From contig OZ024743.1 in the NCBI GenBank assembly GCA_964016885.1, forward strand, positions 171,523,244-171,587,243: a stretch of 64,000 nt of DNA. Reading direction: 5' to 3'. A program made the position numbers and the translations under genes. This document shows positions 1 through 64,000 of the stretch, one piece after another (positions within the stretch are counted from its first letter, which is position 1; every line of letters starts with the position of its first letter). Under the pieces are notes generated by a model that was not told the origin of the DNA, ran no database searches, and saw nothing but the letters and a program-made list of their open reading frames with translations. Source of the stretch: Eledone cirrhosa. Its lineage: Eukaryota; Mollusca; Cephalopoda; Octopoda; Eledonidae.

Positions 1-50
1 GTATGTATACACATATATCTGTGTACCTCTCATTATTGTATATATATATA

Positions 51-240
51 GGCGGTGGATTGGCAGTATCGGTAGAGGGTCTGACGCTATGCTTTGCAGC
101 AAAGAGTTACGCCCCTTTATGGTTTGAGTTCAAATCCCGCCGAGGTTAACTTTGCCTTTCATCCTTACGGGGTCGATAAAATAAAGTACCAGTAATGCAC
201 TGGATAATTGCTGGCCTTGTGCCAAAAGTAGAAACAATTA
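51..240 (+). mobile_element. tRNA-derived SINE, copy 1 of a tandem trimer
   Basis: Short retroposon with a tRNA-like head: an A-box-like TGGCAGTATCGG and a B-box-like GAGTTCAAATCCC. The body contains CCTTACGGGGTCGATAAA and the element ends near AAAAGTAGAAACAATTATT. The same unit occurs about a dozen times in the window, and it fits the cephalopod tRNA-derived SINEs (OR/Ceph-SINE type) as I remember them. It would be an RNA polymerase III transcript mobilised by a LINE. It is followed by TATTGTATATATAT, which recurs after each unit of the trimer. Confidence 0.88.
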
Positions 241-255
241 TTGTATATATATATA

Positions 256-435
256 TGTGGATTGGCAGTATCGGTAGAGGGTCGGACGCCATGCTTTCCA
301 ACATAGTTACGTCCCTTTACGATCTGAATTCAAATCCCGCCGAGGTTGACTTTGCCTTTCATCCTTACGGGGTCGATAAATAGAGTAATGCACTGGGTAT
401 TTGCTGGACTTGTGCCTAAAGTAGAAACAATTATT
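256..435 (+). mobile_element. tRNA-derived SINE, copy 2 of the trimer
   Basis: Near full-length copy of the same SINE, from the TGGCAGTATCGG head to the AGAAACAATTATTG tail. It lies directly after copy 1 with only a short TA-rich linker, so the array is head-to-tail. Confidence 0.87.
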
Positions 436-453
436 GTATATATATATATATAG

Positions 454-580
454 TTACGGTCCTTGCCATTCTGAGTTCAAAGTTTACTTTGCCTTTCATC
501 CTTACGGGGTCGATAAAATAAAGTACCAGTAATGCACTGGGTAATTGCTGGCCTTGTGCCAAAAGTAGAAACAATTATTG
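454..580 (+). mobile_element. SINE, copy 3 of the trimer, 5'-truncated
   Basis: Begins inside the tRNA-related head (AGTTACGG...) and lacks the A box. The body and tail are intact. The same ATTATTGTATATATA linker lies on both sides. Confidence 0.84.
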
Positions 581-584
581 TATA

Positions 585-810
585 TATAGTTAAAGAATGA
601 AGAGTAACATGGTTGGCTGTACAATAAGGGCTTTATTTAAATTACTGACAATTGTTTCGTTTAACAGGTGAGTCTAGAGTTTGCTAATCGCTTGAGTTTG
701 CGTCACTCGATCTCCAATATATTAGTTACCTCTGGTCAACACATCAGAGTACATAGATATGAAAATAATTCACTCGAGGCAAGACTTATATAGAAAAATA
801 GCGTATAATT
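585..810 (-). repeat. Left inverted pLTR of PLE 1
   Basis: Reverse complement of 3655-3870: for example ACAATTGTTTCGTTTAACAG here against AACGAAACAATTGTCAG there. It is also related to the arms of the palindromes at 14648-15027 and 23621-24018 (shared TTTATTTAAA..AACAATTGTTTC and GTCACTCAATT-like blocks), so those are the same class of PLE terminus. Confidence 0.8.
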
Positions 811-929
811 AAAACAACCTCTAACTGGATTACCTAGAACGATAACTTGTTATCCCATATATCCAGCTCCCACTAGGTTGAGCAACAACCTTAACGCATG
901 GCACTAACATAGAAAAGCACCACATAGGC

Positions 930-2350
930 ATGTTACTGAAAAACATACCTATACCTACAAACAAGGACTATACACTCGGCATGATACAGCGTACTAATGA
1001 TTTCATCCGTCGAATCCGATGGAAGGCCTACCATTACGATAAAGGACACGCTAATAACACGGAGGAATTTACTAGGAAAAAATACGGATTCAAATCCTGC
1101 AAAAATCCACCAAATAACCCCCAGCTCGACCTCATGAACATGATAAGTGTAACTAAATTAAAAAACGGACACATCACAAATTGCAAAACGACATCAATGC
1201 ACTACTAAAAAAACTACGCAACACCAACGGTATTATAGTAAAAGCGGACGTATACACCATGAGCCTTAATACATACAATCATTTTATACGCCGTGAATTG
1301 CACAAAAAATACAAAAAGACAACAGAATCTTCACTCACTAGCATTAATAAGGAAGGGCTTAGCATAGTAAAAAAACTGAAAATATCTTATAGATCCGAGC
1401 CTCTAACCCCCTTTAACCCCACATTTAATCTAAAGGATCACAAAAATAATTTCGAAATAGGCCCCACAATTAGATTAATATGCCCATCTAAGTCGGATAT
1501 AGGCAGAATTAGCAAGCATATACTAGATAGAGTAATCGCACAAATTAAGGAGAAAACTAATAATTAAGCTATGGGGTAACACTAACGAAGCAATAGATTG
1601 GTTCAGCAAAATAAACAGTAGAGAAACATCTAACTTCGTACAGTTCGACATTAATGACTACTACTCATCCATATCCCCAGTCACCCTGGGTAAAGCGCTA
1701 ACCTTTGCCCAGAAAAATTCGGACCTTACCTCGGACGAAATTAAAATAATAGGAATTTACAGAGACGATACACTCCTTCTAGCCAAAAACTTAAACAATC
1801 AAAATATGGAAAAATTATGAAAAAACATCAGTCTTCTTCAACAAACTAGGCCTAGGTATCACTTTCGAACTTAACTCTAAAAAAGCAAATTTCTTAGATG
1901 TAACACTCAACCTAAACACAGGATTAATAGAGCCCTTCCATAAGAATAACGAAAATCTAGCCAACATTAGTTATTACTCAACCCCCACTCGATCCCTAAT
2001 TAACTCCATAGCACATAGTATATCCCTCAGAATATCCCGCCTATCTTCTAACCTAGAAATGTTTAACGAACACGCAAACTATTATAACATAGCTTTACAT
2101 AAAGTTGGACATAAGGAGAAGCTGGAATACATACTAGATAGAGACAACAACAACAAACCTAACGACAACAACACTACCCGCTCATATAGAAATAACAAGC
2201 ATATGACTAAGTATAGAATTAGACAACGAGCGCCAAAAATAACTGAACAGAACACTAATATAAGGACCCCAAAAACTATAGAAGATCCAGAGATAGAAAG
2301 TACCTATTGTTCAATCCAATATTCAACTCCTGTATAAAAACTAAACTACC
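930..2350 (+). pseudogene. PLE reverse transcriptase remnant (PLE 1)
   Basis: Would have copied the element's RNA into DNA. Pieces in order: an N-terminal block (TNDFIRRIRWKAYHYD, about 990-1030), a finger block with FNLKDHK and RLICPSKSDIGRISKHIL (about 1420-1530), motif A as VQFDINDYYSSIS (about 1638-1678), then YRDD motif C (about 1757). Motif A runs almost directly into motif C: the motif B segment (G-x-x-DSA-E/D-V in sister copies) is missing, a deletion of several dozen residues. A thumb region follows (ISLRISRLSSN, LIDKHFP..HKY, IKLSYSTA). Several frameshifts and stops. Same lineage as the PLEs at 19585, 28765, 37930 and 39815. Confidence 0.85.
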
Positions 2351-2649
2351 TTCTACATTCTTTAAACTAATAGATAAGCACTTCCCTACACTACACAAAT
2401 ACCATAAAATCTTTAATAGAAAAACTATAAAACTTTCCTACTCTACTGCAGCCAACATAGTATCGCACATACGTAAGATCAACCACAAAATTATCTCTAA
2501 AGAAATTAACCTACCAACATGCACCATAACACCAAATACAAAACACAAACACATAACAACATCACAACCACAAACGCATCTGAACGCATAACAACAAAAC
2601 ATTAATAGGCCTAAATCACAACCCACCCACAACAATGAACCTGCACAAA

Positions 2650-3085
2650 ATAAAACCTGTAATTGCCACCTACCGGATAACTGCCCACTACAGAATAGAT
2701 GCCTGGATTCGAGTATGGTATACCTGTGTACTGTAGATTCAGGCAACTCTACTTGGCACTACATAGGTTCCACGGCTGGGGCGGTGAAGAAAATGTGGTA
2801 CGTCCACAGACACTCCATGAAGAACCGTGGACTGGAGGACTCTTAGCCGCTCGCCAATAAAATCTGACGACTTAAGGACAAAAACCTAGAATATAAGATT
2901 AGCTGGTCAAAATTATCGGTAGCAAGAGCCTAAAGCAACGGAATGTCCCACTGGGGGCTTTGTAATTTAGAACTACTACATATTTTAAGGTACGATGGGA
3001 TGCTGCTTAACATCAAAATAGAAAGATCAATTTTCTGTAGGCATAAAATAGCTATTACATTCACAAACTTCAAGCCACCATGATT
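2650..3085 (+). pseudogene. PLE GIY-YIG endonuclease domain (PLE 1)
   Basis: C-terminal nicking endonuclease of the PLE. A cysteine cluster comes first (CNCHLPDNCPLQNRC), then the GIY-YIG core as MVYLCTV..WHYIGSTAG, an R/H helix segment (HRHSMKNR), an L-I-LK block, the C-terminal LCNLELLHIL and an asparagine-bearing MLLN. Internal stops interrupt it. The order RT then EN places it among C-terminal-EN PLEs, not the permuted Naiad type. A very similar, less damaged copy is at 33560-34012. Confidence 0.85.
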
Positions 3086-3654
3086 TGAACCAGCAACCCC
3101 AAAATTAGTACTGAACCACCTAGATTTTAACATATAGAATACACACCATCGCACTGCTATTATCTGTCAAACGGCCAACTAGTCACTGGATCATAAATCT
3201 CTGAACATTTCTTTCACCCTCTCTCCCTGAAACAGTATCAACCCTATTAAGATAGAACAATCAGCAAAACATTTACAACAAGCGTCTATCAAGCGTCCCG
3301 TCATCACTAGCCCATAAATCTCACACATGTATCCACCAATTAATCACTAATTTATTGTATTTTCTTTTATCTGCCACTACATCGGACCCTCTACACGTAT
3401 CTATGTACATCTTGAATCTGGTTTTTCATGTTAGCACTAAACTCACCAATGGATCCTTATAAGAACACTTATTCAAAAACTGCTACTAGCATACTATGTA
3501 CTTACACGCTCTCACTTATTTATTTATTTATATTTTTCATTCTCTCATTTCCTTATTTTCTAATGTACCCATCTTATCTTTTTACTTTTTACATCTGTCA
3601 CTTCTCTACCTATTTACCATATATGTTTTATTATTGATGTTATTGTTTTGATTA

Positions 3655-4045
3655 TACGCTATTTTTCTATATAAGTCTTGCCTCGAGTAAATTATTTTCA
3701 TATCTACGTACTCTGATGTGTTTACCAGAGATAAATAATGTATTGGAGATCGAGTGACGCAAACTCAAGCGATTAGTGAACTCTAGACTCACCTGATCAA
3801 CGAAACAATTGTCAGTACTTTAAATAAAGCCCTTGTTGTATGGCCAACCATGTTAGACTTCATTCGTTAACTATTATTACTCCAAGTATAACCTGCATAG
3901 AAATTACCGCGAATTCGCTGCATAACTATGGAAGCATCTTGTTGAGTCAAACAAACCCGTACGTTAAAACTCTCTACGACGTAGAGTACTCACAACCTCT
4001 AACTAAATTACCTATAACGATAACTTGTTATCCCATATATATATA
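3655..4045 (+). repeat. Right pLTR of PLE 1
   Basis: Mirrors 585-810 in its first ~215 bp, then continues with a segment ending ATAACTTGTTATCCC that is directly repeated at 814-862. Part of the same terminal family occurs in reverse at 23478-23620. Confidence 0.75.
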
Positions 4046-4147
4046 TATATAAATGAAATACCAATGATGGTTGGAAAATCACTGACGAAGGACTATTTTT
4101 ATCATATGTAACCCATGTGCAATCACGCAGTATTCTTCTTTCTTCTC

Positions 4148-4154
<7 letters not shown>

Positions 4155-4198
<44 letters not shown>
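4155..4198. repeat. (TA)n microsatellite
   Basis: Uninterrupted TA tract between PLE 1 and the next PLE. Confidence 0.95.
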
Positions 4199-4201
<3 letters not shown>

Positions 4202-4362
4202 TAAGGTTATGCAGGAAATGCTTAGTATTATCCTGAATGCAGTAATGGTTAATTACTACACTAGATAGAGTCGACGTACGGTGAGGCGTTACTCAACGAG
4301 TTATCGAAGAATAGTTAAAGAAGCTGAGTTTCTGATTCTTCTGTAATCCGGAGTGTAGATAA

Positions 4363-4621
4363 AGAATGAATAATAAAACAGGTAGACATCATAAAAAGGT
4401 AATTTATTCCGAGTGCTTACAAATGTTTCAACAGTAGTTACACAGCCTAGTCATGCTATGTGCAAATTGGTAGTTATTTATTTGCAGATACTCAATTTTC
4501 AAATGCTGCTTCTCCTATCTATCTTCAGAGCAGAATGGTTAAAGTGTAAATTCCCTTGAATTTCTTAAAGGATATTATTGGGGAAGATAGAGTAGAAAAA
4601 GGAAGAGAGAAAGAAGGGAGA

Positions 4622-4667
<46 letters not shown>

Positions 4668-4678
4668 TAGCGAGAGAG

Positions 4679-4750
<72 letters not shown>

Positions 4751-5056
4751 TGTAGGAGTCTGAAAAATAGGAGAGAATACAGATAGCTTAATCCAAATGT
4801 TGTGATAGGGGTCCAACAAGTGGTTTTATTATACTGCTTACTCTCAAAGTGACAACTGAGGTATTGTGTTGATAATGTTAAGTTGGAATTATTTATTTCC
4901 ACAGAGAGCAGGTTGATAGATGTGCAGAGAGAAGAAGGTAGACAGAGAGAGAGAGAGGGGAAGGGAGAGTGAGAAAGAAAGAGAGAGAGATAGTGGACAG
5001 GGAAAAGCTAAGGACAGTATACATCGAGTTCATAGTTGTAGTCTGCTAATAGCACT
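4363..5056 (-). repeat. Left inverted pLTR of PLE 2, with (GA)n expansion
   Basis: Reverse complement of 6743-7380. Matching blocks include TGCAAATTGGTAGTTATTTA, GTAAATTCCCTTG and CAACCTGCTCTCTG. A (GA)n tract at 4626-4748 is much longer than its (CT)n counterpart near 7100-7130. The arm ends at GCACTCAAGTA, exactly where coding PLE sequence starts. Confidence 0.85.
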
Positions 5057-5335
5057 CAAGTACTACCTATCCGAAAGATGCCCATTGAAGAATAATGCCT
5101 AGAGTCCAACATTGTTTATCAATGCACGGTCAAATCGAACGACCAGAAATGGTATTACATCGGGTCTACCACTACCTCCTTTAAATCTCGCTGGTATCGT
5201 CATCGATTTTCGATTAAACATCCTGAGCACCGTCTTGTAACCATGCTCGCCAATAAGACCAGGCAACTCCGTGAATGCAACCGGCAGTTCACCTTGAAAT
5301 GGGATAAATTATCCAGCGCTAGTGCATAATATATA
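5057..5335 (+). pseudogene. PLE GIY-YIG endonuclease fragment
   Basis: Translates in pieces to ERCPLK-N-CLESNIVYQCTV followed by KWYYIGSTTTSFKSRW and an LSSASA block, after which it stops at a (TA)n tract. It is a truncated near-duplicate of the endonuclease at 6195-6627, placed in front of the same element and next to the inverted terminal repeat. Confidence 0.82.
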
Positions 5336-5350
5336 TATATATATATATAT

Positions 5351-5478
5351 ACGAGGTGGGTCAAAAAAGTTCCAGGACTGATGTCACAAAAGATTTATTT
5401 CAAACACAAGCTTCACACTCCTTCAAAGTAATCCCCTTGGAGTCTAATGCACTTCTCCATCTTTTTCTGCCACGCTTA
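5351..5478 (-). mobile_element. Mariner-family transposon end (transposase C-terminus plus terminal repeat)
   Basis: On the minus strand this reads AWQKKMEKCIRLQGDYFEGV and stop, which resembles the last residues of a mariner-type transposase. An untranslated tail and a terminal-repeat-like end follow (plus strand ACGAGGTGGGTCAAAAAAG), directly beside a (TA)n tract; TA is the target dinucleotide of Tc1/mariner elements. Only this ~130 bp end is present, so it is a relic inserted within or captured by the PLE. Confidence 0.65.
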
Positions 5479-5480
5479 AT

Positions 5481-6035
5481 TTGAATACAGGACTGATACA
5501 ACCCTTCCACAAGATAAATGAGAACCTTACCTATATTAATTGTAACTCGAATCACCCACTTTCCATGATCAAATCGGTTCCTCGTAGTATTTCTCTCAGA
5601 ATCTCTCGCCTATCGTCTAACTCTGAGATTTTCAGTGAACATGCTGAATACTATAATAACGCATTAAGTAATGCAGACCACCGGGATAAAATAGAATACA
5701 TTGATAAGAATCTCCATAGCACACATAGCTACACACGAAATCAAAGAATATGTAACAGGGGTACAGAAATACAAGCGCACACACGCAGTACCACCAGACA
5801 TACTAATAATAGAAAATCATCACCAAACTCAAATATATTATACTGTAGAAAGTATATCTGGTATAATCCCACTTTTAATGCTTCGATTAGTACAAAACTA
5901 TCTCTTTCATTCTTTAAGTTAATTAACAAACATTTCCCCAATTCCCATAAATACAGTAAAATTCTAAACTCTAAGACTGTTAAGCTATCATACTCCACTG
6001 CACCAAACCTTGAAGAATACATAAAAAAAACTTAA
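5481..6035 (+). pseudogene. PLE reverse transcriptase thumb and linker (PLE 2)
   Basis: An open 184-residue stretch with the PLE thumb blocks GLIQPFHKINENLTYI, RSISLRISRLSSNSEIF, FFKLINKHFP..HKYSKIL and KTVKLSYSTAPNL. The catalytic palm (motifs A-C) is absent: the element is truncated just upstream, beside the mariner relic. A frame break separates it from the endonuclease at 6195. The first Met is only the first one in the frame, not a true start. Confidence 0.82.
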
Positions 6036-6194
6036 CTTAAAGCAATTATTAAACAACACTACAAAACAAAATATTTTAGAAACAGATGAGCATAACGTAA
6101 TATCAGCCTCCCAACCACCAAATGGGATACGTGTATTACACAACCCGCCTGAACTGTTATCCCAACCTATCCAGGGTACACCTAGTACCCACAA

Positions 6195-6627
6195 CAAAAA
6201 CTGCAACTGCCACCTACCCGAAAGATGCCCATTGAAGAATAAATGCCTAGAGTCCAACATTGTTTATCAATGAACTGTCGAATCGAACGACCAGAAATGG
6301 TATTACATCGGGTCTACCATTACCTCATTTAAATCTCGTTGGTATCGTCATCGACTTTCGATTAAACATCCTGAACACCGTCTTGTAACCATGCTTGCCA
6401 ATAAGACCTGGCAACTCCGTAAATGCAACCGGCAGTTCACCTTGAAACGGGATAAACTATCCAGTGCTAGTGCATATCGGAGTGGATTAAAGTACTGCAG
6501 ATTATGCAACCTTGAACTCTTTTATATCTTAAAATCCCAAAACAACTTACTAAATGACAGAATCGAACGATCGTTATACTGCAACTTCAAACTGAAGGCT
6601 AAATTTTCTCACTATCAAATAACTTAA
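6195..6627 (+). pseudogene. PLE GIY-YIG endonuclease domain (PLE 2)
   Basis: Cysteine cluster (NCNCHLPERCPLKNKC), then IVYQ*TV with one internal stop, YYIGSTITSFKSRWYRH, TMLANKTWQL, a C-R-L-C-NLELFYIL motif and NNLLNDRIERSLYC. All expected GIY-YIG landmarks are present apart from the stop. The right inverted pLTR follows after about 115 bp. Confidence 0.86.
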
Positions 6628-6742
6628 CATTCGAACCTGAGACTACGAACCACTTTCTCGCTAACTAATTTCACTTAATAACTACTTCCTAACTATCCCC
6701 CCACTACTGCCAGCCAGTACCCTGCTTACCATTATAAATGGA

Positions 6743-7380
6743 TACTTGAGTGCGATTAGCAGACTACAACTATCAACTCGATCTATACAGCCTTTCCTTC
6801 CCCTTCTCGTAGCTTTTCTCTGTCCTCCCCTCTCTCTCTCTCTTTCTTTCTCTCTCTCCCTTCCTCTCTCTCTCTCACCTTCTGTCTACCTCCCTCCCTC
6901 TCCACATCTATCAACCTGCTCTCTGTGGCAATAAATAATTCCAAACTTGACAGTATCAACACAATGCCTAAGTTGTCACTTTGAGAGTAAGCAGTATAAT
7001 ATAACCACTTGTTGGACCCTATCACAACATTTAGATTAAGCTATCTGTATTCTTCAAACCACTCTCTCCCATTTCTCCGACCCCTACATTTCTATCTCAC
7101 TCTCCCTCTCTCTCTCTCTCCCCTTCTTTCTCTCTTCCTTTTTCTACTCTATCTTCCCCAATAACATCCTTTAAGAAATACAAGGGAATTTACACTTTAA
7201 CCGATCTGCTCTGAAGACACGGTAGGAGAAGTATCATTTGAAAATTGAATATCTGTAAATAAATAACTACCAATTTGCACATAGCATGACTAGGCTGTGT
7301 AACTACTGTTGAAACATTTGTAAGCACTCGGAATAAATTACCTTTTTATGATATCTACCTGTTTTATTATTCATTCTTTT
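6743..7380 (+). repeat. Right pLTR of PLE 2 (inverted relative to 4363-5056)
   Basis: Second arm of the large inverted repeat that encloses PLE 2, ending with GTTTTATTATTCATTCTTT before a (TA)n(TG)n tract. The arms differ mainly in length of the GA/CT tract and by scattered substitutions. Confidence 0.85.
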
Positions 7381-7383
7381 TAT

Positions 7384-7528
<145 letters not shown>

Positions 7529-7681
7529 GTAAACGACACAGTGGGATGAAGAGATATTAACGCTAGATATAATAGTGAAAGAGTGTTTACATTCCGGATA
7601 CACATACATGTCCCATCTCACGACACATTCTTTTATGATCCTCAACCTTTTTTCACAGATATTTAAAAAAGAATTGTTTAC

Positions 7682-7851
7682 ATGTAGGGCGAATCGGAAG
7701 CGTTGAACGTATCACCGGGTTGCAGGAGGAAACGTTTCTGTTCAATGATATAATTGTCCTTGCCGTCAGCTTTAATGTTGACCACTGGGTATCCCATCTG
7801 GCGCGTCCACGTATCCATTATTGTCTTAATTTGATATCTTCCGTTCACTGT
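7682..7851 (-). CDS. Exon of an M1-family zinc aminopeptidase (downstream exon)
   Basis: A 170-nt minus-strand exon that reads without a stop. It contains IMDTWTRQMGYPVVNI, the strongly conserved motif near the end of the catalytic region of M1 aminopeptidases (aminopeptidase N, glutamyl aminopeptidase, ERAP group), followed by EQKRFLLQPGD and DSPYM, which fit the start of the next beta-sandwich domain. The acceptor is a pyrimidine-rich tract ending CTTCAG just above 7851; the donor is GTAAAC at 7681-7676. It continues in frame from the exon at 60290-60355, giving ..QVFTE-TVNGRYQIKTIMD... It ends in phase 2. The zinc-binding HEXXH motif lies on exons outside the window. The exact acceptor could shift by one AG. 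This is one of the two host exons I can support; which M1 paralogue it is cannot be decided. Confidence 0.85.
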
Positions 7852-7859
7852 CTGAAGAT

Positions 7860-8145
7860 GAAAGACAAAGCAATAGAGAATGTAGCAGACAGGGAAAACA
7901 AGATAGGAAGTGAGTTAGGAAATAGATAAAATGAATTAAATTGGGTTTGGAAATGGAAGGAAAGATATGATTATAGGAAACATGAAGGTGGAATGAAGAA
8001 GACTGCTTTAATACATGATAAATATTACAAGCTATCTACACTTCTCCCTTGTGACGTAAATGGTTTAAAGAGATAAATACACTATAGCGGTTATACACCA
8101 CGTTGGGTGTATAAATTTGGGTGTAATAATTATGTAAATATACGT
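7860..8145. other. Intronic sequence, nothing recognised
   Basis: Purine-rich single-copy-looking sequence on the intron side of the aminopeptidase exon. No coding signature or repeat relative was seen. Confidence 0.5.
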
Positions 8146-8200
8146 TTGGTCACACACACACACACACATACACACACACACACATATATATATATATACC
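8146..8200. repeat. (CA)n-(TA)n microsatellite
   Basis: CA repeats with one interruption, then TA repeats. Confidence 0.9.
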
Positions 8201-8480
8201 ACCATGTGTTTGTTTCCTTCCCTCTGATTTCACTCTCGGCTGGCCCCTTCCTCCCACTTTCACTCGCTCCCTCTCTGCTTCTCCTCCCCCCTATCACTTC
8301 CTCCCGTCTGACCTGCTTGAATTTCTTTCCTCTCTCAATCTTCTCGCGACTCGGACGTGTCTATTTCTCCTCGTCAATTTGATTTGTCGGGCTTAAGCCC
8401 ACAGGATTCATTGACTTGTTTCTATTTTCCTCTCTTTACGTTGCATACCACCATGTGTTTGTTTCCTTCCCTCTGTTTTC
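8197..8480 (+). repeat. Unit bounded by a direct repeat
   Basis: ACCACCATGTGTTTGTTTCC occurs at about 8198 and again at about 8448, with a pyrimidine-rich ~220 bp segment between. This could be a partial tandem duplication or the edges of an unidentified element. Confidence 0.45.
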
Positions 8481-8689
8481 CCACTGTCCCGATAACTTAA
8501 TTGAGTTATCGCTCGCACTGACTTTAGGTATCTAGTCTTTAATGCAGCGAAATACCAACGATAATCAGCAGACTACTAAAGTGGACATTTTACCCCTTGT
8601 CTATTTTTATTCATATATATATGTATAAAAGGATATAAATAATTTTCTATATGGATAGTAAACACAACCACAAGGATATGGTCCGAACG

Positions 8690-9570
8690 TGGAAGATCCG
8701 AACTCCCACTGTCATCGCCTCCATCTCTCTGTATGGTGAGCAAATGGGATCCCACGTGCTGGCATCCCTACAGCACCGGCGGACAGAATGGAGAAGGCGT
8801 TTCCCCGGAGGATGTTAAGGGAGATGCGATGGAAGAGCCATGCCATCTAGCGAGGCTTACACCTGTGGCTGGCCAGCTCAGCGCCTATGGCGGTGAGTAG
8901 AGGAGTAGCCCTAGGGCCAAGGAAAGCGACCGGTACTTGGAGAGTTTGCCTCCTCAGTCGACGTGCAGCAGAACCTGGGTTAGTCGCAGACTGCACCAGG
9001 TTGCGGCTGGAGAAAGTGTCGCTGCAAGTGGCATCCCAGACGAGGGGTTTGCCACAACGGAACGGGAAGATGGTCATACCGTCTAGCTTTTTGCCGTCCC
9101 TCGATCCAGCCCCACTGGCTCGAGGCGGGAGGGGAAGCGGGTGAAGACGGAAAGAGTCCACGGTGCATTTACAGTGACATTTATCTGGCTCGCAGATCCA
9201 GAGGCCAAACCTCAGGGAAACGCCGATGCGCAGGCTATCGTTATTCAGCTACGTGCCAGTGGAGAAGGAGGGCAAGGCATGGAGCCAGGCACCGCTGTGG
9301 GGTTTGGAGGCTGCGCGAAAACAGGCAAAGCGGTGGGGTTGAGCTGGCGCGTGAGCCTGTGTGAGGCCAGACTGCACTGGATGGCATCCCAAGTGCCTTG
9401 GGGGGACTTGACGTCAGCAGGAGGAGAAGGAGGAGGGACGTCTACTGGGCTAAGTCCCAGCCGGTCCCACGTCTCTCAGGCGGCCTCACCACGTTCCCCG
9501 ATCACAGAGGGTTCCATTGTATTTTGGAGAACCCTGGTGACGGGGACACGGCATGAGACCCTTATCGGTC
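8690..9570 (-). pseudogene. C-terminal LINE remnant with RPDG/WDATC-type domain
   Basis: Minus-strand frames give KLDGMTIFPFRCGKPLVWDA, then TCSDTF, SATNPGSAAR, PVAFLGPRATPLLTAIG and ISLNILRGNAFSIL. I recall this order (DGMT-x-PF/W-x-GR-LVWD-x-TC..DTF..PGSAA..K-Y..P-A-ET-G..RGNA) as the C-terminus of a widespread invertebrate retroelement protein. The arrangement resembles a zinc finger followed by a PD-(D/E)XK nuclease as in RLE-type LINEs, but that fold is my inference. Many frameshifts. The GC-rich composition differs sharply from the AT-rich flanks. The same family occurs at 56764-57735 on the other strand. Confidence 0.6.
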
Positions 9571-9699
9571 TTTTAATTCACACAAATATAATATATATAT
9601 GTATGTACATATATATACATACATATATAATATAAAACGAAAAATCAGTGATGCATCTGAACTCAATTTATTGTGTGTTACAATTGTTTCGCCGGCAGA

Positions 9700-9895
9700 C
9701 AGCTCGAGACAGGATCATTGTATGGATCTGTCTAATTCTAGACCTACAGGTTCGTCGGACACTTGCAATAATTTCAGAGCAAATTTTCTCACTGGGGTGT
9801 TAGCATCAAAAAATATTTTCCTCGTTTGTCCTGCTGTTGGCTCTTGTTTTTCTACGTCATCATAAATTCTGGCCAATAGTTGCTGTCACTCTGGT
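9700..9895 (-). pseudogene. Unidentified coding remnant
   Basis: A minus-strand frame reads LLARIYDDVEKQEPTAGQTR, KIFFDANTPVRKFALKLLQV and then SDEPVGLELDRSIQ before a stop, followed by an AATAAA-containing segment. Composition and residue usage look protein-coding, and a partial frame-shifted extension (EECQAEKQLL) lies just upstream near 9910-9935. I do not recognise the family; a transposon ORF end or a retrocopy are both possible. Confidence 0.4.
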
Positions 9896-9977
9896 CAATA
9901 GCTGTTTCTCCGCCTGACACTCTTCAATGAATCCATGCTGGGTTTGGTATTTCACAAGCCCACTCGCGCACTCACAC

Positions 9978-9990
9978 ACACATATACAAA

Positions 9991-10071
<81 letters not shown>

Positions 10072-10110
10072 TCACATACACACACACACACGCACACAAC
10101 CATATAAGTA
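9978..10110. repeat. (TC)n-(TA)n-(CA)n microsatellite
   Basis: CT tract followed by TA tract, then CA-rich sequence. Confidence 0.93.
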
Positions 10111-10391
10111 ACAACATACGCGTCCACAGACGCCTGCCTACATGCCCACGTACATCAGCTCTCACACACACACACGCACACGCATTCATGTGCACACACA
10201 TGCATACGCGTATATCTACTCGTATACACAAACACGTACTGACATATACATAGACACTCAGACGCACATACACACACGTGTCCGTATATACAGGCACAAA
10301 GACAGACTCGCTCCCAAACACATATATATGTATAATTACACACACAGAAATGTACACACAAAACAAGCCCTTACCCTACAGTAGGTGCACG

Positions 10392-10396
10392 TACAC

Positions 10397-10482
<86 letters not shown>
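10392..10482. repeat. (CA)n microsatellite
   Basis: About 85 bp of nearly pure CA. Confidence 0.95.
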
Positions 10483-10483
<1 letters not shown>

Positions 10484-10599
10484 CTCATATACACTCAAAC
10501 AAATACGCGCCTATTAGCTACATGCCCACTTACATCTACAAAGATACATACATACATATGTATATCTGTCCGTACTCAAATATGATATACTAACAGAGT

Positions 10600-11105
10600 C
10601 ATATAAATCTACACAACGGGTCATACAGGGTCATCCATGAAAGGATGCATGTTGCTATACACATGCACAAATATAAACAATGTAACTAAATACATATATC
10701 CATGCACATACATGCATTATAAATACACACATATAAAAAAAATAAATAAGTAAATAAAAAATAAATAAATGTATATATATACACATATATACACATATAT
10801 ACACACACATGTACACATATATACACGTACATACACACACATACATACACATCTGTAAAAAAACTTACAATATACTAAAATATCCATATAACGTCATACA
10901 TTAAAAGATGTATCTTGTACTAAACATGTGCAAATATAAACGGTATAATCATATACATACATCCATACACATTCACATAACATGTACATATATATATCTC
11001 TACATACACACGCATACATATATACACACACATACGCATACACATATACACACATATAAAAACATAAAATAAATATACAATATATTAAAATATACATATA
11101 ACGTC
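10600..11105. repeat. Two diverged ~260 bp tandem units, TA/CA-rich
   Basis: Related blocks at about 10632 and 10893: a GATGCATGTT/GATGTATCTT segment, then ATGCACAAATATAAAC/ATGTGCAAATATAAAC, then a CATATATCCATGCACA-like run. Both end in TA/CA microsatellites. Confidence 0.55.
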
Positions 11106-11139
11106 ACATAGAGATATATAAAAAAAAAGAGGAGAAAGA

Positions 11140-11468
11140 AGAAGGGACGTGTATGCGTATGATATAGTACATATGGGGAGTATGAGATGCACAACTGGGC
11201 CTGTATACGGAACAAATAATGTGTTCCAAAATGGAACACGTGGAGAGTATGGATTCTCGATTGAAAGGTACACATGCATGGGGGTGCGTAGCCCGGCCAT
11301 ATTGGAGTATGTCACTGTGTTTGAGGTATGTTGTCCTATATGTGTAAGGTATTTGACTGAAAGACCGTGGAACCCGGGTCAACCTGTCCCGGCTCAGGCG
11401 ATGTTCTTGCCTAGGGTGACGTGCAGAGTCGGGGATGCATCTTGGGTTATTTTGGTTTACCCCAAGGG
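11140..11468. other. Unidentified segment between repeats
   Basis: Mixed-composition sequence open in more than one frame (about 114 residues on plus, 122 on minus) with no recognisable domain. It ends exactly where PLE 3-type sequence begins at 11469. Confidence 0.4.
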
Positions 11469-11881
11469 GCATATCCGGGAAATGCCTCTCTAGTAACCTT
11501 GTCTACAAATGTAAGGTTGAAACACCCACGTCCCGTAGGGCCTATATAGGGTTAACCGTCAATAGATTCTAGCAGCGTCTTTACATGCATACCCAATTCT
11601 TTTCTTAACCCTTTAAGAAGGAATATGATGTCACTTTCAGCTTATATCTGGAGTCTAAAAGACAACCACACCCAATATAAGTTACACTGGGAGATCCTAG
11701 CTTGGGTTAGATCGTATAACGTAAATAAAAGACCATGTGACCTTTGCGCCGTTGAAGCCCTGGAAATATTCTACGCCAAAGACCACATATTAAACAAAAA
11801 ATCTGAGGCAATTTCGGCTTGTAAACATAAATTGCACAAAACTTTCCTGTATTACAGCCCCACTTTATACCCTAACGGATA
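11469..11881 (+). pseudogene. PLE GIY-YIG endonuclease (copy of PLE 3)
   Basis: Reads SGKCLSSNLVYKCKVE, RRAYIGLT, then MTSLSAYIWSLKDNHTQYKL, CDLCAVEALEIFYAKDHILN and ACKHKLHKTF to a TAG stop at 11881. A frameshift lies between the YIG strand and the rest. The upstream cysteine cluster is cut off. Confidence 0.85.
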
Positions 11882-12269
11882 GTACGAACTATACACGGAT
11901 ATTTTACGTCTTGATGTGGTGGCTAAGTATATGTTATATTTATACCATTACTTATTTGTATAGGTAAGTATATATTACATGTATGTTTTGTGAAAGTACG
12001 TATATTTGCTTGTATATGTTATTGGCTTATATTTATATTATATATACTGGTACATGTGCATATGGTTATCTGTATACGTGAGCTTTGCTTCTGTGTGAGT
12101 ATGCAGGTTCGTATGTATGTAGGGTGTGTGTATATGTGTACTTTGTGTTTTGGTTGACGTTTAGTGAACATATGTGTATTTACATGTAGGTATGTGTGTG
12201 TGGGCGTTATACACGTATTTATGTGTGTATATTTATATACATTTATATAATTATTTGTATACACGCACC

Positions 12270-12302
<33 letters not shown>

Positions 12303-12571
12303 TTTTTATATATATTTTTTATGTGTATTTGGTGTATACGTTCGTATGTGTGCGGGTACAGGCGTTGCGTTAGTTCTGTATGTGCGTGCGTGGTTTTTTG
12401 TGTACGTGCTTGTATTTGCATACCCATGGCTGGTGTTTTCGCGTATGCATGTGTATGTACGTATACTGATGCGTGCATGTGTATATTAAATTTTTGTTGA
12501 TTTCAATTACCTCTGTAATTTATTTACATTATTCTTAACTCTGAAGCCGTGTATCATTCGGTTTCCTAAAT

Positions 12572-12996
12572 AGAATTTTAGTATACGACTTCAGTTATAT
12601 GATAAACGTGGTTTTGTCTTTGGGTGTAATTGTTCTCACCGTGGCACATAATGACGTATTATCTTCATTTTTTCCGTTCATTGCCAGAGAACGTCTCCAC
12701 GAATCCCCTAATAGAATATTAGTCTACGACTTCATTTATACCATAAACGTGGTTTTGTCTTTGGGTGTAATTGTTCTCACCTGTCCACATATTGACATAT
12801 TATCTTCGTTTTTTTCCGTTCATTGCCAGAGAACGTCTCCACGAACCACATAATAGAATATTAGTCTACGACTTCATTTTTACCATAAATGTGATTTTGT
12901 CTTTGCGTGTAATTATTTTCACCGCTCCTAATTATAACGTATTATCTTTATTTTTTTCCGTTTTTTTGCCAGAGAACGTTTCCACGAAACCAAAGT
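12572..12996 (+). repeat. ~141 bp tandem repeat x3 in the PLE 3' region
   Basis: Units start at about 12572, 12713 and 12855 (AGAATNTTAGTNTACGACTT). Each runs through a ..GTTCTCACC.. block to TTGCCAGAGAACGTCTCCAC. The same three-unit array is at 22243-22680; the inverted copy at 18748-19577 holds only part of it. Confidence 0.85.
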
Positions 12997-13219
12997 ATCG
13001 TCTTCTTGTCTTCCTTCGCTTGCAACGTTTTTCGAAATATTTACTTCTGCGTTCACAGATTGATATTTTTAGTTTCAGAAGATCCCGTTAAGGGTGAAAG
13101 CAGCGATTCTTTGCTTAAACTTTAACCTGTTATTTAACTTTAACCGGTTCTTATATATTTGATATATATTTATCCTTATCGAGCTCTCTTTGCATTTTAG
13201 TCTTCTAATTTATTATTAT

Positions 13220-13220
13220 T

Positions 13221-13304
<84 letters not shown>
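13220..13304. repeat. (TA)n microsatellite
   Basis: About 85 bp of TA. Confidence 0.95.
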
Positions 13305-13308
<4 letters not shown>

Positions 13309-13480
13309 TTAAGGATACTATTTATGGTTATGTAAATACTAAAACCTTTTATAGTTATATATATATTATGCCCTAAATAGTGAAAGACAGTAATTTATTA
13401 CTATCTTATTACCGGTAAGATAAATAGCTCAATGTAACAACATCAGTTGTTTTACAGAGCAGTTATATAGAGATTACATG
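13305..13480. repeat. Repeat family also at 31906-32050
   Basis: Both copies begin after a (TA)n tract with TACTATTTATGGTTATGTAA and share CCTAAATAGTG, a GGCAGTAAT..ATTACTA near-palindrome, TTATTACC(G/A)GTAAG and AGCTCAATGTAA. Probably a terminal or non-autonomous element; not identified. Confidence 0.6.
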
Positions 13481-14070
13481 AAACAAAATTCTGTTTAAAT
13501 CATTTATTTGCTTACAATTGTTTCTTCCAAACCGAGGTTTGAAGGCTTCGGAGCAATTATTCAGTGATTTTTAACATACTTGACCCGCTTTTCAACACAA
13601 GAGACATATAGAAACATATGTATATATTGACCCACAGTGGATTGACATCCATTATAATAATATAGCATGGTAATTTACATACACAGATTACAGTCATATT
13701 AAAGGACAAAATTAAAGTTAAAATTAAAATTTAAATTTAAATAAAACATTGGCAGTCTACTAAGATAAAGCAAAAGGAAAGTTTGGAGTAGCCAGTGTAT
13801 GCAACAGTCACACGTGTGGCATGCACGCGTGTCCTATTTATACAAGATTATAGTGCGGCAGATTGTTACAAGTAAAACAAGCATTCAAAGTAGGCAATCA
13901 AGAGCATCATGGGGGCTGAACTGGTAAAGCATTATTCACACACACCTGTACGATATAGAAGCCCGTGTGCGGAGAAACACCAAAAATAGTTTTTAGATAG
14001 TGTATGTAGCTAGATAGTGAAGTGGAGTTGGCTAGACTGTGTTTTTTGAAAAACTAAAAATAAACCATAT
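13481..14070. other. Unassigned sequence in the duplicated block
   Basis: AT-rich, with an ACAATTGTTTC block typical of the PLE termini here, but otherwise no coding or repeat signal. It has no counterpart in the second copy of the duplicated block, so it is probably an insertion in this one. Confidence 0.4.
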
Positions 14071-14079
14071 ACACTTAAA

Positions 14080-14625
<546 letters not shown>

Positions 14626-14647
14626 TATATATATATATATAATTAGT

Positions 14648-15027
14648 GAAAGAATGAAGAATAGCATGGTCAGCAATAAAAAAGGGTTTTATTTAAAGTA
14701 TTAACAATTGTTTCATTGATTAAGTTGTCTAAAAAATGCTAATCACTTGAAGTTGTGTCACTCAATTTTAAATACAATGTATGCTTAATTAAATCATCGG
14801 AAATACCGATTAAAATTATACACGGCGTTTGTAATATACTAGGAAAAAAACGCCGTGTATAATTTTAATCAGTTTTTCCGATGATTTGATTAAGTATACA
14901 TTGAATTTAAAATTGAGTGACACAACTTCAATGATTAGCAATTTTTAGACAACTTAATCAATGAAACGATTATTAATACTGTAAATAAAGATCTTTTTGT
15001 AATTTTGACCATGTTATTCTTCACTCT
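14648..15027. repeat. 380 bp near-perfect palindrome (inverted PLE-terminus dimer)
   Basis: The left arm starts TAGTGAAAGAATGAAGAATA and the right arm ends with its reverse complement. The centre is an ACGGCGTTT...AAACGCCGT hairpin around 14843. The arms resemble the pLTR of PLE 1. A second copy is at 23621-24018. Confidence 0.88.
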
Positions 15028-15190
15028 TATATATATTGTTATACTTTGGGAGGGTCATGTTGCCAATAAGAAACACACGCACCAGTTGCTTTCACTTCAA
15101 TTTATTATAATAAATTTATAAATTTAGGAATTTATAAATTTCTGGTTGGTTGGTTGGTTGGTTCCACAACCAGATAGTTGTTTATATATT

Positions 15191-15233
15191 GTCAAAGTTC
15201 TTTCGTCACACATTCTGTGACCTCTTCAGTGAC
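15191..15233 (-). ncRNA. Hammerhead-like motif, left palindrome arm
   Basis: On minus: helix I GTCA, core CUGAAGA (position 7 is variable in HHRs), a 6 bp stem GTCACA/TGTGAC with one extra G before it, GAAA, a short AG..CU helix III, U at the cleavage position, then TGAC closing helix I. The extra base next to stem II and the tiny helices make activity doubtful. Confidence 0.4.
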
Positions 15234-15369
15234 TGGCGATTCTTTTCTTTGTTTTTGTGCCTCTCCTTTGTTCTGTCCTACGCCATTTTGTTTCTGTCAC
15301 GTATCTGAGAAACAAAATAGCGCAGGACAGAACAAAGGAGAGGCACAAAAACAAAGAAAAGAATCCCCA

Positions 15370-15412
15370 GTCACTGAAGAGGTCACAGAATGTTTGACGA
15401 AAGAACTTTGAC
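15370..15412 (+). ncRNA. Hammerhead-like motif, right palindrome arm
   Basis: Mirror copy of 15191-15233, with a weaker stem II (GTCA/TGAC). Confidence 0.35.
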
Positions 15413-15639
15413 AATATATAAACAACTATCTGGTTGTGGAACCAACCAACCAACCAGAAATTTATAAATTCCTAAATTTATAAATTTATTATAATAAATT
15501 GAAGTGAAAGCAACTGGTGCGTGTGTTTCTTATTGGCAACATGACCCTCCCAAAGTATAACAATATCGGTTTCAACACACGTTTTCAGATAAAGAATCTT
15601 GCTAAACAAATTCAGAAACGAAATATATATATATATATA

Positions 15640-17085
15640 TAAAGGACTGAAATTCACACCAACACCACAATACTCTAACCTCAATGAGATAAATGACGAT
15701 ATCTCACACTTCTGTAGAAAATTACGTCTCACAGAGGAATTTTTTGACAGGGAGAATAACGACCAATCAATTGTACGGAATGAAAGCAGCTACAACCCAA
15801 CAAAGGGTAGGAACAGAGTTCTGGACAAATTTTGTGACCACATAGCAACTTTCCCATACCATGAACTACCGCAACTTAAACCCAAACCCAACACGAGTCG
15901 AAGGGAATGGGAGATTATCCATGAACTAAAAAACAATACTGACATTGTAATTAAGGAAGCAGACAAGGGAAGTACTGTCGTCATTATGGATGCTGAACAA
16001 TGTAAAGATTCTATGTTCTCTCTCTTACAAGATACTAACTACTATGAAAAAGTAAATAACTACCAGCAATCAAAAACGATGCCCAGATTAAACACATTCA
16101 TTTGTCGATAACAGGAAGACTTAACTTAAAAAGAACGCGATTATTTAACACATTTTGAATACAAAACCATCAACCTTTACGGACTTCCGAAGATCTACAA
16201 GTGTAAAATAATTAACGATGCCTGTAAAGAATCCACCCCAACCTGTGTGAACACACAAAACGCAACTGACCTTAAATTAAGACCAATTGTAGCCGGCCCA
16301 CAATGTGAAACACACAGACTAAACAACTTTATAGACATACTACTAAAACCAATTATTAAACACATACCAAGCCTTGAAAGAGACGATCTGGACCTCTCAA
16401 ACCACCTCCCCAAACATGTCAACTATTATTGTCTTTCGATGTAGTGAATCTCTACACAATGATCCCACACCAATACGGACTAGAAGCAATAGGATTCTGG
16501 CTAGAGAAATATCCCAATAAGATACGTGACAGAATAGAAATAAGCTTCATCACCGGGGTATTACAATTTATTTTACAGACCGGCTTTTTTGATTTCGATG
16601 GCAGTACTTACAAGCAAATATCGGGGACTGCAAATATCCAACTTATGCCAACTTAGTCATGGCATACTTGGAAGTCCAGATATATGAACACTCCAAATAA
16701 AAATACGGATTGAACTTCCACAAATATTTATCAGAGAATTGGAAACGCTACTTGGATGATTGTCTTATTCTTTGGTCTCACACACTCGACTAACTAAATG
16801 ATTTCAAAAATTTAATTTAACTGCATCAATGACGACATACAATTCACAAGATCAACTCCCATTTCTGGACATCTTAATCATAAAAAGAGACACAAATATT
16901 GAAACTGACATACACTACCAGCCAACAGATTCCAAACAATACCTGCTATTCACCTCCAACCATCCAAAGAACACGAAAACGAACAGCCCTTTTAACCTAG
17001 CATGAAGAATTTGCACAATTGTCTCCAATTATAAAACGCGAAATAAAAAACTTCAAGAATTAAATGAAATTCTGCTCTAGTACCC
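15640..17085 (+). pseudogene. Penelope/Poseidon-type PLE reverse transcriptase (PLE 4, first copy)
   Basis: A PLE lineage different from PLE 1-3. In order: GLKFTPTPQYSN, DKFCDHIATFPYHELPQLKP, DIVIKEADKGSTVVIMDAEQ, YGLPKIYK, LRPIVAGPQCETH, motif A as LSFDVVNLYTMIPHQYG, a Q-x-SGTA motif B cut by a small deletion, and YLDDCLILW motif C. These KADKG-, GLPKIHK-, RPIVSG- and FDVVSLYT-like blocks are characteristic of Penelope RTs. Frame breaks are frequent. The endonuclease is missing because the element is interrupted by a SINE near 17090. A second copy is at 24080-26280. Confidence 0.87.
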
Positions 17086-17089
17086 ACCA

Positions 17090-17185
17090 TTACTAATAAA
17101 TAATTGTTTCTACTTTTGGCACAAGGCCAGCAATTACCCAGTGCATTACTGGTACTTTATTTTATCCACCCCGTAAGGATGAAAG
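17090..17185 (-). mobile_element. SINE inserted in PLE 4, truncated copy
   Basis: Reverse-oriented SINE tail and body (TTGTTTCTACTTTTGGCACA to CCCCGTAAGGATGAAAGGCA). It occupies the same PLE position as the complete SINE at 25445-25620, then breaks off into unrelated TA-rich sequence. Confidence 0.85.
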
Positions 17186-17265
17186 GCAAAGATAATATTG
17201 TCATCAGGGTATGGTGTCTGATCCCTAGAAAGTAGAAAATATATATACATACACATATATATATA

Positions 17266-17673
17266 TATACTATAATTGAATATAAAAGAAAAACGAACAC
17301 AGATATATACATATATGAGTTCAAATCGCAAGGACCAGATTCGCTAAGGTGAAAAGAATAGATAACAGGGTTTGCATGCCTCAATTTAAGAATAAATCAA
17401 GAAAATAAATACAAACCGGAATTGTGATAATTACCAATCACCCAGACAGCTCTTGGTGCTGTTTCGCAATATTAATTGTGAATAGGGTGATTGGTAGTTA
17501 CCACAATTCCGGTTTGTATTTATTTTCTTGATTTATTCTTAAATTGAGACAGGCAAACCATATTGTCTATAGTTAGTATTCTTTTCACCTTAGCGAATCT
17601 GGCCCCTTGCGATTTGAACACATATATGTATATATCTGTGTTCGTTTTTCTTTTATATTCAATTATAGTATAC
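17266..17673. repeat. 408 bp palindrome whose turn lies in an HHR half
   Basis: The arms (17266-17443 and 17485-17673) mirror each other, e.g. TACAAACCGGAATTGT and ACAATTCCGGTTTGTA. The 41-nt spacer 17444-17484 is, on minus, the 3' half of the hammerhead found intact at 17922-17999 (GAAACAGC..GCTGTC). The right arm starts within one base of the cleavage position. Confidence 0.88.
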
Positions 17674-18127
17674 GGCTCGGAAAAATCTCTTTCTTAGAGC
17701 TATTTTATTGTAAGAGACTATTTTGGGTTTCTAACTCAATATATACATTTGATATATTAGGCTCCGTTTATTGGTTGAGCTAATTCAAATGTCGAATAAA
17801 CCTGGCTGCTATTTTTAGTGGTGTAAGTTTGTGAGACACGCTAAGATACCATTTGCATTATTATATATAGCACACTATTCAGTTTCTTAATATACTTAGT
17901 AGTGTCTAGGATACTAATTCTTCACCCACTGATGAGCAAGAATTGGCATTTCTATTCGCAATTAATATTGCGAAACAGCACCAAGAGCTGTCTGGGTGAT
18001 TCATAGTTACCACAATTCCCGTTTGCATTTATTTTTTTGATTTATTCTTAAATTGAGACAGGCAAACCCTATTGTTTATAGTTAGTATTCTTTACACCTT
18101 AGCGAATCTGGTCCCTTGCGATTTGAA
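17485..18127 (+). mobile_element. Tandem pLTR / retrozyme-like unit
   Basis: Sequence starting GGGTGATTGG at 17485 recurs as TGGGTGATTC at 17993, giving a ~508 bp direct period with the ribozyme at the junction. The second unit is cut at 18128 by a long (TA)n tract. This arrangement matches tandem PLE pLTRs and animal retrozymes. No coding sequence was seen inside. Confidence 0.7.
17922..17999 (+). ncRNA. Hammerhead ribozyme, complete core
   Basis: Helix I TCACCCA (17922-17928) pairs with TGGGTGA (17993-17999), 7 bp. Core CUGAUGA at 17929-17935. Stem II is closed by GCAA (17936-17939) with TTGC (17968-17971). GAAA at 17972-17975. Helix III ACAGC (17975-17979) pairs with GCTGT (17987-17991) around a 7-nt loop. 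C17 is at 17992, so self-cleavage is predicted between 17992 and 17993. All invariant core bases are present. A caveat is an alternative hairpin CGCAAT/ATTGCG (17957-17972) that competes with stem II. HHRs in PLE pLTRs are established; this instance was folded by eye. Confidence 0.78.

Positions 18128-18188
<61 letters not shown>
18128..18188. repeat. (TA)n microsatellite
   Basis: About 60 bp of TA terminating the pLTR/retrozyme unit. Confidence 0.95.
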
Positions 18189-18191
<3 letters not shown>

Positions 18192-18328
18192 GATAAATCT
18201 ACCAATCAATGGTAGGGTCTAAACCGTATGAAGAACTCAATGTAATCCGTATGTAGAAGATGTCGTGAAGCAAAATTTAAAATACAAACATTTTCAACGA
18301 TATAATTCAATTGGATACAGAGTCAAAA

Positions 18329-18704
18329 TAGAAATATTAAAACAATGAAATTAAACACAAAACTGTTAATTCATAGTAAAACTCATTACTTTACGATCGT
18401 TTATGGGAGGTAGTTCCCTGTATGTTCATTCAATTATTGATCTATGTAAAACATATTACAAAATATCATAGTAAGAAAAAATACATACGTCTTCAGAAAT
18501 TTCTGAAGACATGTATTTTTTTCTTACTATGATATTTTGTAATATGTTTTACTTTAGATCAATATGTAATATGTAATATGTAATATGTTTTACATATATC
18601 AATAATTGAATGAACATACAAGCACCTACCCACAGAAACGATCGTAAAATAATGAGTTTACTATGAATTAATAGTTGTGTGTTTAATTTCATTGTTTTAA
18701 TATT

Positions 18705-18706
<2 letters not shown>
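18329..18706. repeat. Large palindrome, centre near 18502
   Basis: Left arm AATATTAAAACAATGAAATT.. and right arm ..AATTTCATTGTTTTAATATT mirror each other, with centre CTTCAGAAATTTCTGAAG. The right arm has a short ATATGTAAT triplication. CUGAAGA occurs at the centre but no matching GAAA follows, so no ribozyme is called. Confidence 0.8.
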
Positions 18707-18738
<32 letters not shown>

Positions 18739-18747
18739 ATATATATT

Positions 18748-19577
18748 TATTAAAATAACATTAAAGTTTAAGCAAAGTATCGCTGCTTTCACCCTTAACG
18801 GGATCTTCTGAAACTAAAAATATCAATCTGTGAACGCAGAAGTAAATATTTCGAAAAAGGTTGCAACCGGAGGAAGACAGGAAGACGATACTTTGATTCG
18901 TGTAAACGTTCCCTGGCAAAGAAAGGAAAAAATGAAGATAATTCGTCATAATTAGGAGCGGTGAAAACAATTACACGCAAAGACAAAACTACGTTTATGG
19001 TATAAATGAAGTCGTAGACTAATATTCTATTTAGGAAACCGAATGATACACGGCTTCAGAGTTAAGAATAATGTAAATAAAATACAGAGGTAATTGAAAC
19101 TAAATATATACATACACGCATCCATATACGTACATACACATGCATACGCGAAAACACCCGCCATGGGTATGCAAATACAAGCACGTACACAAAAACCACG
19201 CACGCACATACAGAACTCACGCAACGCCTGTACCCGCACACATACGAACGTATACACCAAATACACATTAAAAAATATATAAAAAGAAAAAAAATATATA
19301 TATATATATGTGTGTGTGTGCGTGTATACAAATAATTATATAAGCGTATATAAATATACACACATAAATTCGTATATAACGCCCGCACACACATACCTAC
19401 ATGTAAATACACATGTGTTCGCTAAACGTCAACCAAAACACAAAGTACACATATACACACACCCTACATACATACGAACCTGCATACTCACACGGAAGCA
19501 AAACTCACGTATACACATAACCATATGCACATGTACCAGTATATATAATATAATATATACGCCAATAATATATACCA
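18748..19577 (-). repeat. Inverted pLTR upstream of PLE 3
   Basis: Reverse complement of the 3' region of PLE 3 (about 21690-22800), from the TTTAAGCAAAGTATCGCTGC end through the TG-rich part. It holds only part of the ~141 bp tandem array. The PLE 3 coding sequence begins directly after it, as in PLE 1 and PLE 2. Confidence 0.85.
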
Positions 19578-19584
19578 GGAAAAC

Positions 19585-21582
19585 ATACCTAAAACTGATA
19601 CAGAAAACAGACGCGTTCATTAAAAGGTTGCGTTGGCACGCCTTTTACTTCGATAATCAGGGAAAAGCGGATAACAAACAGGATAAATTTGGGTTTAAAA
19701 CCTATAATAACCCTCTGAGTAACCAAGCCTTGCTACCCATCGAAATGATGTCTTGGAACTTATACGGAGTATCAAATTTCAGAATAGGAGCAATTCCTTC
19801 CAGCAGGATCTGAAGAATAGAATTCGTTCTATTAAGGATTCTAATGCCATGCACGTCCACTCCGACAAAACAGGCAATCTATATCAAGTGGAGCGCAGTA
19901 CTTACCATCAACTGCTACATAATGCTGTAACTAAGGATTACCGTAAAACTAATCTGAGCATCATTAATGACATCAACGATGCTGGGTTTAAAATCACCTC
20001 TGATCTCAACATCCTGGACCGGACTGAACGTCTGGACCCTATTTCTCCCCACATTACCCCGAAGGATCACTAATCCAATTTCCCGAACAACACCTCTATT
20101 CAGCTTATTAACCCTACGAAGTCCGATTTAGGTAGACTTAGTAAAATGATTTTAGATAGAATTATACCTGAAATTTGAAGTTTGGCCCCAATTGCACCGT
20201 GGAACAATTCTTTCGCGGTGATTGATTGGTTCAACGGCATATGCAACAAAGAACATTGCTGTTTTATCCAATTCAACATCAATAATTACTACTCCTCCAT
20301 CCCTTTACCACTTCTTCTGAGAGCTATCAATTTCGCTAAAACACTCACAGTGGTTAAGGATTTCGAAGTTGATGTCATCCTCAATGCCCGTAAGTCGGTA
20401 ATTAATTTCGACGACTCTATTTGGATAAAAAAATCTAATAGTACCCCATTCGACGTGAGTATGGGCGCCAGCGATTCTGCGGAGGTTACTGAACTTATCG
20501 GCCTTTTCCTTCTTTTCTCTATCAAGGAAGAATTCCCCTACGTGGGTGGTGGTTTGTACCGTGATGACGGTCTTTTGACCATGACAAGGTGCGGCCCACG
20601 CGCTTGCGACAGGTCAGAAAAGAACTCACAGCCTTCTTTTAAGGCTTCGACCTCTCCATACAGGTTGAAGCCAATCTCTCGGTAGTTAATTACTTCGACG
20701 TTACCCTCAATTTGTCGAATGGCTTGCACTACCCGTATAGAAAGCTGAATGATACGCTTACCCATCCTGCCAGTATAACCAAGAAACAAACAAGCATATT
20801 TTCACCGACCATTCCACATATTACAATGAAGCTCTTACTCGGAGTGGATTTGTCGATAAGGTAGCATATACAGAGTATGAGAATAGACCTAGGAAAAATA
20901 GATCCCGACGCATTATATGGTATAACCCACCATATAATATGGAGGTGGCCACACCATTAGCTAAGATCTTTCTCTCCCCTATTATGACCCCCCCCCAACA
21001 CATAAATATAGTAAAATGTTTATAGAAATACTATTATAATTTCTTACTGTTCGACTCCTAACCTTGCCTCAAATTTAGCTAAATTACCTAGCCGTAGAAA
21101 CACGTGCAACCCTGTAGCTAGTACTAACTGTAATTGTAGGAATCAGGTTGACTGCCTCATATCCGGGAAATGCCTCTCTAGTAACATTGTCTACAAATGT
21201 AAGGTTGAAACACCCACGTCACGTAGGGCCTACATAGGGCCTACATAGGGTTAACCGCCAATAGATTCTAGCAGCGTCTTTACATGCATACCCATTCTTT
21301 TCTTAACCCTTTAAGAAGGAATATGACGTCACTTTCAGCTTATATCTGGAGTCTAAAAGACAACCACACCCAATACAAGTTACACTGGGAGATCCTAGCT
21401 TGGGTTAGATCGTATAACGTAAATAAAATACCATGTGACCTTTGCGCCGTTGAAGCCCTGGAAATATTCTACGCCAAATTCCACACATTAAACAAAAAAT
21501 CTGAGGCAATTTCGGCTTGTAAACATAAATTGCACAAAACTTTCCTGTATTACAGCTCCACTTTATACCCTAACGGATAGTA
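19585..21582 (+). pseudogene. PLE reverse transcriptase plus GIY-YIG endonuclease (PLE 3)
   Basis: Most complete member of the main PLE lineage here. N-terminal block DAFIKRLRWHAFYFD (19610-19650), finger block with ITPKDH and NPTKSDLGRLSKMILDRIIP (20060-20170), motif A IQFNINNYYSSIP (20270-20305), motif B GASDSAEVTELIGLF (20464-20508), motif C LYRDDGL (20557-20577), then a degraded thumb, cysteine cluster CNCRNQVDCLISGKC (21130-21170), IVYKCKV, AYIG, IWSLKD, CDLCAVEALEIFY and a final stop at 21580. In motif A the catalytic aspartate of the sister copies (QFDIN) is Asn (QFNIN), which alone should abolish polymerase activity. Frameshifts near 19800, 20070, 20180, 20690 and later. Confidence 0.86.
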
Positions 21583-22900
21583 CGAACTATACACGGATAT
21601 TTTACGTCTTGATGTGGTGGCTAAATATATGTTATGTTTATACCATTACTTATTTGTATAGGTAAGTATATATTACCTGTATGTTTTGTGAAAGTACGTA
21701 TATTTGCTTGTATATGTTACTGGCGTATATATTATATTATATATACTGGCACATGTGCATATGGTTATCTGTATACGTGAGTTTTGCTTCTGTGTGAGTA
21801 TGCAGGTTCGTATGTATGGGTACTTTGTGTTTTGGTTGACTTTAGCGAACATATGTGTATTTACATGTAGGTATGTGTGTGCGGACGTTATACATGTATT
21901 TATGTGTGTATATTTATATACGTTTATATAATTATTTGTATACACGCACCCACACACACATATATATGTATTTTTTTTATATATATTTTTTATGTGTATT
22001 TGGTGTATACGTTCGTATGTGTGCGGGTACAGGCGTTGCGTGAGTTCTGTATGTGCGTGCGTGGTTTTTTTGTGTACGTGCTTGTATTTGCATACCCATG
22101 GCTGGTGTTTTCGCGTATGCATGTGTATGTACGTATACTGATGCGTGCATGTATATATTTAATTTTTGTTGATTTCAATTACCTCTGTAATTTATTTACA
22201 TTATTCTTAACTCTGAAGCCGTGTATCATTCGGTTTCCTAAATAGAATTTTAGTATACGACTTCAGTTATATGATAAACGTGGTTTTGTCTTTGGGTGTA
22301 ATTGTTCTCACCGCCCCACAAATGAGGTATTATCTTCGTTTTTCCGTTCATTGCCAGGGAACGTCTCCACGAATCCCCTAATAGAATATTAGTCTACGTC
22401 TTCATTTATACCATATTCGTGGTTTTGTCTTTGGGTGTAATTGTTCTCAGCGCTCCACATATTGACGTATTATCTTCGTTTTTTCCCGTTCATTGCCAGA
22501 GAACGTCTCCACGAACCACATAATAGAATATTAGTCTACGACTTCATTTATACCATAAACGTGGTTTTGTCTTTGTGTAATTATTTTCACCGCTCCTAAT
22601 TATGACGTATTATCTTCATTTTTTCCCGTTTTTTTGCCAGGGAGCGTTTCCACGAACCAAAGTATCGTCTTCTTGTCTTGCTTCAGTTGCAACATTTTTC
22701 GAAAGATTTACTTCTGCGTTCACAGATTGATATTTTTAGTTTCCGAAGATCCCGTTATGGGTGAAAGCAGCGATTCTTTGCTTAAACTTTAATCTGTTAT
22801 TTTAATAAATATTTGCTCTACGGTTCTTATATATTTGATATATATTTATCCTTATCGAGCTCTCTTTGCATTTTAGTCTTCTAATTTATTATTATTATTA
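21583..22900 (+). repeat. PLE 3 3' region (pLTR) with TG/TA-rich part and tandem units
   Basis: Matches 11882-13215 end to end and, inverted, 18748-19577. It has an intrinsic TATGTGTG-rich stretch (21680-22150) and three ~141 bp tandem units starting at about 22243, 22383 and 22525. It ends at GAGCTCTCTTTGCATTTTAG followed by (TA)n. Confidence 0.85.
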
Positions 22901-22974
22901 TAACATATATATATATATATATATATATAAGTTGGAATAGGATGAAAAGAAATTTCATTTCTCACTCTTAGTTA

Positions 22975-23104
22975 TAATAAACTTCCGCTAAACTGATACG
23001 TACATATATATATATGTGTACCTGTATGTATATATATATATATATATATATACATGCTACTGTACGTCTGTATACATGTATGTATGTACGTATACATACA
23101 TACT

Positions 23105-23110
<6 letters not shown>
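22975..23110 (+). repeat. Repeat shared with 28420-28530
   Basis: GATACGTACATATATATATG.. through ..CTGTACGTCTGTATACAT.. to GTATGTACGTATACATAC matches the sequence flanking the TIR element at 27868-28430, where it occurs on both sides in opposite orientations. Confidence 0.65.

Positions 23111-23173
<63 letters not shown>
23110..23173. repeat. (TA)n microsatellite
   Basis: Pure TA tract. Confidence 0.95.
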
Positions 23174-23185
<12 letters not shown>

Positions 23186-23416
23186 AGGTATACGAGATAT
23201 CATTTTCGGTTTCCCTAGTTCTGGGTTAGAGTAGCCCAAACGAGGTGTTTTTTAGCGTCCAGTAGGTCGATCATAGGGTTGTTATTTGATAGTTCCGTGA
23301 TCAGTAATCCTTGGAGTAGTTCCAGAAGGTAAACAAGAGGATTAACATAAGTGATGAAACATGTAAATGGTAGACATAGACCCTACTGTATCGCTCATCT
23401 GTGTTAATCCTCATTT

Positions 23417-23425
<9 letters not shown>
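23174..23425 (+). repeat. Second copy of the ~250 bp repeat at 14374
   Basis: See 14374-14625; same boundaries, same terminal GAGGATTAACA..TGTTAATCCTC hairpin potential. Confidence 0.8.
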
Positions 23426-23477
<52 letters not shown>

Positions 23478-23481
<4 letters not shown>

Positions 23482-24012
23482 ATCCAGTTAGAGGTTGTGA
23501 ATACTCCGTATTGTGGATAGAATTAGCGTACTGCGTTGTTTGACTCAACAAGAGGTTTCATTAGGTAGCGAGTTTGCGAGTTCTCGGGAATGCCTATGCA
23601 AGTTAATCTTGGAGTAATATTAGTGAAAGAATGAAGAATAGCATGGTTAGCAATACAAAAAGGGTTTTATTTAAAGTATTAACAATTGTTTCATTGATTA
23701 AGTTGTCTAAAAATTGCTAATCACTTGAAGTTGTGTCACTCAATTTTAAATACAATGTATGCTTAATCAACTCATCGGAAATACCGATTAAAATTATACA
23801 CGGCGTTTGTAATATACTAGGAAAAAAACGCCGTGTATAATTTTAATTTTAATCAGATTTTCCGATGATTTGATTAAGTATACATTGAATTTAAAATTGA
23901 GTGACACAACTTCAATGATTAGTAATTTGTAGACAACTTAATCAATGAAACAATTGTTAATACTGTAAATAAAGACCTTTTTGTACTGTTGACCATGTTA
24001 TTCTTCACTCTT

Positions 24013-24018
<6 letters not shown>
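23478..24018. repeat. pLTR segment plus second copy of the large palindrome
   Basis: 23478-23620 is the reverse of a PLE 1-type terminus (compare 3870-4010, both with TTGTTGAGTCAAACAA-like blocks). 23621-24018 is the palindrome also seen at 14648-15027, with the same AAACGCCGTGTATAATTTTA core plus a 6 bp ATTTTA duplication. Confidence 0.85.

Positions 24019-24077
<59 letters not shown>
24019..24077. repeat. (TA)n microsatellite
   Basis: Pure TA tract directly before PLE 4, copy 2. Confidence 0.95.
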
Positions 24078-24081
<4 letters not shown>

Positions 24082-26280
24082 GACTGAAATTCACACCAAC
24101 ACCACAATACTTTTACCTCAATGAGATAAATGACGATATCTCACACTGCAGCAACTTTCCCATACCATGAACTACCGCAACTTAAACCCAAACCCAACAC
24201 GAGTCGAAGGGAATGGGAGATTATCCATGAACTAAAAAACAATACTGACATTGTAATTAAGGAAGCAGACAAGGGAAGTACTGTCGTCATTATGGATGCT
24301 GAACAATATAACGATTCTGTTCTCTCTCTTACAAGTTACTAACTACTATGAAAAAGTAAATAACTACCAGCAATCAAAAACGATGCCCAGATTAAACACT
24401 TTCATTTGTCGATAACAGGAAGACTTAACTAAAAAAGAACGCGATTATTTAACACATTTTGAATACAAAACCATCAACCTTTACGGACTTCCGAAGATCT
24501 ACAAGTGTAAAATAATTAACGATGCCTGTAAAGAATCCACCTCAACCTGTGTGAACACACACAAAACGCAACTGACCTTAAATTAAGACCAATTGTAGCA
24601 GGCCTACAATGTGAAACACACAGACTAAGCAACTTTATAGACATACTACTAAAACCAATTATTAAACACATACCTAGCCTTGAAAGAGACGATCTGGACC
24701 TCTCAAACCACCTCCCCAAACATGTCAACCATTATTGTCTTTCGATGTAGTGAATCTCTACACAATGATCCCACACCAATACGGACTAGAAGCAATAGGA
24801 TTCTGGCTAGAGAAATATCCCAATAAGATACGTGACAGAATAGAAATAAGCTTCATTACCGGGGGATTAAAATTTATTTTACAGAACAACTTTTTTGATT
24901 TCGATGGCAGTACTTACAAGCAAATATCGGGGACTGAGATGAGTATAAAGGTCGCTCCAACTTATGCCAACTTAGTCATGGCATACTTGGAAGTCCAGAT
25001 ATATGAACACTCCAAATAAAAATACGGATTGAACTTCCACAAATATTTATCAGAGAATTGGAAACGCTACTTGGACGATTGTCTTATTCTTTGGTCTCAC
25101 ACACTCGACTAACTAAATGATTTCAAAAATTTAATTTAACTACATCAATAACGACATACAATTCACAATGGAATACAGCCAAGATCAACTCCCATTTCTG
25201 GACATCTTAATCATAAAAAGAGACACAAATATTGAAACTGACATACACTACCAACCAACAGATTCCAAACAATACCTGCTATTCACCTCCAACCAACCAA
25301 AGAACACGAAAATAAACAGCCCTTTTAACCTAGCATGAAGAATTTGCACAATTGTCTCCAATTATGAAACGCGAAATAAAAGACTTCAATAATTAAAGGA
25401 AATTCTGCTCTAAAGACAGTACCCACCATTACTAATAAATAATTGTTTCTACATTTGGCACAAGGCCAGCAATTACCCAGTGCATAACTGGTACTTTATT
25501 TTATCGACCCCGTAAGGCAAAGTTAACCTTGGCGGGATTTCAACTCAGAATGGCAAGGGCCGAAACTCTATGCATCAAAGCATGGCGTCCGACCCTCTAC
25601 CGATACTGCCAATCCACCGCCCATTACTAATAAATAATGGAATAGAAAGGGCTAAAGCAATAGGCATTGATGAATTACGAAAACAGAAACAAATTCAAGG
25701 TACATCCAATATTCTACCATATATCTCAACACACAACCCAAGAAATGCGGAAGCTTACAACATTATTCACAAGAACATCCCACTATTGAAACAAGAATGA
25801 AAAAGCCCTTGAAACACACAAATTATCAAAAGCAAAAGACAACTGAAATCACTAAAAACATTACTCACCAATGCCAAATTTCCTACCACAAACCCACAAC
25901 CAACTGTGGAACCTGCACTCACCTCATTTAAGGCAACATGTATACATTTCAATCAGGACAAAATTTTGTTGTAAAAAATGACGTCACTTGCTCATCAAAA
26001 AATTTACTTCATGCCATTAAATGTAAAGGATGCAATGAAGATTATATAGGACAAACTAAACTCACACTCATAAACAGAATGACAATTCATCGCCAACAAT
26101 TACGAGACCCTACCACAGGATATATACCACTCATCTAGACATATGCGCAAGTGATAAGACACCGAAATTCCAAGTCTTCCCATTTTATCTTTGCGCTGAC
26201 AATACAACAGAACAAATACGAATAAATAAGGAAAATATGTTTATTCAAAAATATAGACCAGCATTAAATATAGTTTAATA
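24078..26280 (+). pseudogene. Penelope/Poseidon-type PLE with C-terminal GIY-YIG (PLE 4, second copy)
   Basis: Near-identical to 15640-17085 over the RT, with different small indels. This copy lacks about 130 bp near 24147 that the first one has, but keeps motif B (SGTEMSIKVAPTYANLVM) that the first one lost. After the SINE at 25445-25620 it continues with a linker and the endonuclease: NLLHAIKCKGCNEDYIGQTK, NRMTIHRQQ, then in another frame CASDKTPKFQVFPFY and FIQKYRPALN, the expected GIY, YIG, R/H and final Asn landmarks. The insert and the frame breaks make it inactive. Confidence 0.87.
25445..25620 (-). mobile_element. Complete SINE inserted in PLE 4 with target-site duplication
   Basis: Reverse-oriented full-length SINE from tail (TTGTTTCTACATTTGGCACA) to head (CCGATACTGCCAATCCACC). 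The PLE sequence CCATTACTAATAAATAAT is present on both sides (about 25427-25444 and 25621-25640), a clear 18 bp target-site duplication. The same SINE/PLE junction exists at 17090, so the insertion predates the duplication of this block. Confidence 0.9.
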
Positions 26281-26314
26281 TACATTATGTTAACACCATA
26301 ACATGCAAACTATC

Positions 26315-26414
<100 letters not shown>

Positions 26415-26439
26415 TAACACCTTCTATATTCGAAAATAA

Positions 26440-26760
26440 AAACCAGAGGTAGATAAATCTTAACATACGTTAATACTCTAACATCTTGACATGCTAAACA
26501 TGCCCCCGCACACACATAACTCCTTCCTCCATTCCTAACGGAATCATGTTCCTACACACACACACACACAAATATATATTCTCTCCATCTTAGCATGCTA
26601 ACCATACTCCCACACACACATATAACACTCATACACACACACACAACTCCCTCCCCCATTTCTACTAATAGAATCATCTTCCTACACACACACACACCAG
26701 CACACAAATAAAAATACATATCTCTACTTTCAATAGAAAGTCTAAAGTTTGACACGCCAG
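26440..26760. repeat. Diverged CA-rich tandem units
   Basis: Two related stretches, each with a CATGCTAA(A/C)CATNC block, CACACACATA, an ACTCCNTCC.CCATT block and a GAATCAT(G/C)TTCCTACACA end. Confidence 0.6.
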
Positions 26761-26877
26761 CAAATCAGCCATACTCACTGAACCAGAACAATTCTCCCCA
26801 TCCCATTTTTCTTGACCATTATCTTTTGTTTGACACAACATTCTCTAAATGACTACAAAGGAAATTCCCAAATACGG

Positions 26878-27260
26878 GTGCGAAATTAAATGTTCTTGTT
26901 CACGTGACAGTTATAATTTCATTTATAACCAATCAAATTACATTTATAAAAAAGCCTTGGTAAGCCACTTTTTTAAAGTAAAAAGTAATTCAAACACCCA
27001 CTGGCACGAAAGTTGATGTGCTTATTCACGTGACTGCATCAACCAAATTTCACTCAATAATGAAAAAACAATCTGAGACCCCCTTTTTTTAAAGGCAAAT
27101 ATAATAAGAACTTTGTAACTCGAACTAACGCGGAAATTATTATACTTATTCACACGACAGTTATCAAAATGACTTTGCTAAAAACCTAGCATTTCCAGCC
27201 ACCTTTTCCATATAAAACAAGTAACATTCAAATACCAACCAGATGCGAGAAAAACCACAA
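26878..27260. repeat. ~125 bp diverged tandem repeat, three units
   Basis: Units start at about 26881, 27007 and 27131, each with a GCGAAA-like start and a TTCACGTGAC / TTCACGTGAC / TTCACACGAC block, and ends that resemble each other (AGTAATTCAAACACCCACTG against AGTAACATTCAAATACCAAC). The first two units carry CACGTG. Confidence 0.6.
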
Positions 27261-27443
27261 ATCGTCCATCTCAATTCTACTTTTGAAAAGCACAAGAACT
27301 GCGAAACCGGTAAAGGAACCAAATAAATATATTTAAAAAAAAACAAACTCCAGTTGCATTTTCGATTTCATTTTTTTTCCTTATAATTTCACTCGTGTAG
27401 GACATCTCGTTTTTTTTTTTCATTTTGTAGAAAAAAACCTCAC

Positions 27444-27474
<31 letters not shown>

Positions 27475-27519
27475 ATAAATGTTATAGTTTGCTAGAAGCA
27501 TTGTATATCTATACTATAA

Positions 27520-27770
27520 TAAAGGGAGGAGTGCGGGATAGCACGAATTTTATATTTTTTAACCCCGTTAGTAAAATAAGTTTGATTACTTTCAATAAAT
27601 AATGAATGCATATTACATAATTTATGTACTAAATTTCGTAACTCATGATTATACATAAATAATTTTATTGCCTATTTCAAGATTCACTTCTTTTAAAAGA
27701 TTTCAATTTAAATACATCCAGTATATCCCCACCATCACCACCATATATATATATATAAATATATATATAT
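27520..27770. other. Unassigned AT-rich sequence
   Basis: No coding or repeat relationship recognised inside this window. Confidence 0.4.
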
Positions 27771-27867
27771 ATAAGTAAGTATACGTACAGACATATTTGT
27801 ATACAGACGTACAGTAGTATGTATATATATACATACATGCACGCATATATATATATATGTACGTATG

Positions 27868-28430
27868 GATTTACCGAACATTTATTATAATGCTCGGTTT
27901 GTTTGTAAACAAACATCCCGAATTAAGCCGTACTGTGTTTAGCAACCATCGTTGTCCTTTTAGCAGAGAAGTATTTAGAAGTTGTAATGTTGCCACGAGG
28001 CAGAGAGATATGATAGGAATATCGACAACGACTTTTAGCTTGTTTTTACATTATTTATTAACAAAGGTTGAGCTGGCATACCAAGAGAAATAAAACAAAT
28101 CAATTAAGATTACAAGAGAAAGTACGGTCGACTGGCTGAGGCATTTGGCCTGGCCCGTAGTAATGTTTTGTCGTTACATATTGTTTGTGCTTGCGGAGCA
28201 AAAGAATAAGTGGTCTTTACCTTGGCGTCGGCAAGCTGCAAGAGTGAGATTCCTCAAATCTTCGCGGGCTATTTCTCCCTCAGGACGCGTAGGGATACAT
28301 CCTCTTCTCCTGGCGCTGATTGGCTGAGCTGAGCCAAATCACGCACAGAGAATGTATGTGAGCCCGCGGAATGTAGGTCACTACACCCTTTTGTTCGAGC
28401 ATTATAATAAATGTTCGGTAAATCCATACG
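27868..28430. mobile_element. Non-autonomous element with terminal inverted repeats
   Basis: GTATGGATTTACCGAACATT..AATGCTCG at the left and its exact reverse complement at 28396-28430 form inverted repeats of about 35 bp, with the mirror extending into flanking TATGTACG-type sequence. The ~490 bp interior is unique here and has no convincing ORF. It may be a MITE-like DNA element or another inverted PLE terminus. Confidence 0.55.
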
Positions 28431-28599
28431 TACATATATATATGTGTACATGTATGTATATATATATACATGGTATTGTACGTCTGTATACATATATGTA
28501 TGTACGTATACATACTTATATTTAAGTAACAGCCGTACTAAGATTGAGAAATGAAATTTCGTTTCATTTTTTCCATTTATATATATATATATATAAAGT

Positions 28600-28658
28600 A
28601 TATCGCCAGGCCCAGGAATCGAATTTACGACCTCACGATTACGAATCCAATTCGCTAA

Positions 28659-28661
<3 letters not shown>
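28600..28661 (-). mobile_element. tRNA-like SINE head fragment
   Basis: On minus it starts GTGGTTAGCGAATTGGATTC and ends with a B-box-like AATTCGATTCCTGG. A tRNA-derived head of a SINE type different from the one common in this window. It abuts a (CA)n tract. Confidence 0.6.

Positions 28662-28754
<93 letters not shown>
28660..28754. repeat. (CA)n-(TA)n microsatellite
   Basis: CA tract followed by TA tract, up to the PLE 5 start. Confidence 0.95.
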
Positions 28755-28757
<3 letters not shown>

Positions 28758-28764
28758 GGTAGTT

Positions 28765-30410
28765 TTTTTAAAATAGATAACCGGATTGAAAGCCTAGCCA
28801 AATGTAAAGAATATATTACCCTTAAAAACCATGAATAGACTTTACTAATCGACCTAGCTGTAGACTGATTGAACCGGCTAAATCCGAAGTTGGCCTTGCA
28901 AGTAAAAAAATGTTAAGAAAAAGAATTCTCTAAGACTGACTTATCACAATGGTTAAATACATCCTCTGTTATTTCTTGGTTTAATAATATATAAGGCAAA
29001 AATAAGTGTAGATTTACCCAATTTGATATTGTTGAATTTTACCCCTCTATTACTCTCTCCTTATTAACTAAAGCCTTAGATTTTGCAAAACCTTTCATTA
29101 ATATTTCTAAATTAGATGAAGACATTATCTTTCAGGCTAGGAAAACCCTACTCTTTACTAATGAAAGTATTTGGGTTAAAAAGTCAAGCCCTGAACACTC
29201 TTTTGATGTTGCGATGGGTTCATATGACAGTGCGGATGTGTGTGACTTAGTAGGATTATTCCTTCTCCACACCCTTAAAGAGAAATTTCCTTCCCATAAT
29301 ATCGGTTTATACCGTGACGACGGATTGGCTGTTTCTCATACCACCAACGGCCATAACCTTGATAAATTCCGTAAAGATTTAATCAATACTTTTGCTAACC
29401 TAAGCCTTAAAATTACTATAGATTCGAACCTTACCAATGCTAACTTTCTTGACATTAATCTTGATCTACTTACTGCCTCTTTTAAACCTTATCATAAATC
29501 TAACGAGAATCTAAGATATATACACAAAGAGTCTTGCCATCCCCCTATAGTTTTTAAAAATCTTGTTCCCAATATTAGCCGTATGATTTTTACCTTATCT
29601 TCGTCTCTAGAGATTTTTAACAAAGCCGCTCCTTATTATAATATGGATCTCAATAACAGTGGCTTTACAGAACATATTAAATATTTACCTACTCCTTCCC
29701 ATAAAACTAATCACAATAATAGGAAAAGGAAAATTATTTGGTTTACACTCCCCTTCTCTCTAACTGTCAAGACTAATGTAGGAAGGAAATTCCTTGACCT
29801 CCTAGACAAACATTTTCCCCCTAATCATAGATATTATAAGATATTTAATAGAAATGTAGTTAAAATCAGTTACTCTTGCAGTCCATCAATGAAGTCTAAA
29901 ATCACCAACTCTAATCGTACGAGAATAAATCCAGGATGCAGTTGCAGGAAGTAGGATGAATGCACATTACAGGGAAAATATTATACCAAATCCGTTGTAT
30001 ATGAGGCCAAAGTGACACCGTTGATTAAAACCCAGCCAGCCAGGAGTGAACGATATGTTGGCATGACCTAGGACAGGTTCAAAACCAGGTTTTATGCACA
30101 TGTCACTTCTTTTAAACACTCTGATAAAAGAACAGCAACGGCTCTCGGAAATAATTTGTGGGAATTCAAAAACAAAAACATCCCGTACTCTATCGATTGG
30201 TCTATTTTAGACCATTCGAGGGAATACCAAAGGCGCACAAAGAATTGTTCTTTGTGTACCACTGAAAAATTTAGAATTCTACAAAATTTGAAAGCCACTT
30301 CCATTTGCCTTAACTCCAACACCGAGATCTTCAGATGTTGTCCTCACCTGAAATCACATCTGCTCTGTAACTGGATTGACATTCCTACGATAACTCAACC
30401 ACCTTGAACT
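28765..30410 (+). pseudogene. PLE reverse transcriptase plus GIY-YIG endonuclease (PLE 5)
   Basis: Damaged finger region (28770-28990), motif A TQFDIVEFYPSI (29017-29050), then an open 246-residue frame from 29214: motif B GSYDSADVCDLVGLF, motif C GLYRDDGLAV (29305-29334), thumb blocks NISRMIFTLSSS, LLDKHFPPNHRYYKIFNR and KISYSCSPSM, ending GCSCRK. A stop and frameshift follow, then the endonuclease: SVVYEAKV, ERYVGMT, a stop, RFKTRFYAH, NLWEFKNKNIPYSI, CSLCTTEKFRILQNL and CPHLKSHL. The catalytic palm is one of the best preserved in the window. Same lineage as PLE 6. Confidence 0.87.
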
Positions 30411-30639
30411 TCTGCTTTGCTCTCTACGTCTTACATCCACTACGATTTTTATTACTCTCTGAACTCACTTTCTCTACCCTTATATTCGTTTTCTCAATTA
30501 TCTCCTCTTATATTTAAACATTTTTCCTATGTTACTTATTTTTCTTAACCCCCTCCCTACTTTCTACCTTACCCTTTACATACCCACCTCTTTTTTATTT
30601 AGAGATATTTATTTCTGTGTATGTGTATGTAATTGTGTA

Positions 30640-30642
30640 TAA

Positions 30643-30709
<67 letters not shown>

Positions 30710-30844
30710 ATTATATATATGTGTGTATATATATATGTATATATATATTATGTGTGTGTGTGTTTATGTGTATGTGTGTTTTTATTTATGTGGTGATGTA
30801 ACAATTTGTGTATATGGGTGTGTGTATATAAGTCTACGTATATG

Positions 30845-30923
<79 letters not shown>

Positions 30924-31169
30924 GTATATAGTTGTGTGTGTGTGTGTGTGTATATATATACATACACACACACACATACATTATTATATACAGAGTTATT
31001 AAATGTTTATTTTCATTGATTATTTGCTCCAGGAAACTGTTGAGTGCTCTAAATCAGCTATAAACATTTATACCTTTATTTTTTATTTTTCCTATTCTTA
31101 ACTATTTGAATAGCCCTTCCACCTTTTTATTTTTATATTTATATATGTATATATGTATATATATGTGTG

Positions 31170-31234
<65 letters not shown>

Positions 31235-31245
31235 GTATGTGTGTA

Positions 31246-31276
<31 letters not shown>

Positions 31277-31619
31277 GTATGTGCGTGCGTATGTATGTGT
31301 ACGTACTTATGCGTATGTGTGTATGTATATCTTAATCTATTGTTTTTTATATTTAGGTTTTTTATATATATGTTTTTTATATATGAGTAACTTTATATAT
31401 ATATATGTGTGTATGTCGTTGTATGTATTTTTTCTCATGTATATGTGTACGTGAATGTATTTATATGTTTTTCGATATATGTATATTCACATACATTTAT
31501 ATATATGTTCCTATTCGTGATTGTGAGTATATGCATGCGTATCAATGTGTATGAACGTGAATATGTATATGTGTGTGTATGTTTTTTATATATATGTATG
31601 TGTATGTATATATGTATGA

Positions 31620-31667
<48 letters not shown>

Positions 31668-31829
31668 GTATGTATATACATGTATATATTTATGTGTGCG
31701 TGTATATGTATTTGTATGTATACACTTTTCTGTGTATATGTTTGTACTGTGTATAATTATGTGTGTGTATTTTTCTGTGTATGTGTATATATATATGTGT
31801 ATGTGTATGCATGTATATATATATATATA

Positions 31830-31910
<81 letters not shown>
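30640..31910 (+). repeat. PLE 5 3' region: TA/TG-rich
   Basis: Alternating (TA)n and TATG/TGTG-rich sequence with short unique islands (30985-31140, 31330-31400). A block at about 31534-31640 (CATGCGTATCAATG.. GTATGTTTTTTATATATATG) recurs directly at 32163-32280 and inverted at 33437-33555. All frames here are translated microsatellite. Confidence 0.75.
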
Positions 31911-32050
31911 TTAGTTATACTATTTATGGTTATGTAAATACAAAACCTTAAGCAGTTGTAAGTATTTTACACACACCCTAAATAGTGGTAGGCAGTAATG
32001 TATTACTACCTTATTACCAGTAAGTTAAGTAGCTCAATGTAAAAACATCA
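31906..32050. repeat. Repeat family also at 13305-13480
   Basis: Shares TACTATTTATGGTTATGTAA, CCTAAATAGTG, GGCAGTAATGTATTACTACC and TTATTACCAGTAAG with the earlier copy. Confidence 0.6.
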
Positions 32051-32053
32051 GAT

Positions 32054-32165
32054 GTACACAGGTACACCATACTCGAATCCATGCATCTATTCCGTAGTGG
32101 GCACTTATCCGGTAGGTGGCAATTACAATTTGAGGTTTTTCTGTGTGCAGGTCCTCCGTTGAGCA
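32054..32165 (-). pseudogene. PLE endonuclease fragment in the left arm
   Basis: On minus this reads the cysteine cluster CNCHLPDKCPLRNRC and SMVYLCT, then stops at the arm end. Mirror copy of the start of 33560-34012. Confidence 0.8.
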
Positions 32166-32330
32166 TGCGTATCAATGAGTATGAATGTGAATATGTATAT
32201 GTGTGTATATGTGTGTGTATGTTTTTTATATATATGTGTGTGTATGTATATGTATATATGTATGTGTGTATATATATATAAATATATACGATATTAAATA
32301 AATGGAAACTATATTTATAAAACCATATCT

Positions 32331-32394
32331 ATTTCATTATATATATTTCAGGGATATCATATTAACAATATGCTATGCCTTCCTCAGACAAAAT
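32331..32394 (-). ncRNA. Hammerhead motif, left arm
   Basis: Exact mirror of 33323-33386 on the other strand; see that entry for the fold. Predicted cleavage between 32338 and 32337. Confidence 0.62.
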
Positions 32395-32494
32395 ACAATA
32401 TAAACAGTTTTATAGATAAATAGATTTGACATACCGTACAACATCGACTTGTATTTGAAAAGTTGAATTGGCAGTGAAAAAATTGTACACAATA

Positions 32495-33226
32495 TATTAA
32501 TATTAATATATTGAAATCTGCTCTCTATTTCTGCTTGATAGATAATCTTGTAGAGTAAAGACAAGAATAGTAGTAATATAGACTCTATATATATATGTGT
32601 GTATATATATACACATATATGTATACTTAAATTTTTATAGCACAATGAGAATGTTTTCCGTGAACTTAGGGTTTGCAGAGTTGATCATGTAAATTCACAT
32701 AGATGTTTGTACTTATCACATAAACATATGAATTTTTTTTTTTAAACTAAACATAAGATCATCACTTTTCACACATTATGGATACATGTCTCATTCAGGA
32801 ATACTGATATTTACAATATAGTGGCTGGTTTTTATACATACTAATACCTCTACATTAAAACATAGGGTTTTTATGCCTCGCCTATGTCTGGTTATTTTTA
32901 ATTTTTCTCTCTATATAACAGCTGGTTTCTCTCCTAACCACATATATCTCCCTTACATTAATACTAGAGCTAAATAAATAAATAAATAAATAAATGTATC
33001 ATTGATACGTTTACTCAACGGATGTCCCACTACCTAGTTTTCTATATATATATCTATCTCTATTTCCTCTCTCTCTATATATATATATATCTCTCTGTTT
33101 CTTTACATGAAGTTCTTCTCTTTATCTATCTTTCCATCTCTCTATTTTGTTCCATGCATTTCTTCTTTTTCTTCTTTTTCTTCGTTTTCTGTCTTTCTTT
33201 CCTTTTTTCTCTCTTTCTTTCTCTCT
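32495..33226. other. Spacer of the inverted repeat
   Basis: AT-rich then pyrimidine-rich (33050-33226, TCTT/CTTT runs). No ORF or repeat relation seen apart from short TA tracts. Confidence 0.5.
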
Positions 33227-33322
33227 GTGTACAATTTTTTCACTGCCAATTCAACTTTTCAAATACAAGTCGATGTTGTACGGTATGTCAAATCTATTTA
33301 TCTATAAAACTGTTTATATTGT

Positions 33323-33386
33323 ATTTTGTCTGAGGAAGGCATAGCATATTGTTAATATGATATCCCTGAAATATATATAATGAAAT
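33323..33386 (+). ncRNA. Hammerhead motif, right arm
   Basis: Helix I ATTTTGT (33323-33329) pairs with ATGAAAT (33380-33386), 7 bp with two G-U pairs. Core CUGAGGA (33330-33336; position 7 is variable). Stem II 33337-33367 has 12 pairs and two mismatches around a GTT loop. GAAA at 33368-33371. Helix III is the 8-nt self-complementary ATATATAT (33371-33378). H17 is A at 33379. A helix III this short would fold poorly as a monomer; PLE hammerheads have been proposed to act as dimers. Confidence 0.65.
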
Positions 33387-33559
33387 AGATATGGTTTTAT
33401 AAATATAGTTTCCATTTATTTAATATCGTATATATTTATATATATATACACACATACATATATACATATACATACACACACATATATATAAAAAACATAC
33501 ACACACATATACACACATATACATATTCACATTCATACTCATTGATACGCATGCTCAAC

Positions 33560-34012
33560 GGAGGACCTGCACACAGAAAAACCTCAAATTGTAATTGCCA
33601 CCTACCGGATAAGTGCCCACTACGGAATAGATGCATGGATTCGAGTATGGTGTACCTGTGTACTGTAAATTCAGGCAACTCTACTTGGCACTACATAGGT
33701 TCCACGGCTGGGGCGGTCAAGAAAATGTGGTGCGTCCACAGACACTCCATGAAGAACCGTAGACTGGAGAACTCTACGACGCTCGCCAATAAAATCTGGC
33801 AACTTAAAATCAAAAACCAAGAATATAAGATTAGCTGGTCAAAATTAACGGTAGCTAGGGCCTACAGCAACGGAATGTCCCACTGCGGACTTTGGAATTT
33901 AGAACTACTCCATATTTTAAGGTACGATGGGATGCTGCTTAACAGCAAAATAGAAAAATTAATTTTCTGTAGGCATAAAATAGCTACGTGTATGTGTTAT
34001 ATATGTGTGTGA
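33560..34012 (+). CDS. PLE GIY-YIG endonuclease domain, open frame
   Basis: Uninterrupted 156-residue frame (33542-34012). CNCHLPDKCPLRNRC cysteine cluster, SMVYLCTV (GIY strand), WHYIGSTAG (YIG strand), CVHRHSMKNRRLEN, LANKIWQLK, CGLWNLELLHIL, MLLNSKIEK and CRHK. Only the EN is present: the RT is missing and the sequence upstream is the right arm of the inverted repeat. It is less damaged than the copy in PLE 1 (internal stops there are sense codons here). It is a fragment rather than a gene, since no start or partner RT exists. Confidence 0.85.
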   Translation, partial: GGPAHRKTSNCNCHLPDKCPLRNRCMDSSMVYLCTVNSGNSTWHYIGSTAGAVKKMWCVHRHSMKNRRLENSTTLANKIWQLKIKNQEYKISWSKLTVARAYSNGMSHCGLWNLELLHILRYDGMLLNSKIEKLIFCRHKIATCMCYICV

Positions 34013-34164
34013 GTCATATATGTGTGTGTGTGTGTCATATATATGTGTGTGTCATATATATGTGTGTGTGTGTCACAGTTTTTAAGTTAGAAACATATAT
34101 ATGTGTGTATCCCATTCCTTCCTTTTACACACACATACATTCACAGAGACACACACACATTTTG

Positions 34165-34850
34165 TGACGGATGGATGGACAGAAGTCGCTCAAATCTATA
34201 TACATGTGAATGGAGTTCCACTGAAGCAGGTGGAGAAGTTAAAGTATCTCAGGGCCGTGTTCATGAGTGATGGAAGGCAGAAGGCTGAATTAAGTGCAAT
34301 AATTGCAAAAGCTGATGCAGTAATGCACCAGCTTCAGCATTCAGTAACCAAGATAGGGAGGTAAGTGTAAAAGTCAAACTCGCTGTCTTCCTGGTATTCC
34401 TGCCAACTCTTACCGAGGGTCATGAATCTTGGGTGTTGACCAAAAGAATAAAATTGCAAATAAAAGCGGCAGAAATGGGGTTCCTCAGAAGGGTCTTTGG
34501 AGTAACGTTACTCGATAAAGTGCATATCTCAGAGACCAGAGAGTCACTCCTGGTAGAGCCGCTACTTCTCCAAATTGAGAGATCACAACTCCGAGGCTAT
34601 GGACATGTGGTTAGAATGTCTCAGTAAAGAATCGCTGGACAGATTTTACAGGCAAAACCAAACGGCAAGGGACCTAGAGGTAGACCCTAAGCAAGATAGT
34701 TGGATAACATCCATGAGCTTGGCTGGTCACACTTTTGGATCCAGCTGGATCAGTTAGAGATGTTTGCTTCTGACAGACTCGCTGGAAAGAGTGTTTTAGG
34801 AGGATTCTGTCCCCACGACCTTCTCAGAAATAAGTGGGCGAAGAAGATAT
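34165..34850 (+). pseudogene. C-terminal LINE remnant
   Basis: Frames give VNGVPLKQVEKLKYL, FMSDGRQKAEL, ADAVMHQLQHSV, then LTEGHESWVLTKR, AAEMGFLRRVFGVTLLDKV, PLLLQIERSQLRGYGHVVRM and W-x-x-L-x-WS blocks. This SDGR..GHESWV..EMGFLRR..RSQLRW-GHV order follows the polymerase domain in CR1/L2/RTE-type LINEs. 5'-truncated, with frameshifts near 34370 and 34625. Confidence 0.75.
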
Positions 34851-35100
34851 TGTCAATTGTCTTTTCAATTTAAATATCATATCTATAAGCATATATATTT
34901 GCGTATAAAACTAATACGCACACTTCATATGCTAACAGAAAACCGCTCGGGCGGTTTTTCTGCTAGTAATATATAACGTTGACAGTGATAAAAGGCTGAA
35001 CAATGCAAACTGGACTGTAAGATGAGGTAACGAAAAGTAAAAGTTATCAGATAATCTTTGTTTTGTTTTGTTTTGTTTTGTTGTCGTTGTTCTTTTATCT
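34851..35100. other. Unassigned sequence with a short hairpin
   Basis: AT-rich, includes GAAAACCGCTCGGGCGGTTTTTC near 34938-34960, a strong 8-9 bp hairpin followed by Ts. In a eukaryote this is not a bacterial terminator; origin unknown. Confidence 0.4.
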
Positions 35101-35102
35101 GT

Positions 35103-35138
35103 CCAATATTTCGGGACCTAAAAGTCCCTTCTTCAGGG
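35103..35138 (-). ncRNA. Degenerate hammerhead-like motif at the 3' side of PLE F
   Basis: On minus: CUGAAGA, one extra A, stem GGGAC/GTCCC, GAAA, ATAT, then GG pairing with CC before the core (2 bp only). The core resembles an HHR, but helix I is nearly lost and the extra base disrupts stem II. Confidence 0.35.
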
Positions 35139-35379
35139 TTTAAGGAATCTTCAGTGGATAATGTTCCAATTTTTTCTCTTTGGGATAAAATTTTTATTTA
35201 GATAAAAAAAAATATTTTAGTCGTTTTCAAGCGCTTTTCGATGGTTGCTTCGCTTTCCACGTGAATGACGTCAATTGCCAATATAGTATTTCGCGAAATC
35301 AATTTTCTTTTTTATATGAGATGTTTAGTTTGTATGCTTGTGGGTCTATCTTTTTATGTTAAGTACTGTGTGCTGAGTT

Positions 35380-37250
35380 CTAATCCATTTTATTTATTTG
35401 TGGGTTGAGTCTACGTATGAGCAAGGCTTCCTTAATTCTTAAGTTGCCCACATTTCTATCACTGGCTTTAATGGTAATGGTAATATGTTGGTTGGTGTTT
35501 CTACATTTGTCGATGTCTTTTTTTAATGAGGATTTGCCTGTGTTGAGGTGTTCTTTAATGCGAGTGTGGAGTGCTCCAGACGTGCTACCAATGTAGAACT
35601 CCTTATATTTGTTGCATTCAATCCGGTATAACACATGTGTCCGCAGTATCGCGGATAGGCTAGTTAGTCAGCGAGATTTGATTGTTGTTGTCTCGGGATT
35701 GCTTTTGAGACAGGTATCCACGCAGTGAAGGGCCGGAGTGTGCTAACTGTATGTCCAGTCCTTCTTTGCGGATAGCTCTGCGGATAGCTGTGGTTATGCT
35801 TTCGCTGAAATGTGGTAATTTCCTGAAGCAGGTGTTAGTCGATTCATTGCGGGTGTTGGGTATCCATTCGTATTCAGTACATCTATGAAGTGTGCAGTAT
35901 CGGTGATCTGGTTCTCTGTCTTGTTACATTTATTCCGGATACGCTTAAGTTCATTTCTTGTGTATCCGGTTTTAGCACCAAGGGGAAGGGATGATCTATA
36001 ATGCACAAATAGGTCTCTGTTGGCAGCTTTCTTATAGAGCTTGGTGTATATAGTACCTTCATCTGTTACTCTAAGTTGGAAGTCCAGCAGAGACAAGGAA
36101 ACATTTTTTTATCGGGGTGCTCTGTGTTTGAAAATGCCGTAGATATTATGTCGGTCTCTTCACGGGATGATGTGAAGATGAGTATATCATCTATGTATCG
36201 GGTGAAGAAAACACAGAAGCGGCAGGTGTTTAGCGCTCGATGTTCCAGTTGGTATATATAGGTGATGGCTAGAAGGCCTGAAAGACTGGACCCTATGGGT
36301 AGGCCTGTGGTTTGGTTGTATGTGTGGTGGTAGAAAATGAAATAAACATATTCTACGATGACGGATAGAAGCTGATGTATGTCTTGTGGAGTGAGGTCAG
36401 AGCAATATATATTGTATGAAATGATGCTGTCAGTCACTAGGTTGACCGCTGGATGAGCGGGTACTGTCGTGTAGAGGGAAACAACGTCGAAGCTAAAGGC
36501 ATATTTGTCAAGTTTAAGTTGGTTAGGTTGTAGTTGTATGACTTCGTCGGAGCTGCTGACATGTCCAGGAAAAGTAGCAAGCATAGGCTCTGAGAGGAAC
36601 CAAGAGATTTTATAGAGGGGTCCTTCTATACTCGAGACAATTTGACTAATATGTAGATTAACACTGTTTTGTGGGTTTAAATGAGGTGGTAGAACGTTGG
36701 AAGTCTGCTGTTTCTAGTGGTGAGGTTGTTTTTATATTTGTTGGGGAGTTGTCTACGTCTGCAGATATACGTCCAGGTTGTGTTGATGTGATCTTCAATC
36801 TGGGATGCAGCTATGTCTGTCACTTCTGTATATAGTTCACCGTTATTAAGGTGCTCATATGCCCAACTGTTGTACGTGTCTCTCGAGATAACGCAGAATT
36901 CTTTCCCTTTGTTGGAAGGGAGGTATATGAGGTCCTTCTCTCGCATGGTGTTTAAAATGGGGTGTTCTTTCCTGGAATGTTTAGGGAGTACCTTCTTATG
37001 TTTCAGTAATATGCTAAAAATAGACTCATTAAGTCTGGAGAGTTTGAGGTCAAGCTCTCGTTTGATAGGCGGTGAAGAATAAGACTGACACAGCTTCGGT
37101 CGTTGGCTCACTAACTCAATATTTAAAATCTGTATTATTAAGACACAAACCCAAGAAAAATTAGAATGCACACGTATACATTAATTAGGGAGAAGAACGA
37201 TTTCGTGTGGGTGGAAAATTAGATTTTCCGGCCACGGACCAATCTATCTT
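35380..37250 (-). pseudogene. Penelope-like element F: reverse transcriptase plus GIY-YIG endonuclease
   Basis: Minus-strand PLE of a third lineage. In order: an N-terminal block with LYLPSNKGKEF-like sequence (37171-36677), EPMLATFPGHVSSSDEVI, motif A FSFDVVSLYTTVPAHPAV (about 36500), motif B TGLPIGSSLSGLLA, motif C RYIDDIL (about 36190), a thumb with LLDFQLRVTDEGTIYTKLYK, LPLGAKTGYTRNELKRI, then the endonuclease LYRIECNKYKEFYIGSTSGA, HTRIKEHL, NLRIKEALLIRRLNPQIN, stop at 35380. Only a few frame breaks (near 36700, 36080, 35700-35640): the most nearly intact PLE in the window. It has a strong HHR upstream and a weak one downstream. Confidence 0.87.
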
Positions 37251-37314
37251 CTCCATGGGACTTGTTCTCTTTGATCTTCTTATTGCTCTGTGAAGTTCCT
37301 CTCTGGCGAAGGGT

Positions 37315-37348
<34 letters not shown>

Positions 37349-37389
37349 CGAAACATAAGTCAATTGCATGAACTCATAATCCTTTATTT

Positions 37390-37451
37390 ACTGCTATATA
37401 TATTTCGATGATAGCCATTGCCATTGAATGGCTATGACCTCATCAGGCAGT
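37390..37451 (-). ncRNA. Hammerhead ribozyme upstream of PLE F
   Basis: On minus: helix I ACTGC (37451-37447) pairs with GCAGT (37394-37390), 5 bp. Core CUGAUGA (37446-37440). Stem II 37439-37407 has 12 of 13 possible pairs (one C-C mismatch, one G-U). GAAA 37406-37403. Helix III is the 8-nt self-complementary ATATATAT (37403-37396). H17 is A at 37395, so cleavage is predicted between 37395 and 37394. It lies in the 5' terminal region of PLE F, as expected for a pLTR ribozyme. Confidence 0.72.
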
Positions 37452-37514
37452 TAGTCAGTTCTTAGATATGCCAGCTCTGTGTTTATGGTGTTGATGGTAT
37501 CAGAGCCTTGGGAC

Positions 37515-37650
<136 letters not shown>

Positions 37651-37654
37651 ATAT

Positions 37655-37910
37655 TTAAGTATCGTGAGAGAGAAGAAGAGGTTTAAAGGGATAAGCGATA
37701 CTTATAGGTAGTTGCCAAAAGGTTGTGTATTTATGCTTAATACTTTTGCCTACAGGGTTAAATATTGGAAGCGTTAATATTTAGCGGGCAAGAAGATAAG
37801 CAGAGCGGTTACAAATGAAAGGATTACAAAGGAGAATATATACTGTCAGAACATGTTTATATAAACATGTTCTGACAGTATATATTCTCCTTTGTAATCC
37901 GTTCATTTAT
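37655..37910 (-). repeat. Inverted pLTR upstream of PLE 6, with 84 bp palindrome
   Basis: Holds GGGCAAGAAGATAAGCAGAGC, the reverse of a GCTCTGCTAACTCTCTTGCCC block at 41744-41764 in the 3' region of PLE 7. 37816-37900 is a palindrome centred at about 37860 (AACATGTTTATATAAACATGTT). Confidence 0.72.
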
Positions 37911-37929
37911 ATATATATATATATATATA

Positions 37930-39080
37930 CAGTGCTGATGTTTGTGATTTAGTCGGCCTATTCCTCCTACACACACTTAAAGAGAAATTCCCTAACCATA
38001 TTTTGGGGCTTTACGGCGACGATGGTCTAATACTTTCCCATACCACCATAGACCATAACTTAGATAGATTAAGGAAAGACTTAATAAACACCTTCGCTAG
38101 TTTTAATCTTAAAATTACTATTGACATTAACCTTTCCAATGTTAATTTTCTAGATATAAACATAGATCTGCCTACTGCTTCTTATAAACCATACCATAAA
38201 CCTAATGAAAATTTAAAATACATAAATAAAGGCTCTTGCCATCCTCCTATAGTTTTTAAAAACCTTATCCCTAATATTAGCCGTAGGATCTCCACCCTCT
38301 CTTCCTCAGAAGCTATTTTCAATAAGGCATCCCCTACTATAATAAAGCCCTTCAAAATAGCGGATTTAGCGAACCGATTAAGTACATACCCAACAATACT
38401 AACTCCTTTAAACATAATAATAGGAAAAGAAAAATAATCTGGTTCACCCCCCCCCCCCCCCCTTACTCTTTAGCAGTTAAAACTAAAGTAGGCAAAAAAT
38501 TCCTAGAGCTCTTAGATAAACATTTCCATAGAACACATAGATACTATAAGATCTTCAATAGAAACTGTGTCAAAATTAGCTACTCCTGCCGTCCCCCTAT
38601 TAAATCTTATATCATCAATAAGAAAACACCCAGAGAACATCAAAATTGCTCCTGTAGAGTCAAAAGTGAATTACAAGGTAAATGCAACACCAAAGCCATT
38701 GTATATGCGGCTAAAGTGACAATCATCAGCAACAACCAACCAGCCACCAGCGAACGATATGTGGGTATGACACAAGACAAATTCAAAACGCGTTATTACT
38801 CACATGTCGCATCTTTCCGACATCCAGAAAAAAGATTTACAACAGCTCTGGCTAGCAGAATATGGGATTTGTAAGACCAAAGTATCCAATATAAATTGGA
38901 TTGGTCAATTTTGAACCAATCTAAAGAATATGCAAGAGGAACAAGAAGATGCACACTCTGCATAAGTGAAAAATATTGGATTTTACAGAACCTTAAATCA
39001 ACAAAAACCTGCCTAAACGCAAAAAACAGAAATTTTCACCAGTTGCCCACACATGAAATCACACTTGCTCATATAAACTT
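37930..39080 (+). pseudogene. PLE reverse transcriptase C-half plus GIY-YIG endonuclease (PLE 6)
   Basis: Begins inside motif B (SADVCDLVGLF), then motif C as LYGDDGLI (YRDD in sister copies), thumb blocks NISRRISTLSSS, LLDKHFHRTHRYYKIFNR and KISYSCRPPIKS, cysteines in NCSCRV, IVYAAKV, ERYVGMTQDKFKTRYYSH, a stop after RIWDL, then CTLCISEKYWILQNL and a degraded end. Truncated 5' at a (TA)n tract. A run of C at 38447-38462 sits in the thumb and shifts the frame. Confidence 0.85.
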
Positions 39081-39428
39081 AACTCACTTTCAGATACTTA
39101 TCCTCCATAAACTCTTGTTCTTCACTTTCCTTAAATTATCCTCTTTACAGACTTCTCTTTCTGATTTACTTTCATTTTTAACTTTATTTTTAATTTTATT
39201 TTTATTTTTACTTCACATACACCAGTGAACCCTCCCCCCCCCTACTTTTTGATTCACTTACCTAATATCTTCATATTCCACATTTTACTTCCCCATTTTC
39301 ATTCACTACCTGATAATACTGTCACTTGCGTTTTCAACTCCAGATATATTCTGTTGGTTCGCAGCCGCTTTTATATTTGTACTCATTTATTCATACGGCT
39401 GGTTTATAATTTGTATCTATGCGTGTGA
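39081..39428. other. PLE 6 3' region, AT/pyrimidine-rich
   Basis: No coding signal. Resembles the T/C-rich 3' end of PLE 5 (30410-30640) in composition and position. Confidence 0.5.
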
Positions 39429-39800
39429 GTGTGCATATGTGTGTATACGTTCTGTATATGTATCCGAGCGCCTCCGTATGTGTGCATGCGTGCGTACATA
39501 TATGTGTGTGTATGTGTTTTTATATCTATGTTTTTTACATACTTATTTATACGTGTGTGTGTATGTGGGTTAATATATGTGTATATGTATGTATATATAT
39601 ATATATATATATATGTATGTAAATGTGTGTATGTATATATATATATATATAGTCGCGTACGTACGTGTGATTGGATATACATGTGGCGATATATATGTGC
39701 CTCGTGTGTATGTATGTACGCATGTGTGCGCTTTTGTCTGTACGTATTTATATGTATATATATTTATATATATATATGTGTTTACGTGCGTACTATATTT
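39428..39800. repeat. TATG/TGTG-rich and (TA)n sequence
   Basis: Microsatellite-like sequence of the type that follows other PLE 3' ends here. All frames in it are artificial. Confidence 0.85.
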
Positions 39801-39814
39801 TTTTTATTTTTTCT

Positions 39815-40010
39815 ATGCCTCCAACCACCCTAAGCAGACTCTCAACTCCATAGTCTATAGTATCTCACATAGAATCTCGAGACTATCCGCCAATGAGGAT
39901 ATCTTCAACCAAGCGGCAGATTACTACAATACGGCCTTGATAAGCGCCGGCTTTAACCGCGGAATTTCCTACATCCCGAACGCTAGCTCTAGAAAACCCC
40001 CCTCATAAAA
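39815..40010 (+). pseudogene. PLE thumb fragment (PLE 7, 5' part)
   Basis: Reads NHPKQTLNSIVYSISHRISR, LSANEDIFNQAADYYNTAL and ISYIPNASS, the start of the thumb in this lineage. Truncated 5' at the microsatellite. Frame lost before 40360. Confidence 0.82.
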
Positions 40011-40359
40011 CGAACGTTATAGTAAGCCATACCTATAACCGATCACGCGGCGACCTCGTTGAAGTCGGATATAGTAGAATAGATAACCGCACTAAAGATC
40101 ACGACCCCGGCGATGGTGACCACTGTAGATTACTCGAACGATTCCCCTATTACAAAACCAACAAAGGCGACGGCCTACTACCAACGCCTTCCAACCAACA
40201 TCTTCCTGTACATAAACATGGAAGAGGTAGTGCACCCGAGCATAAAGTGAAAAGTGCACTGAACGGGCGACTGCGCATTAACACACATAAGAGCGGTCAC
40301 CTAGATGGAACCACCCGTAGCAAACGTACAAGGACACGTAATCACCACCGTAACGTCCT

Positions 40360-41268
40360 ATGGTCCCCGCCTACTCTCGGAGTGTGGCCTCCAACATACC
40401 CCGGATGTTCTTCGAAGCCTTAGAGAAGAACTTCCCGCCCAACCATAGGTATAGAAAAATTCTTAATAGGATCAATATAAAAATATCCTTCTCTACTACT
40501 CCTAACCTAGCAGACATCATAGGAACAATGAACCACAGTAAGATCACCAAGACACAGCACCTCGACACAGACGCACCTACACCTGACAATAACTATATCG
40601 GCCTTGACAACTCCCTAATAGCATCCCATAGTGTTGGCAACGGCATCCGCAGACGCAACCAGCATAACCGCGAAATGACTGGGGAACATGCAGGACAAGA
40701 CGTGCGGAATAACAATCGCACCACCCGGCGTGCTGTGGGTTGTAATGGTGCTAACGACGGCTGCGGTAGCGTAGGTAACAACGTAGGCAGCAACAATGAT
40801 AGCCTTACCGTGGGAAATAGACGGAACAGCGACAGAAATTGCAACTGCCGCGACAGAGGACGCTGCCCCCTTAGAGGATACTGCTTGACTGATAGGGTTA
40901 TATATAGATGCACTATAACTAGCCACAATAGCGTTAAACATTATATAGGGGCTACCTCCGGGCCGTTCAAAATGAGGTTTCGAACACATCTCCACTCTTT
41001 CACAAATAAAAAACTTAGACACACCACTTCGCTCGAAGACTACATCACATCACTAAAGGACTTAAACATCATCTTATCCACGCACTGGGATATTGTCGGC
41101 AGGGCTGCACCGTACAACTTCAAGAGGAAATGCGATCTTTGCCTCATGGAGCTCTACCACATCATAACTGCACCCCACGAGCTCATCAACAGCAGAGCTA
41201 AAACAGCGAAAAGTTTAACACATCGCTTAAAAATATCCTTCTTCAGATGGGTTAATGATGAGGAGTGA
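40360..41268 (+). CDS. PLE 7 thumb, Gly/Asn-rich linker and GIY-YIG endonuclease, open frame
   Basis: An uninterrupted 302-residue frame, the longest undamaged PLE frame here. Residues about 15-45: MFFEALEKNFPPNHRYRKIL and IKISFSTTPNL (end of the RT thumb). About 90-165: hydrophilic Gly/Asn/Arg-rich linker. About 166-180: CNCRDRGRCPLRGYC cysteine cluster. Then VIYRCTI, KHYIGATSGPFKMRF, HTTSLEDYITSLKD, CDLCLMELYHII, ELINSRA and THRLKISF before a TGA at 41268. All GIY-YIG landmarks are present. The frame has no RT upstream, so it is the 3' part of a 5'-truncated element. The first Met is arbitrary. Confidence 0.85.
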   Translation: MVPAYSRSVASNIPRMFFEALEKNFPPNHRYRKILNRINIKISFSTTPNLADIIGTMNHSKITKTQHLDTDAPTPDNNYIGLDNSLIASHSVGNGIRRRNQHNREMTGEHAGQDVRNNNRTTRRAVGCNGANDGCGSVGNNVGSNNDSLTVGNRRNSDRNCNCRDRGRCPLRGYCLTDRVIYRCTITSHNSVKHYIGATSGPFKMRFRTHLHSFTNKKLRHTTSLEDYITSLKDLNIILSTHWDIVGRAAPYNFKRKCDLCLMELYHIITAPHELINSRAKTAKSLTHRLKISFFRWVNDEE

Positions 41269-41870
41269 AACCGTGCACCGGATCTCCCTGCAACAAGTCT
41301 TAACACCCCGGCGGGCAGGCGCTGCAAAATAACACCCAGGAAACTATCCTTGCATACCAGACCCAGCCTCAAACGACTCAGACAAACAGATGCGGCAAAA
41401 AAAACTCTCAAAATAAACGTTGATTACATGCGTATCGACAATGTTAAGGTTGTAACCTCATCTCGTAGCGGAAACAAAAATTTGTCCGGGAAAGACTGCC
41501 CTAACACCGGCCAGAGTTACCTTCCTTGACCTGCTGCAAAATCAAAACAAGCTATTTTTGCGAGCAATGAACCTTGACGTGGATTTAACCCCAAAACTCT
41601 TTCCGAGCAATGTAAGGAATACTTTTGATTATTTATGCCCTTGAGAGGCCCAATTGGGCGAAACGTACGTAGGTGCTGTTTTAAATAAACATGTTTTAAC
41701 GGTCTCTTCTCCGATTTCTTACTTTCCCACGTGCTTACGCTCTGCTAACTCTCTTGCCCACTAAATATTAACACTTCGAATATTTAATTCTGCCGGCACT
41801 AGTATCGAGCACCTTTGGCATACGCTACTTGGCAAATAACTATATGTATCACTTATCCTCCCCTTTTTAT
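41269..41870 (+). repeat. PLE 7 3' region (pLTR)
   Basis: Follows the stop codon of PLE 7. Contains the degenerate HHR at 41635-41676 and blocks that recur inverted at 37655-37910. Confidence 0.7.
41635..41676 (+). ncRNA. Decayed hammerhead motif in PLE 7 3' region
   Basis: Helix I TGCC (41636-41639) with GGTG (41672-41675). Core CTTGAGA instead of CTGATGA. Stem II GCCC/GGGC around AATT. GAAA at 41660-41663. Helix III is the 8-nt self-complementary ACGTACGT (41663-41670). A at 41671 in the cleavage position. Layout matches the other HHRs, but the core has lost the CUGANGA register, so it should be inactive. Confidence 0.5.
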
Positions 41871-41892
41871 TCTATCTCTCGATACGTAAATA

Positions 41893-41897
<5 letters not shown>

Positions 41898-41971
<74 letters not shown>
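41898..41971. repeat. (TA)n microsatellite
   Basis: Pure TA tract. Confidence 0.95.
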
Positions 41972-41976
<5 letters not shown>

Positions 41977-42780
41977 TTCAAATATTAAAAAATAGATGTT
42001 CTTGTGATCAATCAAATTTTATTATACATCTTTCAGAGGTACTTGAATCAAGTTCAACAGTACGTCCTCATCAGATAAAATAAAATGATACATGACATAC
42101 CCTGACATGTTGGATGGTTAAGATTTAATCAAGGTAGTGATTAACTTATGAGAAAACTCAATATTCATACCCTACTAATGAGAACATGCGAAAACGTAAT
42201 AGAATCAATAGACAGGGTGTGAGTAAGAAAAACATTGCTTTAATGTAACAGTTATCGAATTTTTAAAGTTTGAAATACTACTGTAGGACTATAGAGGAAG
42301 ACTATAGATATCTGGAGTTATAATTTTTTAGTTTTTAGTTTGGGAATGCAACTGATAGATAATTAAAGAGAGGGAGAGATAAAGGGGAGTAATTTATGCA
42401 CAAATATTCTTCAAACACATATAAACATGTATAGACTTGGCGGTTAAATTTCAAAATATTTAATTTATGTTATTTTAGGGTAACGAATCAAAATTTTAGG
42501 TTTTAAAAGTTGATGGTTATTTGTGTTATAAATTTTATAAATGTGTTAAATTTCTAAAATTCAAAGTTTTATGAAAACAAATTTAAAGGATTTACTAGGC
42601 ACGCGAAAGAAAATGATGTACTGTTCAATATTCACGCAAAGGTAATATTTAACGATATTACTTGTAACAGTGTCAACATATTCCATATGGAATATGTTGA
42701 CACTGTATTTACAGTTATAAGTATTTACAGTTATAATTATCAAAGAATTTATTGTTAAATAGTTATAGTGTCTAAATTAT
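41972..42780 (-). repeat. Solo PLE-terminus-like segment with hammerhead
   Basis: AT-rich, no ORF. Its left end, next to the (TA)n, holds the HHR at 42016-42081. Near its right end is a hairpin at about 42668-42706 (AGTGTCAACATATTCC / GGAATATGTTGACACT). No PLE coding sequence is attached. Confidence 0.55.
42016..42081 (-). ncRNA. Hammerhead motif
   Basis: On minus: helix I ATTTTAT (42081-42075) pairs with ATAAAAT (42022-42016), 7 bp. Core CUGAUGA (42074-42068). Stem II includes GTAC/GTAC and GG/CC pairs with a bulge. GAAA 42034-42031. Helix III AGATGTAT is poorly self-complementary. U-A at the cleavage position (A at 42023). Core bases are all present; stem II and helix III are weaker than at 17922. 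Confidence 0.58.
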
Positions 42781-43073
42781 AACAATTAAACCAGAGTTTT
42801 CGGCTGTAAATATATATATATGTTGCCATAGGTTATGTATATCAACCTGGCAACATGTTCTTTTCAAACGTTATATTTGTTTGTATTTATCGGTAAAAAT
42901 CGGTATTTGCTGTAAAAATATAGCCATATGCATTGGTCACTTCTTTTTCTTGGTGTCACACTTTCTTAACTTTGTTTTTACACTGGACTTTTCGAAGCAT
43001 TGAGTGCTTTGTGTATGCCTCAAACAATTCGATTGGTATCTGTTATACTGCAGCTACAACTTCAAATTATACC

Positions 43074-43074
<1 letters not shown>
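42780..43074. other. Unassigned sequence upstream of the LINE cluster
   Basis: No coding or repeat relationship recognised. Confidence 0.4.

Positions 43075-43111
<37 letters not shown>
43075..43111. repeat. (ATT)n tract at the 3' end of the RLE LINE
   Basis: About 12 ATT units. On the LINE's strand this is its (AAT)n tail or target. Confidence 0.95.
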
Positions 43112-43112
<1 letters not shown>

Positions 43113-45663
43113 TCTTTGAGTCTCAGTCATCCAGTTAACTAACATCTCATTGATGATAGTTAACTGGAAAGTTTGTTGAGATGATTATCAAGCCACTACC
43201 TGCAGCCTCAGATATTCAGGACGTATCGGAGGGTTCTTGCTGTTCTCAGCAAGCATGCCTTTTGAAGCGTTCCAAAAAGCGTGAAGGGGCCAATTTTCTT
43301 TAACCATCTCTGGAAACTTTTTGAGATAGTCCCTAGTGCGCCTATGACAATCGGGATCACTTTGACCTCATGGCAGTTCCAAATCCTTTTTACCTCCCAC
43401 TTTAAGTCCTGGTATCGGTTAATTTTCTCCCTCTCCTTCTCTTGCACTCTCGTGTCGAATGGGCAGGCCACATCCACAATCAGGCACGATCTTTTTTCTT
43501 TGTCCAAAACCACCAGGTCAGGTCTATTGTGTTCCAGTTTCTTGTCCGTCTGTATCCTAAAATCCCACAGCACCTTCACCTGATCGTTTTCTATCACCGC
43601 CTCTGGCTTATGCTCATACCACTTCTCAGAATGTGGTAAATTGTTTACTTTGCATAGGTGCCAGTGGATCACCCTGCCCATCACATCATGTCTCCAGCCC
43701 TTATTGTGAGTCTGGGCTAGGTGTTTACACTCGGATACAATGTGAGCCACAGTCTCCTCTCTCTCTCTCCACAGATCCTGCACAGTGGGCTAGCCTCCTC
43801 CTTGTAAATATGGTGTTTCAACCACTTCGATTTTAGGGCCTGCTCCTGCGCAGCCATTAACATTCCTTCTGTAGCCTTTTTAAGGTCTCCTCTTTTCAAC
43901 CAGTTCCATGTCTTTGGATCTCTAAATTCAGTTTTCTCAAAGAAGGTACTATGAAGGGATTTTTCCTGAAGGCTGCTCTTTCTCCACGTTGTTATTTCCT
44001 CCTTGGACATCCCCTGGCCTATTGTCCCATCCTTTAGTACAGTTCTGAGCATTGGCTCCTTACTATCAGTCACGTATTTGTGTAGGTTGTTTTTCTCCAT
44101 CTGAACACAGTCCTCTATGCTGATAAGACCTCTTCCACCCTCAGATCTCCTTAAGTAGAGTCTATCGACATCACTCCTCTTGTGGAACATATTGTAGATA
44201 GTCAATAGCTTCCTAGTCTTCCTATCCATTTCTTTTTGTTCAGCAACATTCCATCTGAGAATTCCCGCACTGTACCTAATAATAGACACAGCTCGGGAAT
44301 TTACTGCACTTATAGCATTCCTACTGTTCAGATGTAACTTTAATACGCTCCTTACTCTCCGAAGGTACTCAGTTCTTATCAATTCCTTCATTTTTTTGTT
44401 CTTGATGTCATCAGCCTCCAGAACGCCCAAATACTTGTATCTTTCCTCAGATACAATTTCTTTTATCATCTCACCTGTTGGTATCTGGATTCCGTTACTT
44501 CTGCTCCACTTACCCCTCCACATCACAATGACTCCACACTTACTAATACCAAATTGCATACATATATCATTGCTGAAAATACGGACAGTGTCAACAAGCA
44601 CATCCAACTCCTTCTCACTCTTCCCGAAGAGCTTAAGATCGTCCATGAAGAGGAGGTGATTGATGGTAAGCCCTCCCTTTCCCAACCTGTATCCTGCTCT
44701 CACTTTTCGCAGTACACTGGTCAGGGGCATCAGGGCAAGGACAAACAACAGAGGGGACAGACTATCTCCCTGGAAAATACCTCTCTTGATCTTCACGCTT
44801 CCCAAGGATTCTCCAGTTGATGTTAACTCTGTTTCCCAGGACTTCATACTTTTGCCCAACAACTGCCTGATGTTATCTGCCACCTTGAAGATCTCAGGCT
44901 TTTGGTGATCCAAGAATGAGGCACCATGTCAAATGCCTTTTTGTAGTCTATCCATCCCATAGCAAGACCAGTGTGTCTCCTCTTGAAATTCCTCATTACC
45001 ATCTTATCAATAAGTAACTGGTCCTTTGTACCACGTGACTTCTTTCGGCATCCTTTCTGTTCGTCCGGTAACAAGTTGTTTGTGTGGAGGTGATGGTAGA
45101 TTTCCTCAGACATAATGCTTGTCAACAGTTTCCACATTACGGACAGACATGTGATAGGTCTATAGTTGGTAACATCATTACCCTTGATTCGGTCTTTCAT
45201 TATCAGAACTGTGGTACCTTTTGTCAACCACTCTGGTACCTCACCTGACATCAAGCAGTCATTGAACATGGTTATCAGTTTCGAGTGGAGGGATGTTATG
45301 TTTTTAATCCAATACCCCTGCACACCATCTGGGCCAGGTGATTTCCAGTTGGTTAGTATTTTGGCCGCCCCTTAAGAGTTTCAACTGTGATACTCAAATC
45401 AGTTTGTTGGCGTGCCTGTTCACTGATCTCCTTCTGTACTGTCTCAATCCACACTGCCTGGTCATTATGTTTAACATCCTGCTCCCATATTCCTCTCCAG
45501 AATGTTTTAGTTTGTTCCGCCTCAGGGATCAAGACGTTGCCTCTTTCTTTCCCTTCAAGCTGTCCAAACAGCATCTTCTGGTTGTTGTCGAACATGCGGT
45601 TCTGTCTATACTGGCTGACTCTGTTCTCGCATCGCCTGATTTTTGCACTTTTTGCTACAATGC
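43112..45663 (-). mobile_element. RLE-type LINE (R4/Dong- or NeSL-like), 5'-truncated
   Basis: About 2.55 kb element on minus, lying between two (ATT)n tracts. The 3' UTR contains a CCAGTTAACTATC..GTTAGTTAACTGG hairpin and ends TGACTGAGACTCAAAGA next to the ATT tract. R4/Dong elements are known to be associated with TAA repeats, which would fit this flanking pattern. Confidence 0.72.
43208..45595 (-). pseudogene. Reverse transcriptase with CCHC and restriction-like endonuclease
   Basis: Read in three main frames. 45595-45353: pre-RT block (QKMLFGQLEG, FWRGIWEQDVKHN). 45323-44844: VPEWLTKGTTVLIMKD, NYRPITCLSVMWKLLTSI, EQKGCRKKSRGTKDQLLIDK, WIDYKKAFDMVPHSWI (motif A). 44913-43717: IKRGIFQGDSLSPLLFVLAL (motif B), INHLLFMDDLKLFGKS (motif C), FGISKC, YKYLGVLEADDIK, MDRKTRKLLTI, DVDRLYLRRSEGGRGL. 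43783-43208: C-R-I-C/H/C finger, RHDVMGRVIHWHLC, RPDLVVLDK, CLIVDVACPFDTRV, KINRYQDLKWEVKRIW, VIPIVIGALG. The RPD..VDVACP..K-Y-DL pattern is the PD-(D/E)XK nuclease of RLE LINEs. Two frameshifts (about 43750 and 44880) and one near 45340. YMDD-type motif is FMDD. Confidence 0.85.
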
Positions 45664-45695
<32 letters not shown>

Positions 45696-45697
45696 TA
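45664..45697. repeat. (ATT)n tract between two divergent LINEs
   Basis: Separates the 5' end of the minus RLE LINE from the 5' end of the plus APE LINE. Confidence 0.93.
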
Positions 45698-45908
45698 TTG
45701 GCGACCTACGTAGTAAATCGTATCATCGTGAGCTCCGCAAAGGTTTGTTATTTCCGTTTGTTAAAAAATGCCATTTATGGAAAATTTTATTTTTAACTGT
45801 TTATAAGCGCACATACATTGTTTTCCGAAAAGGACACCCAAAAAGATTGGGGCCTTGTGCCCAAAATTTAAACTTTTATGATTATCAAAAAATTTCTTTG
45901 AAAAAAAA

Positions 45909-46950
45909 ATGGCTAATTCACCTATGCACCAAGCAGCTGGGAGCCTTCCTCACAAACTAACACCTCACACCGACTCCACCATAGTAAACATTACTACGTT
46001 TGCCAACACAAATAATTTAAGCAGTAGCAATATTTTAAATTTGTCTCAGGCACACATTCATTTCCCGACATTACCAATGACTGCAGGTGTTAAAGCCGCC
46101 ACCAACACCACCACCGCCGCGACAACCACCACCGCGACAACAGAAACAAAAGGAAAAAATAAATCAACTCGTGATGTCGAAATGTTTTCAACCAAAATGG
46201 ACTCTTCCACACCGAACACCACTGACGTCACCACCACCACAACTGAAACTAAAATTAATAATAACAAAAAATAACGATAACAACAACAGCAACAATGACA
46301 TAAAAAAACCACCCTGAGTTTTGCCAGAGTAGCAAAACAGTGCGAAACATTTACAGTAACTCAGGAGGAATTAGAAAATGCCAAAAAAATGGTAAAGAAG
46401 ATGCGCAAATGGTCAGCCTCCCCCCACACACACCTAATAAAATGGAGCATCGGCGCCAATGCACCGTGTCGTATCGAACAATTAATGTAAAATCGCGCCG
46501 AGTGGAACGGGCATCCGAGTCCCAAATCAAAAAAGCTTTGGGACATGTGTGGGCAAGAAAAACCCGCATCAGACGTTGGCAGGAGTATGGAACCGTGGAC
46601 GTGTTCTTTGAAACACCAGAGGAGGCTAGAGAACACTCCATGGCCCCATTAAGAAGTGATGACTTCACACTCGTCCCAAGCTATTGTGGCCAGAGACTCG
46701 TAAAGATCAGGGTGACCCACGTTCCACCGGCCATCGAAATTTCCTGGCTAATAGCGGCCGTCCTCGCCGGCATCGAAGCCAACACAAAGATAATAGCAAT
46801 AGCAAAAGAAAAGCAGGAGAACTGGTCCGGATCTGGGATGGAGCTCCTGATCCAAGGGGACCAAAAAAGCATTGAGGAGATCCCAGAGGTAATAGACCTC
46901 ACTGACGGCAGCCACCTTACCGTAATTGTCGAGGGCAGAAGGCTAAAAGG
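45909..46950 (+). pseudogene. LINE ORF1 (RNA-binding protein), N-terminal and central part
   Basis: Starts ATGGCT after an A-rich stretch. A Thr/Ser/Asn-rich N-terminus (to about 46270) is followed, after a frameshift, by QEELENAKKMVKKM, and after another by the conserved core: SESQIKKALGHVWARK, TVDVFFETPEEA, LVPSYCGQRLVKIRVTHVP, WLIAAVLAGIEANTK, SGMELLIQGDQKSIEEIPEV. The inverted relative at 53669-55540 has the same core followed by a CX2CX4HX4C knuckle. Here that knuckle is deleted: the frame ends soon after VEGRRLKG. Confidence 0.8.
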
Positions 46951-47826
46951 TTGAGGCCACCTCTCCTACCCACCCCAGTGACTCAACCATCAACACCACC
47001 AGTAGCAGAGATGGCAGCAACAAATGTAGCAGCAACAACAGAAGCAACTATAACAGCAACAACCCCAGCAACAGTAGCAAAACCAACATCACCACAACCA
47101 GCAAAACCAACACCACCACCACCCAACGCTTCAGAACTAGCACCAGCGCCTACACCATCCACCACGCCACAACCAAAACTAACGCCTGTGGAGGATTTTC
47201 CACTCCCCGGCCTATCACAACTGAAGACAGATTGTGACGACGAAGAGTGGGAAACGGTATCTGGAAAAAAGAAAAAAAGAAACCAAAAAAGAAAAAATTC
47301 TCTTCCTTCCCCCTCCAAAAACAAAATACAGAGGGAAACAACTAAATTAACAAACAAAAAAGTTAGGACAGATATGCCACCAGCATCACCAACCCCATCA
47401 CCCCATACACCAACACCATCACCATCATTAACTCCAACACCACCATCACCTACACCACAAAAGTCACCAAAATGCGAAACAGAAACAAACCCACAACAAA
47501 CGCAAACAAAACAAAACAACCAAAACGATACACACTACACAGCATTAAATTTGAACAACAAGCAATTATTACACTACATCCAACACAACACCAGCATCAC
47601 AGAAAAAGACTACACAACAACCCAAAAATTCACACCACTTCCACACATTCAAATCACTCGCATCACACAGAAAACGTACATGACACTAAAACAAAAATTC
47701 CCCAAAGACATCGGAGACTTCCGACAAGCACTCTCCAGGAGGATTTATAAGGACATCGTTCCTGAGGAGGCCACAAGCAGTGAAAAGGATGGAAAAACCG
47801 TCCTTCCTCTACGAGAAGTAAGGTAA
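46951..47826 (+). pseudogene. LINE ORF1 C-terminal Pro/Thr-rich region
   Basis: Open 291-residue frame, low complexity (Pro, Thr, Ala) with an acidic DDEEWETVSGKKKKRNQKR block that resembles GWQKVVRRHKRR in the inverted relative, then a less repetitive end (DIGDFRQALSRRIYKDIVPE). It follows directly from the preceding frame by a short overlap, so both belong to one ancestral ORF1. Confidence 0.7.
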
Positions 47827-47869
47827 GTGGTCTTTCCCATCTTTTCCACTCCATTTCAACATGACCTCA

Positions 47870-48600
47870 CTCTGAATAGGCAGCATAAATGCGCGTGGCT
47901 TGGGGTCGTCATGGAAGCAGGGCCGCCTGCTCAACGACCTCAGGTCACTAAACATAGATGTAGTGGCCATCAGCGAGACCAGAATCTCCGAAGCACGGGC
48001 CTTCGCACCGATCTTCGGCGGCTACGATGTGTACGCATCTCCCAGCCGTCCTGGATCGGAGGGAGGAGTTTCTGTGCTTTTTCGGAGAGGTTTGGATCTC
48101 GCCATACGGGCCATCTTCCTGGACCCAGAGGGTAAGCTAGTGGTGCTGGACGTGACCAGCGGAGACGGGCAAGCTTTCAGGCTAGTGGCCGTCTATGCCC
48201 CGACAGGAGCAGGGTGGCCTGATTTCTTCCGGCGTCTGGAGACCTTTCTTGGAACGTCCCGCTCTTTAGTGTTAGCGGGCGACTGGAACGGGATCTTAGA
48301 TGCACGCTGGGACTGTGTGGGATTAGCGGATAGGGGTGGAGGGTGCAAGAGCCTCACCAACCTGCTCAGGCGTTTTGAACTGTCTGACAGGTACCGATTG
48401 GATTTCCCGAATGTGCCAATGTGGACTTGGTCAAATCGCATAGGGTCATCCAGATCATATCGAGATAGAGTACTTTGTAGGGAAATAGATAGGTCTAGCA
48501 TAGGCTGTCCACAATTCAAGATAGTCAGCTACACGGACGATAAATTCGTGATCTGTGTGCTTGACTTAGATAGGCTTCATAGACGAGGACCTTAACAGCG
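47870..48600 (+). pseudogene. LINE ORF2 apurinic endonuclease domain
   Basis: EEP-fold endonuclease that nicks target DNA. INARGLGSSWKQGRLL, VVAISETRI (catalytic Glu), YDVYASPS, LVAVYAPTGAGWPDFF, LVLAGDWNGILD, LTNLLRRFELSDRYR, MWTWSN. The final S-D-H-type motif reads YTDDKFV here, but YTDHKFV in the inverted copy, so the catalytic His is replaced by Asp. The frame then stops at RGP, with about 30 nt missing relative to the other copy. Confidence 0.85.
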
Positions 48601-51290
48601 CGCAAGGCCTACAGAGGCCGGATTAGCGAACTGGTTAAGCGTGCGTTGACGGGGGCCATCGTCAACAACAAGTGGTGGTTTGCTCTGAAAAGAGCGATTA
48701 AAATAGAGTCCATTAGGTTTAGTAAGGCTTCAGCAATAGAGAAAAATAGAACAGAGGGAGAATTAGTTAGAAAATTAGACGAGGCGCTTAGCAAAGGCAT
48801 CGCGACCGACGTACTTGCGGCGAAATTGGCCCTTGACCAATTCTTCAATGCAAAGCACGAAGGCTGCGTTTTCAGAGCTAGTGTGCGTGCTCTCAGACAC
48901 GAGGGGACGAAAGCCGTTCAATGGGCCCGAGTGGCGGAGGCGCGTCGTGGCAGCCAAGCCACGATCCGGTCTTTGGTGGACCACGACGGACGCATGCTAC
49001 TCGATCCCGGGCAAATGTGTGAAGCTTTTCAGCGACACTTCGCTCAACTGTTCGGGGGAAGTGGCGGGCCGGATCGAGGGATGGACTTTAGTGTCTACCT
49101 CGGCGGACTGCCGCGGCTTTCGGCCACTGATGCGGAGTGTTGCGAAAAGCCGATAACAACCGCTGAAGTACGGGAGGCAATGAGTGGCTGCACAAGGGGT
49201 AAATCGCCTGGTTTGGATGGTCTGCCCTATGAACTTTACTTACAGATGCCAGACTTGTTCGGATGCCTCTTGGCGGACGTCTACTGCAACTGGCAACAGA
49301 ACGGGAGAATTCTCAGCTCTGTGAGCCGAGGAGCGGTGGCGCTGCTGAGAAAGGATCCGAACAAGGGGGATAACATAGATAATTTTAGGCCCATAACCCT
49401 GCTAAACACAGAGTTCAAGATTTTGGCCAAGGTGCTAGCAAAGAGGTTGGCGCTTGTCGTTGGTGGACTGGTGGGAGAGGCACAGACATGCGCCATTCCC
49501 GATAGATCCATCCACGACAACCTCCACCTTATGCGATACATCGTAGAGAGGGTTGCTAGGGAACCTGGCACGGGTGGGTCTTTGATCAATTTAGATCAGT
49601 CGAAAGCCTTCGATAGGGTAGACCATCGTTACCTAGCGTCAGTCCTGAGGGCGGCTGGCTTTGGGCCCGTCTTCAGAGGCTGGATCGCTGCCATCCACAG
49701 CGACATCTACTCTGTAGTGAGAGTGAACGGTCACCTTTCAGAACCGTTCAACATCATGCGCTCGGTCCGCCAAGGATGTCGCCTCACGTCCCTATTGTAC
49801 GTATTGACTCTCGAGCCATTACTGCACAAACTGGAGACGTTGAGGGGCATCCCGCGCGAACTAGGATGCGGAAGATCCGTGTCAGCATATGCGGACGATG
49901 TCACCGTAGTGGTGTCGAACGCCAAACACATCGAGGCGATCGGCACTACACAAAGAGAATACGAAGCGGTGACAGGAGCAATGATCAACCAGTAAAAGTC
50001 AGTGGGCCTGCAGCTCGGCACCTGGAGAGGCAGGTCCATGCCATCGAACAGCGTCGTCGGGCGCTGGACGGACGGACCGGTTAAATTGCTAGGGGTCTGG
50101 TTCGGTCCAGACCTCCAGACGGACAAAAACTGGGACGAGGTGACGAGCAGCGTTGCTTCTCTCACCCAGAAATGGGCCGAGAGGAAGCTATCCCTGAAAC
50201 GTCGAGCGGAGCTGGCTAACGCGTACATCGCGTCCGTCATCTACTACCGCCTGACCGTCGTACCTTGTCCTAAGCCCCGCCTGACTGCGCTGGAGCGTTT
50301 GCTCTTTCGCTTCTTGTGGAAGGGAAGCGCTCCGATAGTCAGGCGGTCCATCTGCTGTCAACACCCGCTACGTGGAGGGCTGGGCATGCCGTGGCTGATG
50401 ATACGCAGACACGCGCTCAGGCTACGACATCTCCACCTCTTCCTCGACGGTGATCAGGTGTGGTCGCCGTTTGCTAGACACGTTTTTCCCCAGCTCGTCT
50501 CCTTGACGGAGCTGCAGTCCTGGGTCAAGTGACGACCGAGAGTGAGCGCTTGGAGACTGGAATGTCTTCAGGCGCTCACAGCCCTCGACCAATCGGGCAA
50601 TGTGATCGGTGGAAACTCCACCTTGGCGTTCTATAGGGGATTAGTGGAGGGGAAGAGCGACGACGTACTTGGAGAAACTCTAGGCGTCGACGAAAATCAA
50701 CTAGCCTATCTCTTCGGAAGAACTTTCGGGCCGGGGCCTATGTACAAGTCCCAGAAATCCCTGGCCTGGCAGTGATACCGGGGTGCTTTGCCAGTTCGGG
50801 ATAAACTCTACAGGCATGGAGGTGCCGTCAGCCGGGCATGTCCGAGAGGCGCACAGGGCGACGAAACCGTCCTGCACGCACTCGTCCAGTGTCCGAGCAT
50901 TGATGACTTGTGGGTATATGTCGAACACCTGCTGTCACGTGTAGGACGGATCCAGCTATCAGCTGAGTCCATCGTGAGGATTGCCCCGCCCTCTTCCTTT
51001 AGCCGGGAAGGGCAGGCAGTTTTTATCTGTCTGGTGGCCATGGCGAAAGAGATAGTATGGTGGACACGTTTGAAAGGGCTGAAGACGAGCACTTACCTCT
51101 TCGGTGATGCCCTGATTAACTTTTTCAAATTTCATTTGAAAAGGAAAATCAGGGTAGACAGGGAAGTGCTCTCTTCCCAGCATTTTGTTGAAAGATGGGT
51201 GAGAGAAGCAAGTATGGCCCGAATGAATGGGCCTTCTCTGAGTATGTGTCTGCAAATTAAAGGTGGAAAACTGGGAGAGGGCACTTGCCC
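48600..51290 (+). pseudogene. LINE ORF2 reverse transcriptase and C-terminal region
   Basis: One frame with three internal stops (about 49993, 50530, 50773). RT blocks: TRGKSPGLDGLPYELYLQMP, NFRPITLLNTEFKILAKVLA, AQTCAIPDRSIHDNLHLMRY, LINLDQSKAFDRVDHRYLAS (motif A), SVRQGCRLTSLLYVL (motif B, where P is R and SP is TS), YADDVTVVV (motif C, intact). C-terminal part: LLGVWFGPDLQTDKNW, FLWKGSAPIVRRSICCQHPL, RGAQGDETVLHALVQCPSID (a C/H pattern) and ERWVREASMARMNGP. Clade uncertain: the LDQSKAFDRVDH..FGP and KVLAKRL blocks suggest Tx1/L1-like. Confidence 0.85.
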
Positions 51291-51496
51291 TGGTGGTCAG
51301 GGTCACTGCTGTCTTTTAATGGGCTTTCTCCACAAATGTCCCTCGGATGTCTCCCCCCTATTGGGGAATTTTTCTTTGTTATTTTATTACATCCTCTGTT
51401 TTTTACACGCAGAAATGCCCATTTGTACCGTCCTGTATTGTCCTGTACTGTCCTTAATGTCTACTTTATGTAAACCCTTGTGGTTAATAAAGAAAA

Positions 51497-51497
<1 letters not shown>

Positions 51498-51530
<33 letters not shown>

Positions 51531-51532
51531 GT
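51498..51532. repeat. (ATT)n tract at the tail-to-tail LINE junction
   Basis: 3' tail of the plus LINE; on its other side stands TTCTTTGAGTCTCAGTCA, then the minus LINE. Confidence 0.95.
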
Positions 51533-51546
51533 TCTTTGAGTCTCAG

Positions 51547-52600
51547 TCAGATGTCGCTGTGCATGGCAGCGATCCACCCTCTGAAGATGGGCCCAAAGCC
51601 AGCCGCCCTCATGACTGCCGCTAGGTAACGATGGTCGACCCTATCGAAAGCTTTTGACTGATCTAAATTGATCAAGGACCCACCCGTGCCAGGTTCCCTA
51701 GCTACCCTCTCTACAATGTATCGCATGAGGTGGAGATTGTCGTGGATGGTTCTGTCGGGAATGGCGCATGTCTGCGCCTCTCCCACCAGCCCACCAACGA
51801 TAAGCGCCAACCTCTTTGCTAGCACCTTGGCTAAAATCCGCAAATTATCTATGTTATCCTCCTTGTTCGGATCCTTTCTCAGCAGTGCCACCGCTCCTTG
51901 GCTCACAGAACTGGGAATTCTCCCGTTCTGTTGCCAGTTGCAGTAGACGTCCGCCAAGAGGCCTCCGAACAAGTCTGGCATCTGTTAGTAAATTTCATAG
52001 GGCAGACCATCCAAACCAGGCGATTTACCCCTTGTGCAGCCAGTCATTGCCTCCCGTACTTCAGCGGCTGTTATCGGCTTTTCGCAACACTTCGCTTCAG
52101 TGGCCGAGAGCCGCGGCAGTCCGTCGAGGTAGACACTAAAGTCCATCCCTCGACCCGACCCACCGCTGCCCCCGAACAGCTGAGCGAAGTGTCGCTGAAA
52201 AGCTTCACACATTTGCCCGGGATCGAGAAGCATGCGCCCGTCGTGGTCCACCAAAGACCGGATCGTGGATTTGTTGCGACGACGCGCCTCCGCCACACGG
52301 GCCCATTGAACGGCTTTCGTCGCCTCGTGTCTGAGAGCACGCACCCTTGCTCTGACAACGCAGCCTTCGTGCTTTGCATTGAAGAATTGGTCAAGGGCCA
52401 ATTTCGCCGCAAGCACGTCGGTCGCAATGCCTTTTCTAAGCGCCTCGTCTAATTTTCTAACTAGTTCTCCCTCTGCTCTATTTTTCTCTATTGCTAAAGC
52501 CTTACTAAACCTAATGGATTCTATTCTAATCGCTCTTTTCAGAGCAAACCACCACTTGTTGTTGACGATGGCCCCGTCAACGCCCGCTTAACCAGTTCGC
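51547..52600 (-). pseudogene. LINE ORF2 RT, N-terminal half (minus copy)
   Basis: From SKALAIEKN-like sequence through CTRGKSPGLDGLPYEIY (stop), MPDLFGGLLADVYCNWQQN, then a deletion (DNIDNLRILAKVLAKRL lacks the FRPITLLN block), QTCAIPDRTIHDNLHLMRY, LINLDQSKAFDRVDHRYLAA and finally RGWIAAMHSDI at the breakpoint. Motifs B and C are absent. Confidence 0.84.
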
Positions 52601-53390
52601 TAATCCGGTCTCTGTAGGCCTTGCGCGCTGGTAAGGACGCGTTTAGATTACAGTTGCCGGGTCCTCGTCTATGAAGCCTATCTAAGTCAAGCACACAGAT
52701 CACGAATTTGTGGTCCGTGTAGCTGACTATCTTGAATTGTGGACAGCCTATGCTAGACCTATCTATTTCCCTACAAAGTACTCTATCTAGATATGATCTG
52801 GATGACCCTATGCGATTTGACCAAGTCCACATTGGCACATTCGGGAAATCCAATCGGTACCTGTCAGACAGTTCAAAACGCCTGAGCAGGTTGGTGAGGC
52901 TCTTGCACCCTCCACCCCTATCCGCTAATCCCACACAGTCCCAGCGTGCATCTAAGATCCCGTTCCAGTCGCCCGCTAACACTAAAGAGCGGGACGTTCC
53001 AAGAAAGGTCTCCAGACGCCGGAAGAAATCAGGCCACCCTGCTCCTGTCGGGGCATAGACGGCCACTAGCCTGAAAGCTTGCCCGTCTCCGCTGGTCACG
53101 TTCAGCACCACTAGCTTACCCTCTGGGTCCAGGAAGATGGCCCGTATGGCGAGATCCAAACCTCTCCGAAAAAGCACAGCAACTCCTCCCCCCGATCCAG
53201 GACGGCTGGGAGATGCATACACATCGTAGCCGCCCAAGATCGGTGCTAAGGCCCGTGCTTCGGAGATTCTGGTCTCGCTGATGGCCACTACATCTATGTT
53301 TAGTGACCCGAGGTCGTTGAGCAGGTGACCCTGCATCCTGACGACCCCAAGCCACGCGCATTTATGCTGCCTATTCTGAGTGAGGTCATG
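52539..53390 (-). pseudogene. LINE ORF2 endonuclease (minus copy)
   Basis: Open 265-residue frame with all EEP landmarks: VVAISETRI, VYAPTGAGWPDFF, LAGDWNGILD, MWTWSNRIGSSRSYLDRVL, and an intact YTDHKFV (S/T-D-H motif). Continues past RGPG to ISELVKRALTG before breaking. The endonuclease part looks undamaged, in contrast to the plus copy. Confidence 0.85.
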
Positions 53391-53668
53391 TTTAAAATAG
53401 AGTGGAAAAGATGGGAAAGACCACTTACCGTACTTTTCGTAGAGGAGGGATGGTTTTTACATCCCTTTTCACTTGATTGTCTGGTGAAGGGACCGTTGAA
53501 TCGTCCCTTCTGCTGGTCGTCGGCTCTTCTATGAGTATGTCCGAATATACTCTTCGATTGTGTAGTTCCCCCTAGGTCCCTGAAATCACCAACTGCGTTT
53601 GGGAATTTCGTTTTAATGTTTGTGTATTGTTTCTGTGCTATTTTTAGCAGTCTTATGTTAGTTGGCGT

Positions 53669-55540
53669 TTAGATTGGTGCTGGTATTATGTAGTCGTGTT
53701 GTGAAATGTCTGTGTGTTCAATTATGTAAGTCTTTAGTTTCTTGTTGTGTGTATTTATTGCCGTGCATTTGTTTTTCTGGGGGTGGGGTGTGGTTCTGCT
53801 ATTTTCTTGTCGTTGTTGCTGGGTGTGTGTGTTTTGTTGTTGTGTTTGCGATGTTGGTGCTTGTGATGGTGGTGTTGAAGGTGTTGTTGGCGGTGGGGTT
53901 TTCGCCGGTGGTGATGGTGGTGCTAGTGTGGGTGGTGATGGTGTTGGTGGTGTTGCTGCTGTGAGTCTCTTTGCAGTAGACTTTACCCTTTTCTCATTTC
54001 TTTCCTCCCTTTTCAAAGGCGACGATGCGCTGCTTCTGCGTTTGTGCCTTCTTACGACCTTTTGCCATCCCTCTCCCACCTCACACTCCATGTCTGATTC
54101 TGTGAGGTCGGGGCGGGGTACCAGCTCCACTCTTTCACTTGTTGTTGTTGGTGATGTTTGCACTGGAGTCTCTGTTGCAGCTGCATTTGTATTGCTGTTG
54201 TTGTTGTTAATATTTCCACTGCTGCTGCTGTTCTTGATTTCCGTGGCGTGGGTATGGGTGCCACGGACCTATCGTTCCTGGTTGCCGCTTGTCCTGTTGC
54301 TAGTAGCCGTGGAGCCGGTTTCGGAAGGAGAGGGGGGTTTTCTCCTTTCTCAGGATCTTCTCGTTGCAGAAGGCCCTGAGGTGAGTCTTCGATCCACAGC
54401 GAAAGCATTTAGGGCGTTTGCTCTCAACACTTATGGGCAGTTGAGTGCCGTTATCGAAGTCTATCACATCCGGGATAGCTTCGATGCACTCCTGGTTGGT
54501 TTGGATTAACATCTCAATGGAGGTGCCGACCCAATCTTCTCTTACTTTTTTCTGTACTTGCAGTACAGTTGTTTTGTCCTCGATTCCGACGAGGACTGAC
54601 GCGGCCAGCCAAGAAGGGGCTATCCCGGGGGGTGGGGGTGGGGGACGTGGGTCAGTTTGACCTTCACAATTTTTTGCCCGCAGTAGGAGGGCACCAACAC
54701 CATTTCCTCGCTCCTTAGGGTCACTACGGATTGAGCCTTTGCCTCCTGGGGTGTGGCAAAAAGTACGTCTACGGTGGCATATTTCTTGCCTCGGGTGATA
54801 TGCTTTTTCCGCTGCCACACAGACCCCAAGGCTTTTTGTATTTGAGCCTCTGTGGCTCTTTCAACCATACGGGATTTTGTACTTACTGTACTGTACGTGA
54901 CCGTACAGTGCTGTTGGGTTTCGAAAAAATTTTCCGCTGCCTTGCAGATTGCTCGGTGTCCGGTCTTTGTCACCATCTTCTTCGCTTCCTCTAATTCCTC
55001 ATTTGTTATGAGGATTGTTTCCAGGTTCTTCGCGATACCTGCAAACGAGATTGGTTTTTCTTTGCTGCTGTTGTTGTTGTCGTCAGAGCTGCTGTTACTT
55101 TTGTTGTTGCTGCAGGTACTACGACTACTGCCTCCGCCGCTGTTGCTGTGGTTGTTGTTGGTGTTGCTGCTGCTAATGCTGTTGTTGTTTATGCTGCTGG
55201 TGATGTTGTTGCGGCTGCTACTGTTATTTTCATTGTCACTGTTGCTGTTGTTATTACGGCTGCTACTGCTATTATTCCTGACGTCAGACGAATGAAATGG
55301 GTTTTCGTATTTCCCGCACACCTGTTTCGTCGTTGTCGTCGTCGTCGTGGAGAAATCTTGCACGCTTTGCACGAGACTTTTCTTTTCTGTCGTCGCTTGC
55401 GAAAGAGAAGGGAGGGAGAGAGACACATTTAAAGAAGGGAGGGTGAGAGACAATCTTCTCTCTGCTGTAGTGATGATTGAGGAAGAAGAAAACGGAATGA
55501 GTGGGAGTGACCTATGAAAATTCTTTTTCGTAGCCATGTT
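53669..55540 (-). pseudogene. LINE ORF1 with zinc knuckle (minus copy)
   Basis: Starts at an ATGGCT after an A-rich run (about 55536). N-terminal Ser/Asn-rich low-complexity region (CAA/GCT-type codon runs, 55080-55280), then LEEAKKMVTKTGHRAICKAA, core ATEAQIQKALGSVWQRK, TVDVLFATPQEA, LVPSYCGQKIVKVKLTHVP. After a C-run frameshift (about 54630-54645): WLAASVLVGIEDKTT, SIEMLIQTNQECIEAIPDVI, then CFRCGSKTHLRAFC, a CX2CX4HX4C nucleic-acid-binding knuckle. A second frameshift leads to the Pro/Thr-rich C-terminus (54163-53669). Confidence 0.8.
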
Positions 55541-55714
55541 GTTTTTTTTTTGTTTAAAATAAATATTGGGCACAAAACCCCAATAAGCAGTTATTTAACC
55601 CCGAATGGCCAAATAACGGGCAGAAAGACCCCTCTCACGAGGAGGAGGGTGTTTTTGTCTACAAGTTGGTAAAAGTTTTAAACAATTTACAATTGTTATA
55701 GCGTTCAAAATTGT

Positions 55715-55832
55715 GCATTACTGGTACTTTATTTTATCGACCCCGCAAAGATGAAAGGCAAAGCTAACCTCGTCGGCATTTGAACTCAGAATGCAAAGCG
55801 TCGTAACTCTATGCCGCAAAACTGCAATCCCT
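55715..55832 (-). mobile_element. SINE, 3'-truncated
   Basis: Reverse-oriented head and body (GTGCATTACTGGTACTTTAT to GGGATTGCAGTTTTGCGGCA on minus), without the AGAAACAATTATT tail. It abuts the TAATAATAAT end of the next LINE fragment. Confidence 0.82.
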
Positions 55833-56760
55833 AATAATAATAATGATTTTTTTGTTAGTCACACAGGGCTCACATTAAGGAGACATTTAAGGTGTTACAG
55901 GACGATACAGTGTGGGTTTTTTGTGTAAAATAGAATTTATAAAAGAGATTAAGAAAATAAACATTAAAAAAGCAATGAAACATAACAAATTCCCGAAAGG
56001 TGAGGATACTCCAAGGGTTACTCACGGAGAAAGCCCACAAAAACCACGTCCCCCAGACCTTAGGGCAAACGCCCTCTCCCAGTTTTCCTACTTCAATACT
56101 ACAGGAACATTCTCAAGGTAGTTCCTGTCACACTGGCCATTCTTGCCTATCTCACCCATCTTTCGACAAACTGGCTCGGAAGCAGCCTATCCCTCTCCCC
56201 CCTTTATTTCCTTTTCAGGCGAAACCTGAATAGTTAATGAGAGGGTCGACGTTTTCAACCCTTTCAGACGCATCCACCATACGACCTCTTTCACCATGAC
56301 CACCGGGCAGATAAAAACTGCCTGCCTTTCCTGGTTAAAGGAGGGCGGCGGGGCAATCTTCAAGATGGGCTCATCTGATAGCCGGTTCTGTCCTACACGC
56401 GACAGCAGATGTTCGACATAAACCCACAAATCAGCGATACTCGGACATTGGACGAATGCATGCAGGACGGTCTCGTCGCCCTGCACGCATTTTGAAAAGG
56501 CCCGGCTGATGGCACTTCTTTGCCTTTAAAGTTTATCTCGACCTGTCAACGCTCCACGGTATCACTGCCAAGCCAGGGATTTCTGGAAGTTATCCATTGG
56601 TTCTGGACTGAAAGTTCTCCGGAAGATTATAGCTAGTTGGCTTTCGTTGACACCCAGAGTTTCCCGAAGGACGTTGTTGCTCTTGCTCTCCACATTGATG
56701 CTCACCCGGGTCTTCTTGAAGAACTGCTTTGCCCACCCCAAATTCTTGTTCACGCTGCGC
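55833..56760 (-). pseudogene. 5'-truncated 3' end of an APE LINE
   Basis: On minus: RETLGVNESQLAIIFRRTFS, KSLAWQ, then GDETVLHAFVQCPSIADLWV, YVEHLLSRVGQN, AVFICPVVMVKEVVWWMRLK, a 3' UTR resembling 51290-51497 and a TTATTATTA end. Same family as 45699-51497, more diverged. Its (TAA)n end touches a SINE. Confidence 0.82.
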
Positions 56761-56763
56761 AGT

Positions 56764-57735
56764 ACACCTTGTCACCCCCACACAGATCATCGCGGTGAAC
56801 TCGACGCCACCATCCGGTGCTGTGGCGAACTCATCTGCAATGTCTGTTTCGACAGCACCAGTTGGCAAAAGGTAAAGCTCCCAGCGAGGTTCAGTGGCCT
56901 TGGCTTCTGAACCGCTTCGGATCTGACACTACTGGCCTATCATTTCTCAATCTCTTTCAGTCACACTCTCATCAACGATGTCCTCAGCAAGACAACCGAA
57001 CCTTACGTGGCCCCAGAGCTTGAGCAGGTTCTGGCCCAGTATACAAATGTCCAACATAACTGGGACAACATCAAATGTAGGTCTTCCTTCAGGCGGATCA
57101 CATCTGGCTTGGACTAACACCGCCTCGCTTGCGCCCGATCCACTTCAAGGCCAAACATCGAAGCGTCGTTCTATTTGGTGTCCTCCTCATCAACAGGTAT
57201 CCTTCCTTCTTGATGACGAGTGCACTCGCAAATGGAATAGCCAACACCCCGGTCCCCACGTGTGTGGCCACACAAATGCCGTTGTGGTGCTGTCGTTGAC
57301 AAGCTTGGCCTGCACCCACTGTCATGCCGCTAGAACGCAGGTCGGTTCCTCAGACCTGCCCCTCTCAACGAAATATTGACAAGGAGCCTGGATGCAGCTG
57401 GCTTTCCAATCACAACTAGTGCCAGCGGCATCGACGCGGAGACGACAAGTGCCCCGGCGGATTTATCCCCTTCCCATTCGAAAGAGGTAGATCCTTCATC
57501 TGGGATGCCACATGTTTTGTCACGTTCTCCGCCTCAAACATAGTTGCTTCGGCCACAAACCCCAGTACTGCGGCCCACAATGTAGAGGACAGGAAGACAA
57601 ACAAATACCGGGGATTGTCTTGCCGCTTTCTCTTCGCTGCGGTCTGGTTCAAAACTTCAGGCGTCCTTGGACTCCGTACTGCCGATCTTCTCCACAAGAT
57701 CGGAACCATAGCAGCCTATGGTGAGGTGAGGTGGC
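56764..57735 (+). pseudogene. LINE remnant with C-finger and RPDG/WDATC-type domain
   Basis: Plus-strand frames give KLPARFSGLGF, FSHTLINDVLSKT, VVDKLGLHPLSCR (C/H finger), a long-diverged middle, then PFPFERGRSFIWDATCFVTF, SASNIVASATNP, NKYRGLSCRF and LGLRTADLLHKIGTI. Same family as the minus copy at 8690-9570, with more of the upstream part preserved. The finger followed by D..WDATC..KY suggests an RLE-like nuclease; inference only. GC-rich; many frame breaks. Confidence 0.62.
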
Positions 57736-57879
57736 TTTTGCAGTGTGTGTAACTGGCCATTGTCCGCAGAAATGTCTTTGCAGTTTTGTCCGGGGGGGTG
57801 AAGCCAACACCGCCTAGTGCAAATGAAGCTACTCATTATTGTTAATGTTCGATATAACAGAAACGTGCATATGTATATA

Positions 57880-58140
57880 AGTCTAAAGTCTGTCTTAAGC
57901 CAGAAGGCTCATTTGGCCGGTGCTTATCTCGGTTTCATGGCGTGATGCGAGTGAGAGTACAAGACTCCAGAGAGGACGCCAATCCATTGCAGGGTTAAAC
58001 CCCAAGCTATTGGTATTCATTTTTAGTTGAGTAAACTGGAGCAATGTGAAATGAAGTGTTTTGCTCAAGAACACAACACACGACCCAGGAATCGAACCCA
58101 CAAGACATTATGATCGGAAGTCCAACACCATTACCACTAG
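57880..58140 (-). mobile_element. tRNA-derived SINE of a second type
   Basis: On minus: head CCTAGTGGTAATGGTGTTGG, B-box-like GGGTTCGATTCCTGG, then a body with TTCTTGAGCAAAACACTTCA and TTGCTCCAGTTTACTC, GGGTTTAACCCTGCAATGGA. I recall this body as widespread in molluscs and other metazoans. It is bounded upstream by a (TA)n(GA)n tract. Confidence 0.75.
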
Positions 58141-58145
58141 GCTTC

Positions 58146-58148
<3 letters not shown>

Positions 58149-58242
<94 letters not shown>

Positions 58243-58252
58243 GAGAGAGTCC
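58149..58252. repeat. (TA)n-(GA)n microsatellite
   Basis: TA then GA tract. Confidence 0.95.
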
Positions 58253-58830
58253 GCGGTGCTGAGATTAATGGGGCCACTAATCATGAGAGTACTCGATACA
58301 TTGGGAGAAGTAGAGTGTGTATAAAAATCTGATAAGGCTTGCTGAACACACAAGCTGAAACCACTTGGCGTCGCGGTTGGGACTTTACATCTCTCTATAT
58401 ATATATATAGAGAGAGAGAGAGATAGAGACTTACGCACATTGAGGAGTACTTACCTTGCTTATATCGGCAATTCTACTTCAGCTCGACAGCAACACCACC
58501 AACAACATCAATATGACCAAGCTTAAAGTAATGCTGACCTCATCTCAATAACTAATAGCAACTATATCAACAATTTGACTATGTTTATGATCAGTCATGA
58601 ATTGTGTGTCTCTCAACAATTATATACAGACGTACTTTTACTTCAATTGTATTTTATATGTTACCCGACATGCCAGAGACTAGAGGAGACAAATTAATAA
58701 CATAAACAGTTTAAAGTCTATGTTTATACAATCCAATGTGTTTTTTCAATTGTTAATGTTAGTATAAAATGATGCTGCTTCTCATAGGACCCTCTGGAAG
58801 GCATGTCTGAAGACTCTGTTCCCAATGGAA
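58253..58830. other. Unassigned sequence
   Basis: No coding or repeat signal recognised apart from a short TA/GA tract at 58390-58430. Confidence 0.4.
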
Positions 58831-58905
58831 GAAGAAGAAGAAGAAGAAGAAGAAGAAGAAGAAGAAGAAGAAGAAGAAGAAGAAGAAGCAGCAGCAGCAG
58901 CAGCA
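58829..58905. repeat. (GAA)n-(GCA)n trinucleotide repeat
   Basis: About 19 AAG units followed by five GCA units. It produces poly-Leu/poly-Phe frames on minus. Confidence 0.95.
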
Positions 58906-59280
58906 AAAAATAAAACTGCGTGAATTCAATTTTAACCAGAATAAAGGCAAACATTATATTGGTGATACTTTCTCGAAGGGACATTACTCTGTCAACCTTT
59001 GCTGTTCAAAGTATTGTGATAATTTATCGATAATCTTAGCTTTTCTTTATGGAAAGCCACTTGCTTTTAGAACCACAGCTCACCGATTCGAAGTTGAAAA
59101 CAATAAAGTCCTCGTTCCAGACAATGTATTCAAAAAGTCACTTCATATAGGATATTAAACAATTTATCATTTTAAAAGTCTTGTCATTTTCAATCTACGG
59201 GATGTCGTTTATTTTGGGAATCATTGACATCGTTTTTTATTGTTATAGACAAAGCCCCTCACATATATAAACAATACGAA
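58906..59280. other. Unassigned intronic sequence
   Basis: Nothing recognised. Confidence 0.4.
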
Positions 59281-59282
59281 AT

Positions 59283-59463
59283 AATTGCTTCTACTTTTGG
59301 CACAAGGCCAGCAAATACCCAGTGCATTACTGGTACTTTATTTTATCGACCCCGTAAGGATGAAAGGCACAGTTAACCTCGGCAGGATTTGAACTCAGAT
59401 CAGAAAGGGGCGTAACTCTGTGCTACAAAGCATGTTGTCCGACCCTCTACCGATACTGCCACG
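59283..59463 (-). mobile_element. SINE, first of a tandem dimer
   Basis: Reverse-oriented, full length. Flanked by ACGAAATAAT (59276 and 59462). Confidence 0.87.
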
Positions 59464-59471
59464 AAATAATT

Positions 59472-59648
59472 GTTTCTATTTTAGGCACAAGGCCAGCAAT
59501 TACCCAGTACATTACTGGTACTTTATTTTATCGACCCCGTAAGGATGAAAGGCAAAGTTAACCTCGGCGAGATTTGAACTCAGATCATAAAGGGACGTAA
59601 CTCTATGCTTCAAAGCATGGTGTCCGACTCTCTACCGATACTGCCACG
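59472..59648 (-). mobile_element. SINE, second of a tandem dimer
   Basis: Reverse-oriented, full length. ACGAAATAAT occurs again at its far end (about 59646), so the same short sequence bounds both units. Confidence 0.87.
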
Positions 59649-59655
59649 AAATAAT

Positions 59656-60289
59656 AACGGCTAGGCAGTATATTTGCACTTCCGTTGTTCATCTGCAGCC
59701 TCATGAAACATCTTTCCGGTTTCCGATCGATGGACCTCCGTCGGCTTCATCGTTGAGTGGATGAGTGTTCCAGTTGTTCAATCAACGGAACAGCCTGTTC
59801 ATGAAATTAACAAGTATGTGGTTGGGCATTCCTCAGAGACATCTTCCTAGAATCAGCATGACATGAAATGGGACAAGGCTGGCTCTTTGAATTACAAGTA
59901 CAGTCCATCATACGAATTTCCAAGCAGTTTCCTTCTATTCTATTTCACTCATAAGACATGGGTCGGTCCAAGGCTATAGGTAATGAGAATGTTCAAGATA
60001 TCACGGATAACAGTCGAACCTGGGACTTAATGTTGCATTTACGAATTTGTGTCATGTTAGAGACATCATGCTAACTTAGAAAAATAAGGAAAGTAGATTT
60101 AAAGCATGAATAATTATGCCGTTTCTGCTGATGTCAATTTGAGAGAGCTGAATGGCTGAGACAATGCATTATACATAAACACTGAAGCCGCATATGAGCT
60201 CATGGCTGGAGAGCATTTGACCACATTCCTGGTCAATCAGAGCAGACCTGGAGTAAAACAAAACCAACAACAAATATAAATGCACTTAC
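59656..60289. other. Intron sequence flanking the aminopeptidase exon
   Basis: Higher-complexity, repeat-poor sequence, the most unique-looking stretch in the window. No further exon recognised. Confidence 0.55.
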
Positions 60290-60355
60290 CTCTGTGAAAA
60301 CCTGCCACAGTTCATCCACATGAGCATTGGAGTACTTGTACTTCAAAATGAAGTT
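60290..60355 (-). CDS. Exon of an M1-family zinc aminopeptidase (upstream exon)
   Basis: A 66-nt minus-strand exon in phase 0: NFILKYKYSNAHVDELWQVF then TE. It matches the M1 pattern in which a (Y/F)L-x-x-(Y/H)-x-Y-x-NA-x-x-DDLW helix comes shortly before the IMDTWT-x-Q-x-GYPV motif of the exon at 7682-7851. Donor GAG|GTAAGTG is a strong consensus; acceptor TTAACAG follows a T-rich tract. The next exon in the sense direction continues the frame exactly. A single short exon would be weak evidence alone; the match in order, phase and splice sites to the 7.7 kb exon makes it convincing. Confidence 0.82.
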
Positions 60356-60465
60356 CTGTTAACGAGAACAAAATAAATGTGAGATCAATGTACCACTCAA
60401 AGATAGAGAGTGAGAAGAAGAAGGCAAAAAGATTGAGAAAAAACACTCGTGCGTATTCAGTCAGC

Positions 60466-60469
<4 letters not shown>

Positions 60470-60513
<44 letters not shown>
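60470..60513. repeat. (TA)n microsatellite
   Basis: TA tract. Confidence 0.95.
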
Positions 60514-60517
<4 letters not shown>

Positions 60518-60600
60518 GTTTACATATATATATATATGTGTGTTTTGCAACGGGTCACTTTGTGGCTCAATGAAGAGTTAATAAATTAAAAAATCAGAGC

Positions 60601-61359
60601 TATATATCATAAAACATGTCTATAGAATCACCAGATAAAATATATACCGTTTCCTCTCCCAATTAGCATAATTAACCATATAAAAAATCAATTAGACCAA
60701 GCTATAAGAATAAAGGCTCCTATGAAGAAATCTCCGACAAATAACCGAAAGCAGCCCTTCGCGGCGGTTGCATAACACACACACACACATACATATATAT
60801 ATATATGTAAACCTTTATATGTAATAATCTCCGTTAGGTTGAGATACAATTTTGGCTGTATTGGGATGCGCTTTCTAGCAAAAGGCCACCAGCCGTAAGC
60901 AACTAATCACATTCTTTCTAACTTGACCACTCCCACGTCACGATTCTTAGCCATTTTTGAATGTATTCTTGGCGCGATCACATTGAAAAATTAATTGTCT
61001 AAATTTGAGCTAACTCCTGAAGAGTCCGGCGCTCCAGATTTCCAATGTTATCGGATATCTTAAAATGCGGACGAAACCATGGTAGAGGTAACTAAATATG
61101 TTCACCTTTCTCCTAGTTTATTTTACACCTAATTCTGTTTAGTTGACTGTATACACGATTTATACACACTGTCGAAATACTCGATAAATACTCCGTCGCA
61201 ACCGCCGCGAAGGGCTGCTTTCGGTTATTTGTCGGAGATTTCTTCATAGGAGCCTTTATTCTTATAGCTTGGTCTAATTGATTTTTTATATGGTTAATTA
61301 TGCTAATTGGGAGAGGAAACGGTATATATTTTATCTGGTGATTCTATAGACATGTTTTA

Positions 61360-61368
<9 letters not shown>
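60601..61368. repeat. Inverted repeat with 170 bp arms
   Basis: Arms 60601-60770 and 61199-61368 are reverse complements with no net length change (e.g. AGCAGCCCTTCGCGGCGGTTG against CAACCGCCGCGAAGGGCTGC). The 428 bp spacer has no ORF. Both outer ends abut TA-rich sequence. Likely another inverted PLE-terminus or TIR element. Confidence 0.85.

Positions 61369-61416
<48 letters not shown>
61369..61416. repeat. (TA)n microsatellite
   Basis: TA tract. Confidence 0.95.
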
Positions 61417-61417
<1 letters not shown>

Positions 61418-61856
61418 GTGCACCTGTTGGTATTCACTTCAATTTATTATGAACTTCCAGTCGGTTAACTTAATAACCAGATGGTTGTTTATTCTGTGTC
61501 CTTCCCAATGATTAATTTGCTATTTTATGCCTATCCTTTGTTCTGTCCGACACCATCTTATTTTTGTGAGCTGTGCCGTGTAATTGTGCATGCGTTAAAA
61601 TCGTGTGTGTGTGTGTTTCTTTCTTTCTTTATATGTATATTTAGTTGTCACTAGTTGGCTGCTTGTTCTATATGTGTGTCTGGTTTGTTTTAATGGTTTG
61701 GTTCTTGTGTGTGTCGGTATGTCTTCATTTTGTCTTTAGTTACTAGTAGTGATGTTGTTGTTATTCCACACCATGTTTTCTGCTTAGTTTCAATATCTGT
61801 TTCAACACACGTTTTCAGATAAAAAAACCTTGCAAAAGTATATATATATATATAGT
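61417..61856 (+). repeat. Solo pLTR related to the 15033-15566 palindrome
   Basis: Shares CACTTCAATTTATTAT, ACCAGATGGTTGTTTAT, CCTTTGTTCTGTCC and GTTTCAACACACGTTTTCAG with the palindrome and its flank at 15566-15600. Single orientation here, with a TG/TTC-rich middle. Ends at a (TA)n tract. Confidence 0.7.
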
Positions 61857-62079
61857 TCAAGAAAAACAAGTCACAGAAATACAAAAAGATAAGTTCGTAA
61901 AGTTTCACGCTCGGGATGAAGTAAATGAGGGTTTCGACGTATCGGACATGTCGTTCTTTAGGAAATAGCAAGTATGGGGAGGAGAAAAGGCTGCAACAAT
62001 GGAATTTGAGAAAAAATATATATACGCGCGCGCCTGTGCATATAAGCATATATAGACATTATTATTAACAAAAGAGTTA

Positions 62080-62245
62080 TGCGGACGCCATGCTTTGACG
62101 TATAGAGTTACGACCCTTGCCATTCTGGGTTCAAATCCCGCCGAGGTTAACTTTGCCTTTCATCCTTACGGGGTCGATAAAATAAAGTACCAGTAATGCA
62201 CTGAATAATTGCTGGCCTTGTGCCAAAAGTAGAAACAATTATTAA
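62080..62245 (+). mobile_element. SINE, first of a tandem pair
   Basis: Partial head (GCGGACGCCATGCTTTG) and complete body and tail. ATTATTAACAAAA lies before it and between the two units. Confidence 0.84.
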
Positions 62246-62249
62246 CAAA

Positions 62250-62392
62250 AGAGTTACGGCCCATGCCATTCTGAGTTCAAATCCCGCCGAGGTTAACTTT
62301 GCCTTTCATCCTTACGGGGGTCGATAAAATAAAGTACCAGTAATGCACTTGGTAATTGCTGGCCTTGTGCCAAAAGTAGAAACTATTATTAA
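62250..62392 (+). mobile_element. SINE, second of a tandem pair, 5'-truncated
   Basis: Starts at AGTTACGGCCC. The tail is followed by ATTATTAACAAAA again. Confidence 0.84.
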
Positions 62393-62569
62393 CAAAACAA
62401 AATAAATTGAGCTAGGAGAAATAACGCAAATGGGCCAACTGACATGAATTGATTAAGAAATGACATACTGAATGCCATGTGCACAAAATCTCTTAATTAA
62501 AATTTCCTTAATATCTGGCGAAAGAAAACCAAGGACTTGGTAACAATCGCTATAAATTTTCAATAAAAG

Positions 62570-62985
62570 AGGTAAATGATTTTACGAAATTAAAAATGAA
62601 TTTCTCAAAGCTAATTTGTATTTATAGAGGAAAGTCTGATCTTTGTTTGCAGAGGGTCTGCGTTCTAAAGTGTTTCACTTATGGTGGGTGAGAGTGGCGA
62701 GATTGAAAAAAACTTAATGGGCTTACTTCGAACATACTTCTCTAAGACAGGAGGAAAATAAACTAGAAGAAGGTACTTTTAATGCCTTTGATGATACAGA
62801 GTAATCGGGGACATTGTTTGGGCATTTTGCCCCGAATTACCCTCGGTTTGCTTCTTCCTTAATGGGGAATTCTTGTTTGAAGTTTATGCTTGCACTTATT
62901 GTTTTTGTTGATTTGCACCCATTTTACTCGATGTTAATTCCATTTTGTGTTGTAATTCGTTCTTGTATTGTCCTCAACGTCTTGG
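62570..62985 (+). mobile_element. 5'-truncated APE-LINE 3' end
   Basis: Resembles 51120-51470 of the plus LINE: GGTGGGTGAGAG..GAGATTG..TTAATGGGC against GATGGGTGAGAG..CGAATGAATGGGC, then ATGGGGAATTCTTG against TTGGGGAATTTTTC and TTGTATTGTCCTCAACGTC against CTGTACTGTCCTTAATGTC. Noncoding by now; a SINE follows directly. Confidence 0.6.
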
Positions 62986-62987
62986 TT

Positions 62988-63185
62988 TGGCAGTATCGGT
63001 AGAACGTCTGACGCCATGCTTTTCAGCATAGAGTTACGGCCCTTTATGGTCTGAGTTCAAATCCAGCCGAGGTTAACTTTACCTTTCATCCTTACGGGGT
63101 CGATAAAATAAAGCACCAGTAATTTAATCGACACCCACCCCCCTCAAATTACTGGCCTTCTGCCTAAAGTAGAAACCATTATTAG
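62988..63185 (+). mobile_element. SINE, full-length variant
   Basis: Head TTGGCAGTATCGGTAGAACG, body intact, with a C-rich insertion (CACCCACCCCCCTC) before the tail. Confidence 0.85.
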
Positions 63186-63194
63186 CATTATTGT

Positions 63195-63492
63195 CTGCTA
63201 TTTTTTTTAGCTTAGTTCTGTTTCTCTATTGCCGGGTTCAGGCCTTGAACCTAGGGCAATATATGTTTTCATTATAGAGAGAGAAATTGTCTGAGAATAT
63301 GTGCTGTTCCTAGTAGCCCGACATTCTGTAACTCATATTTGGTGATCTTCCAGGGAAGCACGCTAAGGTGCAGGTCTCAGGATTTGGGTATTAATTGTAA
63401 TGCTCCTATTACCACAGGGACAGTGTTTGTAGTTATTCTCCACATACATTTGATCTCTATTTCCAGGTCTTTGTATTTTGACAGTTTCTCTA
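63195..63492 (-). pseudogene. C-terminal fragment of an RLE-type LINE
   Basis: On minus: DLEIEIKCMW, NTVPVVIGAL, LPWKITKYELQNVGLLGTAH and ILRQFLSL. This is the end of the restriction-like-nuclease region, as in VIPIVIGALG..LFGTLQKACLLRTARTLR of the LINE at 43208, but from a different family. 5'-truncated, inactive. Confidence 0.72.
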
Positions 63493-63494
63493 TT

Positions 63495-63712
63495 ATGGCA
63501 GTAGCGGTAGAGGGTTGGACGCCATTGGCAGTATCGGTAGAGAGTCGGACGCCATGCTTTCCAGCATAGTTACGTCCCTTTACGATCTGAGTTCAAATCT
63601 CGCCGAGGTTGACTTTGCCTTTCATCCTTACGGGGTCGATAAAATAAAGTACCAGTAATGCACTGGGTAATTGCTGGCCTTGTGCCTAAAGTAGAAACAA
63701 TTATTATTATTA
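63495..63712 (+). mobile_element. SINE with duplicated head
   Basis: The head GGCAG-TA-CGGTAGAG..GACGCCAT occurs twice in succession (63498-63525 and 63526-63553), then a full body and an ATT-rich tail that abuts the LINE 5' end. Confidence 0.85.
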
Positions 63713-63718
63713 TTATTG

Positions 63719-63950
63719 GCTGTCAGTCATTAAAGAAGTGTTTTGGGAGTTCCGCAAACGTAGGATATTTTCTGTTTATTTTTATTTATAATAATTGTTG
63801 TATTCTTAGAGAAGGGCCGTAAGACTTCTATCTTTCCCTCTGAAGGGGTGACTGTAATATTTGGGCCTTTTGGCCCAAATATTTGAACTTTTTTGTATTT
63901 AAAAAAAAAAAAAATTCACGAAAAAAAAAAAAAAATGGCTTGAGACCCCC
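63719..63950 (+). mobile_element. 5' end of another APE LINE, running to the window end
   Basis: Resembles 45699-45915: GAGTTCCGCAAACG against GAGCTCCGCAAAGG, then a GGGCC/GGCCC hairpin, AACTTTT, an A-run and ATGGCT. The hairpin at 63856-63883 has a perfect 12 bp stem (AATATTTGGGCC). A run of C follows the ATGGCT. Confidence 0.7.
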
Positions 63951-64000
63951 CCCCCCCCCAAATTTAAGTCTGCTCTCGTGTGACAGCGACCTAAATGTTC

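What the first reader, a model, noticed from the sequence alone, without database searches (positions are those of the whole stretch)
17922..17999. Complete hammerhead ribozyme in a PLE terminal repeat
All invariant HHR features line up on the plus strand: 7 bp helix I (TCACCCA/TGGGTGA), CUGAUGA, closed stem II, GAAA, 5 bp helix III (ACAGC/GCUGU) with a 7-nt loop, and UC before the cut at 17992/17993. A direct repeat starting at the cut gives a ~508 bp unit, as in retrozymes and tandem PLE pLTRs.
Basis: partly seen in the sequence, partly recalled or inferred. Interest (0 to 1): 0.9.

Follow-up and report, generated by a model that had tools for sequence, protein, structure and literature searches.

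The report
Ribozyme retroelement with Penelope-style insertion ends
The window carries one copy of a common, non-coding jumping element that contains a hammerhead self-cutting RNA motif, and the way its copies end and face each other in the genome suggests that a Penelope-type enzyme pastes it in.

Summary
The hammerhead motif at 17922-17999(+) is real, beyond chance, and repeated across the genome. Stem II is weaker than claimed, no Rfam model reaches its cut-off, and this copy has a private base that favours a competing hairpin.

It is not shown to be a PLE terminal repeat. The unit is non-coding, 509-519 nt, and lies head-to-tail without an ORF in two loci, like non-autonomous non-LTR retrozymes. 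The '508-bp repeat from the cut' is one junction: 2 of 131 inner cDNA ends lie near the cut, 2.3 expected.

What joins it to PLEs is how it inserts. cDNA 3' ends pile up at two internal sites (A, about u184-190; B, about u274), usually against (TA)n. Many insertions are two head-to-head cDNAs; where both outer ends could be classed, the arms started at different sites in 17 of 19 (first set) and 12 of 12 (loci read afterwards). PLE copies carry a similar 'tail' on one of the inverted pLTRs, explained in vitro by two RT start sites. A second hammerhead family here behaves alike (5 of 5). This is genomic evidence for the proposed, unproven idea that PLEs mobilise animal retrozymes. Self-cleavage and circular RNA are untested.

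The parts
17241..17265 (.). left (TA)-rich flank of the insertion
   Evidence: sequence
17266..17484 (-). left arm: inverted cDNA from site A (unit position u189) back through u1 into the hammerhead (u469); its hammerhead lacks CTGATGA
   Evidence: model R1 hit 17427-17496(-) 46.1 bits
17485..18144 (+). right arm: one full unit plus the start of the next (to u152), running into (TA)n
17667..17673 (+). site A, u184-190: one of two places where cDNA 3' ends cluster in other copies
17757..17757 (+). site B, u274: the second place where cDNA 3' ends cluster
17922..17999 (+). type I hammerhead ribozyme motif, predicted cut 17992/17993
17957..17972 (+). competing hairpin CGCAAT/ATTGCG that takes up the G of GAAA; strengthened by G17958, found in 1 of 50 copies
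18130..18188 (.). right (TA)n flank
   Evidence: sequence

Best explanation
This is an old insertion of a non-coding, non-autonomous retroelement whose 509-519-nt unit carries a type I hammerhead ribozyme (retrozyme-like). Its RNA, multimeric or circular with the hammerhead uncut or re-ligated, is copied by a Penelope-type RT/GIY-YIG enzyme supplied in trans. The enzyme opens both strands of a (TA)n tract. One strand primes at internal site A, the other at site B; the two cDNAs run round the unit, stop at variable places and are joined head to head. Shown: the motif, the repeated unit, tandem ORF-free units, two preferred 3'-end sites, one site per arm, (TA)n flanks, copies that read through the hammerhead. 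Inferred: which enzyme does it, that both target strands prime, a circular template, ribozyme activity.
For: Family: 1470 and 1472 first-look candidates (40 scored in each). Core CTGATGA/GAAA/TC intact in 24 of 30 and 37 of 50 aligned hammerheads. Helix III pair 3 is G-C in 27, A-U in 15, G-U in 3, unpaired in 1 of 46 distinct rows. Tandem units without ORF: three in L049, 519 bp apart, and two in L083, 506 bp apart with intact cores. 55 of 75 arm 3' ends fall at u182-191 or u272-276; 47 of these 55 have (TA)4+ within 30 nt, against 6 of the 20 other ends and 171 of 2493 random flank 30-mers. Arms start at different sites in 17 of 19 first-set and 12 of 12 held-out classifiable insertions. 35 of 131 arm segments are longer than one unit. 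A second hammerhead family: right ends at one of two sites against (TA)n in 10 of 10 loci read, different sites in 5 of 5 where a left end was found. PLE precedent: tail on one of the inverted pLTRs (PMC3846280 passages); two RT start sites, both strands cut and extended, AT-rich targets (PMC11167929 main text).
Against: No RT-encoding PLE with these sites was identified; 1 of 9 RT-like ORFs tried matches Pfam at E<=0.001 (no better). In vitro PLE data saw no strand difference in start site, whereas here the arms differ. 10 of 29 and 8 of 20 two-armed insertions could not be classed, because an outer end fits neither site or because of how the script clustered pieces. Stem II pairs 3 and 4 are broken in 21 and 16 of 46 rows. 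The hammerhead fold is never the predicted minimum in 50 copies: median 3.8 kcal/mol above the ensemble. Core conservation is not significantly above its surroundings (6/377 against 85/3705, p = 0.25), and copies were picked by similarity. All three tandem hammerheads of L049 have altered GAAA letters (AAAA, AAAA, GAAG). The 30-nt span used for (TA)4 includes the last 6 nt of the element, which are AT-rich.
Confidence: 0.7

Rival explanations
1. The unit is the pseudo-LTR of an autonomous PLE in this genome; the ORF-free copies are solo or truncated derivatives.
For: Inverted arm, one-arm tail, direct repeat and hammerhead are PLE pLTR features (PMC3846280; PMC11167929); unrelated sequence captured between solo pLTRs is documented; a review proposes that retrozymes arose by reduction of PLEs (PMC11722881 passages).
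Against: tblastn of 12 window ORFs: among the 30 hammerhead loci L009-L038 only L020 has a hit, about 230 nt away from the element; among L049-L103 (55 loci, a few of them the same place) only L050, at the far end of the locus, and L051, which is the window itself. The queries are fragments of this window, so an unrelated PLE would be missed. Copies longer than a unit continue into more unit, not into an ORF. Helix III is 5 bp, unlike described PLE hammerheads.
Confidence: 0.22
2. The hammerhead is vestigial: the element spreads by PLE-type priming and does not need cleavage.
For: Inner ends are not enriched at the cut; PLE hammerhead mutants insert normally in vitro; stem II is weak and the core is not detectably better conserved than its flanks; the three tandem hammerheads of L049 have altered cores.
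Against: G-C to A-U change in helix III with G-U forms; 37 of 50 cores intact; the tandem pair of L083 has two intact cores.
Confidence: 0.35
3. A palindromic DNA transposon (foldback or MITE) that happens to contain a hammerhead-like sequence.
For: Strong inverted repeat 17266-17672.
Against: The two arms end at different unit positions, inner ends vary, head-to-tail multimers occur and arms exceed one unit: cDNA features.
Confidence: 0.03

Closest known systems
Metazoan non-LTR retrozymes (PMC7229834: abstract, sections 14 and 17, passages)
   Same: Non-coding, AT-rich unit with type I hammerhead, head-to-tail copies, many loci (about 5000 hammerhead copies in a mussel), co-occurring with minimal-hammerhead elements.
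   Different: 509-519 nt, against repeats of 150-450 bp there (its discussion speaks of circRNAs of 150 to >1000 nt); mostly single or head-to-head insertions in my sample; 5-bp helix III with 7-nt loop; irregular stem II; PLE-type ends, not mentioned in the parts I saw (the word 'inverted' does not occur in its main text).
Penelope-like elements with pLTR, tail and hammerhead (PMC3846280, PMC11167929)
   Same: Inverted arm, tail on one arm only, two internal RT start sites downstream of the hammerhead, AT-rich target.
   Different: No ORF found here; PLE hammerheads are described as lacking helix III or loop contacts (PMC7761336); the stretch between the two sites is about 85 nt here, against a 30-40 bp tail.
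Second hammerhead family of this genome (L039-L048)
   Same: Two 3'-end sites against (TA)n, different sites on the two arms.
   Different: Short canonical stem II and a helix III of two pairs with a 3-nt loop; the ten loci are the best of 74 listed Hammerhead_1 matches, 15 of which pass the Rfam cut-off; no sequence relation to the 509-nt unit found.

Membership tests
Type I hammerhead ribozyme | Core CUGANGA, GAAA, UH before the cut, open helix I | tested here: met
   37 of 50 aligned hammerheads intact
Type I hammerhead ribozyme | Three helices maintained across copies | tested here: inconclusive
   Inner helix I 98.8% and helix III 96.5% of cells paired, with a G-C to A-U change; stem II closing pairs 79.9%, pairs 3-4 broken mainly in one subfamily
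Type I hammerhead ribozyme | Score over a curated Rfam hammerhead cut-off | tested here: not met
Type I hammerhead ribozyme | Self-cleavage | not testable with these tools
   needs RNA
Non-LTR retrozyme | Non-coding head-to-tail units with type I hammerhead | tested here: met
   L049 and L083; longest open stretch 62-68 aa in two units; tandem is the minority arrangement in the sample
Non-LTR retrozyme | GC below 50% | tested here: met
   0.33 in the L049 unit
Non-LTR retrozyme | Repeat size 150-450 bp | tested here: not met
   509-519 bp; the paper's discussion allows circRNAs up to >1000 nt
Non-LTR retrozyme | Circular RNA of unit length | not testable with these tools
   no RNA data held
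Penelope-like element | RT and GIY-YIG ORF between pLTRs | tested here: not met
   within flanks of about 1-1.5 kb and with ORF queries from this window only
Penelope-like element | Inverted arm with tail at the 3' end of one arm | tested here: met
   29 of 31 classifiable two-armed insertions, of 49 two-armed
Penelope-like element | Two internal RT start sites, AT-rich target | tested here: met
   Genomic ends only:

The most novel reading that the evidence does not exclude
An animal retrozyme whose genomic copies record a complete two-strand, two-site Penelope-type integration: one target strand primes at site A and the other at site B of the RNA, and the palindromic (TA)n target lets both ends be filled from the same kind of RNA, making a head-to-head pair at the insertion. 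This would settle which enzyme class moves animal retrozymes and would show that PLE RNPs assign different start sites to the two strands in vivo, which the published in vitro assay did not show.
Probability: 0.5. Interest if true: 0.72.

Novelty: new variant of a known kind. Interest (0 to 1): 0.55.

Why it matters
The retrozyme literature leaves open which reverse transcriptase mobilises animal retrozymes and names PLEs as a strong candidate (PMC7229834; PMC11722881; PMC8969392). End structure in dozens of insertions now points to a PLE-type enzyme and gives an exact, testable rule: one arm, one site. It also bears on why a PLE tail is found on one of the inverted pLTRs (my inference).

Tried and rejected
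Tried without result: a protein search with a PLE-like ORF of the window found nothing. Pfam, NCBIfam and PDB searches named only one window ORF, RVT_1, so calling the others PLE-like rests on recalled motifs (GIY-YIG, YRDDGL). A shared motif (CGGCTC) just 3' of the start sites in the two hammerhead families looked real by eye but was not significant (576 and 669 of 1000 shuffles as good) and was dropped. Overlapping laps of one cDNA were more alike than to the mean of other elements clearly in 5 of 10 copies (L038, L049, L052-L054), not in the window copy, so circle against linear multimer is undecided. Clustering of cDNA ends at the ribozyme cut was tested and not found. A paper looked up for RAGATH-1 deals with RAGATH-18 (passages). 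Two papers that would matter, PMC8557442 and PMC4209133, are not held. Rejected: a palindromic DNA transposon. Rfam miRNA hits on the palindrome (below cut-off) are taken as artefacts of inverted repeats. Rows dropped before counts: L017-L019, L025, L026 (segmental duplicates of L011), L029 (same insertion as L028), L001, L050, L051 and L055 (same places as loci kept). L020 was left out of the two-armed count by the clustering step although its ends are A and B. In one search some 'other' ends are alignment splits (for example L038 at u507, L049 at u509). The relaxed hammerhead scan has no shuffle control.

Full report
1. The motif. A match this complete occurs once in the window and in none of 40 dinucleotide shuffles. 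Rfam gives no match at gathering score in the 64 kb; locally the best are RAGATH-1-hammerhead, 18.9 bits, and Hammerhead_3, 18.1, both far below cut-off. The long stem II insert is the likely reason (inference).

2. The family. A 141-bp query gave 1470 candidates, 40 scored, 30 fetched. In these 30 loci, window included, the core is intact in 24. With a second, diverged sample the core is intact in 37 of 50 aligned hammerheads, chosen as the better-scoring of 59 model matches. Core positions are not significantly more conserved than neighbours (6/377 against 85/3705, p = 0.25; 4/312 against 73/3065, p = 0.15 without five duplicates), and sampling by similarity biases this, so conservation alone does not prove function.

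3. Structure. The reading I favour is: helix I UCACCCA/UGGGUGA with a 5' bulge UUCW and an outer UACUAA/UUGGUA; stem II GCAA/UUGC plus a distal hairpin GAAUUGG..CCUAUUC and a 3' bulge; helix III ACAGC/GCUGU. In 46 distinct rows the outer and inner parts of helix I and helix III are paired in 96.4, 98.8 and 96.5% of cells; helix III pair 3 is G-C in 27, A-U in 15, G-U in 3. The A-U rows are mainly one subfamily, so this may be one event. Stem II pairs 3 and 4 fail in 21 and 16 rows, so only two stem II closing pairs are constant. Cells with a change on both sides: 16 against 6.5 shuffled (0 of 500 shuffles as high), but that control does not allow for relatedness; pairs with such a change were 2, reached by 99 of 500 shuffles. 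The consensus fold of 16 rows prefers other pairings in the core and stem II. The hammerhead fold lies 1.0 to 11.1 kcal/mol above the ensemble, median 3.8; the window copy, 7.8, is fifth worst of 50. G17958, found in 1 of 50, lengthens the competing hairpin. This copy is therefore probably impaired even if the family is active.

4. Not a repeat defined by the cut. The window element is two arms between (TA) tracts: a left inverted arm 17266-17484 and a right arm 17485-18144. Across 76 loci and 131 aligned arm segments, 2 inner ends lie within about 4 nt of the cut (one is an alignment split inside L049), 2.3 expected by chance; 97 segments read straight through the cut position; 35 exceed one unit. 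The loci were found by the hammerhead, so the 97 is not a family estimate, but those copies need a template whose hammerhead was uncut or re-ligated, and the 35 need a circular or multimeric one.

5. No ORF. An exact pattern for a whole unit found six places, one of them the window; two lie in one locus that holds three hammerheads 519 bp apart, head to tail. Their GAAA letters are altered (AAAA, AAAA, GAAG). A second tandem, L083, has two hammerheads 506 bp apart, both with intact core. The longest open stretch in the two units tested is 62 and 68 aa. tblastn with 12 PLE-like ORFs of the window hit near 1 of the 30 loci L009-L038 (L020) and, of L049-L103, only L050 and the window's own L051.

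6. Two start sites. I mapped arms onto the 509-nt unit (u1 = first base after the cut). In 43 loci, 27 of 75 3' ends lie at u182-191, 28 at u272-276, 20 elsewhere; (TA)4+ lies within 30 nt in 22 of 27, 25 of 28 and 6 of 20, against 171 of 2493 random flank 30-mers. The 30-nt span includes the element's last 6 nt.

7. One site per arm. I wrote down the prediction that the arms differ, fetched 33 unread loci and ran one script on both sets, with A = u180-192 and B = u264-278. First set: 29 of 43 loci are two-armed, 19 have both outer ends classed, 17 differ; exceptions L028 (A/A) and L054 (B/B). New set: 20 of 33 two-armed, 12 classed, 12 differ, p = 2^-12 under even choice. Other outer ends, 13 of 71 in the first set and 10 of 52 in the second, fit neither site and are not explained; some lie close (for example u174-175). 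Of 49 head-to-head junctions most overlap or gap by a few bases, median overlap 1, with a range from a 43-nt gap to a 46-nt overlap.

8. A second family. Rfam Hammerhead_1 finds other hammerheads in the genome, 15 of 74 listed matches over the cut-off. The ten loci fetched (L039-L048) share a short hammerhead and end on the right at one of two places, each against (TA)n, in 10 of 10; a left end was found in 5, all five at the other site. The expressions were made from ends seen, so this is a description, not a held-out test. No sequence relation to the 509-nt unit was found.

9. Comparison with print. [quoted passage not shown] In PMC11167929 (main text) a purified PLE protein cuts and extends both strands at AT-rich DNA, starts internally at two places, and the tail is the stretch between them; no difference between strands was seen in vitro, and ribozyme mutants inserted normally. 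In PMC7229834 (abstract, sections 14 and 17, passages) animal retrozymes are tandem non-coding repeats and PLEs are 'a strong candidate' for moving them; PMC11722881 and PMC8969392 (passages) say much the same. In PMC7761336 (passages) PLE hammerheads lack helix III or loop contacts. Searches listed no paper on cephalopod or octopus hammerheads that I could recognise (the one listing with both words, PMC10886601, only cites plant retrozymes and an octopus SINE paper), and in what I saw none describes PLE-type ends of retrozymes. This covers only the held library; two likely papers are not in it.

10. Verdict. By sequence and arrangement the element is retrozyme-like but larger than the published repeats. 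By its ends it is PLE-type. The simplest account is a non-autonomous element moved by a PLE enzyme. What the hammerhead contributes is unknown; if PLE insertion does not need cleavage, it may serve to release units or may be decaying.

Noticed in passing
33330(+), 32387(-), 37446(-), 42074(-): Four further hammerhead-like motifs with minimal helix III (6 nt between A15.1 and U16.1), each followed about 50-60 nt after the cut by a TA-rich tract; 32387 and 33330 are head-to-head copies. Three pass the scan with shuffle control, 42074 only the relaxed one.
   Followed up: partly
61017(+): Hammerhead-like motif CTGAAGA with a strong stem II (GTCCG/CGGAC) and a palindromic helix III CCATGG; no shuffle control.
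   Followed up: no
18330-18707: Palindromic repeat directly downstream, many matches genome-wide, apparently a separate MITE-like element.
   Followed up: no
1157-3062, 5075-6606, 11471-11852, 15593-16108, 19798-21550, 28941-30368, 33389-33994, 36069-37180(-), 37898-41265: Many broken RT / GIY-YIG-like ORFs, most related to one another by tblastn; only 36069-36713(-) matches Pfam RVT_1. PLE-like by recalled motifs.
   Followed up: partly
46304-51624(+) and 51547-55594(-): Two partial copies of a LINE-like element (endonuclease and RT ORFs, recognised by eye), converging at about 51.6 kb.
   Followed up: no
37811-37910: Near-perfect palindrome that draws miRNA hits in Rfam, all below their cut-offs.
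   Followed up: no
L013, L034, L049, L053, L098 and others: 23 outer cDNA ends at neither start site (13 of 71 in the first set, 10 of 52 in the second); some run into (TA)n that may have eaten into the unit.
   Followed up: no
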